61,693 nucleotides of DNA from Bacteroidales bacterium (GTDB lineage Bacteria; Bacteroidota; Bacteroidia; Bacteroidales; UBA932). Below, one piece after another: positions 1-61,693 of the stretch (position 1 is its first letter; every line of letters starts with the position of its first letter). The stretch spans positions 1-61,693 of the forward strand of contig JAFTDE010000050.1 of NCBI GenBank assembly GCA_017454335.1, written 5' to 3'. The notes beneath the pieces were generated by a model. That model made no database searches. It was not told the origin of the DNA and was given only the letters and a program-made list of their open reading frames with translations. The translations under genes were made by a program, and so were the position numbers.

Positions 1-1050
1 CTCAAGCAATACAAGGGCACGGTCATCGCCGTGACCCACGACCGCTACTTCCTGGACAACGTCGCCGGATGGATCCTGGAACTGGACCGCGGCGAAGGCA
101 TACCCTGGAAGGGCAATTACTCCAGCTGGCTGGAGCAGAAGAGCATCCGCCTGGCCCAGGAGGAGAAACAGGAGAGCAAGCGCCGCCGCACGCTCGAGCA
201 CGAACTCGAGTGGGTCCGGATGGCTCCCAAGGCCCGCCAGGCCAAGCAGAAGGCCCGTCTGGGCGCCTACGAGAAACTGGCTTCGGCCGATGTGAAGGAA
301 AAGGAAGCCAAGCTGGAAATCTACATCCCGAACGGCCCGCACCTGGGCAACAAGGTGATCGAGTTCCACCATGTCAGCAAGGCCTACGGGGACAAGGTCC
401 TGTTCGAAGACCTGGACTTCGTGCTGCCGCCCGCGGGCATCGTGGGCGTGATCGGTCCGAACGGAGCCGGCAAGACGACGCTCTTCCGCCTGATCATGGG
501 CACGGAACAGCCCGACTCCGGCACGATCGAGATCGGCCCGACGGCCAAGATCTCCTATGTGGACCAGCAGCACAAAAGCATCGATCCGGACAAGACCGTC
601 TTTGAGACCATCGCCGAGAATTCCGAGTGGATACGCCTGGGCGGCCGGGACATCAACGCGCGCGCCTGGGTGTCCCGCTTCAATTTCTCCGGCGCGGACC
701 AGGAGAAGAAATGCGGGGTGCTGTCCGGCGGCGAGCGGAACCGCCTGCACCTGGCGCTGACCCTCAAGGACGAGGGCAACGTGCTGCTGCTGGACGAACC
801 GACCAACGACGTGGACGTGAACACCATCCGGGCCCTGGAAGACGGCCTGGACGGATTCGCCGGCTGCGCCGTGGTCGTCAGCCACGACCGCTGGTTCCTG
901 GACCGCATCGCCACGCACATCCTGGCCTTCGAGGGCGAAGGACAAGTGTATTTCTTCGAAGGCAGCTACTCCGAATACGAGGAGAACCGCCGGATGCGCC
1001 TGGGCGACGAAGAGCCCAAACGCTTCAAATACAAGAAACTAATGGAATAA
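1..1050 (+). CDS. ettA: Energy-dependent translational throttle protein EttA, 3' part (ABC-F ATPase)
   Basis: The reading frame is open from base 1, so the 5' half lies outside the window. The visible part starts at the H-loop of the first ATPase domain (VTHDRYFLDN). It continues through the basic interdomain arm (KRRRTLEHELEW...KARQAKQKARL) into a complete second ATPase domain with Walker A GPNGAGKTT, signature LSGGERNRL, Walker B LLLDEPTNDVD and a second H-loop VVSHDRWFLD. The C-terminus EPKRFKYKKL is typical of EttA rather than Uup. EttA binds the ribosomal E site and gates early translation according to ATP level. The next gene follows after 6 bases, so the two are probably cotranscribed. 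Confidence 0.93.
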   Translation, partial: LKQYKGTVIAVTHDRYFLDNVAGWILELDRGEGIPWKGNYSSWLEQKSIRLAQEEKQESKRRRTLEHELEWVRMAPKARQAKQKARLGAYEKLASADVKEKEAKLEIYIPNGPHLGNKVIEFHHVSKAYGDKVLFEDLDFVLPPAGIVGVIGPNGAGKTTLFRLIMGTEQPDSGTIEIGPTAKISYVDQQHKSIDPDKTVFETIAENSEWIRLGGRDINARAWVSRFNFSGADQEKKCGVLSGGERNRLHLALTLKDEGNVLLLDEPTNDVDVNTIRALEDGLDGFAGCAVVVSHDRWFLDRIATHILAFEGEGQVYFFEGSYSEYEENRRMRLGDEEPKRFKYKKLME

Positions 1051-1056
1051 ACCGAT

Positions 1057-1818
1057 ATGAAAAGAATCCTTTCGCTTCTGACCGCACTGGTCGTGCTGAG
1101 CGGCTGCTCCGTTCTGCAGAACATCCACCTGGACCCGAACTTGCTGGCCCAGGCCGCCGGGAACGCCGCCTATGCGACGACCATCTCCGATGAAGACATC
1201 GCCATCCTCAGCGCCCAGTCGGTCGCCCAGCTGGATGCCCAGAACAAGATGGCCGATCCGTCCTACCTGACCCGCCTCAACAAGATCATGAAGGGCGTGC
1301 GGGAAGTGAACGGCCTGCCGCTGAACTTCAAGGTGTACAAGACCAACGAGATCAACGCCTTCGCCTGCGGCGACGGTTCCATCCGCGTGTACTCCGGCCT
1401 GATGGACGCCATGAGCGACGCCGAAGTGGCCGCCATCGTCGGACACGAGATCGGGCATGTCAACCTCAAGCACACCAAGAAAGCGATGAAGACCGCCTAC
1501 CTGGCCGTGGCGGCCCGCTATGCCCTGGCTTCGGCCGGCGGCGTGGTCGGCGGTGTCGCAGCCAGTTTCGTCGGTGACCTGGCCCAGCAGTTCGTGGACT
1601 CGAAATTCTCCCAGAAGCAGGAATTCCAGGCGGACGAGCAGGGTTATCAGTTCTCCGTCCAGATGGGCTATGACAAGTACAGCATGTACAACGCGCTGAA
1701 CCGTCTGCTGGAACTCAGCGGCAACAGCACGGCCACCATGGGCCAGAAGATGTTCTCTTCGCATCCCGACACGGCCGAACGGGCCGCCCGGATGAAAGCA
1801 AAGGCGGAGTCCAACTGA
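1057..1818 (+). CDS. M48-family metalloprotease, lipoprotein
   Basis: The product is 253 aa with a lipoprotein signal (LVVLSGC, Cys near residue 20), so it should be anchored in the periplasm or outer membrane. The zinc motif HEIGH is at residues 130-134 and the third ligand probably lies in QEFQADEQGYQ, the usual M48C arrangement of LoiP/YcaL-like proteases. Such enzymes degrade misfolded envelope proteins. The start is the only ATG before the signal sequence and lies 6 bases after ettA. The substrate cannot be read from sequence. Confidence 0.9.
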   Translation: MKRILSLLTALVVLSGCSVLQNIHLDPNLLAQAAGNAAYATTISDEDIAILSAQSVAQLDAQNKMADPSYLTRLNKIMKGVREVNGLPLNFKVYKTNEINAFACGDGSIRVYSGLMDAMSDAEVAAIVGHEIGHVNLKHTKKAMKTAYLAVAARYALASAGGVVGGVAASFVGDLAQQFVDSKFSQKQEFQADEQGYQFSVQMGYDKYSMYNALNRLLELSGNSTATMGQKMFSSHPDTAERAARMKAKAESN

Positions 1819-1827
1819 CTCCGCCTT
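1801..1827. terminator. Perfect inverted repeat between convergent genes
   Basis: An 11-bp perfect stem (1801-1811 with 1817-1827) and 5-base loop lies across the stop codon of the M48 gene. The minus-strand M16 gene ends 28 bases away on the other side. The T-tract is weak on both strands, so it may be a bidirectional terminator or an mRNA 3' stabiliser. Confidence 0.6.
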
Positions 1828-1854
1828 GCACGATTCGGGTATGTCGGGAATCTC

Positions 1855-4755
1855 CTAGTATCCGAAGATCTGCTCCAGCGAGACGACCTCGACCGGGGCG
1901 ATCGTCTTAAGATAATCCGTATCGATGTCATTGATGTCGCCAAGGATCGCATACGTATAGTTGCGGTCCTTGACCCATTTCTGCTGGGTAGCCTGCACGT
2001 CTTCGAGGCTGCGGGTACGCAGTTCCTTGAAGAGCTGGCGGGTCATCGGTTCGCTGATGCCCAGGCGGCGGCAGCTGCGGTAGGCGTTCAGGACCGAAGC
2101 ACCGGTCAGGCGCTGGGTGCGGATGCGGGATTCGATGCCGTCCACGGCCACGGAGTAGGCCGCATCGGAGAGGGGCATGTTGTTGATGATCTCATCGAAG
2201 GCTTCGACAGCCGCCTGCATCTTGTCGTTCTGCGTGGCGATGAAAGCCATGAAATAGTAGTTCCCGTCCTTCCAGGCGGGTGCGGACAGGCGGGCCTGGG
2301 CGGAATAGGCCAGACCGCGGGATTCGCGCATTTCCTGGAACACGATGCCGTTCATGCCACCGCCGAAGTACTCGTTGTACAGCGAGATGTCGGTGTCGGC
2401 GGAGGGGTCGAAGGTCTCGCCGCGGTTGGACAGCTGGAGATAATAGAGCTGCTTGGCGTCATACTGGGCCAGGTAGATCTTGGGATCTCCCGTCTTGCGG
2501 ATATCCGTGTAACGCTCGGGAAGCGGCTTGGCGTCCTCTTCAAAGAGATCGCAGTCTTCCAGCACGGACTTGACTTCCTTCTCGGACATCGGACCATAGT
2601 AGAGGATCTCCGGGGCGATGGAACGCAGCGGTTCGATCTTGGCCATCAGGTCCTCGGAAGTGAGGGCGAGGATCTGCGCGTCGGACAGGGTCGTGCGGGC
2701 GATGTACTCCGGTCCGTACAGCACATAGCGCTGCAGGGCGCTGAAGCAGCTGCTCTGGTTGGACTTGGACATCATGCGGGAGCGCAGCACGTCCATCTTG
2801 AGGTTGTTGAGGATCTCGTCGTTCGGAACGGCGCCGTCCACCAGGTCCTCCAGCAGTTCCAGGGCCTCGGCCATGTTCTCGCTCAGACCGGAGACGGAAA
2901 TCGTGCTGGAATGGGTGGAGGTGCTGTAGTTGAAGCTGCAGGCCAGGCTGTACATCCGGGTCGCGATCTGCTCGGCGGTCATTTCCTCCGTTCCCAGGTA
3001 CGGCAGGTAGGAAAGGGCGATCTCCAGGGCGGGATCCTCTTCATCTCCGGTATTGCAGATGAAGTCGAGGCTGAAGATGTCGTTCAAGTCGTTGTGCTTG
3101 TACAGGATGTCGGATCCGGAAGTCAGCGGCAGCACGGACATGTCTTTCTTGAAGTCGACGAAGACCGGCTCGATGGGCTTGACCGGGGTCTGCTGGATCT
3201 CGGCGAGGAAATCGCTCTGCAGGTCGCGGTTCATGACGATCGGGGTGATGCTCGGAGCCTGGATCTTCTGGACGGAAGTATCCTCTCCGACGCGCTTGTA
3301 CACGACGGCATAGCCGTTCTCGCTCAGGTACTTCTCCGCCCAGGCGATGATGTCGTCACGGGTAACGGCGGCATAACGCTCCAGGTCCTTGGCGGCATCG
3401 GCCCAGGAAACCCCGTTGATGAACGCATTCACGTACAGCTGGGCACGGCTCTCGTTCTCTTCCAGCAGACGCATCTTCATCAGGCGGATGTTGTTGACGG
3501 TCGCTTCGATCAGCGCAGGATCGAAATCACCCTGGCGCAGCTTGGCGACTTCCCCGAGGATCAGGTCGCGGACCTCCTCGAGGCTCTGGCCTTCCTTGGG
3601 GTAACCCATGGCCAGGAAAAGGCCGTGGTCGGCAAAGGCGTTGACACCGGCGCCGACTGCCAGGGCCTTCTGCTGCTGGGCGATGTCGATATCCATCAGA
3701 CCAGCCTGGTTGTTGGAAAGGATGGCAGAGGCCACCTCGGCGATCGCCGCGCTCTGCAGGTCGCGGGCGGCGGGCAGCGGCCAGGCGATCATCAGGTTCT
3801 CGGACTCCAGGCCGTAGACCTCGCGCTCGATGGGCGCGGTGAGGGGGGCCTCCTCCTCAAAATGCAGCTGCGGGATGTCCGGATTCGGTTTCCAGTCGCC
3901 GAAGTACTTCTCGATGGTCTTCACGAAACGGTCCGGATTGAAGTCACCCGACACGCAGATGGCGATGTTGTTCGGCACGTAGTACTGGTCGTGATACTTC
4001 TTGATATTGGTAATCGAAGGATTCTTCAGGTGCTCCTGCGTACCGAGGACGGTCTGGTTGCCGTACGGATGGTGCGGGAAGAGCGCGGCCAGCAGGGTCT
4101 CGCTGACCTTGCGGCTGTCGCGGGTCAGGGACATGTTCTTCTCTTCGTAGACCGTCTCCAGCTCGGTGTGGAAACCGCGGATGACATTGTGACGGAAGCG
4201 GTCCGCCTGGATGCGGGCCCAGTTGTCGATCTGGTTCGAAGGGATGTCCTCGGTATAGACCGTCTCGTCGTAGGAGGTCCAGGCGTTGGTTCCCTCGGCA
4301 CCGATCATGGCCATCAGTTTGTCATATTCGTTGGGAATGGCCAGTTTCGAAGCCTCGTAGCTGACGGAGTCGATCTTGTGGTACAGGGCGGCGCGCGCCT
4401 CGTCCCCTTCGGTCTTGCGGTACTGCTCGAACAATTGTTCGATTTCGTCCAGCATGGGTTTTTCCGCCGCATAATCGACGGTTCCGAACTGTTCGGTACC
4501 CTTGAACATCAGGTGTTCGAAATAATGGGCGAGACCCGTCGTCTCGGAAGGATCGTTCTTCCCGCCGACTCTGACGGCGATGTAGGTCTGCAGACGGGGC
4601 TGCTCTTTGTTGACGGACATGTAGATCTTCAGCCCGTTGTCCAGGGTGTAGATCTTGGTCTGAAGCGGATCACCGGATACCGTTTCATAGTGGCGGCAGG
4701 CGCCAAGGCCCAGCAGCATCAGGGCCGACAGGGCAAAAATGACTGTTTTTCTCAT
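1855..4755 (-). CDS. M16-family (insulinase-like) zinc peptidase, lipoprotein
   Basis: The product is 966 aa. The start at 4755 is chosen over an upstream in-frame ATG because it directly gives a lipoprotein signal ending LGLGAC (Cys20). The inverted zinc motif HYFEH is at residues 77-81 and the distal glutamate lies in ETVYEEKN, as in pitrilysin-type peptidases. Two M16 halves are present. The C-terminal half lacks the zinc motif, as in the normal active/inactive pair. It probably acts as a periplasmic oligopeptidase. It stands alone, divergent from the 5021 gene. Confidence 0.92.
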   Translation of the reverse strand: MRKTVIFALSALMLLGLGACRHYETVSGDPLQTKIYTLDNGLKIYMSVNKEQPRLQTYIAVRVGGKNDPSETTGLAHYFEHLMFKGTEQFGTVDYAAEKPMLDEIEQLFEQYRKTEGDEARAALYHKIDSVSYEASKLAIPNEYDKLMAMIGAEGTNAWTSYDETVYTEDIPSNQIDNWARIQADRFRHNVIRGFHTELETVYEEKNMSLTRDSRKVSETLLAALFPHHPYGNQTVLGTQEHLKNPSITNIKKYHDQYYVPNNIAICVSGDFNPDRFVKTIEKYFGDWKPNPDIPQLHFEEEAPLTAPIEREVYGLESENLMIAWPLPAARDLQSAAIAEVASAILSNNQAGLMDIDIAQQQKALAVGAGVNAFADHGLFLAMGYPKEGQSLEEVRDLILGEVAKLRQGDFDPALIEATVNNIRLMKMRLLEENESRAQLYVNAFINGVSWADAAKDLERYAAVTRDDIIAWAEKYLSENGYAVVYKRVGEDTSVQKIQAPSITPIVMNRDLQSDFLAEIQQTPVKPIEPVFVDFKKDMSVLPLTSGSDILYKHNDLNDIFSLDFICNTGDEEDPALEIALSYLPYLGTEEMTAEQIATRMYSLACSFNYSTSTHSSTISVSGLSENMAEALELLEDLVDGAVPNDEILNNLKMDVLRSRMMSKSNQSSCFSALQRYVLYGPEYIARTTLSDAQILALTSEDLMAKIEPLRSIAPEILYYGPMSEKEVKSVLEDCDLFEEDAKPLPERYTDIRKTGDPKIYLAQYDAKQLYYLQLSNRGETFDPSADTDISLYNEYFGGGMNGIVFQEMRESRGLAYSAQARLSAPAWKDGNYYFMAFIATQNDKMQAAVEAFDEIINNMPLSDAAYSVAVDGIESRIRTQRLTGASVLNAYRSCRRLGISEPMTRQLFKELRTRSLEDVQATQQKWVKDRNYTYAILGDINDIDTDYLKTIAPVEVVSLEQIFGY

Positions 4756-4881
4756 AATGGCTGCGAATTTAAACGTTTTTGCCTGCCATTGTTCATTTCT
4801 ACGCAAAAAAATTTGGTAGATTCAGAAAAAGTCCCCAACTTAGCGCTGAAGTTTTTCATAGTTTAAGTTTAGGTTAAGTAG

Positions 4882-4926
4882 CGGGATGGTCGCAGTGATT
4901 GTGTCCATCCCGTGAATCGTTTTTAT
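4882..4926 (+). terminator. Orphan stem-loop plus T-rich tail in a divergent intergenic region
   Basis: An 8-bp stem (4882-4889 with 4905-4912, loop 15) is followed by TGAATCGTTTTTATTTT on the plus strand, resembling an intrinsic terminator. No plus-strand gene lies upstream of it, because the M16 gene reads the other way. It may end a short leader or small RNA, or attenuate the 5021 gene. The rest of 4756-5020 is AT-rich and no clear promoter box was identified. Confidence 0.35.
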
Positions 4927-5020
4927 TTTATCACACATCGATTTTATTCGATATACGATTTTTATGTTTCTTATCTGATTTTCCGTTTCCTATTCTCACT
5001 TTTGGGGAAAACGCGAAACG

Positions 5021-6109
5021 ATGAAAGCGATCAGATTCCTTTCGGGAGTTCTCCTCCCCGCCCTGGCGGCGGCCTGCTGCCTGACAGCCTGTGATTTCTT
5101 TGCTTTTTCGAACGGATCCGGCACCATCCGTGTCGGCTTTCCGCAGTACCTCTCCAGTACGTCCACGCGCTCCGCGCAGGCACTGCCGGACACCAATGAT
5201 TTCATTCTCAGCGTCATGGACGGGAAGGGAAATGTCATCTACCAGGGAGCGTACGGCAGCGCGCCGGCGGAGTTTTCCGTCCAGCCCGGCAGTTACACGC
5301 TCAGCGTCGTCTCCGAAACGTTCGACGGGCCCCGCTTCGACGCGCCGCAGTACGGGGACACGCAGGTCGCCGTGGTCAGCGCCGGCAAGACCAGCTGCAT
5401 CCAGTTCAACTGCTACCAGCTGAACAGCGGCATACGCCTGGACTTCGACGGAAGCTTCATCGACGAGTATCCCAGTTCCACGCTGTATCTCAAATCCCTG
5501 CAGGGAAAACTCGCCTACGGGTACAACGAGACGCGCATCGCCTACTTCCCGCCCGGGAGCGTCTCGCTGGTCCTGCAGAGCGGGGCGGAAGAGCAGACCC
5601 TGCTGAGCCGCATCCTCGAGTCCCAGCAGATCCTGACCATCCACCTGTCCGCGTCCACGAGCCCGTCCGTCTCCAGTTCAGGTGCACGCACCAGCATCCA
5701 GATCGACACGACGCGCATCTGGATCAGCGAGCAGTTCCGCATGGGCGACGACGGCAAGGGGGCCAGCCCGGCCACGGCCTACAGCGTCTCCGAGGCCCGG
5801 GAACACGCCGGGGAGACCGATGTCTGGGTCAGCGGGTACATCGTCGGCGGCGACCTCTCGTCTTCGAACTGCAGGTTCACGCCCCCCTTCTCCTCCCGGA
5901 CGAACATCGCCATCGCCGCCAAGTCCTCCTGCCGAGACAAAGGCGCCTGCCTGTCCGTCCAGCTGGCCAAGGGTGACATCCGCGACGCGCTGAACCTGGT
6001 AGACCACGAGGACCTGCTGGGCCGTCAGGTCTGCCTGCGCGGAGACCTCGTCGAGGCATACTACGGCATTCCGGGATTGCAGAACATCAAAGAATACCGT
6101 CTCAAATGA
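5021..6109 (+). CDS. DUF4493/DUF6359-type lipoprotein, function unknown
   Basis: The product is 362 aa. A lipoprotein signal ends in ACCLTAC. Residues about 35-150 resemble DUF4493, a Bacteroidetes surface domain beginning GTIRVGF. The C-terminal part (about 245-360), starting near ATAYSVSEAREH and containing VWVSGYIVGGD, resembles DUF6359, an OB-like domain common on secreted Bacteroidetes proteins. There is no enzyme motif. Its stop overlaps the next start by 4 bases (ATGA), so the two are translationally coupled and probably work together at the cell surface. Confidence 0.75.
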   Translation: MKAIRFLSGVLLPALAAACCLTACDFFAFSNGSGTIRVGFPQYLSSTSTRSAQALPDTNDFILSVMDGKGNVIYQGAYGSAPAEFSVQPGSYTLSVVSETFDGPRFDAPQYGDTQVAVVSAGKTSCIQFNCYQLNSGIRLDFDGSFIDEYPSSTLYLKSLQGKLAYGYNETRIAYFPPGSVSLVLQSGAEEQTLLSRILESQQILTIHLSASTSPSVSSSGARTSIQIDTTRIWISEQFRMGDDGKGASPATAYSVSEAREHAGETDVWVSGYIVGGDLSSSNCRFTPPFSSRTNIAIAAKSSCRDKGACLSVQLAKGDIRDALNLVDHEDLLGRQVCLRGDLVEAYYGIPGLQNIKEYRLK

Positions 6110-6996
6110 AAAGGGCGGCACTGTTGAGCTTGCTGGTGCTCCTGTCGCAGGCGGCGGGGGCGCAGCGCACCGACACGGGTTGGACGGTGAGCGTGGAAGC
6201 CGGAGGCGGCGTGCTGTTCCAGCCCGGCGTCCCCTTCGCCACATACGGGATCGGCCTGGGCGGCGCCTACCGCTTTCCGGGGCGGGTCACCCTGGGAGCG
6301 GGGCTGCGGGGGGAAAGCGTTCCCCGCAGTTCGGCCACGGCCGCAAGCGTTTACCTGCGGGCGGGCTGGGAAATCCTGGACCGGCGCATCAGCCCGTACC
6401 TGGACATCGAAGCGGGATGCGCTTTCCAGATCCCGCAGATCCACCACCGGATCAGCGACCCCGGCGACGAGGCGGTCCGGATCCTGGACGAAGTGCCGGA
6501 ACGCTATGTCCCGGTCACGGAAACGCAGTTCATGGCGAACGTGCACAGCGCGGACGTGCTGCACTTCAACGGGACCTACGACATCAAACGCTCGTACGAC
6601 CCGGTCTGGAGCCGATACTACTACGAGCCGGTCACCGGTCCGCTGGACCTGCGGTACCGCTACCTGTTCTCCCGCCATGGCCCCTATGCCCGGCTGGGAG
6701 CGGGCGTGTGCCTGCCGGCAGGCAGCCACCGGATGCGGATCGGCCTGCAGGGCGGGATCGCAAGTTGTTTCCGGGGTATCTGGGCCCGGTCGGACGGGAA
6801 CGGCTTCATCCCGCTGGACACCATCGTCATCCAGACACGCCATGAACGCGATCCGACCCCGTATCCGGGCAGCGGGACCGTCTGGAAAAGCGACCGGGAC
6901 GGCCAGCCCATCCCCGTCAGCCGGCCCGTGTGGGTCGGACGGAACCGCAGACTCTGGTGTCCTTATCTGGAAATTGCATGGGCTTTCGACTTTTAA
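6106..6996 (+). CDS. Probable outer-membrane beta-barrel protein, function unknown
   Basis: The product is 296 aa with a type I signal peptide (cleavage near AGA-QR). Alternating amphipathic strands rich in Gly, Tyr and Arg (for example VEAGGGVLFQ, GIGLGGAYRF, YARLGAGVCL) and a terminal Phe (LEIAWAFDF) suggest a barrel. I do not recognise a named family. It overlaps the upstream lipoprotein gene by 4 bases, so the pair may form a surface complex. Confidence 0.6.
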   Translation: MKRAALLSLLVLLSQAAGAQRTDTGWTVSVEAGGGVLFQPGVPFATYGIGLGGAYRFPGRVTLGAGLRGESVPRSSATAASVYLRAGWEILDRRISPYLDIEAGCAFQIPQIHHRISDPGDEAVRILDEVPERYVPVTETQFMANVHSADVLHFNGTYDIKRSYDPVWSRYYYEPVTGPLDLRYRYLFSRHGPYARLGAGVCLPAGSHRMRIGLQGGIASCFRGIWARSDGNGFIPLDTIVIQTRHERDPTPYPGSGTVWKSDRDGQPIPVSRPVWVGRNRRLWCPYLEIAWAFDF

Positions 6997-7026
6997 TTCG
7001 TAAATTGCAGGAAAATAATCTTCACC

Positions 7027-9849
7027 ATGACGAAAAGAACGATTTCCTGCCTGACAGCCCTCTTTTTCCTGATACTCGGAACGACGCTGCTCGGCGCCCA
7101 GAACAAGCAGCTGGACCACAGCGTGTACGATGGATGGCAGTCCGTCACCGCGATCAAACTCTCCCCCGACGGAGAGATCCTCAGTTATGTCGTGACACCC
7201 CAGCAAGGCGACGCCACCCTGTACATCCGCAATCTGAAGAGCGGAGAGCAGATCGCCGTCGAACGCGGCGGATCGCTGAAATGGGCCCAGGACGCCCGCT
7301 ACGGCATCTTCACGGTCAAGGCCCCCTTCGCCGAGACGCGCCAGGCCCGGATCGAAAAGAAGAAAAAGGACGACCAGCCCAAGGATAGCCTGGCGAAGGT
7401 CGACCTGCGTACGCTCGCATGGGAGATGATCGGCGGTTCGGGGACGACGGACCTGGGCTATGACGCGGCGCCGTACCTCTTTGCCGCCCAGACAGTCAAG
7501 GGCCGCGATTCCGAAAACCTGCTGGTGATCAACACGGCTTCGGGGGCCGTGGACACCCTGCGCAACGTCTCGGATTTCGAAGCCTCGAAGTCCGGCGACC
7601 GCCTGGTCGTCATCACGGCCGAGGAAGAAGAGGATTCGCTGTCGTGCAACGCTGTCATCCTCTATGATTTCGCCAAAGGCAGCATCGACACCCTGTCCAG
7701 CGGTCGGAACGAATATACGGGCATCTCCTTCAACGAGGCGGGCGACAAAGTGGCATTCCTGGCCACGGACCAGGAGGAAGAGAAGGACGGAACCCCGGCC
7801 CATTCCCTGTACCTGGCCCAGGAGAAGATCCTGAAGAAGGCCACCCGGCGCAACCCCGCCGTCACGGAGTGGAACTGCAGCGAGATCCTCGCCGCGGACA
7901 GTCCCGAACTGCCCGCCGGATGGGTCCTCTCAGACAACGAGCCCTACTTTACCAACCGCTCTTCGCGCCTGGAACTCAGCCTGTCCCCCTACTACCCGCC
8001 CAAGGACACGAGCGTATATGATTTCGAAGCGGCCCAGCTGGACATCTGGGTCTGGAACCAAGCCGTCGTCCCGCCCATGAACAAGGCGCAGTCCGGCGGA
8101 CGGCCCCGGACCCGCACAGCCCTGATCGGCCTCTCGCAGCCCGGGCACCTGCTGCTCGTCTCGTCCAGTCCTTCCGAAAGGATCAACCTGCCGGACGGCG
8201 GCGAGGCAGCCTATGCGCTTGCCATCGATACCGCTCCTTACGAAATCGACAACCTGTGGGCGGCGGACAGCCGCGCGGACATCTCCGTCGTCAACCTGCA
8301 GGACGGCAGCCGCCGCAGCCTGGCCGAGGGGCTGACGGGATCTTTCTCCGTCTCGCCGCACGGCAGATACCTCTGCCGCTTCAATCCCGACGACGGAAAC
8401 TGGTACAGCTGCGATCCCCTGACGGGAACCATGGTCAACCTGACGGGCGCGACGGGCGTGGCTTTCTGGGACGAAGAGGACGACCATCCGACGCCCGGAT
8501 ACACTCCGATCGGGCGCCCGGTCTGGGGCGGCAACGACGAATACCTGTTGCTGACCGACCGCTATGATGTCTGGAAATTCTCCCCCGACGGGCGCAAGGC
8601 GGAATGCCTGACCCGCGGGGCGGGCCGCCGGGACCGGATCCACTACCGTCCCGTCCAGCTGGGCCAGCCCAGTGATCCCTATCTGTACCAGGACATCAAC
8701 ACGCTGCCCGTCAAGGGCCGGATCACCCTCAGCGCTTTCGACGAGCAGACCAAGCGCAACGGATACGCCACGGTGGACATCGTCCGGCCGGCCGATCCCG
8801 AGGGCTTCCTGGCGGAGAAGAGTTTCACCCAGACCACGAAGGCCGAACAGGCCGACGTGATCGCCTTCCTCAAGGGGGATTTCCGCCATCCGATGGACCT
8901 GTACGTCACCCGCGACAACTGGAAGAGCGAGGAGAAGCTGACCTCCATCAACCTCCAGCAGGCGGAATACCGCTGGGGTGACGTCCAGCTGGTGCACTGG
9001 AAGGCCTACGACGGCACCCCGCTGGACGGCCTGCTGTTCACGCCCGACAACATGGGGCCCACGGAGAAGCTCCCGATGATGATCTATTTCTATGAGAAGA
9101 ACGCCGAGACGCTGTTCTCCTACCGGGCGCCGGCACCCAGCCGTTCAACCGTCAACATCCCCTTCTTCGTCAGCCGCGGATACGTGGTCTTCGTGCCGGA
9201 CATCGTCTATCAGGACGGGCATCCGGGCGAAAGCGCCTACAACTGCGTCTGCTCGGGCGCCGAGGCGATGTGCGCGCAGTTCCCCTTCATCGACAGGGAA
9301 CGCATGGCCATCCAGGGCCAGAGCTGGGGCGGTTACCAGACCGCCTACCTGGTCACGCGCACGGACATGTTCGCCGCGGCCGGGGCCGGTGCGCCGGTCG
9401 GCAACATGACCAGTGCCTACGGCGGCATCCGCTGGGAGTCCGGAAACGGGCGCATCCCGCAGTACGAGCACGGCCAGAGCCGCATCGGCAAGACGTTGTG
9501 GGAGGAAGGCGGGCTGGACCTGTACATCGAGAACTCCCCCGTCTTCTTCGCCCCGAAGGTGAAGACGCCCGTGCTGATCATGCACAACGACAACGACGGC
9601 GCCGTTCCCTGGTACCAGGGCATCGAGTTCTTCATGAGCCTGCGCCGCCTGGGCAAGCCCGCCTGGCTGCTGGAATACAACAACGAGGCCCACAACCTCG
9701 CGGAACGCCGGAACAGCAAGGACCTGTCGATCCGCCTGCAGCAGTTCTTCGACCACTACCTGCTGGGCGCACCGATGCCGGTCTGGATGCAGGAAGGCAT
9801 TCCGTACGCGCGCAAGGGGAACTACTTCGCGACGGAATACGCAGAATAA
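7027..9849 (+). CDS. S9-family prolyl oligopeptidase-type serine peptidase
   Basis: The product is 940 aa with a type I signal peptide ending near LLGAQ. Residues 30-600 form a beta-propeller-like region and 640-930 an alpha/beta-hydrolase. The catalytic triad can be placed: Ser766 in GQSWGGY, Asp857 in NDNDGAVP, His889 in NEAHNLAE. Related Bacteroidetes enzymes are exported aminopeptidases. It starts 30 bases after the preceding gene, so weak cotranscription is possible. Its transcript probably ends at the hairpin at 9869-9900. Confidence 0.9.
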   Translation: MTKRTISCLTALFFLILGTTLLGAQNKQLDHSVYDGWQSVTAIKLSPDGEILSYVVTPQQGDATLYIRNLKSGEQIAVERGGSLKWAQDARYGIFTVKAPFAETRQARIEKKKKDDQPKDSLAKVDLRTLAWEMIGGSGTTDLGYDAAPYLFAAQTVKGRDSENLLVINTASGAVDTLRNVSDFEASKSGDRLVVITAEEEEDSLSCNAVILYDFAKGSIDTLSSGRNEYTGISFNEAGDKVAFLATDQEEEKDGTPAHSLYLAQEKILKKATRRNPAVTEWNCSEILAADSPELPAGWVLSDNEPYFTNRSSRLELSLSPYYPPKDTSVYDFEAAQLDIWVWNQAVVPPMNKAQSGGRPRTRTALIGLSQPGHLLLVSSSPSERINLPDGGEAAYALAIDTAPYEIDNLWAADSRADISVVNLQDGSRRSLAEGLTGSFSVSPHGRYLCRFNPDDGNWYSCDPLTGTMVNLTGATGVAFWDEEDDHPTPGYTPIGRPVWGGNDEYLLLTDRYDVWKFSPDGRKAECLTRGAGRRDRIHYRPVQLGQPSDPYLYQDINTLPVKGRITLSAFDEQTKRNGYATVDIVRPADPEGFLAEKSFTQTTKAEQADVIAFLKGDFRHPMDLYVTRDNWKSEEKLTSINLQQAEYRWGDVQLVHWKAYDGTPLDGLLFTPDNMGPTEKLPMMIYFYEKNAETLFSYRAPAPSRSTVNIPFFVSRGYVVFVPDIVYQDGHPGESAYNCVCSGAEAMCAQFPFIDRERMAIQGQSWGGYQTAYLVTRTDMFAAAGAGAPVGNMTSAYGGIRWESGNGRIPQYEHGQSRIGKTLWEEGGLDLYIENSPVFFAPKVKTPVLIMHNDNDGAVPWYQGIEFFMSLRRLGKPAWLLEYNNEAHNLAERRNSKDLSIRLQQFFDHYLLGAPMPVWMQEGIPYARKGNYFATEYAE

Positions 9850-9864
9850 GCTGCCGTTTCAGAT

Positions 9865-11217
9865 TCAGGCCTCTTCCGGTCCTTCCGGGAGAGGCTTTTT
9901 CGGATTCTTCGGGACCCCCAGCTTGATCAGCTGGCGCGCGGAGGTCAGGATGGACTGGCCGCTCTCGTCGATCTTGGCGGAGACGATGTCGTACTGTTTC
10001 AGGGCATCGTGCAGCTTGTCCCCCATCGTGGCGTGCGCCTTGGAGAAATCGTACACGCGGTCGATCATGTTCTGGGCGGCCTTGATGATCTTTTCCTGGT
10101 TGCGGACCTGGTCATAATTGGTCCAGGCGATGCGGATCATGCGCAGGAAGGGCATCAGGGTCTCCTCCGTCGCCAGCAGCACGCCCTGCCCGTAGGCTTC
10201 GTTGAAGAGGTTGGGCGCAAGGGACTTGGCCAGCTGGAGCGATCCGTAGTTGGGGATGAACATCACGACGTAGTCCAGGCTCTTGTAGCCTTCGCGGATG
10301 TAATTGGGATAGCGCTTGCCCGACAGGTCCTTGATCTGCGCGCGGATGGCCTGCAGGTTGCGCTGGGCGGCGTCTTCCTTCTGGGCGGGATCCTCGGCGG
10401 CGAACCAGTCGGAATAGGCGTCCAGCGACACTTTGGCGTCGATGATGACCTCCGTCCGGTCGGGATAGTGGAGGATGTAGTCGGGGCGCATGCGCTTGTT
10501 GCTGTCCTCGTTGTGGATGGTCAGGCCCAGCTGGTCCCGCAGGGTCTCCTCCCGGTCGAAGTCCCGCCCTTCCACCATGCCCTCGTTCACCAGCATGTTG
10601 TACAGGATGACCTCGCCCCAGTTGCCGGCGGTCTTGTTCTGGCCCTTCAGCGCCGATGCCAGGTTGTCGGCCTTGGCGCCGATCGAGGAAGTCTGGGCCT
10701 GGAGGTTCTTGACCGCCTGCTCCATCGCTTCCTTCAGCTGGGCCGCGCCTTCGGTCTGGGTCTTCTTCTGGGCGTCGAAGGCGTCCTGCATGGATTTCAG
10801 GTCCTTACCCAGGCTGCCCGTGATGACCTTGAAGGTCTCGTCCGCCTTCTTGGAAATGGCTTCCTCGCGCTGCTTGAGCAGCTTCTCGGTCTCCGCCGTC
10901 ATCTGGCTGCGGATGGCCTCGATCTGCTGGCGGAGCGCCGTTTCGTTCGCCTCTTTCAGCATCTTCAGCGTGTTCGCATGGGCCTCGGCGTCGTTCTTGC
11001 GCAGTTCCTGGGCCGTATGCGCTTCCGCCTGGGCGCGGATGACCGCCTCGTCGCGGCTGCGGATATCCTCGTCCTTCAGGCGGATCTGCTCGTCCTTCTC
11101 GGACAGGCGGAGCAGGAAAGATTTCCGGGAACGTCCCGCCGTCACGATCCATACGATGACCAGTACGGCGATGAGAGCGAGCGCCACGCACAATATGATG
11201 AGATTCGTCTTTTCCAT
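9865..11217 (-). CDS. rmuC: DNA recombination protein RmuC
   Basis: The product is 450 aa. An N-terminal membrane helix (residues 3-27) is followed by a long coiled coil rich in Glu, Lys and Gln (about 30-190), then the RmuC nuclease-like domain with GNWGEVILYNMLV and DAKVSLDAYSDW. RmuC limits inversions at short inverted repeats. A much longer upstream extension is open in this frame but would run through the divergent kinase gene. The ATG at 11217 gives the membrane anchor and is preferred. Confidence 0.93.
   Translation of the reverse strand: MEKTNLIILCVALALIAVLVIVWIVTAGRSRKSFLLRLSEKDEQIRLKDEDIRSRDEAVIRAQAEAHTAQELRKNDAEAHANTLKMLKEANETALRQQIEAIRSQMTAETEKLLKQREEAISKKADETFKVITGSLGKDLKSMQDAFDAQKKTQTEGAAQLKEAMEQAVKNLQAQTSSIGAKADNLASALKGQNKTAGNWGEVILYNMLVNEGMVEGRDFDREETLRDQLGLTIHNEDSNKRMRPDYILHYPDRTEVIIDAKVSLDAYSDWFAAEDPAQKEDAAQRNLQAIRAQIKDLSGKRYPNYIREGYKSLDYVVMFIPNYGSLQLAKSLAPNLFNEAYGQGVLLATEETLMPFLRMIRIAWTNYDQVRNQEKIIKAAQNMIDRVYDFSKAHATMGDKLHDALKQYDIVSAKIDESGQSILTSARQLIKLGVPKNPKKPLPEGPEEA
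9869..9900 (+). terminator. Intrinsic terminator of the S9 peptidase gene
   Basis: An 11-bp stem with one G-T wobble (9869-9879 with 9885-9895), 5-base loop and TTTTT tail. It is embedded in the last codons of rmuC on the opposite strand. Confidence 0.75.
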
Positions 11218-11223
11218 ACCCAA

Positions 11224-11231
11224 CAAAATTA
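11224..11231 (-). promoter_or_regulatory. Candidate -7 box for rmuC
   Basis: TAATTTTG on the minus strand matches TAnnTTTG and lies 6 bases before the rmuC start, which would make the mRNA almost leaderless. Confidence 0.4.
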
Positions 11232-11256
11232 GCAAAAAAAATGGAGGAAACTTTTG

Positions 11257-11264
11257 TATCTTTG
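11257..11264 (+). promoter_or_regulatory. Candidate -7 box for the kinase gene
   Basis: TATCTTTG matches the Bacteroidetes TAnnTTTG box, 17 bases before the ATG at 11282. It is divergent from the rmuC box. Confidence 0.6.
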
Positions 11265-11281
11265 TAAAAACGCAGACGCCC

Positions 11282-12220
11282 ATGAGAAGCATTACCGGCA
11301 TCGGGGAAACCGTCCTCGACATCGTATTCAAGGAAGACCGGCCGCAGGCCGCCGTGCCCGGCGGATCCACCTTCAACGCCATGATTTCCCTGGGCCGCAC
11401 GGCCGGGGTCCGCTTTCCCGAAGTTCCCATCCGGATGGTCAGCGAGGTGGGAGACGACCACGTGGCGGACATCATCACCGCCTTCATGGCCCGGAACGGG
11501 GTGGACAGCAGCGCCGTGACCCGGCGCAAGGACAGCAAAAGCCACATCTCCCTGGCTTTCCTCGATGCGGACAACAACGCCCGCTACTCCTTCTACAAGG
11601 ACCACGCGCACGCACAGCTGGATCCGGAGAACCTGTCCGGCATCCGCTTCTGTAAGGACGACCTGGTCCTGTTCGGATCCTATTTCGCGGTCAATCCCTT
11701 GCTGCGCAGCTTCACCGAGGGCCTGCTCCGGACGGCGCACGACAGCGGGGCGATCCTATACTACGACATCAACTTCCGCAGGCCCCACCGGGACCAGCTC
11801 GCCGAGATCCTGCCCCGGATCGAAGAAAACTGCCGCCTGAGCGACTTCGTGCGGGGATCGTCCGAAGACTTCTACATCCTGTACGGCACGGACGACCCGG
11901 AGACGGTTTACCGGAAATACATCTCCCCGCTCTGTCCCGAATTTATCTGCACCTGCGGGCCGGACCCGGTGCACGTGTTCTCCCACGGCCGTCACATGAG
12001 CTTCGACGCCGAAAAGACGCACACGGTCTCCACCATCGGCGCCGGGGACAACTTCAATGCGGGATTCGTCTACGGACTGCTCGCGGAAGACATCCGGAAG
12101 GACGAATGCGCCAAGCTCAGCGAGGCCCAGTGGGCCGCGCTCGTCAGGACCGCCGGCCGCTTCGCCGCCGAAGCCTGCCGCAGCCTCGACAACTACGTCC
12201 CGGAAGGATTCCGCGTGTAG
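11282..12220 (+). CDS. PfkB-family carbohydrate kinase
   Basis: The product is 312 aa, of normal PfkB length. The N-terminal GG motif is AVPGGSTFNAMISLGR, and the C-terminal signature STIGAGDNFNAGF carries the catalytic base Asp256. The family phosphorylates sugars or nucleosides (fructokinase, ribokinase, KDG kinase). The substrate cannot be assigned and no sugar genes are adjacent. The start at 11282 follows a -7 box. Longer in-frame starts run through rmuC and were rejected. Confidence 0.85.
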   Translation: MRSITGIGETVLDIVFKEDRPQAAVPGGSTFNAMISLGRTAGVRFPEVPIRMVSEVGDDHVADIITAFMARNGVDSSAVTRRKDSKSHISLAFLDADNNARYSFYKDHAHAQLDPENLSGIRFCKDDLVLFGSYFAVNPLLRSFTEGLLRTAHDSGAILYYDINFRRPHRDQLAEILPRIEENCRLSDFVRGSSEDFYILYGTDDPETVYRKYISPLCPEFICTCGPDPVHVFSHGRHMSFDAEKTHTVSTIGAGDNFNAGFVYGLLAEDIRKDECAKLSEAQWAALVRTAGRFAAEACRSLDNYVPEGFRV

Positions 12221-12246
12221 GGACGGCGCAAAGCCGGAATAAACGA

Positions 12247-12275
12247 AGAAAGACAGCGCGGCGCGCTGTCTTTCT
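12247..12275. terminator. Strong inverted repeat between the kinase gene and tRNA-Arg
   Basis: A 14-bp perfect stem (12247-12260 with 12262-12275) lies between the plus-strand kinase gene and the minus-strand tRNA. T-rich bases are included on the plus side. It could end transcription from both directions. Confidence 0.75.
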
Positions 12276-12277
12276 CG

Positions 12278-12349
12278 TACCCCCGAGGCGAATCGAACGC
12301 CTATCGTCGGAACCGGAATCCGAAATTCTATCCATTAAACTACAGGGGC
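12278..12349 (-). tRNA. tRNA-Arg (anticodon CCG)
   Basis: A complete cloverleaf folds on the minus strand, 72 nt: acceptor GCCCCTG with CGGGGGT, D-stem GTTT/GAAT, anticodon stem TCGGA/TCCGA with loop TTCCGGT (anticodon CCG, codon CGG), and T-stem AGGCG/CGCCT with loop TTCGATT. CCA is not encoded. The first acceptor pair is a G-U wobble. A TATATTTG box lies 12 bases upstream. Confidence 0.95.
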
Positions 12350-12360
12350 GAAATGGATGG

Positions 12361-12368
12361 CAAATATA
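12361..12368 (-). promoter_or_regulatory. -7 box for tRNA-Arg
   Basis: TATATTTG on the minus strand, a match to TAnnTTTG, ends 12 bases before the first tRNA base. Confidence 0.65.
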
Positions 12369-12416
12369 CTCTTTTTTTGTAAATTTACGGCAATAAACGC
12401 GATAAAAACAACGACC

Positions 12417-13286
12417 ATGAAAAGAGCCTTCGTATTTCCCGGCCAGGGATCCCAGTTCTCCGGAATGGGCAAAGACCTATATGATAACCATGCTGCCGCC
12501 CGCGAGATGATGGAGCGGGCCAACGAGATTCTCGGATTCCGTCTGACGGACATCATGTTCGAAGGGAGCGACGAGGACCTGCGCGCGACCCGCGTGACCC
12601 AGCCCGCCATTTTCCTGCATTCCGTGGCCGCGGCCGCCTGCAGCGAACTCCCCGCCCCCGACATGGTCGGCGGGCATTCCCTGGGCGAGTTCTCCGCCCT
12701 GGTCGCCGCCGGGGCCGTCGCTTTCGAGGACGCCCTGCGCCTGGTGGCGGTGCGTGCCAGCGAGATGCAGAAATGCTGTGAATCCGTCCCCGGGACGATG
12801 GCAGCCGTCATCGGTATGAAGGACGAGCAGATCGAAGCGATCTGCCAGGGCATCCCGGGCATCGTCATCCCCGCCAACTACAACAGCGACGGACAGGTGG
12901 TGATCTCCGGCGAGAAAGAGGCCGTCGAGGCCGCCTGTGCCGAACTGAAGGCCGCCGGAGCCAAACGGGCGCTCCCCCTGCCGGTCAGCGGCGCCTTCCA
13001 CTCCCCCCTGATGGAACCGGCCCGACTCGAACTGGCCAAGGCCATCGAAGCCACACCCGTCCAAGCGCCGCGCTGCCCCATCTACCAGAATGTCACCGCC
13101 CTGCCGGAAACGGATCCGGAGCGCATCCGCAAGAACCTGCTGGCCCAGCTGACTTCGCCGGTCCGCTGGACCCAGTCCGTCAGGAACATGATCGCGGACG
13201 GCGCGGAAGAATTCGTCGAATTCGGCCCCGGAACCGTGCTGCAGGGCCTGATCAAGCGCATCATGAGTTCACTCAATCCCGCATGA
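12417..13286 (+). CDS. fabD: Malonyl-CoA:ACP transacylase FabD
   Basis: The product is 289 aa. It loads malonyl groups onto acyl carrier protein in type II fatty acid synthesis in the cytoplasm. FPGQGSQ is at the N-terminus, the nucleophile Ser88 is in GGHSLGEFSA, and the catalytic His is in SGAFHSPLM. The start at 12417 gives the standard MKRAFVFPGQGSQ; a 20-aa upstream extension reads through the promoter region and was rejected. The next gene starts 1 base after the stop. Confidence 0.96.
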   Translation: MKRAFVFPGQGSQFSGMGKDLYDNHAAAREMMERANEILGFRLTDIMFEGSDEDLRATRVTQPAIFLHSVAAAACSELPAPDMVGGHSLGEFSALVAAGAVAFEDALRLVAVRASEMQKCCESVPGTMAAVIGMKDEQIEAICQGIPGIVIPANYNSDGQVVISGEKEAVEAACAELKAAGAKRALPLPVSGAFHSPLMEPARLELAKAIEATPVQAPRCPIYQNVTALPETDPERIRKNLLAQLTSPVRWTQSVRNMIADGAEEFVEFGPGTVLQGLIKRIMSSLNPA

Positions 13287-13287
13287 T

Positions 13288-14829
13288 ATGAAAAACCATC
13301 TGATCCTCCTGGCGGCGGCAGCCGTGGTACTGGCCGCATGCAACAACCGTCCCGACATCCGCTCCATCTCGGCCGGGGAACACACCCGCGTCACGCTGGA
13401 CAACGGCGTCATCGAAGGCTATCTCGACGGAGACATCTATACCTTCAAGGGTATCCAGTATGCCCAGGCCGAGCGCTTCATGCCGCCGCAGGACCCGGCC
13501 CCCTTCGAGGGCGTGCGGATGTGCAAGCTGTACGGTCCCCAGGCCCCGCAGGGCGAGACCCTGCGCTGGAGCGGAGACACGCAGCGCGACTACAGCTTCG
13601 GCAACCAGTTCGAGTTGGAGCCCATGGACGAGGAGAACTGCCTGGTCCTCAACGTCTGGACGCCGGGGATCAACGACGGCAAGAAACGCAGCGTATACAT
13701 GTGGATACACGGCGGCGGGTATTCCTCCGGTTCCGCCCACGATCTCCCCTGCTATGAAGGCTATGCCATGGCCCGGAAGGGAGACATCGTCGTCGTCAGC
13801 ATCAACCACCGCCTGAATGTCCTGGGATATGGCGATCTGAGCGGCCTGGGCGGCAAATATGCGGCTTCCGTCAACCTGGGCATGCAGGACATCGTCAAAT
13901 CCCTGGAATGGGTGAACCGGAACATCAGCCGCTTCGGAGGCAATCCGGACGACGTGACCATCGCCGGCCAGTCCGGTGGCGGCGGCAAGGTCTCCGCCCT
14001 GCTGGCGATGCCTTCCGCCAAGGGGCTCTTCCACAAGGCCATCGTCCAGAGCGGTTCGTCCTTCGGATTCGGACGGCCCGCCCAGACCCAGCCGCAGGGA
14101 ATAGCCTTCGCGCACGAACTGGGCGTCGAGCCCGGTCCGGACGCCGATTTCAGCGGATTCAGCTATGACGAACTCGTCGCGGCATCCCGCCGCGCCCGGA
14201 TGGGGGCCTCCCCCGTCGCGGACGGGACGATCATCGCCGGCGACCTCTTCACGCCGGAAACCAATGCCCTGAACCAGGATGTCCCGATGCTGATCGGAAC
14301 GAATTTCAACGAATTCACCTTCGATATCGGCGTACAGGCGGATGAGAAGCAGATCATCGAGCAACTGGGCCGCTCCCACGGCGCCAACGCCGAAGCCTTC
14401 TACCGCCAGTTCCGGGAGACCTATCCGGACCAGCCGGCCGAAGCCGCGCTGTACGTCGATCTGGGATTCCGCCGCGGAGCCGTCAACCAGGCCGCCGGCC
14501 GCGCCCGCCAGGGTGCCGCGCCCGCATACCTGTACCTGTTCACCTGGAAACCGGAGACCAATGTCCTGGGCGCCAGCCACGGCATGGAACTGCCGTTCAT
14601 GTCGAACAACGTCTCCCTGATGCGCGAGATGACGGGCGGCACGGCGCGTGCCTACCGCTTCCAGGAGACCGTCAGCGACATCTGGCTGGCCTTCATCAAG
14701 ACCGGCGATCCGAATGTCAAGGGCATCCCGTCCTGGCCCGCCTACACCGAAGAGAACGGAGCCACGATGGTCCTGGACGACAAATGCTTGCTGCGCGGGC
14801 ATCTGGACGACGCCCTGCTGGGTCTTTAA
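13288..14829 (+). CDS. Type-B carboxylesterase, lipoprotein
   Basis: The product is 513 aa with a lipoprotein signal ending VLAAC. It has a carboxylesterase (PF00135) fold: oxyanion-hole segment WIHGGGYSSG, nucleophile Ser229 in AGQSGGGGKV (the family usually has GESAGG), acidic residue probably in GTNFNEFTFD, and His in GASHGMELPF. It hydrolyses esters at the cell envelope; the natural substrate is unknown. Possible targets include acetyl or feruloyl groups on plant polymers, but no sequence evidence decides this. It is coupled to fabD by a 1-base gap. Confidence 0.88.
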   Translation: MKNHLILLAAAAVVLAACNNRPDIRSISAGEHTRVTLDNGVIEGYLDGDIYTFKGIQYAQAERFMPPQDPAPFEGVRMCKLYGPQAPQGETLRWSGDTQRDYSFGNQFELEPMDEENCLVLNVWTPGINDGKKRSVYMWIHGGGYSSGSAHDLPCYEGYAMARKGDIVVVSINHRLNVLGYGDLSGLGGKYAASVNLGMQDIVKSLEWVNRNISRFGGNPDDVTIAGQSGGGGKVSALLAMPSAKGLFHKAIVQSGSSFGFGRPAQTQPQGIAFAHELGVEPGPDADFSGFSYDELVAASRRARMGASPVADGTIIAGDLFTPETNALNQDVPMLIGTNFNEFTFDIGVQADEKQIIEQLGRSHGANAEAFYRQFRETYPDQPAEAALYVDLGFRRGAVNQAAGRARQGAAPAYLYLFTWKPETNVLGASHGMELPFMSNNVSLMREMTGGTARAYRFQETVSDIWLAFIKTGDPNVKGIPSWPAYTEENGATMVLDDKCLLRGHLDDALLGL

Positions 14830-14836
14830 AAAGAAG

Positions 14837-15565
14837 CTAGAACACCCACTTGGCACCGAGGCACGGCAGGACATTGAATGCTCTGCCGGTGCTGGCTTCG
14901 AGTCCGGCGAAATTGTAGCTGAACTCGACTTCGCCGCCGATGTTGAAGTGGTCGAACAGCTGGAACCAGATCTGGGGTTCGGAGAGGAAAACCAGCTTGC
15001 TGCCTTCGCACCAGAAATCAGCGAAACCGGAGAAACGCAGGCCCTTCAGTCCGAAGAGGTCCTGGCAGCCCCAGACCGCCGTGAACTGCAGGGGCACCTG
15101 GGAGGCCAGTTTCACGAAATGCTTGTACAGCAGCTTGAAGTTCAGCGTGTTGTTGAAGTCATCGGAATGCAGGAACCAGTCCACGCCGGCCAGGAAGGCG
15201 CTGTTCACGGCAAAGGCGCCGTAATCCAGCCCCGGCGCGCCGGACAGCCTGCCCCAGGTACCGAAACCACCGTTGTATTCCAGCTGGAAAGAGAGCGGCG
15301 CGAGCGCGCTGTCCGACCAGAAGTTGAAGCAGCGGGCGATTTCGAAATAGGTATTGTTCGGAGAGACGATGCTGTTCCCGTCCCGGTTGTTGTAATCGTA
15401 ATCGACGAAGAAAAAGGTGTTTCCCCAGTTGTCCTGGTGGAAACCCTCCAGCGTGGTGGTGAAATGCTTTCTGCCGAAATCGTAGAAAGTCTGGAAATTC
15501 GTCTGTGCACTTGCCACCCAGCCCATTGCGAACAGGGCGAACAGAACGGTAACGGTCTTTTTCAT
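14837..15565 (-). CDS. DUF5020-family outer-membrane protein
   Basis: The product is 242 aa with a signal peptide ending near VASAQ. It has an aromatic-rich strand pattern (FFFVDYDYNN, FSFQLEYNG-like segments, terminal GAKWVF). DUF5020 proteins resemble Tsx-like nucleoside channels of the outer membrane. The start at 15565 gives the signal peptide directly. Downstream it is convergent with the esterase with a 7-base gap and no visible terminator. A TATCTTTG box lies upstream. Confidence 0.8.
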   Translation of the reverse strand: MKKTVTVLFALFAMGWVASAQTNFQTFYDFGRKHFTTTLEGFHQDNWGNTFFFVDYDYNNRDGNSIVSPNNTYFEIARCFNFWSDSALAPLSFQLEYNGGFGTWGRLSGAPGLDYGAFAVNSAFLAGVDWFLHSDDFNNTLNFKLLYKHFVKLASQVPLQFTAVWGCQDLFGLKGLRFSGFADFWCEGSKLVFLSEPQIWFQLFDHFNIGGEVEFSYNFAGLEASTGRAFNVLPCLGAKWVF

Positions 15566-15605
15566 ATCATCCATAGGTTTTGCTTTGTCGGGCATTCCCG
15601 GCGCG

Positions 15606-15613
15606 CAAAGATA
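15606..15613 (-). promoter_or_regulatory. -7 box for the DUF5020 gene
   Basis: TATCTTTG on the minus strand has a TTTG element about 20 bases upstream, close to the Bacteroidetes -33/-7 consensus, and lies about 40 bases before the start codon. Confidence 0.7.
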
Positions 15614-15624
15614 CGGGGTTTTCC

Positions 15625-15665
15625 GATAACAAACAAACGAGGCCGGCCCGGACGGGTCGACCTCG
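15625..15665 (-). terminator. Terminator of the uronate operon
   Basis: On the minus strand a GC-rich stem (CGAGG...CCTCG, about 12 pairs with one mismatch and one wobble, 15638-15665) is followed by TTTGTTTGTT. It lies just after the last gene of the operon. Confidence 0.7.
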
Positions 15666-15687
15666 CTGCATGGGAGACAGCGTATGA

Positions 15688-16527
15688 TTAAACGCCGCCG
15701 AAGGCGCTGTAACCGCCGTCCACAGGGATGACGACACCCGTCACGAAGGAGGAGATGTCGCTAAGCAGGTACAGCATCGTTCCGATGATGTCCTCGGGCT
15801 CGCCGAACTTGTGGGTCGGGGTGTTGGCGATAATCTTCTCGCCGCGCGGCTTGAGGGCGCCGGTCGCTTCGTCGGTGAGGAGGAAGCGGTTCTGGTTCGT
15901 CAGGAAGAATCCCGGAGCGATCGCGTTGCAACGGATACCGCACTGGGCCACGTGCACCGCATACCACTGCGTGAAGTTGTTGATGGAACCCTTGGCAGCG
16001 GAGTAGGCGGGGATCTTGGTCAGCGGGCGGATGGCGTTCATCGAGGAGATGTTCAGCACATTGCCCTTGCCGGCCTTGATCATGTCGGTCGTGAAGACCA
16101 TCGTCGGGAGGAGGGTGCCCTTGAAGTTCAGGTCATAGACGAACTGGAATCCGTCCATGCTCAGGCCGTAGAAGGTCTTGGCGGGATCATCGTCCGGTTT
16201 CATCTGCTCGACTTCGCAGGTCGCCTTCTTGGAGTTGCCTCCGGCGCAGTTGATCAGGATGTCGATCTTTCCGAGTTTCTCGTGGATCTTGTCACGGGCA
16301 GCCTCGAGCGCCTCTTTCTCCAGCACGCTGCAGGAGATGCCGATGCACTTGATGCCGAATTCCTTGGCCACGGCCTCGGCACGCTCGGGAGCGTCCGCGA
16401 CCAGGTCGATGACAGCCAGGTTGATACCAGCCTCGGCAAGGCCCTTCACCAGGGAGCTGCCGATGACGCCGAAACCGCCGGTGATGACGGCGTTGCGGCC
16501 TTTCAAATCGTCAAATGAGTATTTCAT
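15688..16527 (-). CDS. uxuB: Fructuronate reductase / D-mannonate oxidoreductase, SDR type (UxuB)
   Basis: The product is 279 aa. It is a short-chain dehydrogenase with nucleotide motif TGGFGVIGSS and catalytic Tyr/Lys in IPAYSAAKGS. Distinctive stretches (GNSKKATCE, FGVIG, NAIAPGFFLTNQNR, VIPVDGGYSAFGGV) match the Bacillus YjmF/UxuB type of D-mannonate oxidoreductase rather than KduD. It should reduce D-fructuronate to D-mannonate with NAD(P)H in the cytoplasm. Its start overlaps the uxaE stop by 4 bases. It is the last gene of the operon. Confidence 0.88.
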   Translation of the reverse strand: MKYSFDDLKGRNAVITGGFGVIGSSLVKGLAEAGINLAVIDLVADAPERAEAVAKEFGIKCIGISCSVLEKEALEAARDKIHEKLGKIDILINCAGGNSKKATCEVEQMKPDDDPAKTFYGLSMDGFQFVYDLNFKGTLLPTMVFTTDMIKAGKGNVLNISSMNAIRPLTKIPAYSAAKGSINNFTQWYAVHVAQCGIRCNAIAPGFFLTNQNRFLLTDEATGALKPRGEKIIANTPTHKFGEPEDIIGTMLYLLSDISSFVTGVVIPVDGGYSAFGGV

Positions 16528-17663
16528 TGGAACAAACGTTTAATGTGTCTTTCGCAAAGGTTTTCAGTGATCTGCTCGCCGATGACGTCGGTGTACTTCT
16601 CGAGGGCGGGCAGGAATTCGTCGCTCAGTTCGGCAGCGATCTTGTAGCTGACGTGGATGAGCTGGCGGAAGGAAGGATTGTACAGCGGTTCGGCCTGGTT
16701 GTGGCGCATGACCTTGGCATAGGTCTCGGCATCCCACTTCTCGACCTCCTCGGGGGAAGGCAGGGCCTTGACGTCCACGTCGATGACGGTGGCATAGGGA
16801 ACGGTCAGCTCTTCCATGCGGCCGAGCGAATTGACATAGATCTTCTTCGCCAGGGCCAGTCCCTCGGGAGCGGCCAGGGCCAGACCGATGTTCTCTTCCA
16901 GCCAGGTGGTGCCGGCGGTCTTGATGTGGATGCCCTTGTCATACTTGCGGATCAGCTTGCCCATGATGGGATAGATGCTGAACTTGTCGGATCCGGAGTG
17001 GATGGACAGCTTGAGGTTGTCGGGAAGTCCGTACGCCTTGACGGCCTCGTCGATGACCTGCAGATCCTGCTCGAATTCCTTCTCGAAACGGGCGAGGTCT
17101 CCGCGGTAGTCGACACCCTTGTTGAAGCGGCCCGTGAACTTGGGCGCGATGGTCTGGACGGGAATACCCTCCTTGGCGATCTCCTTCAGGATGTAGCGGA
17201 GTTCCTCGGGGGTCTGGGCCTCGTCGACCTCGTCCATCGAAACCTCGGTGACGAAGTTGTCGGCGCCCTTCTTCTCCGCGATGTGGCGGTAGATCTTGCC
17301 GGCCTCCTTGATGGCGGGCAGGAAGCGCTCCTCCATCGTGCCGGTATGGCCGATGTAGTCCGCGACGTCGATGGTGAAGAAGTCGGAGTGCTCGATGAAG
17401 CGGTCCACGTTCTTGAGGTTGATGTGGTCCGCATCGACAAAGTACTGGCCCTGGTAGTTCAGCGCCTTGACCGCGGCGTCAGCCTCCTGGCGGGTGCTGA
17501 GCGGCTCGGTGCCGATGATGTCATGCTCGCGGTTGGACTTGTTCCAGACGGGCACGAAATGCACGCCGAACAGTTTCTCGGCTTCGATGAGCGCCTTCAG
17601 CTGGTTGACACCCTCGTGGGCGAAACGGTCACCGGTTCCGAATGAATATTTTCCGATTTTCAT
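16524..17663 (-). CDS. uxaE: Tagaturonate epimerase UxaE
   Basis: The product is 379 aa. The sequence (MKIGKYSFGTGDRFAHEG..., HSGSDKFSIYP, GIHIKTAGTTWLEE) fits the UxaE family, first described in Thermotoga, which interconverts D-tagaturonate and D-fructuronate. This connects galacturonate to the glucuronate branch, in keeping with the surrounding pectin locus. Its product is the substrate of the overlapping downstream gene. No uronate isomerase (UxaC), which supplies tagaturonate, lies in the window. Confidence 0.87.
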   Translation of the reverse strand: MKIGKYSFGTGDRFAHEGVNQLKALIEAEKLFGVHFVPVWNKSNREHDIIGTEPLSTRQEADAAVKALNYQGQYFVDADHINLKNVDRFIEHSDFFTIDVADYIGHTGTMEERFLPAIKEAGKIYRHIAEKKGADNFVTEVSMDEVDEAQTPEELRYILKEIAKEGIPVQTIAPKFTGRFNKGVDYRGDLARFEKEFEQDLQVIDEAVKAYGLPDNLKLSIHSGSDKFSIYPIMGKLIRKYDKGIHIKTAGTTWLEENIGLALAAPEGLALAKKIYVNSLGRMEELTVPYATVIDVDVKALPSPEEVEKWDAETYAKVMRHNQAEPLYNPSFRQLIHVSYKIAAELSDEFLPALEKYTDVIGEQITENLCERHIKRLFQ

Positions 17664-17684
17664 GGTGTGTTATGGATTAGATGG

Positions 17685-19142
17685 TTAGGCAATATAGGTA
17701 CCGGCAACCGTGTCGCCACCGTGTCCGGTCCAGTTGGTGTGGAAGAATTCGCCGCGCGGCTTGTCCGTACGCTCGTAGGTATGGGCGCCGAAGTAGTCAC
17801 GCTGGGCCTGCAGCAGGTTGGCGGGCAGGCGCTCGCAGCGGTATCCGTCGTAGTACTCGAGGGCGGCGGCGAGGCAAGGGGCGGGAACGCCGTTCATCAC
17901 CGCGCAGGCGATGACGTTGCGCCAGCTCTGCTGGGCCTCGGCCAGCTTGCCCTGGAAGAAGGAATCCAGCAGCAGGTTCGGCAGCTCGGGGTTCTTGTCG
18001 AAGGCTTCCTTGATCTTGCCGAGGAAGACGCTGCGGATGATGCAGCCACCGCGCCACATCAGGGCGATGCCGCCGTAGGTGAGGTTCCAGCCATATTCCT
18101 TGGCCGCGGCACGCATCAGCGTGTAGCCCTGGGCGTAGGAAACGACCTTGGCGGAGAAGAGGGCCTTGCGCAGATCCTCCAGGAAAGCCTTGCGGTCACC
18201 CGTGTACTTGGCGGGCTTGGGACCGGCCAGGACCTTGCTGGCGGCGACGCGCTCTTCCTTCTGGGCGGACAGGCAGCGGGCGAAGACGGACTCGCCGATC
18301 AGGGTCAGGGGAACGCCCTGGTCCAGAGCCGAGATGGCCGTCCACTTGCCGGTACCCTTCTGGCCGGCGGTATCCAGGATGTAATCCAGCACGTACTTGC
18401 CGTCCTCATCCTTCTTCGCGAGGATGTCGCGGGTGATCTCGACCAGGTAGCTGTCCAGGTCGCCCTTGTTCCACTCGGCGAAGGTCTGGTGCATTTCCTC
18501 GTTGGTCATGCCCAGGATGTCCTTCATGATCTGGTAGCACTCGCAGATCAGCTGGATGTCACCGTACTCGATGCCGTTGTGGACCATCTTGACGAAGTGG
18601 CCGGCACCGTTCTCGCCGACCCAGTCGCAGCACGGGGAACCGTCCTCGACCTTGGCGCAGATGCTCTGGAAGATGGGCTTGACATGCGGCCAGGCAGCGG
18701 GCGATCCGCCGGGCATCATCGAAGGACCCTTGAGCGCGCCTTCCTCACCGCCGGAGACACCGGTACCGATGTACAGAAGGCCCTTGCTCTCGACATACGC
18801 CGTACGGCGTGCCGTATCCGGGAAATGGGAGTTTCCGCCGTCGATGATGATGTCACCGGGATCCAGCAGCGGGATGAGCTTGTCGATAAAGTCATCGACA
18901 GCCTGACCGGCCTTGACCATCAGGAACACCCGGCGCGGGGTCTTCAGCGAGGCGACCAGCTCCTCGAGGGAGTGGGCTCCGTAGAAGTTCTTGCCTGCAC
19001 CGCGGCCGTTGATGAATTTGTCAACCTTCTCGACAGTACGGTTGAACACGCTGACATGGAAGCCTTTGCTCTCCATGTTGAGGACCAGGTTCTCGCCCAT
19101 GACGGCAAGTCCCACGAGTCCGATATCAGAAACTGCTTGCAT
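17685..19142 (-). CDS. gnd: 6-phosphogluconate dehydrogenase, decarboxylating
   Basis: The product is 485 aa, the long form. It has an N-terminal Rossmann motif GLAVMGENL, substrate motifs IIDGGNSHFPDT and GTGVSGGEEGA, the catalytic Lys region HFVKMVHNGIEYG, and AGQKGTGKW in the all-helical domain. It converts 6-phosphogluconate to ribulose-5-phosphate, CO2 and NAD(P)H. It is normally a pentose-phosphate enzyme; here it sits between uxaE and pdxB in a uronate operon with 21- and 8-base gaps. That placement suggests 6-phosphogluconate is an intermediate of uronate breakdown in this organism. Confidence 0.95.
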   Translation of the reverse strand: MQAVSDIGLVGLAVMGENLVLNMESKGFHVSVFNRTVEKVDKFINGRGAGKNFYGAHSLEELVASLKTPRRVFLMVKAGQAVDDFIDKLIPLLDPGDIIIDGGNSHFPDTARRTAYVESKGLLYIGTGVSGGEEGALKGPSMMPGGSPAAWPHVKPIFQSICAKVEDGSPCCDWVGENGAGHFVKMVHNGIEYGDIQLICECYQIMKDILGMTNEEMHQTFAEWNKGDLDSYLVEITRDILAKKDEDGKYVLDYILDTAGQKGTGKWTAISALDQGVPLTLIGESVFARCLSAQKEERVAASKVLAGPKPAKYTGDRKAFLEDLRKALFSAKVVSYAQGYTLMRAAAKEYGWNLTYGGIALMWRGGCIIRSVFLGKIKEAFDKNPELPNLLLDSFFQGKLAEAQQSWRNVIACAVMNGVPAPCLAAALEYYDGYRCERLPANLLQAQRDYFGAHTYERTDKPRGEFFHTNWTGHGGDTVAGTYIA

Positions 19143-19150
19143 AAAAGATT

Positions 19151-20287
19151 TTATTGGTTGTTAGTAATTTTGAATCCCATTTTCGCGAGGGTTTCCGCCT
19201 GGGCGGGGGTCCCTCCTTTCAACTGCAGGGAGAAGGCCGTCGGTTCGCGCCGGACGGGGTAATCTCCGCGTAATTTCTCGAAGGAGCCGGGGTCTGCGCG
19301 CAGCGCGTCCGTATCCTTCTGGACATCATAGGTATAGAGGATCGCTTCGGTCAGCACGTCCTGCGTGCGCTTGCCCGTGGCGTCCAGGCAGAAAGACAGC
19401 CCCTGGGCCGGAGCAGGCACGCCCGAAGCGGACCAGTCCGTCAGCGGCAGGCCCAGCACGGAAGCGACGGTCCGCACGCTCATCGTCGTGCCGTTCGCCT
19501 TGCCGTCCGCGCTGTATCCGGCGATGTGCGGGGTCGCATACTCCAGCAGGCCCAGCAGTTCCCGGTCGATCTCCGGTTCGACTTCCCAGACATCCAGGAC
19601 GGCTCCCCGCAGGGAAGCGGCCTTCAGGGCGGCCTTCAGGGCCCGTTCCTCCACGACGGGGCCGCGGGAGGAATTGAAGAGGAACTGGTCCGGACGCAAC
19701 CGGGCGATGCGGGCGGCGTCGAAGAGGTGCCAGGTGGCGTCCTCCCCTTCCATCGTCAGCGGCACGTGCAGCGTCACGATGTCGGAGCGTTCCATCAGTT
19801 CGTCCAGGCTCACGAAGCCGGCACTTCCCTCCGCCCTTGCGCGCGGCGGGTCGTTCAGCAGGACCTTCATGCCCAGCAGCGAAGCGATCTCGGCGACCTT
19901 CGATCCGACGTTGCCGACGCCGACTACACCCAGGGTCATTGCAGAGAGGTCCAGGCCATGGCGGCGGGCCAGGCTGACCAGCACCGAGGCGATGTACTGC
20001 TTGACGGACCAGGAGTTGCAGCCCGGAGCATTCTTCCAGATGATGCCGTTGGCCTCGCACCAGGCGGTGTCGATGTGGTCGAAACCGATGGTGGCGGTGG
20101 CGATGACCTTCACCCGCGAGCCCTTGAGGAGCGCCTCGTTGCAGAGGGTCCGGGTGCGGGTCACGATCGCGTCCGCGTCCCGGACGACGTCGGCCGTCGT
20201 CTGCTTGCCCGGCAGATACACCACCTCCGCGAAAGGCTCGAAAGTCCCGCGGAGGAAGGGTATCTTGTCGTCACAAACGATCTTCAT
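19151..20287 (-). CDS. pdxB: 4-phosphoerythronate dehydrogenase PdxB
   Basis: The product is 378 aa, the E. coli PdxB length. It is a D-isomer 2-hydroxyacid dehydrogenase with Rossmann motif GVVGVGNVGSKVAE, catalytic Arg in NSSRGPVVEE, Glu in VWEVEPEID and His in YATPHIAGYS. The C-terminal region past residue 290 fits the PdxB dimerisation domain. PdxB acts in pyridoxal-phosphate synthesis. It lies 1 base after the LarA-like gene and 8 before gnd. Why a vitamin B6 gene sits in a sugar-acid operon is unclear; another 2-hydroxyacid substrate is possible. Confidence 0.85.
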   Translation of the reverse strand: MKIVCDDKIPFLRGTFEPFAEVVYLPGKQTTADVVRDADAIVTRTRTLCNEALLKGSRVKVIATATIGFDHIDTAWCEANGIIWKNAPGCNSWSVKQYIASVLVSLARRHGLDLSAMTLGVVGVGNVGSKVAEIASLLGMKVLLNDPPRARAEGSAGFVSLDELMERSDIVTLHVPLTMEGEDATWHLFDAARIARLRPDQFLFNSSRGPVVEERALKAALKAASLRGAVLDVWEVEPEIDRELLGLLEYATPHIAGYSADGKANGTTMSVRTVASVLGLPLTDWSASGVPAPAQGLSFCLDATGKRTQDVLTEAILYTYDVQKDTDALRADPGSFEKLRGDYPVRREPTAFSLQLKGGTPAQAETLAKMGFKITNNQ

Positions 20288-20288
20288 C

Positions 20289-21566
20289 TCAGTCCTTGAA
20301 ACGGTCCGGATAGGCCCACAGGCCCAGGGCCGGATTGCTGATGTAATAAACTTCTTCGCCGTTCACCGTGTTCCAGCCGTCCTTGAGCGATTCGACCGGA
20401 TAGCGGGCCACCATGTCGTTGTAGTGGCAGTATTCGAATCCGACGCCCTCGATCTCCTCGCGGGACACTTCGTCGCCGGGACAGTAGATGATCTTGAAAC
20501 GTCCTTCGGACGAACCGTGGATCAGGTGCGCGGATGCGCCCAGGTTGGCCTGCAGGTCCGCATTGGCGTTCGTGCATGCCAGCGTGTGCGGCGTTCCCTT
20601 GTATCCGTATTTGCGGATCAGTCCATCGATGGTCTTGTCCTCGCCGAATTCCTTCAGGCCCGGTGCCAGGACGATCAGTTCCGCATTGTCGGCCAGGGCC
20701 ATGCGCGTGCGGTACACGGCCTTGTTGCCCAGCCAGGTGCTCTTGAACTCCTCGGGATCCAGGTAGACGATGCACTTCTTGATCTCGCGCTCGACCATGA
20801 TGAAATTGGTCGCGAGCGAAAGGTCGGCCGCCTTCTGGAAGCACTCGAAGTCGTCGCCGATGAACAGGCCGCGGGTGACCATCTCGCCGCTCGCCTCGTC
20901 CTTGGCCCGGACGGTCAGGACATAGACGATGGGGACGTTCTTCAGGAAATGGACCTTGGCGTACTCGAACACGTCGCGCACCGGACTCTTGGCCCGGCCC
21001 ATGATGCGCTCCATGCCGTAGCTGGCGCCGATGAAGTGGCTCTTGTTGATGAAATCCGATCCGCCGACGCCGACGAAGATGTTCTTGGTATAGTTGGCCA
21101 TGCCGATGACCTCGTGGGGCACCACCTGGCCGATCGAAAGGATCAGGTCGAAGGAAGGATCCAACAGGAGCTTGTTGACCTGTGCATTCATTTCATAGTC
21201 AAGTTTGCCCTCGGAGACCTCCTTGACATAGGAACCGGGGACGGTGCCGACGGTCACGATGTCGTTGCGCCAGTCGTGGACGCGGATCTTGTCGGCGGGC
21301 AGGTGGCCGAACATGGCCTTGATCTGCTCGGGAGACATCGGGGAATGCGTACCAAGCGCCGGCATGACGTCCGTCAGGGTATCCCCGTAATAGTCATAGA
21401 CCATTTCAGTGATCGGACCGGCATAGGAGTTGGCCCGGGTGAAGTCAGGGGGCAACGCCAGGACCCGCTTCTTGGGGCCCATGGCGTCGAAAACCTGCTT
21501 CAGGATGGCACGGGTATCCTCGGCGGTGATGACATCCGTCTTGGAACCTCTTTCAAAATACATCAT
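20289..21566 (-). CDS. LarA-superfamily nickel-dependent 2-hydroxyacid racemase/epimerase
   Basis: The product is 425 aa, the normal LarA length. Residues equivalent to those of Lactiplantibacillus LarA are visible: Asp41 and Arg44 in PPDFTR, His74 in GTHSPM, His151 in VPHEVIG, Lys161 in YTKNIF (pincer-cofactor attachment) and His177 in NKSHFIG. The spacing His-10-Lys-16-His equals that of LarA. The family racemises or epimerises the alpha-hydroxy carbon of 2-hydroxyacids; from memory, a gluconate 2-epimerase is among characterised members. D-mannonate and D-gluconate differ only at C2, and uxaE/uxuB in the same operon make mannonate. This enzyme may therefore convert mannonate to gluconate (inference). 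No larB, larC or larE cofactor genes occur in the window. Confidence 0.85.
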   Translation of the reverse strand: MMYFERGSKTDVITAEDTRAILKQVFDAMGPKKRVLALPPDFTRANSYAGPITEMVYDYYGDTLTDVMPALGTHSPMSPEQIKAMFGHLPADKIRVHDWRNDIVTVGTVPGSYVKEVSEGKLDYEMNAQVNKLLLDPSFDLILSIGQVVPHEVIGMANYTKNIFVGVGGSDFINKSHFIGASYGMERIMGRAKSPVRDVFEYAKVHFLKNVPIVYVLTVRAKDEASGEMVTRGLFIGDDFECFQKAADLSLATNFIMVEREIKKCIVYLDPEEFKSTWLGNKAVYRTRMALADNAELIVLAPGLKEFGEDKTIDGLIRKYGYKGTPHTLACTNANADLQANLGASAHLIHGSSEGRFKIIYCPGDEVSREEIEGVGFEYCHYNDMVARYPVESLKDGWNTVNGEEVYYISNPALGLWAYPDRFKD

Positions 21567-21571
21567 GGCTG

Positions 21572-22651
21572 CTATCTCTTTACGCGTGCGTTACCAGCCC
21601 AGATGCTCCAGACCTGCTCTTCGTCGGCCGGCTGGCCATAGTCGGTGAGCATGGTGGTGGCGAGGGCGCCGGTGGCCCAGCCGAACTGGATCCACTTCTC
21701 GGGCTCCCAGCCCTTCAGGATGGAATAGAGCAGACCGCCGACGAAACCGTCGCCGCCGCCGATACGGTCCAGAACATGGATCTCGCGCGGCTCGACGACA
21801 TGCCAGTTGTCACCCTCGAGCATGATGGCGCCCCAGTTGTGGCTGTTGGTGTTGTTGACCTGACGCAGGGTCGTGGCATAGACCTGGGCGTTGGGATACT
21901 GGGCCTTGACGCGGCCGATCATCTCCTTGAAGCCGTTGATCTTCGCCGCGATGTCCTTGCCGCCGGCTTCCGGGCCTTCGATGCCCAGGCACAGCTGGAA
22001 GTCCTCCTCGTTGCCGATCAGGATGTCGGCGATCGAGCAGATCTCGGAGAAGATGTCATGGAGCTCCTGCTCGCGGCCCTTCCAGAAGGAGGCGCGGTAG
22101 TTCAGGTCGAACGCGATGCGGGTGCCGTACTTCTTGGCGGCGCGGGCAATCTCGAGGCAGAACTTGCTGGTCTCCGGGCTCAGGGCGCCGATCAGGCCGG
22201 ACAGGTGGACGATCTGGACGCCCTCCTGGCCGAAGATACGGTCCAGGTCGAAATCCTTGACGTTCAGCGTACGGCCGACTTCACCGGCACGGTCGTTCCA
22301 GACGCGGGGTCCGCGGGAACCGTAGCCGCTGTCGGCGATGTTGATCTGGTGACGATAACCCCAGGGGCCGCCCTGCGGCACTTCGGGTCCTTCGAAATCC
22401 ATTCCGCGGGCGCGGAGGTTCGCCTTGATGAAGGAAGCGAACGGGCTGCCCTGGACAAAGGTCGTCAGGACCTTGACGGGGAGACCGAGGTAGGAAGCCA
22501 CGCTGGCCACGTTGGTCTCGGCGCTGGTGGCCTGGAGGTGGAACACGTCGCTGCACTGGACAGGCTGGCCGGATTCGGGGGTGATGCGGAGTCCCATCGA
22601 AGTGGGAACGAGGAGGGCGTACTTGCAGCCCTGCTTAAGGGTAATAGCCAT
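21572..22651 (-). CDS. PfkB-family sugar-acid kinase (KDG kinase-like)
   Basis: The product is 359 aa. The sugar-binding N-terminal half is diverged. FDLNYRASFWKG (181-192) is typical of 2-keto-3-deoxygluconate kinases, and the catalytic base is Asp301 in RIGGGDGF (usual GAGD changed to GGGD). It is the first gene of a six-gene operon. By family it would make KDPG from KDG, but no enzyme forming KDG from mannonate and no KDPG aldolase is present. With the epimerase and gnd downstream, gluconate is an alternative substrate. A clear -7 box lies 26 bases upstream. Confidence 0.85.
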   Translation of the reverse strand: MAITLKQGCKYALLVPTSMGLRITPESGQPVQCSDVFHLQATSAETNVASVASYLGLPVKVLTTFVQGSPFASFIKANLRARGMDFEGPEVPQGGPWGYRHQINIADSGYGSRGPRVWNDRAGEVGRTLNVKDFDLDRIFGQEGVQIVHLSGLIGALSPETSKFCLEIARAAKKYGTRIAFDLNYRASFWKGREQELHDIFSEICSIADILIGNEEDFQLCLGIEGPEAGGKDIAAKINGFKEMIGRVKAQYPNAQVYATTLRQVNNTNSHNWGAIMLEGDNWHVVEPREIHVLDRIGGGDGFVGGLLYSILKGWEPEKWIQFGWATGALATTMLTDYGQPADEEQVWSIWAGNARVKR

Positions 22652-22676
22652 AGAAAACGTATTAATTATAGTTTAC

Positions 22677-22684
22677 AAATATAC
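22677..22684 (-). promoter_or_regulatory. -7 box of the six-gene uronate operon
   Basis: TATATTTG on the minus strand, an exact TAnnTTTG match, predicts a leader of about 19 nt. The upstream GH28 gene ends only 28 bases away without a visible terminator, so read-through is also possible. Confidence 0.65.
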
Positions 22685-22711
22685 TGATTATTTCTGTGAA
22701 AACCGCCGTTC

Positions 22712-23983
22712 CTAGCGCTGCGGCTGGGGCTGCGAACGGTCGTCGATCTTGTTGTTCTCGTAGACGATGTCGCTGAGCTCGAATTCATCCGGCTTCTCCA
22801 CGATATCGAAGGGCTTGCGGGTGCAGATGACGTCGCAGTTGCGCATCAGGATGTGCCGTCCGTAGGACTTGGGGATGTCCTCGCGGCCCTTCAGGTCGAA
22901 GAACTGGGTCCAGGGATGGATGTAGATGAAGTTGCCCACCGTACCGGTGATGCCTTCCACCAGGATGTACTCGTAGTTCTGCGGGGTGTCGGGGCGCATC
23001 TTCAGCCACAGTACGCGGGAGGCGCCGGCGCCTTCGCAGTTGCGCAGGATCAGGTTGTGTCCGCCGACGCACTCGCTGCCGAAGGTCACCATGGCGGAAC
23101 CGGGGCCGAACCAGCAGTTCTCCACCAGGATGTTGGAGTTGGTGGCGTTGTCCGGATCGGTGTCAGCCCAGGGGCCCTTGCCGCCCTTGATGGCGATCAG
23201 GTCGTCGCTGTTCTGGAAACGGCAGCCGGTGATGTGGAAGTTGTTGCAGCCGTCCACGTCCACGCCGTCGGAGGATGCCGCCGCGACCGGACGCTGCGGC
23301 GCGTAGATGGTGATGTCCTTCACGCGGACATAGTCGCATTTGTAGAAGTGCGTCGTCCAGAAGCCCGGATTGCGCAGGGTCACGCCTTCCAGCAGGACGT
23401 TCTTGCTGTTCGCCGCATAGAAGAGGCGCGGGCGCAGGGCCTCCAGGTTCGTGCAGGCGGGGTTGACCCGGCGGCGGGTCCAGAAGTCACGCCAGTAGCG
23501 CAGGCCGTTGCCGTCCACGACGCCCTCGCCGCGCAGGGAGAAACCGTCCACGTCGTAGGCGTTGATGAGCGCGGCGATGTAGCGCTGGATCACACCCTCG
23601 ATGTGCACCGGCATGACGGCGTAGTCGGAGACGTCGTCACTGCCCTTCAGCACAGCCCCTTTCTCCAGGTACAGGTGGGTCTTGGACTTGAAGAAGAGCG
23701 AACTCGTCAGGAAGGTTCCCTCGGGGATGACGATGGTTCCGCCGCCCTGTTCGGCCGCCAGGTCGATGACCTTCTGGATGGCTTCGGTCTGCAGGACGGT
23801 GCTGTCACGCAGCACGCCGTAATCCGTAATCACGTAACGCTTGGCCTGCTGGCCGCTCAGTTTGGCGGGCTTGGAGGTGAACCATTTTTCCATTTTGGTT
23901 CCGTCCGGCCAGAAGTTGTCGGCAGCGGACAGGGAGCTGCCGGCGAGGAGCAGCACGCAGAGAAGGGAGAAGAATCTTTTCAT
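22712..23983 (-). CDS. GH28 polygalacturonase-type glycoside hydrolase
   Basis: The product is 423 aa. The start at 23983 gives a signal peptide (cleavage near SLSA-AD); a 17-aa upstream extension crosses the promoter and was rejected. It has a right-handed beta-helix with the GH28 acidic cluster: Asp239 in ASSDGVDVDG and Asp260/Asp261 in QNSDDLIAIKGG, then FGSECVGG and LWLKMR. It hydrolyses galacturonic acid linkages in pectin; GSE in place of GHG resembles exo-acting bacterial members. It is divergent from another GH28 gene with back-to-back promoters. Confidence 0.88.
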   Translation of the reverse strand: MKRFFSLLCVLLLAGSSLSAADNFWPDGTKMEKWFTSKPAKLSGQQAKRYVITDYGVLRDSTVLQTEAIQKVIDLAAEQGGGTIVIPEGTFLTSSLFFKSKTHLYLEKGAVLKGSDDVSDYAVMPVHIEGVIQRYIAALINAYDVDGFSLRGEGVVDGNGLRYWRDFWTRRRVNPACTNLEALRPRLFYAANSKNVLLEGVTLRNPGFWTTHFYKCDYVRVKDITIYAPQRPVAAASSDGVDVDGCNNFHITGCRFQNSDDLIAIKGGKGPWADTDPDNATNSNILVENCWFGPGSAMVTFGSECVGGHNLILRNCEGAGASRVLWLKMRPDTPQNYEYILVEGITGTVGNFIYIHPWTQFFDLKGREDIPKSYGRHILMRNCDVICTRKPFDIVEKPDEFELSDIVYENNKIDDRSQPQPQR

Positions 23984-24021
23984 GACTTGGTATCGTTTAA
24001 TCGTTATAATCGATGCATTAC

Positions 24022-24029
24022 CAAAGATA
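24022..24029 (-). promoter_or_regulatory. -7 box for the minus-strand GH28 gene
   Basis: TATCTTTG on the minus strand, 38 bases before the start at 23983. Confidence 0.65.
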
Positions 24030-24041
24030 CACATTTTTTAG

Positions 24042-24049
24042 TATTTTTG
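24042..24049 (+). promoter_or_regulatory. -7 box for the plus-strand GH28 operon
   Basis: TATTTTTG on the plus strand, 21 bases before the ATG at 24071. It is only 12 bases from the opposing minus-strand box, so the two polymerases would compete or share a regulator. Confidence 0.6.
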
Positions 24050-24070
24050 TTACAGTAACACGAACAGACC

Positions 24071-25483
24071 ATGACAATTCTATCCATTCTCTTCCTGTCC
24101 GCCTTCCTGGCGGCCGGAAGCCTCCCCACAGCGGCCCAGACTGTCGTCACTGCACCCGAATCCCCCTTCGGATTCGAACCCCTCAGCATGTACGTTTTCC
24201 CGCAGCGTGATTTCCCCATCACCAAGTACGGAGCCAAACCGGGGAACGTCCAGGCCAACACCAAGGCCTTCGAAAAGGCGATGGCCGCCTGCAACAAAGC
24301 CGGGGGCGGCCGTGTCGTTGTCCCCGCGGGCGTGTGGATCACCGGCGCCGTGCATTTCCGGAGCAACTGCCAGCTGTGGCTCTCGGAAGGGGCGGAACTG
24401 GTCTTCGAGGACGATCCCCAGCTGTACCTGCCGGCCGTCCACACCTCCTGGGAGGGCACGGAATGCATGAACTACTCTCCCCTGATCTACGCCTACGAAT
24501 GTGAGAACGTGGGCATCGGCGGCACGGGCCTGATCCATCCCAAGATGGACTTCTGGACGACCTGGTTCGCCCGTCCCGAATCGCACATCCAGGCCACGCG
24601 CCAGCTGTACGCGATGTGCTCGACCGGCATCCCCGTCGAACACCGGCACATGGAGGAGGGCGAGGCGAACATGCGCCCGCACCTGATCCAGTTCAACCGC
24701 TGCACCAATGTCCAGCTCGCTGATTTCCGCATCCAGGACAGCCCCTTCTGGACCATTCACCTGTACCTGTGCAAGGAAGCCTGGGTACACGGCTTGAACG
24801 TCTATGCGCACGGGCACAACAACGACGGCATCGATATCGAAATGACCCAGCACATCCTGGTGGAGGACTGTGTCTTCGACCAGGGCGACGACGCGGTGGT
24901 GCTGAAATCCGGCCGCAACCAGGACGCCTGGCGGCTGGACACCCCCACGCAGGACGTGGTCGTACGGAACTGCACCGTCGTCCAGGGCCACTGCCTGATG
25001 GGCATCGGCAGCGAGATGGCCGGCGGCGTACGTCGCGTGTACATGCATGACTGCAAGTCTTCCGATGCCGTGTACCGCATGCTGTACCTCAAGACCAACC
25101 ACCGCCGCGGCGGGGTCCTGGAGGACATCTGGATGGAGAACGTGAGCGCTGACAAGGCCAACCGCGTCATCGAGATCGACACCGACGTGCTGTACCAGTG
25201 GCGGGACATCGTGCCGACCTTCGAGACCCGGATCACCCACATCCACAACATCGGCATCCGGAACGCGACCTGCCGCCAGGCGGAGGCCGTGTATGAGTTC
25301 AACGGCGACGAGCGCGATCCGATCGACGGCGTGACGATCGAGAACGTCCATGTGGGTACGCTGACCAAATTCATCAACAACGTCAAGAACACCCGGAACA
25401 TCATCGTGAAGAACGTCAGTTGGGACAAGTTCGGAGCTGACGGCGAAGGCATGCAAATCGGCGGATTCGCCCCGGGAAGATAA
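24071..25483 (+). CDS. GH28 polygalacturonase-type glycoside hydrolase
   Basis: The product is 470 aa with a signal peptide ending near PTAAQ. The beta-helix carries Asp252 in HNNDGIDIE, Asp273/Asp274 in FDQGDDAVVLKSG and GIGSEMAGGV, all GH28 features. The extended N-terminus and SEMAGG motif fit exo-polygalacturonase or rhamnogalacturonan-type members found in Bacteroidetes pectin loci. It starts a three-gene operon with the two GH43-type genes (gaps 3 and 12). Confidence 0.88.
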   Translation: MTILSILFLSAFLAAGSLPTAAQTVVTAPESPFGFEPLSMYVFPQRDFPITKYGAKPGNVQANTKAFEKAMAACNKAGGGRVVVPAGVWITGAVHFRSNCQLWLSEGAELVFEDDPQLYLPAVHTSWEGTECMNYSPLIYAYECENVGIGGTGLIHPKMDFWTTWFARPESHIQATRQLYAMCSTGIPVEHRHMEEGEANMRPHLIQFNRCTNVQLADFRIQDSPFWTIHLYLCKEAWVHGLNVYAHGHNNDGIDIEMTQHILVEDCVFDQGDDAVVLKSGRNQDAWRLDTPTQDVVVRNCTVVQGHCLMGIGSEMAGGVRRVYMHDCKSSDAVYRMLYLKTNHRRGGVLEDIWMENVSADKANRVIEIDTDVLYQWRDIVPTFETRITHIHNIGIRNATCRQAEAVYEFNGDERDPIDGVTIENVHVGTLTKFINNVKNTRNIIVKNVSWDKFGADGEGMQIGGFAPGR

Positions 25484-25486
25484 TCC

Positions 25487-26512
25487 ATGGCCATGAAACA
25501 TCTCCTCCTCTTCACAGCCGGCCTCTTGCTAACGGCCGGACTCGCCCTCACAGGCTGCGCGGGCGGCCGGGGCGTGGAAGCCCCCAAGCCCCTCTACACC
25601 GATCCCGTCCACGGTGCGCCGACCGATCCGGAACTGATCCAGGACCGCAGGACCGGCAAGTGGTACATGTTCTACACCAGCCGCCGGGCCGACCTGCAGG
25701 GCGGCCGCGGCGTCGAATGGGTGCACGGCTGTCCCATCGGCATCGCCGTGTCCGACGACCTGGCCCACTGGACCTACCTGCAGGATGCCGAGATCGGATA
25801 TGCGCCCGACCCGGATCCGACCTACTGGGCCCCTGCACTCGTCGATGACGGGAAGACCTACCACATGTTCCTGACCTATGTCCCGGGCATCTTCCAGGAC
25901 TGGAACCATCCCCGCCACATCGTCCACCTGACCTCCGACGACCTGATCCACTGGGAATTCCGGAAAGTGCTGGACCTGATCACCGAAAAGGTGATCGACG
26001 CCGACGTGGCGCGCCTGCCCGACGGGACCTGGCGGATGTGGTACAACGACGAACCCAGCGGCAAGCGCATCGCCTGGGCCGACAGCCCCGACCTCTACAA
26101 CTGGGAGGACCACGGCCTGCTGCCCGACATCCAGGCCTGCGAGGGCCCCAAGGTCTTCTTCTGGAAGGGCAGCTGGTGGATGGTCTGCGACGCCTGGCAG
26201 GGTTTCACGGCCTTCCGCAGCGACGATGCCGTCAACTGGGTCCAGCAGGAACACAACCTGCTGCAGGAACCGGGCACCGGTCCCTACGACGACGTGAAGG
26301 GCAACCACTGCGATGTCGTGGTACGCGGCGACCACGCCTACATCTACTATTTCTGCCATCTTTCCCGGCCCCGGCCGGAACCCGGCCAGCGTCCCGGACC
26401 GCGGGCGGACGGGCTGTCCCCCAACTGCACCTTCATCCAGGTGGCGGAACTGCAGTGCGAGGACGGCAGGACCCTGACCTGTGACCGCAATGCACCTACC
26501 ATCATCCGATAA
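25487..26512 (+). CDS. GH43-like five-bladed propeller glycoside hydrolase, lipoprotein
   Basis: The product is 341 aa with a lipoprotein signal (LALTGC, Cys24). Propeller repeats such as GKWYMFYTSR, KTYHMFLTYV and TWRMWYNDE are visible. Candidate acidic triad: Asp47 (GAPTDPEL), Asp171 or Asp173 (IDADVARL) and Glu219 (ACEGPKVF). GH43-clan enzymes remove arabinose, xylose or galactose from side chains; which sugar cannot be read here. An alternative start lies 6 bases downstream. It sits mid-operon. Confidence 0.75.
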   Translation: MAMKHLLLFTAGLLLTAGLALTGCAGGRGVEAPKPLYTDPVHGAPTDPELIQDRRTGKWYMFYTSRRADLQGGRGVEWVHGCPIGIAVSDDLAHWTYLQDAEIGYAPDPDPTYWAPALVDDGKTYHMFLTYVPGIFQDWNHPRHIVHLTSDDLIHWEFRKVLDLITEKVIDADVARLPDGTWRMWYNDEPSGKRIAWADSPDLYNWEDHGLLPDIQACEGPKVFFWKGSWWMVCDAWQGFTAFRSDDAVNWVQQEHNLLQEPGTGPYDDVKGNHCDVVVRGDHAYIYYFCHLSRPRPEPGQRPGPRADGLSPNCTFIQVAELQCEDGRTLTCDRNAPTIIR

Positions 26513-26524
26513 TACACGTCTGCT

Positions 26525-27466
26525 ATGAAAAGAATCACTCCCCTGCTGGCCCTGCTGGCCCTGACGGGCTGCGGTCAGAGTTGGACCAACCCCATCATCA
26601 CCGACATCTACACGGCGGATCCCTCCGCGCGCGTGTTCGGCAACACCCTGTACATCTATCCCAGCCACGACAAGGACAACGCCTTCACCTTCAACATGGA
26701 GGACTACTATGTCTTCAGCACGCGGGACATGAAGACCTTCACGAACTGCGGACTGGCCTTCGACGCCATCCGGCAGACCGAATGGGCGCACGCCCAGGCC
26801 TGGGCGCCGGACTGCATCGAGCGGAACGGCAAATACTACCTGTACTACCCCGCCGACCGCCGCCACATCGGCGTCGCCGTCAGTGACAGCCCGACCGGAC
26901 CCTTCCACGACGCCCTCGGCCATCCGCTGCTGAGCATCGACTCTCCGGGCGTCGTATGCAACCGTGACTTCATCGATCCCTGCGTTTTCATCGACGACGA
27001 CGGCCAGGCCTACCTGTACGTGGGCCAGAACACCGTCTGCTGCATCAAACTCAACGAAGACATGATCTCCTACGAGGGCGAGGCCTTCGTCATCGAAGGC
27101 TGCGACGAATTCTTCGAGGCCATCTGGATGCACAAACGCAAGGGCAAATACTACCTGTCCTATTCGAACGGGACCTGGAACGGGGAACAGCCCCAGATCG
27201 CCTATGCGATGTCCGACAGCCCCACGGGGCCCTTCGAATACAAGGGCATCATCCTGGATCCGGTCAGCAGCGGGACGAACCACCACAGCATCGTCAAGTT
27301 CAAGGGCAAGTGGTACATCTTCTACCACAACGCCGACCTGAGCACCAGCCGCACCCCGGAAGCCGGACGCTTCAACACCGTGCGCCGCAGCGTCTGTGTC
27401 GACCGCCTGTACTACAATCCGGACGGCACCATCAAAAAGGTCGTCATGACCTCCGGATTGCAGTAA
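26525..27466 (+). CDS. GH43-family glycoside hydrolase, lipoprotein
   Basis: The product is 313 aa with a lipoprotein signal ending LALTGC. Classic GH43 triad: Asp32 in YTADPSARVF (base), Asp151 in DFIDPCVFID (pKa modulator) and Glu198 in FFEAIWMHKR (acid). NHHSIVKFKGKWYIFYHNA is a typical family segment. It is probably an arabinofuranosidase or galactosidase for pectin side chains, held at the outer membrane. It is the last gene of its operon and ends in a strong terminator. Confidence 0.88.
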   Translation: MKRITPLLALLALTGCGQSWTNPIITDIYTADPSARVFGNTLYIYPSHDKDNAFTFNMEDYYVFSTRDMKTFTNCGLAFDAIRQTEWAHAQAWAPDCIERNGKYYLYYPADRRHIGVAVSDSPTGPFHDALGHPLLSIDSPGVVCNRDFIDPCVFIDDDGQAYLYVGQNTVCCIKLNEDMISYEGEAFVIEGCDEFFEAIWMHKRKGKYYLSYSNGTWNGEQPQIAYAMSDSPTGPFEYKGIILDPVSSGTNHHSIVKFKGKWYIFYHNADLSTSRTPEAGRFNTVRRSVCVDRLYYNPDGTIKKVVMTSGLQ

Positions 27467-27467
27467 C

Positions 27468-27502
27468 AAAAAACCGGTTGGAGATCATCCAACCGGTTTT
27501 TT
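27468..27502. terminator. Bidirectional intrinsic terminator
   Basis: A 15-bp perfect stem (27468-27482 with 27488-27502), 5-base loop, with A-tract and T-tract on both sides. It lies between the convergent GH43 and GH28 genes and should serve both. Confidence 0.9.
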
Positions 27503-27520
27503 CTTGTATGTGCGCGATGA

Positions 27521-28948
27521 TTACTGCGCCGAAGCGAAGGTGTCGTTGATCACTTCGCCGTTGATGGTGCAGTTCTCGAAGGTCACGTCCTTGTAGGCGC
27601 CGCGCAGGCTGTTGCCCGCCGCCACACCGTCGAAGGTGCTGTTCTTGACCAGGATGTTGCAGACATTCTCGGGATCGTCCAGGCCGTCGATGACCAGGGC
27701 GTTGCGGGCCTTCTCGCAGGTCACGTTCTCGATGAGGATGTTGCGGACGGTCGGGATGAAACCGCGCTCGGCCACCTCGTTCGGTTCATAGCGCAGGTTC
27801 ACGCTGGCGATCGCGCCGCCGCAGGTACCGACCTCGACATCCTTGAAGAAGATGTTCTCGATGACGCCGCCACGGGCCGTGGAGGTCTTGATACGAAGCA
27901 CCACATTCAGGTGCGGGGAATCCATCTTGCAGTTGTACACGTACAGGTTGCGGTAACCGCCGGAAATCTCGGAACCGATGGTCACGCCGCCGTGGCCGTT
28001 GGCCATGTTGCAGTTGCGCACGACGATGTTCTCGCTCGGACGGGCCCAGCGGCGGCCGTCCACGTTGCGTCCGCTCTTGATGGCGATGCAGTCGTCACCG
28101 GTGTTGAAGGTGCAGCCCTCGATCAGCACGTTCTTGCAGGACTCGGGGTCGCAGCCGTCCCCGTTGGGGCCGTCGTTGTCCACGGTGACGTCACGGATGG
28201 TGAGGTCCTCGCAGAGCAGCGGGTGCAGCACCCAGAACGGCGAACGCAGCAGGGTGACGCCCTCGATCAGCACGGTCTTGCAGAGGGTGAAGTTCACGGT
28301 CTGCGGACGGAGGGTGTTCTCGGTCGTGGTGATGCGTTCATAGACGGGCATCGAAGCCTCGCCCCATTTGAGCAGTTCGAGACGCGAAGGCTTGATGAAT
28401 TCGGCCGTCTCGTCGTCGTTCAGGTAGTGGCCGCGGCGCTCGTTGTACTGCTGGAGGGCCCACCAGTTGTCGCGGGCCGCCTGGCCGTCGATCGTACCCT
28501 TGCCGGTCAGGGCGATGTTCGTCTCGCCGTAGGCGTAGATCAGCGGATGGGCGTTGTTCACGTCAACACCCTCCCAGCGCGTACGGACAGCCGGGAAATA
28601 CAGGTCCACGTCGGTGAGGAACTTCAGCGTGGCGTTGTCCTCGAGGTGCAGGTTGACGTTGCTCTTCAGCGTGATGGGGCCGGTGTAGAAGACGCCGTCG
28701 GGAACGACGACGGTACCGCCGCCCTGGAGGCTGACGGTCACGATGGCCAGGTTGATGGCTTCGTGGCAGGGCTGGTTGGGATCATCGGGCACGGCACCGA
28801 AATCCGTAATGGACACGGTACGGTCCGGGAAACTGACCTTGGTCATCTCCCTGACGATCTTGTCAGCCTGCTTCCACGGGTCGGAAGGATTGGACGAGCA
28901 GGCCACCAGGACCAGCGCCGCCGCAATGAAATACAATACTTTCTTCAT
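27521..28948 (-). CDS. GH28 polygalacturonase-type glycoside hydrolase, lipoprotein
   Basis: The product is 475 aa with a lipoprotein signal ending LVLVAC. The beta-helix has PNGDGCDPES (Asp264), FNTGDDCIAIKSGRN (Asp285/Asp286) and TIGSEISGG. It is the third GH28 of the locus and distinct in sequence from the other two, suggesting different chain-length or linkage specificity. It is the last gene of a minus-strand operon CE8, CE8, PL10-CE8, GH28. Confidence 0.9.
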   Translation of the reverse strand: MKKVLYFIAAALVLVACSSNPSDPWKQADKIVREMTKVSFPDRTVSITDFGAVPDDPNQPCHEAINLAIVTVSLQGGGTVVVPDGVFYTGPITLKSNVNLHLEDNATLKFLTDVDLYFPAVRTRWEGVDVNNAHPLIYAYGETNIALTGKGTIDGQAARDNWWALQQYNERRGHYLNDDETAEFIKPSRLELLKWGEASMPVYERITTTENTLRPQTVNFTLCKTVLIEGVTLLRSPFWVLHPLLCEDLTIRDVTVDNDGPNGDGCDPESCKNVLIEGCTFNTGDDCIAIKSGRNVDGRRWARPSENIVVRNCNMANGHGGVTIGSEISGGYRNLYVYNCKMDSPHLNVVLRIKTSTARGGVIENIFFKDVEVGTCGGAIASVNLRYEPNEVAERGFIPTVRNILIENVTCEKARNALVIDGLDDPENVCNILVKNSTFDGVAAGNSLRGAYKDVTFENCTINGEVINDTFASAQ

Positions 28949-28963
28949 AATGTTGATGGTTTG

Positions 28964-31081
28964 TTAGTACTCGAGAATGGGCCAGAGGTCCCGCAGCGTC
29001 TGCTCGGGATTCCACTTATTGTCAAAAGTCCAGAGGGCCGTGCACTCCCAATGCTCGAGGACATGCCCCTGCTCGGTGCGGATGAACTGGTCGGCCGCAT
29101 CGATGGGCGACTTGTCCAGGCTGTTAGCGAGCCAGCCGGAATGGCCTCCCTCGCGGACATTGTTGTAGTAATAGAAGCGCTCGCCCCAGACACACGGATC
29201 CTTGACCTGGTCAGAATAGGCGTAATGGATGTTCTGGTCCAGGATGTTGGCGCTCATGCGACTGTGCAGGATGTAGATGCGCGCATCGTGGTGATAACGG
29301 CCCAGCAGGGTCGGCGACGCGGCGTCGAAGTTGGAGTTCGTGATGACGAACTTCTTGTCCTTGCTGCCGCGGCCGTCATGCCAGATCATGGCACGACCGT
29401 CGCCGTAGAAGTTGCAGCGCGTCATGTAGCACCAGCCGCGCGGGCAGACGAAATCGACGCCGGGCGTGATGACGTCCAGGTCGGCGTGGTAGTACATGCC
29501 GTCACCGGACGGGGCCCAGAGCGACAGGGCGTCGTTGCCGGTGGACTTGATGGTGGAGTTGATGAGGATGGTGCGGTCGGCGCGGCCCATCACCACCATG
29601 CGGTGCTGGATGGACTGCGGCTGCTTGGGATCGACCGGCGAGGCGTCGAAACCGTTGATCAGCGTGAATCCGCTCATGATCAGGTCATGGGCCTCGGCGG
29701 CGATGTTCACGACATTGCCTCCGGCCCGGCGGCCCTCGACGACGGGAGCCGTCTCTTCGGAAAGTTCGATGACCGTGTTCTCCCGGTCTTCACCGACCAG
29801 GATGATGCAGGGCTTGTTGATGTTCAGCGCCTCGTGGTAAGTGCCGCTCAGCACCAGGATCTTGAAGTATCCGGCCGGCGAGGTGGGAGCCTTGTCGATG
29901 GCGGCCTGGATGCTCTCCCCCGGTTTCACGACCACGTCGAAGTCCTTCGGATTCATCTTGTGCTCGCGGAACAGGGTGAAGATTCCGTTCTCGTTGCCGC
30001 CCTTGCCCTTGAGGTCGATCTTGACCTTGTACTTGGGATCGTTCTCCCTGACCCAGGCCAGGTAGGGCTCGTACAGCTGGGCCGGGTTGGAATTGAACCA
30101 GCTGTATCCGTTGCGGCGTTCGCGGCCGATCTCCTCCAGCCGGCGGCGCGGCAGGCCGTCGCGGTCGCAGACGAAGGGCTCGGTGTACTGCAGGTCATAG
30201 AAACGCGCCCACAGCGGAGCGGCGTCGGGATCGGGCACCAGACGGGTCGTACGCTCGCCGTCCAGCATGCCGCGTTCCAGCCGGTAGCCGGTGATCTTGT
30301 AGGTATCGAACCATTTCATGGCTCCGTGGACGGCCGCCTTGATCCGCTTGTCCGGATTCTTGATGTTCATCAGGAACTGGACCATGCGGGCGCTCTCCAT
30401 CGAGCAGTAGGAAGGCAGCTCGAAGGCCCGGCCCGTGATGGGCGCCAGGGTGACGGGATCCACCTGCTGGCACCAGACGGTGGGCTGTTTCTTCACGACG
30501 ATCTGGGCGTTGAGGATGCAGTCGAGGCCCCGCTGGTACGAATCGCGCAGGCGGACCTTCATCGCCTCATCCACCAGGTCCCCGCCGTACGGGGCGTTAC
30601 CCTCGAAGATGTTCTGGAACATCGTCAGGATGTTCGTCATGTTGTTGTCGTTGAAGGTGATGTTCACCTGGTACTCGATCGGGTCCGGCCAGAACTGGGG
30701 CCAGCCGCCGTTCGCATACTGGCCGCCCAGCAGGAACTCGAGGCCCCTGACGAAACCTTCGCGATACTTCGGATCCTTCGTCGCCTGGTAGGTATGCGCC
30801 AGGGTGGTCATCTGCGAGGTCGTCGCATTGTTGTCCACGGTCGAATCGTCCGTGCGCTGCTTTTCACGCTGGACCTGGGCGATCTGCTGCGGGGTCAGCG
30901 CAGCGGACATGTTGGTGTTCTTGGGCCAGCCGCCGGTCACGCGCTGGTACAGCAGGATCTGGTCGGCGACACGGATTCCCTCGGGAGATCCGTAATCGGG
31001 AGCCTGGAAGGCACCGCGAGGCTGGGCCCCCAGACAGAGGCCCAGCAACGCGGCAGAAATGGTTAGGATGATTTTTTTCAT
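28964..31081 (-). CDS. Bifunctional PL10 pectate lyase - CE8 pectin methylesterase
   Basis: The product is 705 aa with a signal peptide ending near LCLGAQ. Residues about 40-345 form a PL10 pectate lyase (TGGWPKNTNM, NGGWPQFWPD, TFNDNNMTN, WCQQVDP, AFELPSYCS). Residues about 380-700 form a CE8 beta-helix (VVVKPGESIQAAID, GYFKILVLSGTYHE, LSLWAPSGDGMYY). The esterase removes methyl groups so that the lyase can cut the homogalacturonan it exposes. Both catalytic modules look intact. Gaps to its neighbours are 15 and 19 bases. Confidence 0.9.
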   Translation of the reverse strand: MKKIILTISAALLGLCLGAQPRGAFQAPDYGSPEGIRVADQILLYQRVTGGWPKNTNMSAALTPQQIAQVQREKQRTDDSTVDNNATTSQMTTLAHTYQATKDPKYREGFVRGLEFLLGGQYANGGWPQFWPDPIEYQVNITFNDNNMTNILTMFQNIFEGNAPYGGDLVDEAMKVRLRDSYQRGLDCILNAQIVVKKQPTVWCQQVDPVTLAPITGRAFELPSYCSMESARMVQFLMNIKNPDKRIKAAVHGAMKWFDTYKITGYRLERGMLDGERTTRLVPDPDAAPLWARFYDLQYTEPFVCDRDGLPRRRLEEIGRERRNGYSWFNSNPAQLYEPYLAWVRENDPKYKVKIDLKGKGGNENGIFTLFREHKMNPKDFDVVVKPGESIQAAIDKAPTSPAGYFKILVLSGTYHEALNINKPCIILVGEDRENTVIELSEETAPVVEGRRAGGNVVNIAAEAHDLIMSGFTLINGFDASPVDPKQPQSIQHRMVVMGRADRTILINSTIKSTGNDALSLWAPSGDGMYYHADLDVITPGVDFVCPRGWCYMTRCNFYGDGRAMIWHDGRGSKDKKFVITNSNFDAASPTLLGRYHHDARIYILHSRMSANILDQNIHYAYSDQVKDPCVWGERFYYYNNVREGGHSGWLANSLDKSPIDAADQFIRTEQGHVLEHWECTALWTFDNKWNPEQTLRDLWPILEY

Positions 31082-31100
31082 TGGATATGGTTGGTATGGA

Positions 31101-32594
31101 TTATCTTCTCGGATCCCATCCGTTCAGCACGTAAGCCGGATTGCGGTACAGCCGGAGCAGTTCGGCATCCTTCTCGGCATCCAGCTGGCGGCAGAGCGGG
31201 TCACGCTCGGAGACATCGACCAGCTCGCCCGTATCGGCATCGCGGGTGTTGAACTCCAGCATGGTCTGGGACTCCATGGCGATGCGGCTCCAGCCCTTCG
31301 GGTTCAGGTCGCGGACCAGGCAGTCGATGATGACCATTTCGGCATCGGGATAGCCCATGTGCGGCTGGGTGGTGGCGTGGCCGTAGTCGAACTTGCCGCG
31401 GCTGGCCTCCATGAGGCACTCGACGAAGACATCGCCGTGCGCGGGCTTGAAGTTGCGGATCCAGGCCATCGGGCCACCGCCGTTGATGATGTGGCAGCGA
31501 TAGGCGAAGACGGAGCCGCGTCCGAGCATCGAGTCGCCGGCGCCGACCAGTTTGCAGCCCTCCAGGTAGATGGTGCCGTTCAGCTGCCAGGCGTCACCGG
31601 TACCGACGATTTCGCTGCGGTAGATGCCGACGCGCTCGCCGTTGACCAGGATACCCTCGGCCTGACCCCAGACATCGGTGGCGATGTACATGTCCTCGAT
31701 GGTGATGTCACGGCAGTTGTCGACGGTGAAAGCCGCACGGCGGGAAGGGAAGGTGCCGGGCATCTCGTTGGTCTTGTAGTTGGTCGGATGCGGGTTGAAG
31801 ACTTCGCAGTTGGCATAATGGACCTTCGTGAGATCCATGCCCTCGCCGCGGATCACGATGTTGGACTTGTTGCGGAAATAGACGATTTCCTCGTATTCGC
31901 CGCGGGCGATGTTGATGACGGTGCGTTCCTTGCTCCAGTCGGGGACATAGTCCAGGGCGCCCTGGACGGTGTTGAAGTCACCGGTTCCGTTGCAGTTGAC
32001 CATCAGGAAATGCGGATCCTTGGGCCCGGAAGCCTTGGTCTTGAACTTCCACTCGTTCTTCTTGACACCGGCGAAGTTGCCGCAGTTGATCACGCCCTTG
32101 TCGATGGTGACATAGTACTCGTGACCGTACTCCAGCAGGTTGTGGTGCAGGTAGATGATGGCCGTGGAGTCACGGATCAGGATGGGATAGAAGTGGAAAC
32201 CGTCCGTGAATCCGCCGATGATCGTCAGCTGGTACTCCGTATTGGACGTCGGATCGGCCCCGCAGGACGGGGTGCCCGGGGTCGTGTCCTTGTTGGTCGG
32301 GATGCTCGTACGCGTATAGTCGTACGGGGTCTTCATGTAGTCGCATTCCGGACCGTACTGGCGGCCGCGGGTCGGACCGGCGGGAATGCTGAGGTCCAGC
32401 GCATCCACCTGTTTGCCGGTGGCCGCGTCGAATACGCGCACGAATCCTTTCTCGCCCAGAGTGGGGACATCGGAGAATTTCAGGATCAGGTGCGTGTCAG
32501 GGTTCACGTTTTCAGCTCCCTTTGCAGGGAAATAGGAAGGTGTCTGTGCTGCGGCCAGCATCGGCAGCGCGAGCAGTAAAAGTTTGAGTAACAT
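31101..32594 (-). CDS. CE8 pectin methylesterase with N-terminal Ig-like domain
   Basis: The product is 497 aa. The start at 32594 gives a signal peptide (cleavage near LAAAQ). Residues 20-190 resemble a bacterial Ig-like (SbsA/Big_5) domain (FPAKGAENVNPDTHLILKF). Residues 200-490 form a CE8 beta-helix with NGTGDFNTVQGALDYVPD, GTFPSRRAAF, GTGDAWQLNGTIYLEGC and GAGDSMLGRGSVFAYRC, the last two probably holding the catalytic Asp pair. It is a paralogue of the next gene upstream. Confidence 0.88.
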   Translation of the reverse strand: MLLKLLLLALPMLAAAQTPSYFPAKGAENVNPDTHLILKFSDVPTLGEKGFVRVFDAATGKQVDALDLSIPAGPTRGRQYGPECDYMKTPYDYTRTSIPTNKDTTPGTPSCGADPTSNTEYQLTIIGGFTDGFHFYPILIRDSTAIIYLHHNLLEYGHEYYVTIDKGVINCGNFAGVKKNEWKFKTKASGPKDPHFLMVNCNGTGDFNTVQGALDYVPDWSKERTVINIARGEYEEIVYFRNKSNIVIRGEGMDLTKVHYANCEVFNPHPTNYKTNEMPGTFPSRRAAFTVDNCRDITIEDMYIATDVWGQAEGILVNGERVGIYRSEIVGTGDAWQLNGTIYLEGCKLVGAGDSMLGRGSVFAYRCHIINGGGPMAWIRNFKPAHGDVFVECLMEASRGKFDYGHATTQPHMGYPDAEMVIIDCLVRDLNPKGWSRIAMESQTMLEFNTRDADTGELVDVSERDPLCRQLDAEKDAELLRLYRNPAYVLNGWDPRR

Positions 32595-32646
32595 GGTAAA
32601 ACAATTGCGGTTAAAATAGTTTAGGCACAAAGTCAGTCAAATTTAA

Positions 32647-32654
32647 CAAAAATA
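32647..32654 (-). promoter_or_regulatory. -7 box upstream of the CE8 gene
   Basis: TATTTTTG on the minus strand lies in the 71-base gap between the two CE8 genes, predicting a leader of about 46 nt. Confidence 0.5.
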
Positions 32655-32665
32655 AAGCACTTTTC

Positions 32666-34210
32666 CTAATCGAAATAGCTGAACGGTTTCCATCCGGCCA
32701 GAACCCAGGCACGGTCGCGGTAGCTGGCGATCAGTTCGGCATCCTTCTTCGCATCCAGCTGGCGGGAGCGCTTGTTGCGGCCGCTGTAATCGACGGGCTG
32801 GTCCGTATCCAGGTCCCGGGTATTGTACTCGTACATCCGCTGGGTCGGCTGGGCGATGAGGCTCCATCCGAGGGGATTGAAATTCTTCGTCTTGCAGTCG
32901 ATGACGACAAACTCCGCATCCGGATACGGCAGGGCCGTATTCTTTTTGGCGTCCTCGTTCGTGCCGGTCCGGGTCCAGTCGGCGGGACGCGCGCCCGTGC
33001 TCTCGAAACTGCATTCGACAAAGACGTCGCCGTGGTGGCCGGCCGTGTTGCGGACATAGGAGAACGCTCCGCCTTCGTTGCGCAGGGCGCAGCGGTATCC
33101 GAACACCGTGCCGCGGCCCAGGAAGGTGTCTCCCCCGCCGTCCACTTCGCAGGATTCCATGTAGATCGTGCCGTTCGCCTGGACGGCGTCACCGGAGCCG
33201 ATGATGTGGACCTTGTACAGGGCGATCCGCTCGCCGTTGATCAGGATGCCCTCGGCCTGGCCGCGCAGGTCCGTGGCGATGGTCATGTCTTCGATGGTGA
33301 TGTCGTGGCAGTTGTCCAGCATGAACGCGGCACGCCGGGACGGGAAGGTGCCGGGCCACTCGTTGGTCTTCAGCAGCAGCGGGTGCGGGTTGAAGACCTC
33401 GTTGTTGGGATAGTGCACGCGCGTCAGTTCCTTGCTTGCGCCGATCAGTTTGACGTTCCCTTTGTTGCGGGTATAGACGATTTCTTCATAATCCCCCGCC
33501 GCGACGGTCACGACCGTCTGCCGCTCGCTGAAATCCGGAATGAAGTCGAACGCTCCCTGGACGGTGTTGAAATCCCCGCTGCCGTCGGCGGCGACCGTCA
33601 GGTTCCAGGGATCGGCGGGGCCGTTCTTCTTGGTCGAGAACTTCCATTCGCCCTTCTTGACGCCCGGGAAATCTCCGCAGACCAGCACGTCGGGATCGAT
33701 GGTCACGTAGTATTTGTGGCCGTACTCCAGCATGTTGTTGTGCAGGTAGATCGTGGCGACGTTGTCATGGACGATGACCGGGTGGAAATGGAAGGCGTCC
33801 GTGAATCCGCCGATGATCGTCAGCTGGTAATCGGGCGGGGTCGGTTCCGCCTGTGGGCAGGACGGCGTCCCGGGCACGGTATTCCGGTTGGTCGCCATCT
33901 CCGTACGGTCATAGCTGTACGGCACGCGGAGGTAGTCGCATTCCGGGCCGTATCCGCGTCCCTGGGTCGGTCCGGCCGGGATGCTCAGGTCCAGGCAGTC
34001 GACCAGTTCGTCCGTCGCCGCGTCATAGACCCGGATGAATCCGGACTCGCCGATCCGCGGCGTCCCGTCGAAAGTGAGGACCAGATGGGTGTCGGGGTTG
34101 ACGTTGCGGGCCCCTTGGGAAGGGAAAAGGCTGGCGCCCTCGGGCGCGGCCGGCCGGCACGCCGTCACACAAAGCAGCGCGCCCGCCAGAAGGAGGAGGA
34201 ATCGTTTCAT
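32666..34210 (-). CDS. CE8 pectin methylesterase with N-terminal Ig-like domain, lipoprotein
   Basis: The product is 514 aa. The start at 34210 gives a lipoprotein signal ending LLCVTAC; a 24-aa upstream extension was rejected. The architecture matches the neighbouring paralogue: an Ig-like domain (FPSQGARNVNPDTHL) then CE8 helix with DGSGDFNTVQGAFDFIPD, GSGDAVQANGTIYMESC and GGGDTFLGRGTVFGYRC. The lipid anchor here versus the free signal peptide of its neighbour suggests one cell-bound and one released or periplasmic esterase. Confidence 0.88.
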   Translation of the reverse strand: MKRFLLLLAGALLCVTACRPAAPEGASLFPSQGARNVNPDTHLVLTFDGTPRIGESGFIRVYDAATDELVDCLDLSIPAGPTQGRGYGPECDYLRVPYSYDRTEMATNRNTVPGTPSCPQAEPTPPDYQLTIIGGFTDAFHFHPVIVHDNVATIYLHNNMLEYGHKYYVTIDPDVLVCGDFPGVKKGEWKFSTKKNGPADPWNLTVAADGSGDFNTVQGAFDFIPDFSERQTVVTVAAGDYEEIVYTRNKGNVKLIGASKELTRVHYPNNEVFNPHPLLLKTNEWPGTFPSRRAAFMLDNCHDITIEDMTIATDLRGQAEGILINGERIALYKVHIIGSGDAVQANGTIYMESCEVDGGGDTFLGRGTVFGYRCALRNEGGAFSYVRNTAGHHGDVFVECSFESTGARPADWTRTGTNEDAKKNTALPYPDAEFVVIDCKTKNFNPLGWSLIAQPTQRMYEYNTRDLDTDQPVDYSGRNKRSRQLDAKKDAELIASYRDRAWVLAGWKPFSYFD

Positions 34211-34255
34211 GAAGGTCAATGAGATTGGTTGGTGTAAAGTTACACAATTCCGCGT

Positions 34256-34291
34256 AAAAAGAAAAGGGGGCGCGATTTGCATCGCGCCCCC
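34256..34291 (-). terminator. Terminator after the first susD
   Basis: An 11-bp perfect GC-rich stem (34266-34276 with 34281-34291), loop TTGC, is followed on the minus strand by TTTTCTTTTT. It separates the SusC/SusD unit from the CE8 operon. Confidence 0.9.
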
Positions 34292-34321
34292 GGAATTGAG
34301 GATTACTCCTTTTACGCCGGC

Positions 34322-36481
34322 CTAATAACCGGGGTTCTGCATGGCGTTCTTTTCCTCCGTAGTCAGCGGCTTGCCGTCCTTGGTGATGTTGTCCAGGAAG
34401 GTCTGTGGAATCGGACGCACATAGTGTTTATTCGGGTTAAAACTTCCACCATATTGACTAGTATAGGTGTTCCCATTAAAGTAGTCAACCGTCTTGCCTG
34501 CGACATCTGTCATTGTCTTACTGTTGACTGTGTCATTAAAGTACAGACGTTTCTCAAGTGTCTTCGTACGGGCCAGATCCTGCCAACGAATCAACTCACC
34601 GTAAGTTTCACGGGATTTTTCATTCAGCAAGAAGCACAACGCTTTGTCATAATCACTGGTGTAGCCCAACGCATTAATCACATAGAGGTCCTCCTTGGGA
34701 TAGGATGTCGTAGTTACTAGCGGAAGAACCGAAGCCTTTGCATTCATTTCAGCCCGATAAGCAGGATCGTCCCAACCACCAATGGAATAGTAATAGGAAT
34801 TCTGCGGATAGTACGAGCAGTTATGATCCAAGCCGGAAAGACTGGCTCGGAACTGATTGCTAAAATAGGCTTGACCGCCATCCACATAGTGATCACGCTC
34901 TTCGCCGGCCTTAAACTGTGCACGTTCACGGATGGGCTGAACTGCGGCAAGTCCTTCATTGTACTTGCCTTGACGGACAAGTGCTTCGGCCTTGAAGAAA
35001 TAATCCTCAGCAGAACGAGCTGTCACTACGTCACGGAAACTACCGTTTGTAAACTCCGGAGTGGCACCGTCAATAAACTTACTGATGCTGCAGTACAAAC
35101 GTTCATCCTGACGAGGAATCATGCACGTTCCAATAGGGTCATCGCTCCCTCCCGGTTCGTCATAGACCAGCAGCGCAGCAAGTGCAGGGATAAATTTTCC
35201 CGTACGATAATCAATTCGGCTATACGGAGTCTTTGGCGTCGCATTGTACTGCTTAATCACTTCATCTTTGTAGTACTTCTGGCCATAATCAGCACGGTTA
35301 ATAATAAACATTGTGCTAAGATACTCACCTTCATCATTAGGGAAGTAATCCTTAGCAACAGCCGTCTCCCCATTGCTAAAGTATAGCGTCGATGTCGAAG
35401 AAACCGTTGCACACTTGTTAACGGCAAAAGTCATTCGCATGGACTTCCACAGGCGAGAATCGTTCTCCAGGTCATAAATATAATAGGCATAACGAGGAGA
35501 TGGTTTCATACGCTGATAAGGGCGTCCACCCGGGATATCACGTTTCATTAAAGCGAAATTCTCATACCAAGGGATGTACATCTGATAATAATCTCCGCCA
35601 TAAATTCGACCAAGAGCTTCATTGGCAGAGTTTCCCATCGCCAAAAGAATTTCCGAATTAGTTTCCGTGATGGAATTATCGTATGTGGTAAAATTGTTGA
35701 ACAAGTCGTTATATTCAGCCACGATCGGATGAGCAGCGATAACAATATCAGCGTACTTAATGCACTCTGCCAGGTCATTGACCTCATAGTTCTTGTTCCA
35801 GTCCGCATTGATTTCGGACGCTCTCCACAAGTGTGCCTTAGCGAGGTAATGAGCTGCCGTATATTTATCCAACTTGTTATTTTTAATGACTGAAACATCA
35901 GAAGTCAGCATCGCGTAGGCGGCTTCAAGGTCCTGAATGATTACTTTGTATACCTCTTCCCGACTAGCACGTACGAATTCACGTTCCGGCCCACCGGACG
36001 GCTCCGTTTTCAAAGGAACATCGCCAAACTGGCTGACTAAGAACAAATAACAAAAAGCACGGAAGAAATACGCCGTCCCCAAAGTCTCATTCTTCAAGGA
36101 CGACCCTTCCACTGCCTTCTCCCGAGAGAGAACCACATTGCAGCGGCCGATCCAATAATAGTAAGGATCCCACATGCCGGCGGTAGAACTCGCATTGATT
36201 CGAGCATCGTACGAATTCCAAGCCTCGCCTTGTGTGTCGCTACCTGCAGTCATTTCATCAGTTCCCGTCTGGATATAATTCCAAGTAGCACGACCAAAGT
36301 AGTCCTGAAGTACGCCATAAAGGCTCATGGACATGGAGTAAAGTCCCTCAGGGGAATCAAGGTAGTCAGATGACGCGGCATCCCGCTTGGTCTCCTTTAA
36401 GAACGCATCGGTACAAGATGTAGAGAGCAAAAGGGCCCCCGACATCACAACAAATGCAATAGATTTGAATATAGTTTTCAT
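34322..36481 (-). CDS. SusD/RagB-family glycan-binding lipoprotein (copy 1)
   Basis: The product is 719 aa; the start at 36481 gives MKTIFK and a lipoprotein signal with Cys23 (LLLSTSC). TPR-type helices and a RagB C-terminal domain are visible. It is a close paralogue of 39837-42002. It caps the SusC pore and captures oligosaccharides, presumably pectic oligomers. Base composition is clearly more AT-rich at third codon positions than copy 2, except near the 3' end (34322-34420), where the two copies are almost identical at DNA level. Confidence 0.94.
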   Translation of the reverse strand: MKTIFKSIAFVVMSGALLLSTSCTDAFLKETKRDAASSDYLDSPEGLYSMSMSLYGVLQDYFGRATWNYIQTGTDEMTAGSDTQGEAWNSYDARINASSTAGMWDPYYYWIGRCNVVLSREKAVEGSSLKNETLGTAYFFRAFCYLFLVSQFGDVPLKTEPSGGPEREFVRASREEVYKVIIQDLEAAYAMLTSDVSVIKNNKLDKYTAAHYLAKAHLWRASEINADWNKNYEVNDLAECIKYADIVIAAHPIVAEYNDLFNNFTTYDNSITETNSEILLAMGNSANEALGRIYGGDYYQMYIPWYENFALMKRDIPGGRPYQRMKPSPRYAYYIYDLENDSRLWKSMRMTFAVNKCATVSSTSTLYFSNGETAVAKDYFPNDEGEYLSTMFIINRADYGQKYYKDEVIKQYNATPKTPYSRIDYRTGKFIPALAALLVYDEPGGSDDPIGTCMIPRQDERLYCSISKFIDGATPEFTNGSFRDVVTARSAEDYFFKAEALVRQGKYNEGLAAVQPIRERAQFKAGEERDHYVDGGQAYFSNQFRASLSGLDHNCSYYPQNSYYYSIGGWDDPAYRAEMNAKASVLPLVTTTSYPKEDLYVINALGYTSDYDKALCFLLNEKSRETYGELIRWQDLARTKTLEKRLYFNDTVNSKTMTDVAGKTVDYFNGNTYTSQYGGSFNPNKHYVRPIPQTFLDNITKDGKPLTTEEKNAMQNPGY

Positions 36482-36495
36482 ATCGAATGCCATTT

Positions 36496-39400
36496 TTAGA
36501 ATCCAACATTAAGGCCGAACACTAGACCTCTATTAAACATCATACTACCGGTATCTCCATCACGCCAGAACGCACCCTGGAAGATAGAGAACGGGTTCTT
36601 AAGTTGGGCCGTTACCTTCAAAGAACTGATATTGATTGACTGGAGAGCCTTACGAGGCACGTTGTAACCAATCGCAATCTGACGGACTTTAAGCCAAGAA
36701 CCGTCACGATAGAATAGATAACCAGGATAAGAGTCGCCACTACCAGAAGTCTGGTAACGGGGCTTATTAAAGGTTGTCACATCCTTGTTGTTCTCATTCC
36801 AATACTTGTGCCCCCAGGTAGCATTACGAGCTCCCTGTCCATCACCATAGTTAAGAAGGAACCCGAAGTTACCATACATAAAGATCTGCATATCCCAATT
36901 CTTATAGCTCAAAGTGTTGTTGAAGCCTAAGTTCCATTTCGGAGTGGAATTACCCATTATCTTCATATCGTTATTAGCATCGATCTTATAGTCAGTAACG
37001 CCCTCGGCGTTTGGCTGGTCGATGACCTTTGTATAACCCGGCTGGAAGTTGTGACCGTTTGCATTGAACTTAGCCATTTCTGCCAAATCCTCCGGGGAAT
37101 CACTCCACAGACCTGCGGTCTCATAACCATAGTTGACGCTGATCGGGTAGCCAATGAAGAGGCGGCTGCCAATCATATCCTCCTTGCCTTTCTGGAGTTC
37201 GAGGATCTTCTGGGTGTTGTAGCCGAGGCTGATCGTGGATTTCCAGGAGAAGTTCTTGGTCTGGATGTTGGTCGAGTTCAGGGAGAAGTCGAAACCGTAG
37301 TTGGTGATCTTACCGACATTGTCATTCGTTCCTGAGTAACCAGAAACGGTAGGAAGTGTAACGGAGAAGATCAGACCGTTCGTGAGATTCTTGTACACAT
37401 CCAAAACACCGGAAATGCGACCCTTCAGAATAGAGAAATCAAGACCAGCATTCAACTGAGATGTTGTTTCCCAGCCAATAGACTGGTTAGCGTAAGTAGT
37501 AGGAGTCGTGTAAGTTGTAGTCGGAGATGAACCGAAATCGATAATACGAGAGGTAAGCAAGTCTTTCGTACTGTAGTTATCCACCGAATAGTTACCGGTC
37601 AGGCCCCATCCGAGACGAAGTTTCAGCTGGCTGAAGAGTTCCTGTCCTTTCATAAAGTCCTCCTGGTCGAGTCTCCAACCGAGAGCAACGGACGGGAAGC
37701 CCTGCCATTTATGGCCCTCACCCAACTGGGACGCACCATCATAGCGGTAGGAGACGGTCACCAGATAGCGGTTCTTGTAATTATATGCTACGCGAGCCAT
37801 ATACGATGCGACCTGAGACTCACTTAAGGAGTTATAAGAGGGATTATCCAATGTACTCACAGAACTGGGCGTTAAACCCCAATATAACTGGGACATACCC
37901 AATGCAACACCCTGACCGCTCATACTGTACAAGGTCGTATTCATTCGGTACATCGCCTCTTGTAAGAGGGTAACATCGACATTATGATCGCCAAAGGCTC
38001 GACTATAAGCGATAATATTGTCCAAAGTCCAGGAGAAACTCCGGGTACCACTGGAACTGACATAGTCAGATCCTTGCGAGTAACGGTTTGCACCTTCCTT
38101 GGAAAGATAACGATATCTGTTCCGGAATCCAGTCTGAGGACCAAAGGTTGTCCTAAAACTCATGCCTTTTAACGGCTCCCAGATTTTATCCAGATTAAAC
38201 TGGGCAAAGAAAGTTCCAGAAAGATCCGTATTCAAGTTACGAATATCTGAGAGACCAACTTCACCGATGATAGTAGGCGTTCCCTCATCAGAGCCCGGAT
38301 AAATAACACGAGTGCCATCTTCATTGTAAGGAACTGCATAATGGTAAATTTGGCGGCCCTTTTCATGTAAAGAAGCCGGCGCAGAATTGCCACCGACAGC
38401 ATTGCTACCATCAATACCATAAAGTTGCTCAGAATAACGAACATTGATCGATCCTCCCATCGAGAACCACGGAACAGGTGTAACCTCAACACTGGTTCGG
38501 AAAGTATAACGCTGGAAACTCTGACCAATGTTAGTGCCCTGATTATTCAGATAACCAACAGAAGTATAAGCATGAACCCGTTCATTGCCATAGCTTGAGG
38601 AGAGGGAATGCTCCTGCGAAACACCAATTCGGTCAGAGAACTGGGTCCAGTCGGTATCAATAACCTTTGAGCCATCCCACTTCAAGTTGGCCTGGTTCCA
38701 GTTTCCAGCAGCCCAATCAGCATAGGTCAGGCCCCATCCTCGAAGAATGTTAGCCCAAGTTGCTGGATCCCAAGATACACCACCATATAACAGTGTTGCT
38801 TCATCATTAGCTACAGTGGGTTCATCGGCACGTGGACCAACACCGGCATAGTACTTCGCCCAGCGGCGCCACTCGATTGCCTCTTCTGCGGTCATCATCG
38901 GCTGGACATCATAGATCTTCTCCAGCGAGAGATTCGCATTATAATTCAAGGTAAAACGGCCAGAACTACCCTTCTTGGTAGTAACAAGGACAACACCATT
39001 ACCAGCTTGAGCGCCGTAGATAGCCGTTGCAGAAGCATCCTTCAGGATGTCGATGGACTCTATGTCCTGCGGGTTCAGCATGTCGAGGCCGACACTGCGG
39101 GAGACAATTCCATCAATAACGATCAGCGGATCAGAACTAGCATAGATGGAGTTCCGTCCGCGAATCTGGATGGTTCCAGTTGCACCAGGACGAACGCCAG
39201 CAGAGGAAACGACGACACCCGCCGCCTTGCCCTGGAGGGCTTCGATGGCGTTGTTCACCGGGTTGGAAGTCAACTCACTTGCGTTGACCGAAACCATGGC
39301 TCCGGTAACGTCGCTCTTCTTCATGGTACCGTAACCGACGACGACCGTCTCCTCCAGGAGGGTGACGTCTTCAGCCAGGGTGACAGTCATGTTGCGGGCG

Positions 39401-39675
39401 GCAGCGACGTCCTGCGTGACATAACCGACACAGGAAATCTCAAGCGCCGTACCGGGCGCGACATTCAGGGTAAACGATCCGTCGACATCGGATACGGTTC
39501 CGTTCGTGGTTCCTTTCACCACAATGCCGGCTCCGATGACGGGATCGCCGTTCGCATCAATGACCTTGCCGCTGAGCGGACCCTGGGCGAACGCCGGGGC
39601 ACTGACCAGCAACAAAGCCACCACCGCCATGAAAAGCGCAAGCGCTTTTTGGCATGCAAAAGTGATCTTTTTCAT
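36496..39675 (-). CDS. SusC/RagA-family TonB-dependent transporter (copy 1)
   Basis: The product is 1059 aa. A signal peptide (near APAFAQ) is followed by a carboxypeptidase-D-like domain (residues about 32-110), a plug domain (GYGTMKKSDVTGA, RGRNSIYASSDPL) and a TonB-dependent barrel ending VFGLNVGF. There is no STN domain, so it is not controlled by an anti-sigma system. It is the same length as copy 2. The first 220 codons and about 37140-37330 are nearly identical in DNA to copy 2, while other parts are AT-shifted. Confidence 0.95.
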   Translation of the reverse strand: MKKITFACQKALALFMAVVALLLVSAPAFAQGPLSGKVIDANGDPVIGAGIVVKGTTNGTVSDVDGSFTLNVAPGTALEISCVGYVTQDVAAARNMTVTLAEDVTLLEETVVVGYGTMKKSDVTGAMVSVNASELTSNPVNNAIEALQGKAAGVVVSSAGVRPGATGTIQIRGRNSIYASSDPLIVIDGIVSRSVGLDMLNPQDIESIDILKDASATAIYGAQAGNGVVLVTTKKGSSGRFTLNYNANLSLEKIYDVQPMMTAEEAIEWRRWAKYYAGVGPRADEPTVANDEATLLYGGVSWDPATWANILRGWGLTYADWAAGNWNQANLKWDGSKVIDTDWTQFSDRIGVSQEHSLSSSYGNERVHAYTSVGYLNNQGTNIGQSFQRYTFRTSVEVTPVPWFSMGGSINVRYSEQLYGIDGSNAVGGNSAPASLHEKGRQIYHYAVPYNEDGTRVIYPGSDEGTPTIIGEVGLSDIRNLNTDLSGTFFAQFNLDKIWEPLKGMSFRTTFGPQTGFRNRYRYLSKEGANRYSQGSDYVSSSGTRSFSWTLDNIIAYSRAFGDHNVDVTLLQEAMYRMNTTLYSMSGQGVALGMSQLYWGLTPSSVSTLDNPSYNSLSESQVASYMARVAYNYKNRYLVTVSYRYDGASQLGEGHKWQGFPSVALGWRLDQEDFMKGQELFSQLKLRLGWGLTGNYSVDNYSTKDLLTSRIIDFGSSPTTTYTTPTTYANQSIGWETTSQLNAGLDFSILKGRISGVLDVYKNLTNGLIFSVTLPTVSGYSGTNDNVGKITNYGFDFSLNSTNIQTKNFSWKSTISLGYNTQKILELQKGKEDMIGSRLFIGYPISVNYGYETAGLWSDSPEDLAEMAKFNANGHNFQPGYTKVIDQPNAEGVTDYKIDANNDMKIMGNSTPKWNLGFNNTLSYKNWDMQIFMYGNFGFLLNYGDGQGARNATWGHKYWNENNKDVTTFNKPRYQTSGSGDSYPGYLFYRDGSWLKVRQIAIGYNVPRKALQSINISSLKVTAQLKNPFSIFQGAFWRDGDTGSMMFNRGLVFGLNVGF
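39285..39357. repeat. 73-base block identical to 44807-44879
   Basis: Within the plug-encoding part of susC copy 1, 73 bases are identical to the matching part of copy 2, including all synonymous positions. Confidence 0.85.
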
Positions 39676-39741
39676 GAATTAGGTTGAGTGTTATTGGGTT
39701 AAACTGGATTATTCCTCGCCTAAAAACAGGCCAATACACCC

Positions 39742-39749
39742 CAAAGTTA
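39742..39749 (-). promoter_or_regulatory. -7 box of susC copy 1
   Basis: TAACTTTG on the minus strand predicts a 60-nt leader. It overlaps a phased AAAGTT repeat. Confidence 0.55.
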
Positions 39750-39768
39750 AGAAAAGTTTTTTAAAGTT
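39743..39768. repeat. Three AAAGTT hexamers with a 10-base period
   Basis: AAAGTT occurs at 39743, 39753 and 39763, all on the same helical face, overlapping and just upstream of the susC copy 1 promoter box. It may be a regulator site or phased A-tract curvature. Confidence 0.5.
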
Positions 39769-39781
39769 GTACCCGGGGCAT

Positions 39782-39816
39782 AAAAAAAATGGAGCCGATG
39801 TTGCGGCTCCATTTTT
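39782..39816 (-). terminator. Terminator after susD copy 2
   Basis: A 12-bp stem (39785-39796 with 39805-39816) is followed on the minus strand by eight Ts. It closes the copy 2 SusC/SusD operon just before the copy 1 promoter. Confidence 0.9.
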
Positions 39817-39836
39817 AAAAAGATTTACGAATCGGA

Positions 39837-42002
39837 CTAATAGCCCGGGTTCTGCATGGCGTTCTTTTCCTCCGTAGTCAGCGGCTTGCCATCCTTGGTG
39901 ATGTTGTCCAGGAAGGTCTGCGGAATCGGGCGGACATAGTGGACATTGGGATCGAAGCTGCCGCCATAGGCGCTGGTGTAGGCGTTTCCGGTCTTGTAGT
40001 CCTTGTCCTTGCCGGCCACGTCCTTCATGTTCTTGCTGTAGGCCGTGTCGTTGAAGTACAGGCGCTTCTCCAGGGTCTTCGTACGGGCCAGATCCTGCCA
40101 GCGGATCAGCTCGCCGTACATCTCGCGGGACTTCTCATCCAGCAGGAAGCACAGGGCCTTGTCGAAGTCGGTGGTATAACCGAGCTTCGCCATGATCGCC
40201 TGGTCCTCCTTCGGATAGCTGCTCTTGGTCACCAGCGGCAGCGAGGACGCCGTGGCGTTCTTCGCAGCCCGGTAGGCCGGATCGTCCCAGCCACCCAGGG
40301 AATAATAGTAGGAGTTGTACGGATAGTACGAGCAGTTGTGGTCCAGACCGGACAGGTTCGCACGGAACTGGTTCGTGAAGTAAGCCTGGCCGCCGTCCAC
40401 ATAGTGGTCGCGCTCCTCCCCTGCCTTGAAGGTGGCACGGTCGCGCAGCGGCTGGATGGCCGCAAGTCCCTGGTCGATGTGACCCTGGCGGACCAGTGCC
40501 TCGGCCTTGAAGAAGTAGTCCTCCGCCGAACGCGCGTTCACGACGTCACGGTAGCTGCCGTTGGCGAAGGCCGGCGTGGCACCGTCGATGAACTTGCTGA
40601 TCGAGACATACAGGCGCTCGTCCTGCTTCGGGACCAGGCAGGTTCCGATCGGATCGTCGCTTCCGCCCGGCTGGTCATAGACCAGCAGCGCGGCGATCGC
40701 CGGAATGTACTTGCCGGTATGGTAGTCGATGCGGTTGTACGGCTTGTCCGGAACGGCGTTGTAGGACTTGATGACCTCGTTCTTGTAGTACTTCTGGCCG
40801 TAATCCTCGCGGTTGATGATGAACATCGTGCTGAGGTACTTGCCTTCGTCGCTCGGGAAGTACTCGCCGGCCACGACCTGCGTTCCGTCGCCCAGGTTCA
40901 GCTTGGACTTGGCGCGGCTGGCGTTGGTGACGCAGCTGTTGACCGCGAAGGTCATGCGGATGGACTTCCAGATACGGGAGTCGTTCTCCAGGTCATACAG
41001 GTAGTAGCAGTAACGCGGGGACGGTTTCATACGCTGGTAGGGACGGCCGCCGGGAACGTCGCGTTTCATCAGGGCGAAAGCCTCGTACCAGGGGATGTAC
41101 ATCTGGTAGTAGTCGGCGCCGACGATCATCGAGGTGGTCTCCGTCGCGGAGTTGCCCATCGCAAGGACGATCTCGGAATTGGTCTCGGTGATCGCGGAAT
41201 CATAGGTGGTGAAGTTGTTGAACAGGTCGTTGTACTCCTTCACCAGCGGGTGGGCGGCGATCACGATGTCGGCGTACTTGATGCACTCCGACAGGTCATT
41301 GTCCCTGTATTTGGTATTCCAGTCGGCGTTGATCTCGGAAGCCCTCCACAGGTGCGCCTTGGCCAGGTAGTGCGCGGCCGCGTACTTGGTGATGTGGTTG
41401 GTCGTCGCCTGCTTGGCGTCGGAAGTCAGCATGCCGTAGGCCTTCTCCAGGTCGTCGATGATCAGCTTGTAGATCTCTTCACGCGGCTGGCGGCTGAACT
41501 CGCGCTCCGGTCCGGTGACGGGATCCTTCACCAGCGGAACGTCACCGAACTGGCTGACCAGGAACAGGTAGCAGAAAGCACGCGTGAAGTGGGCATAGCC
41601 CAGCGTCTCATCCTTGAGGGCAGATCCCTCCAGGATATCCGCCTTGCCGAGGATCGTGTTGCAACGGGCGATCCACTGATAATAGAGGTCGAAGAAACCG
41701 GCCGTCATGCTCGAATTGATACGGGCGTCGTAAGAGTTCCAGGTCTCACCCTGGGTATCGCTGCCCGCCGTCATTTCGTCCGTACCGTTCTGGATGTAGT
41801 TCCAGCTGGCACGTGCATAGTAGTCCTGCAGCACGCCGGGAAGGCCATGGGCCATGGAGTTCAGTCCTTCGGGCGTATTGAGGTAGTCGGAGGATGCGGA
41901 ATCACGCTTGACCTCCTTCAGGAAAGAGTCGGTGCAGGATGTTCCGAGCAGCAGGGCCCCCGACATCAGCACATATACCAAAGATTTGAATATCGTTTTC
42001 AT
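39837..42002 (-). CDS. SusD/RagB-family glycan-binding lipoprotein (copy 2)
   Basis: The product is 721 aa; the start at 42002 gives MKTIFK and a lipoprotein signal ending LLLGTSC. It has the same architecture as copy 1, with most residues conserved. It pairs with the susC gene 15 bases upstream. Composition is GC-rich like the rest of the locus. Differences from copy 1 lie mainly in surface-loop segments such as VVGADYYQMY, which may tune ligand preference. Confidence 0.95.
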   Translation of the reverse strand: MKTIFKSLVYVLMSGALLLGTSCTDSFLKEVKRDSASSDYLNTPEGLNSMAHGLPGVLQDYYARASWNYIQNGTDEMTAGSDTQGETWNSYDARINSSMTAGFFDLYYQWIARCNTILGKADILEGSALKDETLGYAHFTRAFCYLFLVSQFGDVPLVKDPVTGPEREFSRQPREEIYKLIIDDLEKAYGMLTSDAKQATTNHITKYAAAHYLAKAHLWRASEINADWNTKYRDNDLSECIKYADIVIAAHPLVKEYNDLFNNFTTYDSAITETNSEIVLAMGNSATETTSMIVGADYYQMYIPWYEAFALMKRDVPGGRPYQRMKPSPRYCYYLYDLENDSRIWKSIRMTFAVNSCVTNASRAKSKLNLGDGTQVVAGEYFPSDEGKYLSTMFIINREDYGQKYYKNEVIKSYNAVPDKPYNRIDYHTGKYIPAIAALLVYDQPGGSDDPIGTCLVPKQDERLYVSISKFIDGATPAFANGSYRDVVNARSAEDYFFKAEALVRQGHIDQGLAAIQPLRDRATFKAGEERDHYVDGGQAYFTNQFRANLSGLDHNCSYYPYNSYYYSLGGWDDPAYRAAKNATASSLPLVTKSSYPKEDQAIMAKLGYTTDFDKALCFLLDEKSREMYGELIRWQDLARTKTLEKRLYFNDTAYSKNMKDVAGKDKDYKTGNAYTSAYGGSFDPNVHYVRPIPQTFLDNITKDGKPLTTEEKNAMQNPGY

Positions 42003-42017
42003 ATCGATTGCCATGGT

Positions 42018-45000
42018 TTAGAATCCAACATTGAGACTGAAGACAAGACCCCTGTTGTAGGAGAGGCCTCCCGTATCGCCGTCACGCCAGAACGCGCCCT
42101 GATAGATCGAGAACGGGTTCTTGAGCTGGACGGAAACCTTGAGCGAGCTGAGCTTGATCTGCTGGACGATCCGCGAAGGGACGTTGTAGCCCAGTGCGAT
42201 CTGACGGACCTTGAACCAGGAACCGTCGCGGTAGAACAGGTAACCGCAGTAGGAATCGCCACTGCCGGAAGTCTGGTAACGGGGCTTGTTGAACGCATTC
42301 ACGTCCTTGTTATTCTCGTTCCAGTAGTTCAGGCTGTAGGTAGCGCTGCGCGCGCCCTGGCCGTTGCCGGTGTACACCGTGAATCCGAAGTTACCGTACA
42401 TGAAGATCTGCATCTCCCAGTTCTTGTAACGCAGGGTGTTGTTGAAACCGAGGTTCCACAGCGGGGTGGCGTTACCCATGATCTTCATATCATTGTTCGC
42501 ATCGATCTTGTAATCCCGCTCGCCGTCGGCGTTGGGCTGGTCGATGACCTTGGTGTAACCCGGCTGGAAGTTGTGGCGGTTCTTGTTGAACTTGGCCATC
42601 TCCTCCAGGTCCTCGGGGGAATCGCTCCACAGGCCGGCGGTCTCATAACCGTAGACGACGCTGACCGGCTGGCCGATGAACAGACGGGAAGAAACCATGT
42701 CTTCCTTGCCCTTCTGGAGTTCAAGGATCTTCTGGGTGTTGTAGCCGAGGCTGATCGTCGAACGCCAGGAGAAGTTCTTGGTCTGGATGTTGGTCGAATT
42801 CAGGGAGAAGTCGAAACCGTAGTTCGTCACCTTACCGACATTGTCCTGGGTTCCGGAGAAACCGGAAGCGGAAGGCAGCTGGACGGAGAAGATCAGACCG
42901 TTGGTGTTGTTCTTGTACACATCGAAGACACCGGAGACGCGGCCCTTCAGGATGGAGAAGTCGATACCGGCGTTCATCTGGGTCGTCGTCTCCCAGCCGA
43001 TGGCGCTGTTCGCCAGGGTCGTCGGGGTGATGTAGGTGGTCTCGGCGGACGGGCCGTAGTCGACCGTGCGGGCGGTCAGCAGGTCCTTGGTGCTGTAGGT
43101 GCCGACGGAGTAGTTGCCGGTCTTACCCCAACCGAGACGGAGCTTCAGCTGGCTGAAGATGTCCTGGCCCTTCATGAAGTCCTCCTGGTCGATTCTCCAG
43201 CCGAGGGCGACGGACGGGAAGCCGTGCCACTTGTGGCCTTCGCCCAGCTGCGAGGCACCGTCATAACGGTAGGACAGCGTCAGCAGGTAGCGGTTCTTGA
43301 AGTTGTACGCCACACGCGCCATGTAAGAGGCCAGCTGGTTCTCGGTCAGCGAGTTGTAGGACGGGTTGTCCAGCACGCTGACGGACTTGGGGTTCAGTCC
43401 CCAGTAGGACTGAGACAGACCCAGGGCGACGCCCGTACCGGACATGCTGTACAGCTGCGTGCTCATCGAAGACATCGCCTCCTGCAGCAGGGTGACGTCC
43501 ACGCTGTGGTCGCCGAAGGTGCGGTTGTAGGAGATGATATTGTCCAGGGTCCAGGAGAAACTCTTGGTCGCGTTCGAACTGACATAGTCGGTACCCTGCG
43601 ACATACGGTTGGCGCAGTCGGCGGACAGGTAGCGGTAGCCCTGGCGCAGCGACATCTGCGGACCGAAGGTCGTCTTGAAGGTCAGGCCCTTCAGCGCATC
43701 CCAGATCTTTTCGAAGTTGAACTGGGTGTAGAAGGTTCCGGAGAGGTTCAGGTTCAGGTTGCGGATGTCGGACTTGCCGACCTCACCGATCACGGTCGCG
43801 ACGATTTCGTCGGCGCCCGGATAGATCACGCGGTTGCCTTCGTCATCGTAGGGAACGGCATAGCGGTAGAAAGCACGGCCTTTCTCATGCAGCGAAGCCG
43901 CATAGCTGTTGCCACCGACACCGTTGCCGCCGTCGATACCGTACAGCTGCTCGGAGTAACGGGCGTTGATCGCGCCGCCCATCGTGAACCACTGGACCGG
44001 CGTGACATCCACGCTCGTACGGAAGGTATAGCGCTTGAAGTCCTGGCCGATGTTGGTACCCTGGTTGTCCAGGAAGCCCATGGAGGTGTAGGAACGGACG
44101 CGGTCGTTACCGTAGCTGGCGGACAGGGTGTGCTCCTGCGAGACACCGATCCGGTCGGTGAACTGGGTCCAGTCGGTGTCGATGACCTTCGATCCGTCCC
44201 ATTTCAGGTTCGCCTGGTTGTAATTGCCCGCAGCCCAGTCGGCATAGCTGATGCCCCAGCCGCGGAGGATATTCGCCCAGGAGGCCGGATCCATCGTCGG
44301 ACCGCCGTACAGCAGCGTAGCCGCATCGTTGGCGATCGTCGGCTCGTCGGCACGCGGGCCGACACCGGCATAGTACTTCGCCCAGCGGCGCCACTCGATC
44401 GCTTCCGAAGCGGTCATCGTCGGCAGAACGTCGTAGATTTTCTCGAGGGTGATGTTGGTACTGTAATTCAGCGTGAAACGGCCGTTGCCACCTTTCTTCG
44501 TGGTGACCAGCACGACGCCGTTACCGCCCTGCGCACCGTAAACGGCCGTCGCGGAAGCATCCTTCAGGATGTCGATGGACTCGATATCCTCCGGGTTCAG
44601 CATGTCGAGGCCGACGCTGCGGGAGATGACGCCGTCGATGACGATCAACGGGCTGGAACTGGCGTAGATGGAGTTGCGGCCGCGGATCTGGATGGAACCG
44701 GTGGAACCCGGACGAAGGCCGGCGGTCGAAACGGAAACGCCCGCCGCCTTGCCCTGCAAGGCCTCGATAGCGTTGTTGACCGGGTTGGAGGTCAGTTCGG
44801 CGGAACTGACCGAAACCATGGCTCCGGTAACGTCGCTCTTCTTCATGGTACCGTAACCGACGACGACCGTCTCCTCCAGAAGCGTGACATCTTCGGCGAG
44901 GGAGACAGTCATGTTGCGCGCGGCGGCGACCTCCTTGGTCACGTAACCGACGCAGGAAACTTCCAGCGTCGTTCCGGGCGCGACATTCAGGGTGAACGAT

Positions 45001-45197
45001 CCGTCCACGTTAGACACGGTTCCGTTCGTGGTTCCCTTCACCACGATACCAGCTCCGATGACGGGTTCGCCATTGGCATCGACGACCTTGCCGCTGAGCG
45101 GGCCCTGGGCGAATGCCGTCAGGCCGGACAGCAACAAAGCCATCACCGCCAGAAAGGACAGGGTCACCTTCCGGCAGGAATGAAAAGCTGTTTTCAT
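42018..45197 (-). CDS. SusC/RagA-family TonB-dependent transporter (copy 2)
   Basis: The product is 1059 aa with a signal peptide ending near LTAFAQ, a CarboxypepD_reg-like domain, a plug (GYGTMKKSDVTGA) and a barrel ending VFSLNVGF. It transports oligosaccharides into the periplasm with energy from TonB. It has its own promoter with a tandem repeat operator immediately upstream and faces the regulator gene at 45385, the usual arrangement for a regulator and its target. Confidence 0.96.
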   Translation of the reverse strand: MKTAFHSCRKVTLSFLAVMALLLSGLTAFAQGPLSGKVVDANGEPVIGAGIVVKGTTNGTVSNVDGSFTLNVAPGTTLEVSCVGYVTKEVAAARNMTVSLAEDVTLLEETVVVGYGTMKKSDVTGAMVSVSSAELTSNPVNNAIEALQGKAAGVSVSTAGLRPGSTGSIQIRGRNSIYASSSPLIVIDGVISRSVGLDMLNPEDIESIDILKDASATAVYGAQGGNGVVLVTTKKGGNGRFTLNYSTNITLEKIYDVLPTMTASEAIEWRRWAKYYAGVGPRADEPTIANDAATLLYGGPTMDPASWANILRGWGISYADWAAGNYNQANLKWDGSKVIDTDWTQFTDRIGVSQEHTLSASYGNDRVRSYTSMGFLDNQGTNIGQDFKRYTFRTSVDVTPVQWFTMGGAINARYSEQLYGIDGGNGVGGNSYAASLHEKGRAFYRYAVPYDDEGNRVIYPGADEIVATVIGEVGKSDIRNLNLNLSGTFYTQFNFEKIWDALKGLTFKTTFGPQMSLRQGYRYLSADCANRMSQGTDYVSSNATKSFSWTLDNIISYNRTFGDHSVDVTLLQEAMSSMSTQLYSMSGTGVALGLSQSYWGLNPKSVSVLDNPSYNSLTENQLASYMARVAYNFKNRYLLTLSYRYDGASQLGEGHKWHGFPSVALGWRIDQEDFMKGQDIFSQLKLRLGWGKTGNYSVGTYSTKDLLTARTVDYGPSAETTYITPTTLANSAIGWETTTQMNAGIDFSILKGRVSGVFDVYKNNTNGLIFSVQLPSASGFSGTQDNVGKVTNYGFDFSLNSTNIQTKNFSWRSTISLGYNTQKILELQKGKEDMVSSRLFIGQPVSVVYGYETAGLWSDSPEDLEEMAKFNKNRHNFQPGYTKVIDQPNADGERDYKIDANNDMKIMGNATPLWNLGFNNTLRYKNWEMQIFMYGNFGFTVYTGNGQGARSATYSLNYWNENNKDVNAFNKPRYQTSGSGDSYCGYLFYRDGSWFKVRQIALGYNVPSRIVQQIKLSSLKVSVQLKNPFSIYQGAFWRDGDTGGLSYNRGLVFSLNVGF
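44807..44879. repeat. 73-base block identical to 39285-39357
   Basis: The copy 2 partner of the identical block in the susC plug region. Confidence 0.85.
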
Positions 45198-45278
45198 TGG
45201 GTTAAGATAAAGTTAAAGTTTAAGGTTAATAATAAGGTGTTATCAAAGTCGTTTTTCATAGCCGCGAGAGCCACTTTA

Positions 45279-45286
45279 CAAAAATA
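45279..45286 (-). promoter_or_regulatory. -7 box of susC copy 2
   Basis: TATTTTTG on the minus strand predicts an AT-rich leader of about 75 nt. The tandem repeat operator ends 17 bases upstream, overlapping the -33 position. Confidence 0.65.
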
Positions 45287-45303
45287 CAAAACGGCCCAGA
45301 TCG

Positions 45304-45345
45304 AAATGTTTGACTCCAGCCAAAAAATGTTTGATATTATCCAAA
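45304..45345. promoter_or_regulatory. Tandem 21-bp direct repeat, candidate AraC-type operator
   Basis: The unit AAATGTTTGA-N6-CCAAA occurs at 45304-45324 and again at 45325-45345, so the period is exactly 21 bases, two helical turns. This is the spacing of AraC-family half-sites. It lies between the divergent susC copy 2 and regulator promoters, immediately upstream of the susC -7 box and 15 bases before the regulator box. Confidence 0.7.
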
Positions 45346-45360
45346 TCAAGACAAAAAGAC

Positions 45361-45368
45361 TATCTTTG
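45361..45368 (+). promoter_or_regulatory. -7 box of the regulator gene
   Basis: TATCTTTG on the plus strand, 17 bases before the ATG at 45385. Confidence 0.65.
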
Positions 45369-45384
45369 TACAAAGACTTGAACC

Positions 45385-48228
45385 ATGAAAAGATTTTTGC
45401 TCCTGTGCATCCTGATCCTGTCGTCGACGCAGCTTTCCGCCGGGGACATCTGCATACACAGGCGTTACAGCCAGCCTGACGGTTTGCGCGACGTCTCCGT
45501 CAACCAGATCACGCAGGACCGGTACGGGCGGGTCTGGATCGCCACCCGGGGCGGCATTTCCTGCTTCAACGGCAAGCGTTTCACCGATTACCCGGGGGAA
45601 GGGACCTACTTTTACCAGATTTCCTGCGACCGCTATGGACGCGTCTGGGGCACCACCATCACGGGAGAGTGTTTCCGGTCCACACAGGACCCGAATCCCC
45701 CGCAGCTGGAGCGGCCGGACCTTCAGGACCAGGAAGTTATTTCCATACACAACCCTTCCGGGAGTCAGGAGACCTATTTCCTGAATCGCAAGTACGAGAT
45801 ACACCGTGTCCTCTTCGACAAGGACGGGACCGTCGTCGGTTCCGAAGCCGTCTTCTCCGCCGGGGAAGGCGCCTATGTCTACGACATGACGGAAGACGAG
45901 GAGGGCACCCTCTGGACCCTGACCAGCAATGGTCTGTTCCGGAACAAGACCCGCCTCCGCAGCGAAGCGGTGTTCTGTTTCGACAGATCCGAACGCGGAC
46001 TGGTCTTCGGATCCGAAGACGGAGCGCTGCTGCGCTTGCAGGAAGGCGTACTGAGCCGCATCCAGTCTCCCCTGCACGACGACATCACCCTGCTCTGCTG
46101 CATACCGGGATCGATGGACGTACTGATCGGTTCCGAAGAAGAAGGGGTCAAATGCTGGGTGCCCGAGCACAACAGCATCCGGGACATTCCCTTCAACTCC
46201 TACCAGAACGGGGCCATCCGCGCCTTCGAAGATATAAACGGCAAACTCTGGCTGTATTCCCTGGGCGGAGGGCTGACCACCTACGATCCGGAAGCGCATA
46301 CGACCGTCGAATTCTACGATGCGGAGAGCCAGGTCGGCTGGAACTCCGAAATCACCCTCCAGACCATCTTCCCGGACAACCAGGGGCATCTTTGGTACTC
46401 TACCAGCAACGGACTCATCGTCAAATCCACCTTCTACCCGGACAACTTCACCCTCTCCCCCGTTTCCGTTACTGGTTCCGGCGAAGTATCCGCCGAGAAC
46501 AGCACCCGGGCCTTCCTGGTCGACAGAGAGGGGCGTTTCGTAGTCACTACGCGCGACAGCAAGACCCACATGCTGGACAGCGGGATGCACGAAATACGCG
46601 CGTACAACACCCCGGATCCGGGATACTGCCTGCTGCAGACGCACGACGGCAGCATCTGGGTCGGAACGGGTGGCGGCGGTCTGATCGAACTCCGGGACGA
46701 AGGACGGGAAAGGCGGACCCGATATGTCTATACGCGCGACGAGAACGCATACTACGGCATCAACGGCCGTTTCATCTACCACCTGTGCGAGAATACCGAT
46801 CACCGCCTGTGGATCGCCTCGCTGGACGGGGGTATTTCCTATGTGGACCTGAACAAAACACAGCGCGAATTCATCAGCAAGCAGAACCGGCTGGTCTTCC
46901 CGACCGGCGACGTCAACGCCCTGCGCCACATCACATTCGGTCCGAACGGATGGCTGTACACCTGCGGAGCGCTGGGGCTGTTCATTTCCGAGAATCCGAC
47001 CGCCGAACCCGAAGAAATCCGCTTCCGGCAGGTGGAATCCCTGCGCAACAAGGATGTCCTCAGCATCTTCTTCACCCGGGACGGATCCATGTATGCCTGC
47101 GTGTCCGGACTGGGACTTCTGTGCTTCGACAAGCATTACGACGCCTCCGCGTACAGGACCGTCTCGACGGCCCAGGGATTGCTGTCCGAATACATCCTGT
47201 CCGCCGTGGAAGACCAGCAGGGCAGCCTCTGGATCGTCTCGCAGGCCGGCTTGAACCGCTACAACCCCGAATCCGGCCAGGTCGAGAGTTTTTCCCTGGC
47301 GCGGATCGGACATCCGCTGAGTTTCAACGAAGGGCTGGGGCTGTGCGATGAAGACAACCGGATCTACCTCCACACCAATTCCGGCATCCTTCACTTCAAC
47401 CCGCAGGACATCGCCGGCAGCCGCTATGCGCCGTACATTGCATTCACTTCGCTGAAGTGCAACGGGAAAGACGCCCTGCTGAACGGAGATATCCTCTCCG
47501 TCCACCGCCGGGACCGGATCGACCTGGAATTCCAGGCCATCGACCACGGTGCGGCCGACCGCATCCTGTATTATTTCCGCATTCCGGAGCAGAACAGGAA
47601 CTGGCAGTATCTCGGCTACCGGCCGCAACTGTCCCTGGACGCTTTCAAAACCGGGAGCATCACCCTGGAGCTGCGTTCCACGAACGGAGACGGGGTCCAG
47701 GCGGACAATGTCCGCACCATCCATATCCATAGCCGGCTCTCCCCCGGCGGCATTATCAGGAACTTGTTCGTCGCCTTCCTGCTGATGGCCGCGGCGGCGG
47801 CCGGCGCCACCGTCTATCTGCGCCGCAGGAAACCCGCCGAACCCAAGGAATGGCGCAACGAAACCGAACTGAAGTTCATCCAGGACCTGGATGCCTTCAT
47901 CGATGCCAACCTGGACAACGGGAACCTGGACGTGAACGAGATGTCCGCCGCGATGAACATGGGACGCTCCGCCTTCTATGACTGGACCAAGCGCCTGATC
48001 GGCGAAGCGCCCTCCGAATACCTCAGGAAACGCCGCCTGGAAAAGGCAAAGGAGTTGCTGAGGCTCGGAGGACGCTCGATCTACGAAATCGCCGACATGA
48101 CCGGATTCAACGACTCACGCTACTTCAGTACGACGTTCCACAAAATCGTCGGAGTCACGCCGTCCCGGTACCGCAAGCAGTTTGCCGGCAAGGACACTAC
48201 GGCTGAACCGAAAGGTGATAGCGAATGA
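45385..48228 (+). CDS. Membrane sensor-regulator: propeller, Y_Y_Y, TM, AraC-type HTH
   Basis: The product is 947 aa. A signal peptide (1-19) is followed by two-component-regulator propeller repeats (DRYGRVWIATRGG, DNQGHLWYSTSNG, EDQQGSLWIVSQAG) to about residue 680, a Y_Y_Y domain (about 690-770), a membrane helix (about 790-810) and an AraC HTH_18 domain (about 831-932, YEIADMTGFNDSRYFSTTFHK). Hybrid two-component systems also carry kinase, ATPase and receiver domains; here only some 20 residues separate the helix from the DNA-binding domain. It probably senses a pectic oligomer in the periplasm and directly activates the flanking genes. Confidence 0.93.
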   Translation: MKRFLLLCILILSSTQLSAGDICIHRRYSQPDGLRDVSVNQITQDRYGRVWIATRGGISCFNGKRFTDYPGEGTYFYQISCDRYGRVWGTTITGECFRSTQDPNPPQLERPDLQDQEVISIHNPSGSQETYFLNRKYEIHRVLFDKDGTVVGSEAVFSAGEGAYVYDMTEDEEGTLWTLTSNGLFRNKTRLRSEAVFCFDRSERGLVFGSEDGALLRLQEGVLSRIQSPLHDDITLLCCIPGSMDVLIGSEEEGVKCWVPEHNSIRDIPFNSYQNGAIRAFEDINGKLWLYSLGGGLTTYDPEAHTTVEFYDAESQVGWNSEITLQTIFPDNQGHLWYSTSNGLIVKSTFYPDNFTLSPVSVTGSGEVSAENSTRAFLVDREGRFVVTTRDSKTHMLDSGMHEIRAYNTPDPGYCLLQTHDGSIWVGTGGGGLIELRDEGRERRTRYVYTRDENAYYGINGRFIYHLCENTDHRLWIASLDGGISYVDLNKTQREFISKQNRLVFPTGDVNALRHITFGPNGWLYTCGALGLFISENPTAEPEEIRFRQVESLRNKDVLSIFFTRDGSMYACVSGLGLLCFDKHYDASAYRTVSTAQGLLSEYILSAVEDQQGSLWIVSQAGLNRYNPESGQVESFSLARIGHPLSFNEGLGLCDEDNRIYLHTNSGILHFNPQDIAGSRYAPYIAFTSLKCNGKDALLNGDILSVHRRDRIDLEFQAIDHGAADRILYYFRIPEQNRNWQYLGYRPQLSLDAFKTGSITLELRSTNGDGVQADNVRTIHIHSRLSPGGIIRNLFVAFLLMAAAAAGATVYLRRRKPAEPKEWRNETELKFIQDLDAFIDANLDNGNLDVNEMSAAMNMGRSAFYDWTKRLIGEAPSEYLRKRRLEKAKELLRLGGRSIYEIADMTGFNDSRYFSTTFHKIVGVTPSRYRKQFAGKDTTAEPKGDSE

Positions 48229-49810
48229 GCGTGCCCATCTTGTTGATGAAATCGCGCGTGGTGATGCCCATTTCGTCCGTTTCATAGCAGGAGGTGTCGT
48301 ACTGGTCGCCCACGTTGGTGCTGCAGTACTTCGTCTCCGTGCTGGGCGTACGGTCCTCGTAAGGCTGGTACGGATTGGACGTATTCCGGATCGGGGACAG
48401 CCAGTACCCTTCCTTGGTCAGGGAGCCGATCACCTTCGAAGCCTCGTCCGCCAGGGCGGCCGGATCGGCGTTCGGATTCACGCTGAGGGTATAGTACGCG
48501 GCGAGCGGATGGTATCCCGTGGACAGCAGCGGTGAATCCTTGGTCAGCTCCTCCACCGGGGTGGCCAGGATGCGCTCATACTGGTCCCGGACCGATTTCA
48601 GGTCGACCATCGGAGAGAAACTGCCGTAGTGGATGATGCAGTTCGTGATGTCCTGGTCCGCATAATAGTGGCCGTTCTGGACATTGGAGCCCACCCGGTG
48701 CACATACTGCGGCTTGCGCGTGATGGGATTGAAAAAGAGGGGTACGAAGAAGCGGTCATACCCGTCCGGCTGCTCGCGTCCGATCTTGGCGACCTCCTCC
48801 TTGGAGAGCTTCTGGCCCTCGATGTACTTGAAGGCGGCCGGAATTCCGGTCAGGAAGCGGCTGTCCCCGGTCAGGGTGTAGAACTTCATCAGCTGGCGGC
48901 ACATGGCCAGGGTCGTGTGCGAACTCAGGCCCAGCGGCTCGTAGGAACGCGCCGCGGCGGGCTTGAGGTCCTCCACCGTGTACTGGTCGGACCATCCGGC
49001 ATAGGGTTCGCCCTGCTGGAGCAGGATGATGCAGTACATCGCCCGCAGGATGGCACCCTTGGCCTCCGGGAGGCCCAGTACCTGGTAGCACTGCAGCAGG
49101 AAGTCCGTGCACTGCGGGATGACGTCGTCATTGAGCGTGATGAACGAAGAATAGTCCTTGTTCCCCTGGAACGGGTGGTCGAACTTCAGCGGATAGCGCT
49201 GCGGCCAGCCGCCGATCGGGTACTGGCTCTCCAGCACGAAGGCGATCGCCTTGTCCAGGGCGGGACGGTACTTCGGATCGAACTTTTCCGCATAGATGCG
49301 CAGGATGAATTTCGCGGCATCGGTGGTCGAGGAATCGTCGAAGGTCGCGTTGCCGTAGTAGTGCTGGAATTCTTCCAGGCGCCAGCCGTTCTTGCCGACC
49401 GTCTCGTACCATTGCCGCAGAGAAGCCTCGCCGGCGTAGTCGTAGCAATAGTTCCAGCCGCCGCATTCCAGCTGGCCCCGGATCAGGGACGCAGCCACCC
49501 TTTCGGCGCACTGATAATAATACTCGTCCCCCGTGGCGTGGTAGGCGTCCAGCAGGATGTTGCCGACCTGAGGAGTTCCCGACTGCACCCAGGCCATCGT
49601 GCGCTTGGCCTCCATCTCGCCCCACTGGCGGGAGAGATCCGGCAGGTACGCCCAGACGAAACCTCCGTTGTAACCGACCGTGTTCATCATGTACTCGGTC
49701 GCGGTCTTCATGGTCTTCAGGGCCTGTGCATCCAGCTTGTCAGCCTTGGGTGCACCGAAGGCAGCGGTGCACAGCACCGCCGCCATCAAAGTGACAATCA
49801 GTCTCTTCAT
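48197..49810 (-). CDS. PL10-like pectate lyase (copy 1)
   Basis: The product is 537 aa with a signal peptide ending near AAFGA. Alpha/alpha-toroid features and PL10 motifs are seen: IGGWPQRYP, TLNDDVIPQC, EPYAGWSDQY and ARSYEPLGLSS. It is longer than a single PL10 domain, with about 150 extra C-terminal residues. It likely cleaves homogalacturonan by beta-elimination. Its 3' end overlaps the convergent regulator gene by 32 bases. It is the second gene after its paralogue (21-base gap). Confidence 0.72.
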   Translation of the reverse strand: MKRLIVTLMAAVLCTAAFGAPKADKLDAQALKTMKTATEYMMNTVGYNGGFVWAYLPDLSRQWGEMEAKRTMAWVQSGTPQVGNILLDAYHATGDEYYYQCAERVAASLIRGQLECGGWNYCYDYAGEASLRQWYETVGKNGWRLEEFQHYYGNATFDDSSTTDAAKFILRIYAEKFDPKYRPALDKAIAFVLESQYPIGGWPQRYPLKFDHPFQGNKDYSSFITLNDDVIPQCTDFLLQCYQVLGLPEAKGAILRAMYCIILLQQGEPYAGWSDQYTVEDLKPAAARSYEPLGLSSHTTLAMCRQLMKFYTLTGDSRFLTGIPAAFKYIEGQKLSKEEVAKIGREQPDGYDRFFVPLFFNPITRKPQYVHRVGSNVQNGHYYADQDITNCIIHYGSFSPMVDLKSVRDQYERILATPVEELTKDSPLLSTGYHPLAAYYTLSVNPNADPAALADEASKVIGSLTKEGYWLSPIRNTSNPYQPYEDRTPSTETKYCSTNVGDQYDTSCYETDEMGITTRDFINKMGTLIRYHLSVQP

Positions 49811-49831
49811 AGTCAGTATTCTCGTTAGGTG

Positions 49832-51484
49832 TTATTGCTTGACAGACAGGTGGTACCGGATCAGCGTGCCCATCTTGTTGATGTAGTCGCTGGTCGAGAT
49901 GCACTGGATGCTCGGATCCGTATTGGAATACGGCGAGGTGTCGTACTGGTCACCGACATTGGTGCTGACGTACTTGGTCTCGGTGCTCGGGGTGCTGTCC
50001 TCGTAGGGCTGGTACGGGTTGGACGTGGTGCGCAGGGGCGACAGCCAGCAGCCTTCCTTGGTCAGCGCGGCGATGATATCCTTGGCCTGGTCCTCCAGGG
50101 TCGGCATCGGACGGCCGCCGAAAGCGGCACCGCCGCGGGGAGCGGCCTGGGCGCCCATGCGGACGACGTAGTACTCGGCGAGCGGATGGGGTTCGTTGGA
50201 CAGCAGCGGGGAATCCTTGGTCAGTTCCTCGACCGGGGTGTTCTTGATCTGCTCGTACTGGTCGCGCAGGGCCTTGAGGTTGACGTTGGAATACGAGCTG
50301 TAGTGACCGATCGTCGGGGTGATCGTCTGGTCATAGTAGTAATGGCCGTTCTGGACATTCGATCCCATGCGGTGCACGTACTGCGGCTCGCCGTTGTCCG
50401 GATTGATGAAACGGGCAGCCAGGAAGGAATCCATGTTGTCGCTGTACGGACGGCCCAGCTTGTCCACCTCGGACTTCGGAAGCTTCTGGGTCTCCAGGTA
50501 CTTCAGTGCGGCCGGAATGCCGGCGAGGAAGCGGGTGTCACCCGTCAGCCTGTAGTACTGCATCAGCTGGCGGCACATCGACTGGGTCGTATTGTTGCTG
50601 ATGGCGCGCGGTTCGTACGAACGGGCGTGGGCGGGCTTGAGGTCGTCCACGGTATACTGGTCGGCCCATCCGGCATAGGGTTCGCCCTGCTGGAGCATGA
50701 TGACCAGGCGCATGGCGCGCAGGATGGGCTCCTTGAGGTTCTGCGTTCCCAGCACCTGGAGGCACTGGAGCAGGAAGTCGGTGCACTGCGGGATGACGTC
50801 GTCGTTCAGCGTGATGAAGGAGGAATAGTCCGGTCTGCCGCGGAAGGGGTGGTCGAATTTCAGCGGGTAGCGCTGCGGCCAGCCGCCGACGGGATACTGG
50901 CTCTCCAGGACGAAGTTGATCGCCTTGTCCAGGGCCGGGCGGAACTTGGGATCGAATTTCTCGGCATAGATGCGCAGGATGAATTTCGCGGCGTCGGTGG
51001 TCGAAGAATCATCGAAGGTAGCGTTGCCGTAGTAGTGCTGGAATTCCTCCAGGCGCCAGCCGTTCCGGCCGACGGTGGCGTACCAGTCCTTGAGCGAGGC
51101 CTCGCCGGCGAAGTCGAAGCAGTAGTTCCATCCGCCGTTGTCCTGCTGGCCCCAGATCAGCGCGTTGGCGACCCGGGTGGCCGCTTCGTAGTAGTACTCG
51201 TCACCGGTCGCATGGTAGGCGTCCAGCAGCAGGTTGCCCATCTGGGGGGTTCCGGACTGGACCCAGGCCATCGTCCGCTTGGCTTCCATCTCGCCCCACT
51301 GGCGGGAGAAATCGGGCAGGTACGTCCAAACGAAACCGCCGCGGTAACTGACCACGTCCATCATGTACTCGGTCGCGGTCTTCATCGTTTTCAGGACCTG
51401 ATCGTCCAGTTTGTTGCTCTTCGGAGCGGCGAAAATGCCGAGGCAAAGGAACAGGGAGGTTGCTAACAATAGAAACTTTTTCAT
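49832..51484 (-). CDS. PL10-like pectate lyase (copy 2)
   Basis: The product is 550 aa; the start at 51484 gives a signal peptide (cleavage near GIFAA). It is a tandem paralogue of the previous gene with the same motifs (VGGWPQRYP, TLNDDVIPQC, ARSYEPRAIS). A short Ala/Gly/Pro-rich insert (AQAAPRGGAAFGGRP) is unique to this copy. Identical segments such as EEFQHYYGNATFDDSSTTD show a fairly recent duplication. It is the first gene of the pair. Confidence 0.72.
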   Translation of the reverse strand: MKKFLLLATSLFLCLGIFAAPKSNKLDDQVLKTMKTATEYMMDVVSYRGGFVWTYLPDFSRQWGEMEAKRTMAWVQSGTPQMGNLLLDAYHATGDEYYYEAATRVANALIWGQQDNGGWNYCFDFAGEASLKDWYATVGRNGWRLEEFQHYYGNATFDDSSTTDAAKFILRIYAEKFDPKFRPALDKAINFVLESQYPVGGWPQRYPLKFDHPFRGRPDYSSFITLNDDVIPQCTDFLLQCLQVLGTQNLKEPILRAMRLVIMLQQGEPYAGWADQYTVDDLKPAHARSYEPRAISNNTTQSMCRQLMQYYRLTGDTRFLAGIPAALKYLETQKLPKSEVDKLGRPYSDNMDSFLAARFINPDNGEPQYVHRMGSNVQNGHYYYDQTITPTIGHYSSYSNVNLKALRDQYEQIKNTPVEELTKDSPLLSNEPHPLAEYYVVRMGAQAAPRGGAAFGGRPMPTLEDQAKDIIAALTKEGCWLSPLRTTSNPYQPYEDSTPSTETKYVSTNVGDQYDTSPYSNTDPSIQCISTSDYINKMGTLIRYHLSVKQ

Positions 51485-51491
51485 ATTTTTG
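51484..51491 (+). promoter_or_regulatory. -7 box of the cupin gene
   Basis: TATTTTTG on the plus strand overlaps the first base of the divergent PL10-like gene; predicted leader about 30 nt. Confidence 0.55.
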
Positions 51492-51528
51492 TGTGTTAAA
51501 GTAAAATTCAACGTTAAATTCAAACAAT

Positions 51529-51987
51529 ATGACAAATTTAATCAAAACTTTGGCAATTTCCGCCCTTGCAGCCGTTCTTTTTGCCGGTTGCGCCAACAAT
51601 CCTTCCCAGAACACTGAAGAAGAAACCCAAGCAGAACAGGTTATGACACAGCAAAGCGACAATTTCCTCTTCGCCGAGGAGATTCCCTGGGATGACGCCG
51701 GAGGCGGCGTGGTCCGTCAGGTTCTCGGCTACAACGACAACATCATGATGGTCAAGGTGGTCTTCAAGAAAGGCCAGGTAGGCGACATGCACTCCCACCC
51801 GCATTCCCAGGTAACATACGTCGCCAAAGGTGCTTTTGAATTCACCATTGGCGACGTCAAGAAAATCGTCCGCGAAGGAGACGCCCTCTACAAGCAGCCG
51901 GGCATCATCCACGGTTGCGTTGCTCTCGAGGACGGTATCCTCATCGACTGTTTCAATCCGATGAGGGATACCTTCCTCAAGAAGTAA
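51529..51987 (+). CDS. Cupin lipoprotein, KdgF-like
   Basis: The product is 152 aa with a lipoprotein signal ending VLFAGC. Cupin motif 1 is HSHPHSQVTYVAKG and motif 2 GDALYKQPGIIHG, giving three or four His metal ligands; the usual Glu of motif 1 is Gln. HSHPHxQ is close to KdgF, which converts unsaturated galacturonate to its linear keto form. KdgF is normally cytoplasmic; a lipid-anchored one would act in the periplasm. The stop lies 1 base from the end of the convergent beta-helix gene. Confidence 0.75.
   Translation: MTNLIKTLAISALAAVLFAGCANNPSQNTEEETQAEQVMTQQSDNFLFAEEIPWDDAGGGVVRQVLGYNDNIMMVKVVFKKGQVGDMHSHPHSQVTYVAKGAFEFTIGDVKKIVREGDALYKQPGIIHGCVALEDGILIDCFNPMRDTFLKK
51533..51540 (-). 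promoter_or_regulatory. -7 box of the PL10-like pair
   Basis: TAAATTTG on the minus strand lies inside the first codons of the cupin gene; predicted leader about 42 nt. Confidence 0.5.
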
Positions 51988-51988
51988 T

Positions 51989-54451
51989 CTACCACTGTAC
52001 CTTGACGGAGTGGAACATCATTCTGCTCTCGCCCGCACAGGTACTCGTATGCTGAGCCCCGAAGCCTCCGAAGGTATTCGGGGTTATTTTTGCCCGCAGG
52101 TCGACCTTTTCCTTCAGGTTCGGATCCGTGATGGGATCGGCGGGACGCCAGGGGCTCTCGGCATGGGCCGTGAAGGTATCGCCCTTGATCTCCATCGAAA
52201 TGACGGTACCGGTGTGGAAGCAGTAGGATGAAACGGGCTCGCTGATCGCGTCGATGTGTCCGTTGGTGTACTTGACCAGCAGGAAGTCGACCGCATCGGC
52301 GTACTTGGTGGTACGGATGACGCGCAGGGCGTATCCGCTCAGCGAACGGGTGTCGAACTTGATGAACAGGTCCAGGTACTGGCCGCGGGCGCTGGCGAAG
52401 CCCTGTCCGGCGAGCTTGGCGGGATCGACCGTCCAGGTGACGGACATGTCGCCGTACTTGCCGTCCAGCGGCGTGTAGCGCAGGCGGGCGCCCTGCTGGA
52501 TGGTCAGCAGACCCTCACCCACATTGCCGTTGATTCCCTCGCCGTACATGAAGTACGGACGCTCCAGGTTGACGGCCCACTGGTATTCGTGCGTATCCTC
52601 GGGCTTGTATCCGTCCAGGGTCCAGAAGCCGGGCTTGACCAGCAGCTGGTTGTCGGCGGGAATGTCGGAGAAATCCGTCTCGTAGCTCTTCGTGGCCTTG
52701 ACCTGGCTCTTCTTCACGGCGCTGCGGGACACAGCCGTCACCGCGGGACCCGGGTTGCAGCGCAGGTGCTTGGGGCTGACACTGGCCATCAGGTAATATC
52801 CGGCGTCGCCGGCGCGGAAGGCGTAATCCTTCTTTCCGACGGACACGGGGATCGCGTTGTCCCCCTTGCGGTTCGTGCAGCGGTACCAGGTGATCAGCGA
52901 CTCGTCCGCACGGCCCTGCAGGTCGAGCTCATACACCACTTCGGCGCGGTCGGCGAGGAATTTCACCTCGGGGGCTTTCGTGAAGGCGGGCGCATCGATG
53001 AAATCCGGACGGACCGTCAGGTCGACGGCGCTCTCAAGTCCTTCGGCCGTGTAGGCGACGACGACGAACTGACGGGTCTGGTCGTCGTGGTTGTTCGCCG
53101 TAACGGTGATGGACTTGCCTTCCGTGGCGGACAGCCGGACGTATTTCTCGTAACCGGGCTGGACCTTCCAGAAGACCTTCTGGTTGTCCAGCGGATAGCC
53201 CAGGTGGCGCATCAGGGTGGAGGTCAGCGTCAGGGGCTGGCCGCCGGTCTGGATGTCGGCGACCATGCGGTCCAGGGACAGGCAGGTCGGGATGGTGGTG
53301 TAGTCGATGCCGTCACGCTTGCCCAGGGCGACGACCTTGTCCTTGATGCCCTGCGGATCCCAGTCGTCCGTGCCGCGGAGCAGGTTGTAGGTGTTGTACA
53401 GGACCGATCCGTCCTCATCCACGAGGCGGTAGCCGCCCAGGATGGCGGTCTCGTCCATCGGAACGACGTTGTAAGGCTGGGCGGCGCCGATCACGTACGG
53501 AAGGCCGTCCATCTTGACGTTGTACTGGTAGCAGCGCAGCCACTCGGTCGGACGCTGGGTCCAGCCGGCATAGACGGGACGTCCGTGCGTGGTATGGTAG
53601 CGGCTGTCGATGATGGCAAAACGCCCGACTCCCTTGCTGAAGCACTGGGCGTCGGTCGCGTGCATGATGTTGAAGTCACAGTTCAGCATGGCCGTGCCGT
53701 ACTGGCTGGCTCCGCCGAAAGGCAGCTGGCCCCAGAACTCGAAATCGCAGTTCAGGTACACCGCATTGCCGTTCAGGGCGTCATCCGTACTCTCGAAATG
53801 GCAGTTCTCGAACAGGGCGCGGCGCGTTCCGTTCAACGGGGACATGTTCAGGCGCGAGACGAAACGGACGTTCCGGGCGATGACCCGGTCGCCGCGGCAG
53901 TTCGCGACATGGGCCTGGGTGATGGCGGAATTGCGTTTCGGCCGGCCCAGCTCGGGCTTGTACGGGAACACCAGGTCGATGTTGCAGAAATTGCCCAGGG
54001 TCAGGTCATAGGCCTGGAAACCGTCGCCGGTGAAATCGAAGACGACGAAGTTGCCGTTCGATCCCTGGCTCTGGCCGCGGGCACCGCACAGCACGACATC
54101 CATCGCATTGCCGGTCATACCGTACAGGTGCAGGTTCTGGCACCTGACATAGATACCGATCGGAGCGCCGTTGTTGCCCCGCACTTCGGGATCGTCGGGA
54201 TCATCCACCCAATAGACCCAGGGGGCGATGTAAACCCGCATCGGATCGGCCTCGGTGCCGTCCGTCAGTTTTTCGACCGCCTCGTTGAAAGTCCGGAAGA
54301 TGTAGGGCGAAGAGGGTGCTTCCTTCAGGCTCCCGTCAATGTAGAAGGCATGGGGGCCCAGCTGCACCGTTTCTCCCTTGTACGTAATGGTTTGGGCCGA
54401 AGCGACCGCACTGATCAGCAGCAACCCGGCAAAAAGAGATTTGAAACGCAT
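51989..54451 (-). CDS. Secreted right-handed beta-helix protein with C-terminal sandwich domains, function unknown
   Basis: The product is 820 aa with a signal peptide ending near AVASAQ. Residues about 30-330 show a CE8/PL1-like beta-helix (GIYVRCQNLHLYGMTG, RVIARNVRFVSRLNM, ALFENCHFESTDDALNG). The middle (about 440-610) looks Ig-like. The end (about 630-820) resembles a jelly-roll glycan-binding domain (WTLDGYKPEDTHEYQWAV, YLDLFIKFDTRSLSGYALR). I do not recognise a family. The location suggests a pectin-acting esterase, lyase or binding protein. Confidence 0.7.
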   Translation of the reverse strand: MRFKSLFAGLLLISAVASAQTITYKGETVQLGPHAFYIDGSLKEAPSSPYIFRTFNEAVEKLTDGTEADPMRVYIAPWVYWVDDPDDPEVRGNNGAPIGIYVRCQNLHLYGMTGNAMDVVLCGARGQSQGSNGNFVVFDFTGDGFQAYDLTLGNFCNIDLVFPYKPELGRPKRNSAITQAHVANCRGDRVIARNVRFVSRLNMSPLNGTRRALFENCHFESTDDALNGNAVYLNCDFEFWGQLPFGGASQYGTAMLNCDFNIMHATDAQCFSKGVGRFAIIDSRYHTTHGRPVYAGWTQRPTEWLRCYQYNVKMDGLPYVIGAAQPYNVVPMDETAILGGYRLVDEDGSVLYNTYNLLRGTDDWDPQGIKDKVVALGKRDGIDYTTIPTCLSLDRMVADIQTGGQPLTLTSTLMRHLGYPLDNQKVFWKVQPGYEKYVRLSATEGKSITVTANNHDDQTRQFVVVAYTAEGLESAVDLTVRPDFIDAPAFTKAPEVKFLADRAEVVYELDLQGRADESLITWYRCTNRKGDNAIPVSVGKKDYAFRAGDAGYYLMASVSPKHLRCNPGPAVTAVSRSAVKKSQVKATKSYETDFSDIPADNQLLVKPGFWTLDGYKPEDTHEYQWAVNLERPYFMYGEGINGNVGEGLLTIQQGARLRYTPLDGKYGDMSVTWTVDPAKLAGQGFASARGQYLDLFIKFDTRSLSGYALRVIRTTKYADAVDFLLVKYTNGHIDAISEPVSSYCFHTGTVISMEIKGDTFTAHAESPWRPADPITDPNLKEKVDLRAKITPNTFGGFGAQHTSTCAGESRMMFHSVKVQW

Positions 54452-54491
54452 GGTGTTAGTGTTATAGGTTGAAGATGTATTTTCTGTTTCA

Positions 54492-54499
54492 CAAAATTA
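54492..54499 (-). promoter_or_regulatory. -7 box of the beta-helix gene
   Basis: TAATTTTG on the minus strand, 41 bases before the start codon at 54451. Confidence 0.5.
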
Positions 54500-54517
54500 A
54501 CAAGAATCACAAAAAAT

Positions 54518-54568
54518 ACCTATATTTATGAGACATTTTTGAGACACTGGAAAATAACCTATTTTTAT
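54518..54568. repeat. Repeated elements between divergent genes
   Basis: ACCTATATTTAT (54518) and ACCTATTTTTAT (54557) are 39 bases apart and flank two GAGACA copies 11 bases apart (54530, 54541). The second long copy contains the probable -7 region of the GH54 gene (TATTTTTA, 54560). Confidence 0.4.
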
Positions 54569-54579
54569 ATAATACTGCC

Positions 54580-57342
54580 ATGAAGAGAATCCTCCTGCCT
54601 GCCCTGCTGACAGCACTGTTGCTGGCATCCTGCCAGGGTACGGCCGACAATTCCGGGGCGCTTCCGCGTCCGGAAGGCCCCGGCGACGTGTACGCCCGCT
54701 ACGGGATCGCGCTGGCCACGGCGCACAGTACGACACGCGCCCTGTTCAAAGACTACAACGGCCCCCTTTACCAGGTCATGCGCCAGTCCGACGGGAAGAC
54801 CCTGGACATCGGCGTCGTCCAGCCCACGGCGAAGGATCCCGGCGGATACGCCGATGCAGCCGCCCAGGACAGATTCTGCGAGGACACCTATTGCTGGGTG
54901 ACCGTCATCTACGACCAGACCCCGTACGCCAACCACCTGTACCAGGCTCCGCGCGGCGGATTCAGCGGCCCGGCCATGGGCGGATTCAACAACCTTTCCC
55001 TGGCGGACTGGGCGCCCGTCACGCTCGGCGGGCACAAGGTTTACGGCCTGTACATCGCCCCCGGCATGGGCATGCGCCAGAACGACACCAAGGGTACGGC
55101 CATCAACGACCAGGCGGAAGGCCAGTACTGGGTCTTCGCCGGCAACCACTACAACGACGGCTGCTGCTTTGACTACGGCAACGCCGAGACGGACAGCCGG
55201 GACGACGGCGACGGCACCATGGAAACCACCTACTACGGCAACTCCACGGGCTGGTACCGCGGCCCGGGCGAAGGTCCCTGGATCATGACGGACCAGGAGA
55301 ACAACCTGGTGGGATGCGTCAACGACGACCCGCGGGACCGCTACTGCCCCGACCTTCCGACCATCCACTGGCGCTTCGTCACCGCGACCGCGGACGGCGA
55401 GCCGCACCACTGGCGCTCGATGGGCGGAAACGCCCAGGAAGGTGCGCTGGAAGTCATGTATGACGGCGGACGCATCCGCAACGACCGCAGCAGTTACGAC
55501 CCGATGCGCAAGCAGGGCGCCGTCCTGCTGGGCAACGGCGGCGACAACAGCAACGGTTCGCAGGGCACCTTCTATGAGGGTGCGATGACCGTCGCCGGCA
55601 CTTTCCCGACCATCGAGGTCAACCAGGCCGTCCAGGCCAATGTGGTCGCGGCACGCTACGACCTGCCGCTGCTGCAGATCGCCGCGGAAGGCCGGCTGGA
55701 CACGCCCAACGGCGTCCAGACCTTCGCCCCGCGCTCCACGCAGAAAGTCAGCGTCCGCTTCATCAACACCAGCGGCGCCGACATCGACGACCTGGTCCTG
55801 GGGATCAAGGCCCCGAAGGGCTGGACTGTCCGGGACAACAAGCGCGCCGTCGATTACACCGTCGCACAGGGCCAGACCGTCGTGATGGACTTTGAAGTCA
55901 CTTCCGACCGTCACTTCAGCAACGCCGACCTGAGCGCCACCGCCGTCTGGACCAAGGACGGGGCCAAGGTCAAGGAAACGGCCGTCGAGAAGGTACGCAA
56001 CGTCTCCCCCGTCACCATCAACGAATTCCGGCTGAGCAGCAGCGTCACCAACCCCACGGACGCATTCATCGAACTGCACAACGCCTCCGACCACAGTGTG
56101 GACATCTCCGGCTGGAGCCTCACGGCCCACTCGATCAATATTCCGGCCTTCTCCGCCGTCAACATCCCGGCCAACACGCAGATCGCCCCCCACGGGCACT
56201 ACGTCCTGGGTCTGGCTGCCAGCGGCCTGGCCGCAGCGGCCGCCAAGGGAGACAAGATCATCTATGTCCGCCAGGCCGCCGGTTTCGAGCCCGGGGATGA
56301 AATCCGCGTGGGCAAGGAAGTCCGCAAGGTCGTCCGCGTCGAGAATCCGGACCAGCCCCGCTACGCCCCGACCTACATCTGGCAGCCCCTGCCCGACGGT
56401 CCGGTCATCACCATCCCGGTCGGCAGCACCAATCTCCCGGTCGTCAGCACGATGGGATTCAAGGAAGGCGACAAGATGGCCATCGGCTACGGCGGGCAGT
56501 ACCCGGCCGTATCGAACAGCCTCGAGAAATACGAAATCGTCACCGTCACGGCGGTCGGCAAGCCCGGCACCCAGGCCTGGCTGTCCGGCGACGCCCGGAT
56601 CGGCGACACCAACATCAAGGTCTCCTCGACGGCCAACATCTCCGAAGGCGACCTGATCCGCATCGGATATGACCGTCCCGGCGACGGACTCGAAGTCGTG
56701 CGCGTGACCCGCGTCGGCGGCCCGTCCCTGTCCCGTCCGTCCCGCGGCCCCATGCCGCTGGAAGAGCAGGGCGAAGGTCTGGACATCGAGACCCCGCTTC
56801 GTTACAACCACGTGGCCAATACCCCCTTCAGCGTGAACGGAACCGGCATCACGTTCGAACCGGCCACCCGCTACGAGCACATCAGCAACGAGCCCGTCCT
56901 CCCGCTCATCTACGTCATCGAACTGGATCAGCCCCTGGGCAGCGCCCACCCGGTTGACGCCGTCGTCCACAAGGACGGCAACGCGCTGGCCGGATTCCAG
57001 GGCGATGCGGACCAGCTGTTCGGCGGTCCCTCCCTGTCCGTCTCCGGCGGCAACCTGACCCTGCGGGACGAGGCCGGCAACATCGCGGACGTCGTGAACT
57101 ACGGCCGCCTGGTTGATCCCTGGCTGTCCGAAGGCTTCCACGGCGAGTCCGGCCACGGCAAGGGCGGCAGCTTCGCCAAACTGCCCTCGATGCCGCGCTT
57201 CCGTCCGGGTATGGAACCCGTGGCGGGACCGGAGGTGTTCGGCGCCGCCCGCGTACGGGACGGTGTGGATACGGACGACAACCTGCAGGACTTCGTCGCC
57301 GTTTCCAAACAGTCCGCCTCTACGCCCGGCAAGGCCAACTGA
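54580..57342 (+). CDS. GH54 alpha-L-arabinofuranosidase with C-terminal lamin-tail-like domain, lipoprotein
   Basis: The product is 920 aa with a lipoprotein signal ending LLLASC (Cys18). Residues about 35-345 match the GH54 catalytic domain of fungal AbfB: AHSTTRALFKDYNGPLYQV, vicinal cysteines in GCCFDYGNAE (195-196), nucleophile Glu240 in MTDQENN and acid Asp322 in NGGDNSNG. An Ig-like NEW3 segment (350-465) follows. A lamin-tail-like domain starts at 478 (INEFRLSSS) and resumes near 824 (NLTLRDEAGNIADVVNYG). Between them lie three EGD-type repeats (near 568, 627, 688). It releases arabinose from pectic arabinan. There is no fungal CBM42. Confidence 0.88.
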   Translation: MKRILLPALLTALLLASCQGTADNSGALPRPEGPGDVYARYGIALATAHSTTRALFKDYNGPLYQVMRQSDGKTLDIGVVQPTAKDPGGYADAAAQDRFCEDTYCWVTVIYDQTPYANHLYQAPRGGFSGPAMGGFNNLSLADWAPVTLGGHKVYGLYIAPGMGMRQNDTKGTAINDQAEGQYWVFAGNHYNDGCCFDYGNAETDSRDDGDGTMETTYYGNSTGWYRGPGEGPWIMTDQENNLVGCVNDDPRDRYCPDLPTIHWRFVTATADGEPHHWRSMGGNAQEGALEVMYDGGRIRNDRSSYDPMRKQGAVLLGNGGDNSNGSQGTFYEGAMTVAGTFPTIEVNQAVQANVVAARYDLPLLQIAAEGRLDTPNGVQTFAPRSTQKVSVRFINTSGADIDDLVLGIKAPKGWTVRDNKRAVDYTVAQGQTVVMDFEVTSDRHFSNADLSATAVWTKDGAKVKETAVEKVRNVSPVTINEFRLSSSVTNPTDAFIELHNASDHSVDISGWSLTAHSINIPAFSAVNIPANTQIAPHGHYVLGLAASGLAAAAAKGDKIIYVRQAAGFEPGDEIRVGKEVRKVVRVENPDQPRYAPTYIWQPLPDGPVITIPVGSTNLPVVSTMGFKEGDKMAIGYGGQYPAVSNSLEKYEIVTVTAVGKPGTQAWLSGDARIGDTNIKVSSTANISEGDLIRIGYDRPGDGLEVVRVTRVGGPSLSRPSRGPMPLEEQGEGLDIETPLRYNHVANTPFSVNGTGITFEPATRYEHISNEPVLPLIYVIELDQPLGSAHPVDAVVHKDGNALAGFQGDADQLFGGPSLSVSGGNLTLRDEAGNIADVVNYGRLVDPWLSEGFHGESGHGKGGSFAKLPSMPRFRPGMEPVAGPEVFGAARVRDGVDTDDNLQDFVAVSKQSASTPGKAN

Positions 57343-57376
57343 GCTGACGACCCACGCTAAAACCTGAAATAAGTAT

Positions 57377-59746
57377 ATGAGATTCAGATTTTTAACACTG
57401 CTTGCCCTCCTGATCGGTTTCACCGTCGCTGCACAGGAATCCCGTCACGAGGAACTGCTCAACCTCAACTGGCAATTCAAATACGACGGCGGCATCTGGC
57501 GCCGGGTGGACCTGCCCCACGATTTCCAGCTGGAACGTCCCTGGGACCGGACGGCGAGCCCGGCCCGCGGTTACAAGGAAATGGGTCATGCGGTGTATGA
57601 GAAAGACCTGTACGCCAATCCCGAATGGCAGGGCAAGATGGTCATGCTGGACCTGGACGGCGTCATGGCCTACGGCGAAGTATGGCTCAACGGCGAAAAA
57701 CTGGCTGACGTCGACTACGGCTATGTCGGCTGCGACGTGGACCTGACCCCGAAGATCCGCTTCGGGCAGAACAATATCATCGCCATCCACGCATCGACCG
57801 GATCGGCCATGGGATCGCGCTGGTACACGGGCGGCGGGCTGTTCCGCGACGTCAAGCTGGTCGTCCGCGATTCCATTTCCATCTCCCGCCACGGCCTGTA
57901 CATCACCACCCCGCGCATCACCGAGAACGTCGCCGACGTGCAGATCCAGGTCACGATGGACGGCTTGAACAAGGACAAGGTCGTGGACCTGTACGCCAAG
58001 ATCTATGACCCGTACGGCCGCGTGGTCGGCGAAATGCACGGCAAATCCCCGGACCGCGCCCGGCTGCGCCGCGTCGAATGCAATATGCCGGTCATCACGG
58101 TGCCCGCACCGATGCTGTGGTCCTGCGACGAACCGAACCTGTACCGGGCCGAGGTCGTCGTCAGCTACAACGGCAAGGAAGTGGACCGGCTGAGCGACAC
58201 GTTCGGCATCCGCACCATCGAGTTCTCGCCCGAATTCGGATTCCGCCTGAACGGCAAGAAGGTCTTCCTGAAAGGCGTCGCGTGCCACCACGACTTCGGC
58301 GCCGTGGGCGCGGCGGCCTACGAACGTTCCATCGAGCGCTATTTCAAGCGCCTGAAGGAATTCGGTTTCAACCACGTCCGCACTTCGCACAACCCCTATT
58401 CGCGGTCCTTCATCAAACTGGCCGACAAATACGGCATCCTGATCGTGGACGAATACTGCGACAAATGGTCGCGCGGCATCTACTGGCCCGGATCGACCTC
58501 GTTCTTCGAGAGCTACCCGACCAGCATCCCCGAATGGATCAAGCGCGACCGCAACTCCCCTTCCGTCATCATGTGGAGCCTGGGCAACGAACTCCAGCAG
58601 AACGACGCCTTCTACGGCTACCAGACCGACGACTGGGGCGTGACGACCTACAAGATGCTGGACGTGCTGGTCAAGCGCTACGACGCGACCCGTCCCACGA
58701 CCGTCGCCATGTTCCCGGCCCGGGCGAACGGATCGCGCAACGACCCGGACTTCAACACGAACCCCAACCCGCCGGAGCTGTCGCTCGTCACCGAGATCGC
58801 CAGCTACAACTACCAGTACCCGGCCTACAAACGCTACCTGAGCATCCATCCGGACCTGATCGTCTACCAGAGCGAAGCCGCCACGCGCGAACTGAGCAAC
58901 GCCTACTACGGCATGAACTACGATACGATGGTCGGCCTGGCCTACTGGGGGGCCGTGGAGTACTGGGGAGAATCGGACGGCTGGCCCAAGAAGGGCTGGA
59001 GCTACTCCTTCTTCAACCACTCGCTGGAACCGTATCCGCAGGCCTACCTGATCAAGAGCATGTTCAAGCCGGAAGAGCCCCTGGTGCGCATCGCCGTCGC
59101 GGACGGAGACAATGTTTCGGTCGAGTGGAATGACGTGATGGTCGGCAAGGCCGCCATGTCCTCCCACTGGAACTACACGCGCAACTCCAAGCACGATGTC
59201 TACGTGTACAGCAATGCCGAGGAAGTCGAACTGATCGTCAACGGCCGTTCGCACGGACGCAAGAAGAACGTAATCACCGGTGAGACCGGACGCAACATAC
59301 TCTGCTGGCCCGCAATCAATTACGGCAGGGGCGGCAAGATCGTCGCGATCGGGCGCAACGGCGGCAGGGAAGTCGCCCGGCACCAGATCGAGACCACGGG
59401 CAATCCCGTGGCGCTCAAGGCCGTGGTCGAGAATCCCGACGACTGGAAGGGCGACGGCATCGACCTGCAGTACATCCGCGTCTACGCCGTGGACAGCAAG
59501 GGCCGCGAAGTGCCCACCAAGGAGGGCCTTGTCCGCTTCAGCTGCCAGGGTGCCGCCCGCATCCACGCCGTGGACGACGGGGACAACTTCACGGACAAGA
59601 TCTATACGCAGGGCAACGAAGTCATCATGAAGAAGGGCTTCTGCATGGCCATCCTCCGTTCCTACGACATGGGGGTTTCCAGCGTGTCCTTCACGGCTTC
59701 GATGGACGGCCTGCGTCCCGTTTCCATTAAACTAAAAACCAAGTAA
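57377..59746 (+). CDS. GH2-family glycoside hydrolase (beta-galactosidase type)
   Basis: The product is 789 aa with a signal peptide ending near TVAAQ. It has a sugar-binding jelly roll (about 20-180), an Ig-like domain, a TIM barrel with acid/base Glu405 in MWSLGNEL and nucleophile Glu500 in VYQSEAATRE, then C-terminal sandwich domains (DUF4982 type). It lacks the fifth LacZ domain. In a pectin locus beta-galactosidase on galactan side chains is likely, but GH2 also includes glucuronidases and mannosidases. It follows GH54 by 34 bases. Confidence 0.9.
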   Translation: MRFRFLTLLALLIGFTVAAQESRHEELLNLNWQFKYDGGIWRRVDLPHDFQLERPWDRTASPARGYKEMGHAVYEKDLYANPEWQGKMVMLDLDGVMAYGEVWLNGEKLADVDYGYVGCDVDLTPKIRFGQNNIIAIHASTGSAMGSRWYTGGGLFRDVKLVVRDSISISRHGLYITTPRITENVADVQIQVTMDGLNKDKVVDLYAKIYDPYGRVVGEMHGKSPDRARLRRVECNMPVITVPAPMLWSCDEPNLYRAEVVVSYNGKEVDRLSDTFGIRTIEFSPEFGFRLNGKKVFLKGVACHHDFGAVGAAAYERSIERYFKRLKEFGFNHVRTSHNPYSRSFIKLADKYGILIVDEYCDKWSRGIYWPGSTSFFESYPTSIPEWIKRDRNSPSVIMWSLGNELQQNDAFYGYQTDDWGVTTYKMLDVLVKRYDATRPTTVAMFPARANGSRNDPDFNTNPNPPELSLVTEIASYNYQYPAYKRYLSIHPDLIVYQSEAATRELSNAYYGMNYDTMVGLAYWGAVEYWGESDGWPKKGWSYSFFNHSLEPYPQAYLIKSMFKPEEPLVRIAVADGDNVSVEWNDVMVGKAAMSSHWNYTRNSKHDVYVYSNAEEVELIVNGRSHGRKKNVITGETGRNILCWPAINYGRGGKIVAIGRNGGREVARHQIETTGNPVALKAVVENPDDWKGDGIDLQYIRVYAVDSKGREVPTKEGLVRFSCQGAARIHAVDDGDNFTDKIYTQGNEVIMKKGFCMAILRSYDMGVSSVSFTASMDGLRPVSIKLKTK

Positions 59747-59752
59747 GATACT

Positions 59753-61174
59753 ATGACGAACAAGAATTACCTGGCCGTCGATCTCGGCGCCACCAGCGGA
59801 AGAACCATCGTGGCCACCTATGACGGGTCCAAGGTGGAAATGCGCGAGCTCACCCGCTTCAAGAACCCCATGATCCCGCTCGGGGGACACCTGTTCTGGG
59901 ATCTTCCCGCCCTGTACAATGAAATTGTCGGCGCCCTGAAGAAAGTGGCCGACGAGCAGATTCCCATCGAATCCGTCGGCATCGACACCTGGGGCTGCGA
60001 TTTCGCCTTCTTCGGCGCGGACGGGCAGTTGCTCGGGCTCCCCTACTGCTACCGGGATCCGCACACCGAAGGTGCCATCGACCGCTACATGAAAATGCAC
60101 GACAAGCGCGCCGTCTATGAGAGCACGGGCATCCAGTTCATGGAATTCAACTCCATCTTCCACCTGGACACCCTGCGCCACAACGGCTGCACCGCCCTGG
60201 AGAATGCGGACAAGATCCTGTTCATCCCGGACGCGCTGATCTACATGCTGACCGGCAAGGCCATCTGCGAATACACCGTCGCCTCGACTTCGCAGCTGCT
60301 GAATCCCCGCACCGGCGACCTGGACGAGGAGCTGCTCCGCTCCATCGGCCTGAAGCGCTCGCAGTTCGGTGAAATGACCCAGCCGGGCACCGTCATCGGC
60401 CCGCTGACCCCGCAGCTGCAGGATGCCACCGGGCTGAAGGATGTCAACATCATCGCCATCGCCGCCCACGACACGGCTTCGGCCGTCGCCTCCGTGCCCG
60501 CGAAGGACGCCGATTTCGCCTACCTCAGCTGCGGAACCTGGTCCCTGATGGGCATCGAGTCCCCGGTTCCGATCATCACCGACGAGAGTTTCCGCCAGAA
60601 CTTCACCAACGAAGGCGGCATCGACGGGACAACCCGCTTCCTGAAGAACATCTGCGGCCTGTGGCTGTTGGAGCAGAGCCGGATCTGCCCGGAATTCAAG
60701 GACGCGCCCAAGGACATCGTCGCCCTGTCCGCCCTGTGCGAGACGACGGATTTCGACTCCATCATCAACCCGGACGACCCGTCCTTCGCGCATCCCGCCT
60801 CGATGACCAAGGCCATCCGCGATTACTGCATCAAGACCGGCCAGTCCGAGCCCAAGACCCCCGCGGAGTACGTCCGCTGCATTTTCCTCAGCCTGGCGCA
60901 CCGCTACAAGGCCATCATCGAGATCCTCGAGAGCATGTCTCCCGTCAAGATCAAATGCCTGCACGTCATCGGCGGCGGTTCCCTGAACCGCTACCTGATG
61001 CAGTACACCGCCGACGCCATCGGCCGTCCGGTCATCTGCGGGCCGACCGAAGGCACCGCCCTGGGCAACGTCCTGCTGCAGATCAAGGCACAGGGCATGG
61101 TCAAGACTTTGCCGGAAATGAGAAAAATCGTATCTTGTTCGACCGAACTGAAAGAATATTTACCAAAACAATAA
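59753..61174 (+). CDS. rhaB: Rhamnulokinase
   Basis: The product is 473 aa. It is an FGGY-family kinase with N-terminal phosphate loop DLGATSGRTIVA, GIDTWGCDFAFFG, and C-terminal CLHVIGGGSLNRYLMQ, typical of RhaB. It phosphorylates L-rhamnulose at C1 in the cytoplasm. It sits 6 bases after GH2 and 10 before rhamnose isomerase, so it belongs to the same operon. Rhamnose would come from rhamnogalacturonan I. Confidence 0.94.
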   Translation: MTNKNYLAVDLGATSGRTIVATYDGSKVEMRELTRFKNPMIPLGGHLFWDLPALYNEIVGALKKVADEQIPIESVGIDTWGCDFAFFGADGQLLGLPYCYRDPHTEGAIDRYMKMHDKRAVYESTGIQFMEFNSIFHLDTLRHNGCTALENADKILFIPDALIYMLTGKAICEYTVASTSQLLNPRTGDLDEELLRSIGLKRSQFGEMTQPGTVIGPLTPQLQDATGLKDVNIIAIAAHDTASAVASVPAKDADFAYLSCGTWSLMGIESPVPIITDESFRQNFTNEGGIDGTTRFLKNICGLWLLEQSRICPEFKDAPKDIVALSALCETTDFDSIINPDDPSFAHPASMTKAIRDYCIKTGQSEPKTPAEYVRCIFLSLAHRYKAIIEILESMSPVKIKCLHVIGGGSLNRYLMQYTADAIGRPVICGPTEGTALGNVLLQIKAQGMVKTLPEMRKIVSCSTELKEYLPKQ

Positions 61175-61184
61175 CACTGTCATC

Positions 61185-61693
61185 ATGGAAGAAAACAACA
61201 TCATCAACAAAGGCGTGAACTTCGCCAAAGGCCTGGTCAAGGACGCCAGTGTCCGTGCCGCTTATGAAATTGCGCGTGAGCGCTATGCCGCCATCGGCGT
61301 CGACACCGACAAGGCCATCGAGACCCTCGAGAAGACCCCGATTTCCCTGCACTGCTGGCAGACCGACGACGTGGTCGGTTTCGAGCGCAACGAAGCCCTT
61401 TCCGGCGGCATCCAGACCACCGGCAACTACCCGGGCCGCGCCCGCAACATCGACGAGGTCCGCGCGGACGTCAAGTTCGCCAAGAGCCTGATCGCCGGTA
61501 ACCACCGCCTGAACCTGCACGAGATCTACGGCGACTTCGGCGGCAAGTTCGTCGACCGCAACGAAGTCACCGTCGATTATTTCCAGAGCTGGATCGAATG
61601 GGCCAAGGAGAACAATCTCAAACTGGACTTCAACTCCACCTCCTTCTCCCACCCGAAGAGCGGCAACCTCTCCCTCGCCAACCCCGATCCCGC
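61185..61693 (+). CDS. rhaA: L-rhamnose isomerase, 5' part
   Basis: Some 169 residues are visible before the window ends. ISLHCWQTDDVVGFE, GGIQTTGNYPGRA and RLNLHEIYGDFG match RhaA, which converts L-rhamnose to L-rhamnulose, the substrate of the preceding kinase. The metal-binding C-terminal part lies outside the window. Confidence 0.93.
   Translation, partial: MEENNIINKGVNFAKGLVKDASVRAAYEIARERYAAIGVDTDKAIETLEKTPISLHCWQTDDVVGFERNEALSGGIQTTGNYPGRARNIDEVRADVKFAKSLIAGNHRLNLHEIYGDFGGKFVDRNEVTVDYFQSWIEWAKENNLKLDFNSTSFSHPKSGNLSLANPDP

Follow-up and report, generated by a model that had tools for sequence, protein, structure and literature searches.

A candidate pectin/galacturonate operon in a Bacteroidales bacterium in which a group-18 LarA homolog would lead mannonate through gluconate to ribulose-5-phosphate

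We analysed a window of 61,693 nucleotides (contig JAFTDE010000050.1) from a Bacteroidales bacterium and found six genes that most likely (with a probability of about 0.8 in our estimate) constitute a pectin/galacturonate catabolic operon of gut-type Bacteroidales, in which mannonate would be converted to gluconate, 6-phosphogluconate and ribulose-5-phosphate with the help of a nickel epimerase. The gene set, the family membership of its products, its conserved linkage, the active-site signature of the epimerase and the pattern of gnd and zwf were all established by computation. The initial annotation had proposed the same route from mannonate to ribulose-5-phosphate and had added that it knew of no described pathway of this form. 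The route is supported by the enzyme families, the GntE signature, the presence of gnd without zwf and the presence of larB, larC and larE, but such a pathway had been described before: the route was proposed for Thermotoga maritima by Rodionova et al. in 2012 (as described in PMC6978723, PMC3750489 and PMC7583248), and an in vitro assay of T. maritima GntE followed in 2020 (PMC7583248). What is new here is the gnd/zwf pattern, the separate kinase subfamily and the genomes that show no larBCE. A route described from a hyperthermophile is thereby connected with Bacteroidota that feed on pectin in gut, rumen and sediment, where the epimerase is of another group and the kinase probably represents a new subfamily of gluconate kinases.

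All six open reading frames were found tightly packed, as initially annotated, on the minus strand (15688-22651), in the transcription order kinase, LarA homolog, PdxB, Gnd, UxaE and UxuB (Table 1). The successive intergenic gaps are 5, 1, 8 and 21 bases, followed by a 4-base overlap of UxaE and UxuB, and we infer an operon transcript. UxaE had no NCBIfam match, and its Pfam match spans only positions 233-474 of the 475 in the model. Gnd was the only 6PGD match in the genome. The set adjoins the pectin-degradation genes, among which two open reading frames (25487-26512 and 45346-47730) had no Pfam match.

Table 1. Six-gene set and neighbouring pectin genes in the window, with matches and model cut-offs in bits
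Feature	Position	Strand	Match
UxuB, short-chain dehydrogenase type, fructuronate reductase (D-mannonate oxidoreductase)	15688..16527	-	NCBIfam NF006132 'D-mannonate oxidoreductase', 354.8 (cut-off 281)
UxaE, tagaturonate/fructuronate epimerase, short form, 379 aa	16524..17663	-	Pfam PF16257, 168 (cut-off 27.1)
Gnd, NADP-dependent 6-phosphogluconate dehydrogenase (decarboxylating)	17685..19142	-	NCBIfam TIGR00873, 770.8 (cut-off 426.7)
PdxB, 4-phosphoerythronate dehydrogenase; putative accessory role	19151..20287	-	NCBIfam NF001309, 442.6 (cut-off 434)
LarA homolog, group 18, proposed D-mannonate/D-gluconate 2-epimerase, nickel-pincer dependent	20289..21566	-	NF052594, 643.2 (curated cut-off 500)
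PfkB-family sugar-acid kinase, proposed D-gluconate 6-kinase; first gene of the set	21572..22651	-	Pfam PF00294, 78.8 (cut-off 25.8)
Pectin-degradation genes: three GH28, one GH43, one pectic acid lyase, two pectinesterases	22712..34282	mixed	Pfam
Two SusC/SusD pairs and a further pectic acid lyase	34322..49810	-	Pfam

In the proposed route, galacturonate would be isomerized to tagaturonate by UxaC, which was found elsewhere in the same genome, tagaturonate would be epimerized to fructuronate by UxaE, and fructuronate would be reduced to D-mannonate by UxuB. The LarA homolog, with its nickel-pincer cofactor, would then epimerize D-mannonate at C2 to D-gluconate, which would be phosphorylated to 6-phosphogluconate by the PfkB kinase and decarboxylated to ribulose-5-phosphate and CO2 by Gnd. 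By analogy with the published route of Lactobacillus suebicus, the reducing equivalent spent by UxuB would be regained by Gnd. PdxB may belong to vitamin B6 synthesis and be carried along as a passenger, or it may clear 4-phosphoerythronate, a known inhibitor of Gnd. The idea that PdxB must act outside vitamin B6 synthesis because this pathway is absent was unsupported, PdxJ being found in 53 of the 59 genome handles.

The T. maritima operon (gnd-uxaRED-gntEK, for pectin/galacturonate; PMC3750489) similarly unites Gnd, UxaE, UxaD, a LarA-family gluconate 2-epimerase and a kinase beside pectin degradation, and there, too, mannonate is proposed to enter the pentose phosphate pathway; UxaE, a fructuronate reductase, the epimerase, a kinase and Gnd are likewise encoded together in the window. 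The two differ in the epimerase (group 20 in T. maritima, group 18 here), in the kinase (the product of a gene called gntK there, a PfkB kinase here) and in the addition of PdxB here. The galacturonate-phosphoketolase pathway of L. suebicus (PMC6978723) also proceeds through UxaC, UxaE and UxuB to mannonate, and then through 6-phosphogluconate and Gnd, and is redox-neutral to ribulose-5-phosphate, but in that pathway phosphorylation of mannonate comes first, and no genes had been assigned to the two connecting steps. Homologs of gntE had already been noted in Lactobacillus, Acidobacterium and Terriglobus (PMC6978723). In the accessible part of the literature we found no description of the route in Bacteroidota; group 18 may already appear together with these genes in Table S1 of PMC7583248, where gene contexts are given for the LarA groups one by one.

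The LarA homolog scored above the cut-off of the model for a 'nickel-dependent putative hexonate epimerase', which places it in group 18, and it matched structure 4nar (E = 7e-31), which is GntE2 (PMC7583248). GntEs usually have E, V, A and H at the positions of LarA F175, F176, W358 and T359 (PMC11770544), and the protein of the window has the same residues (E152, V153, A346 and H347). Among 81 sequences, E and V were each found in 81, A in 79 (one S, one gap) and H in 80 (one gap), these positions being set at the sequence level by the printed 4nar alignment and by the position after the catalytic histidine. The equivalents of LarA R75, H108, H174, K184 and H200, which are concerned with the nickel-pincer nucleotide (NPN) and were mapped by the 4nar alignment and motif spacing rather than by structure, are R44, H74, H151, K161 and H177; they were present in 81/81 sequences, as were D41, E152 and V153, and in 9/9 family sequences. 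The protein therefore resembles the D-gluconate 2-epimerases GntE1, GntE2 and LarAH15 in its signature, its NPN residues and its match to GntE2 (PMC7583248, PMC11770544), but it differs from them in belonging to group 18, for which action on a hexonate is only hypothesised in PMC7583248. No assayed group-18 member is reported in the accessible parts of these two papers, and D-mannonate and D-gluconate are the predicted substrates of the LarA homolog of the window. An unlikely alternative is that mannonate is the substrate of the PfkB enzyme and that the LarA homolog epimerizes 6-phosphomannonate to 6-phosphogluconate. This order of steps was reported from cell extracts of L. suebicus (PMC6978723), but the four signature residues are those usual in GntEs assayed on unphosphorylated mannonate, and we infer that epimerization precedes phosphorylation.

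The kinase and gnd adjoin the LarA homolog in all 9 carriers among 99 family genomes, which is more than chance grouping, and PdxB sits between the epimerase and gnd in 4 of these 9. We also compared the best 80 of at least 572 epimerase loci in GTDB, of which 43 were well flanked (more than 3.5 kb before and more than 4.5 kb after the epimerase gene), counting neighbours on the same strand within 6 kb of this gene. Among the 43 loci, gnd was near the epimerase in 37, UxuB in 34, the PfkB kinase in 33 (in all cases with gnd), PdxB in 27 and UxaE in 12. No gnd was found near the epimerase in 6 of them (L017, L041, L048, L055, L064 and L076), and no such kinase in 10.

The gnd gene was found in 17 of the 99 family genomes: the 9 carriers of the epimerase, the 7 in which zwf was over cut-off, and one other (G025). 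Zwf and the epimerase co-occurred in none of the 99. Ten genomes had gnd without zwf, and 9 of these carried the epimerase; among the 92 zwf-less genomes, gnd was present in 9/9 with and 1/83 without the epimerase (p = 1.2e-11, kinship being disregarded). Since gnd without zwf tracks the epimerase, Gnd is probably fed by gluconate, not by glucose-6-phosphate, which would offer a clean and testable example of a 6-phosphogluconate dehydrogenase working outside the oxidative pentose phosphate pathway. UxuA, initially annotated as absent, was indeed not over cut-off in the window's own genome (best match 19.1 versus 23.7 bits; genome 78.8% complete), and neither was zwf, whereas T. maritima matched both in control searches. 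UxuA was not found in three other carriers (G033, G051 and G091, which are 96, 99 and 92% complete, respectively). The expected link of the gene set to the absence of uxuA was not borne out, as uxuA was present in 5/9 family carriers and 29/90 non-carriers (p = 0.27); that it is missing wherever the set occurs was therefore rejected. In Maribellus (L047), uxuA lies inside the epimerase cluster.

The closest solved relative of the kinase by sequence is a 2-keto-3-deoxygluconate (KDG) kinase (2afb, E = 5e-31), and the initial annotation had regarded such a resemblance as the main argument against the route. No NCBIfam model matched the kinase above its cut-off, the nearest being a KDPG-aldolase/sugar-kinase fusion. 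It also fell below the cut-offs of two KdgK models (NF052444, 32.6 versus 400 bits; NF041332, 101.5 versus 440), but this test is weak, since the KdgK-like protein of Natronoflexus pectinivorans (L079) is below its cut-offs too (214 versus 440). Among the best 80 of at least 572 loci we found 59 relatives of more than 250 residues, with 70-98% identity, and 13 other PfkB proteins with 23-34%. All 60 kinases (the 59 relatives and that of the window) have Ser-Ala at 43-44 and Asn at 104 and 119; at the same positions the 13 other proteins have Gly-Gly (12/13), Tyr (11/13) and Tyr (12/13), respectively. R113, R121, R186 and D301 are common to both sets. By these sequence comparisons, the kinase forms its own subfamily, apart from the KdgK-like paralogs. 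In N. pectinivorans, uxaC, the KdgK-like kinase, KDPG aldolase, uxuB, this kinase, the epimerase and gnd stand in one run. The objection is weakened because the kinase belongs to a separate subfamily and stands, in this organism, beside both a KdgK-like paralog and KDPG aldolase; gluconate is its putative substrate. It is very improbable that the kinase is a KDG kinase of the classic branch, with gnd and the LarA homolog serving something else, e.g. an aldarate: the relation to 2afb, the nearness of the fusion model and the fact that missing a cut-off says little would fit this, but they are opposed by the uxuA results in the window's genome and the three carriers, the paralog next to KDPG aldolase in N. 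pectinivorans, the changed residues in 60/60 kinases and the tracking of the epimerase by gnd. In one locus from Verrucomicrobia (L055), the PfkB protein adjoining the epimerase belongs to the 33% kind. T. maritima GntK is presumably of the FGGY type. The FGGY kinase at 59753-61174 was considered as a gluconate kinase and rejected, its best match being rhamnulokinase, below the cut-off of that model (481.3 versus 527.95).

More interesting than the pathway are the makers of the nickel cofactor, which many relatives with the same enzyme seem to lack. As to larB, larC and larE, to which the initial annotation had pointed, all three were over cut-off in the window's own genome. The contig that carries them has a GC content of 64% (versus 60%) and a tetranucleotide correlation of 0.957 (versus 0.945-0.986 for 16-kb parts of the window), values that fit one genome but are not proof against contamination; its LarC is 39-44% identical to LarC of four other family genomes. 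The three genes were jointly not over cut-off in 38 of 58 distinct epimerase genomes (39 of 59 genome handles), although the NPN-binding residues are invariant. Isolates that have the set but no larBCE include Draconibacterium aestuarii and Maribellus sp. YY47. Well-supported branches of the protein tree imply at least 6 changes in larBCE status, and an enzyme 93% identical is found in a genome without larB, larC and larE (L011). In the accessible literature we came across no report of larA unaccompanied by larBCE. If the genes are truly absent, an organometallic cofactor would seem to be traded or to be made by unknown means. We tentatively suggest that many users of the epimerase may be auxotrophs taking NPN or a precursor from neighbours, or may make NPN by an unrecognised pathway; uptake from neighbours, if true, would be the first salvage route for this cofactor. 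As for a cofactor-uptake gene beside the epimerase, no neighbour family was both common and confined to larBCE-less genomes among the best 80 of at least 572 loci. A few small families occurred at 4 loci each (3 without larBCE, 0 with, 1 of unknown status). Judging from a single open reading frame (L044:4987-5973), the commonest neighbour family, present at 34 of these best 80 loci, probably comprises regulators that contain a periplasmic-binding-protein-like domain.

The six-gene set of the initial annotation was confirmed with profile models, the genes having the names that had been given to them (a PfkB kinase, a LarA homolog, PdxB, Gnd, UxaE and the short-chain dehydrogenase UxuB), in six open reading frames separated by gaps of at most 21 bases. 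A pectin locus adjoins this operon, and galacturonate is therefore its likely feed. UxaC, the first enzyme of the galacturonate route, is encoded elsewhere in the same genome.

Features and their coordinates (window unless a locus is named)
Feature	Coordinates	Strand	Remarks
Six-gene operon	15688-22651	minus	
PdxB	19151-20287		
Pectin locus	22712-49810		three GH28, one GH43, two pectic acid lyases, two pectinesterases, two SusC/SusD pairs
Possible further sugar kinase	10490-12220		C-terminal portion resembles PfkB family by eye
FGGY kinase	59753-61174		top match rhamnulokinase, below that model's cut-off
larB-larC-larE, same genome	L091:6146-8971 (contig C1)		followed by a CbiM-like transporter below its cut-offs
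Phosphofructokinase-family (PF00365) protein	L042:4908-6212		directly before epimerase
HAD-type hydrolase	L085:9089-9994		between UxuB and epimerase, Planctomycetota
GFO/IDH/MocA-type oxidoreductase	L044:11358-12404		between epimerase and PdxB; likewise L047, L056, L061

The annotation considered the route from mannonate via gluconate and 6-phosphogluconate to ribulose-5-phosphate as undescribed, but its outline is not new, as it had been proposed for T. maritima by Rodionova et al. 2012, as told in the accessible text of PMC6978723. According to excerpts of the respective papers, the T. maritima operon is aldH-pelB-gnd-uxaRED-gntEK (PMC3750489), GntE1 and GntE2 have D-gluconate 2-epimerase activity in vitro, and group 18 of the LarA homologs was hypothesised to epimerise a hexonate (both PMC7583248). 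The window homolog scored 643 bits on the group-18 model. It contains E152, V153, A346 and H347, the usual GntE residues (E, V, A, H) in the accessible part of PMC11770544, and nearly all of 80 relatives (the best 80 of at least 572 GTDB loci) share them.

Among 99 genomes of the family, the group-18 gene was present in 9, spread over 5 of 25 genera; the 6 further genomes sampled from the genus of the window all lacked it. All nine carriers had kinase, epimerase and gnd together. zwf exceeded its cut-off in 7 of the 99 genomes, none of them a carrier; an eighth match (G084) was below cut-off. gnd occurred in 17 genomes, 16 of which have either zwf or the kinase-epimerase-gnd cluster (the exception is G025), and its association with the epimerase among the 92 zwf-less genomes had p = 1.2e-11, not corrected for kinship. 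This suggests that Gnd is fed by the cluster rather than by glucose-6-phosphate. The expected tie to a missing uxuA was not found: uxuA was present in 5/9 carriers vs 29/90 non-carriers, so that a lack of uxuA does not belong to the pattern, and in Maribellus the gene lies inside the cluster.

In sequence, the window kinase is closest, among solved structures, to the KDG kinase 2afb, but it exceeded the cut-off of no KdgK model. In the GTDB loci (best 80 of at least 572), 59 relatives of more than 250 aa shared 70-98% identity with it, compared with 23-34% for 13 other PfkB proteins. All 60 close kinases, the window's included, have Ser-Ala at 43-44 and Asn at 104 and 119, where most of the 13 other PfkB proteins have Gly-Gly and Tyr, respectively; arginines 113, 121 and 186 and Asp301 are common to both sets. 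In known KDG kinases, such tyrosines and arginines make contact with KDG. In Natronoflexus pectinivorans, one run comprises uxaC, a KdgK-like kinase, KDPG aldolase, UxuB, the window-type kinase, epimerase and gnd, the two kinds of kinase thus occurring side by side; the KdgK-like kinase was below model cut-offs (511 vs 700 and 214 vs 440) and the aldolase above its own. The close kinase was absent nearby in 10 of 43 well-flanked loci (from the best 80 of at least 572), and the PfkB protein beside the epimerase of locus L055 is of the distant kind (33%). The natural reading is that the window kinase would be a gluconate or mannonate kinase.

PdxB oxidises 4-phosphoerythronate. Many relatives likewise have its gene placed between those for the epimerase and Gnd, including 4 of the 9 family carriers. 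The accessible text of PMC6449344 describes 4-phosphoerythronate as an inhibitor of Bacillus subtilis GndA, gluconate being toxic if it is not cleared. The place of PdxB before gnd could thus be protective for Gnd. It is also possible that PdxB serves its usual role in vitamin B6 synthesis, since PdxJ is present.

A search for the cofactor genes, as advised in the initial annotation, found LarB, LarC and LarE in a row in the window's genome, each above cut-off. This LarC is 39-44% identical to that of four other family genomes; the gene order is larE-larB-larC in three of these, and the fourth stretch showed only LarC. The survey covered 59 genome handles that carry the epimerase, of which 9 came from the family and 50 from the GTDB loci (best 80 of at least 572); G080 and G114 have identical coordinates and are one genome, leaving 58 distinct ones. 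LarC and LarB were above cut-off in the same 20 handles, and LarE in 19 of these (below in G135). In this same sample, none of the three was above cut-off in 39 handles (38 genomes), and a second LarA homolog exceeded the Lar_N cut-off in 6 of the 59 (G117, G118, G129, G137, G138, G145). The nickel-pincer (NPN) residues were invariant among the family and GTDB-locus epimerases (the latter from the best 80 of at least 572 loci).

Repeated loss of larBCE plus use of foreign NPN fits these data best. A tree of 51 protein sequences requires 8 switches in larBCE status, of which well-supported branches force 6, and larBCE is present in all 6 members from Planctomycetota, Acidobacteriota, Verrucomicrobiota and Calditrichota; the window's genome has perhaps regained it. 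Possibly, the larBCE-less genomes make NPN by another synthesis or their epimerase uses another cofactor. Genome incompleteness is not enough to account for the missing genes, because the 39 handles, out of the 59 from the family and the GTDB loci, had PdxJ in 35, UxaC in 36 and lacked both in 0, and include genomes that are 100, 99, 96, 96 and 92% complete as well as Maribellus sp. YY47 and Draconibacterium aestuarii, both apparently isolates. According to the accessible text of PMC11796402, some genomes (about 15%) have larBCE but lack larA; the reverse case is not mentioned there, and a search of partial literature texts found no report of larA without larBCE.

In four Marinilabiliaceae (G126, G127, G135 and G139; loci L057, L059, L072 and L079), the sole LarC match was a short protein (268-284 aa of open frame, in two pieces), and LarB scored lower. 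Five family genomes (G050, G060, G078, G081 and G093) had a LarC match without a group-18 match, that of G093 being partial and with stops. As to gene neighbourhoods, no gnd or PfkB kinase was seen on the 9-kb contig of L042, nor a close PfkB kinase at L085. The GFO/IDH/MocA-type oxidoreductase family was seen in 18 of the 80 GTDB loci (best 80 of at least 572).
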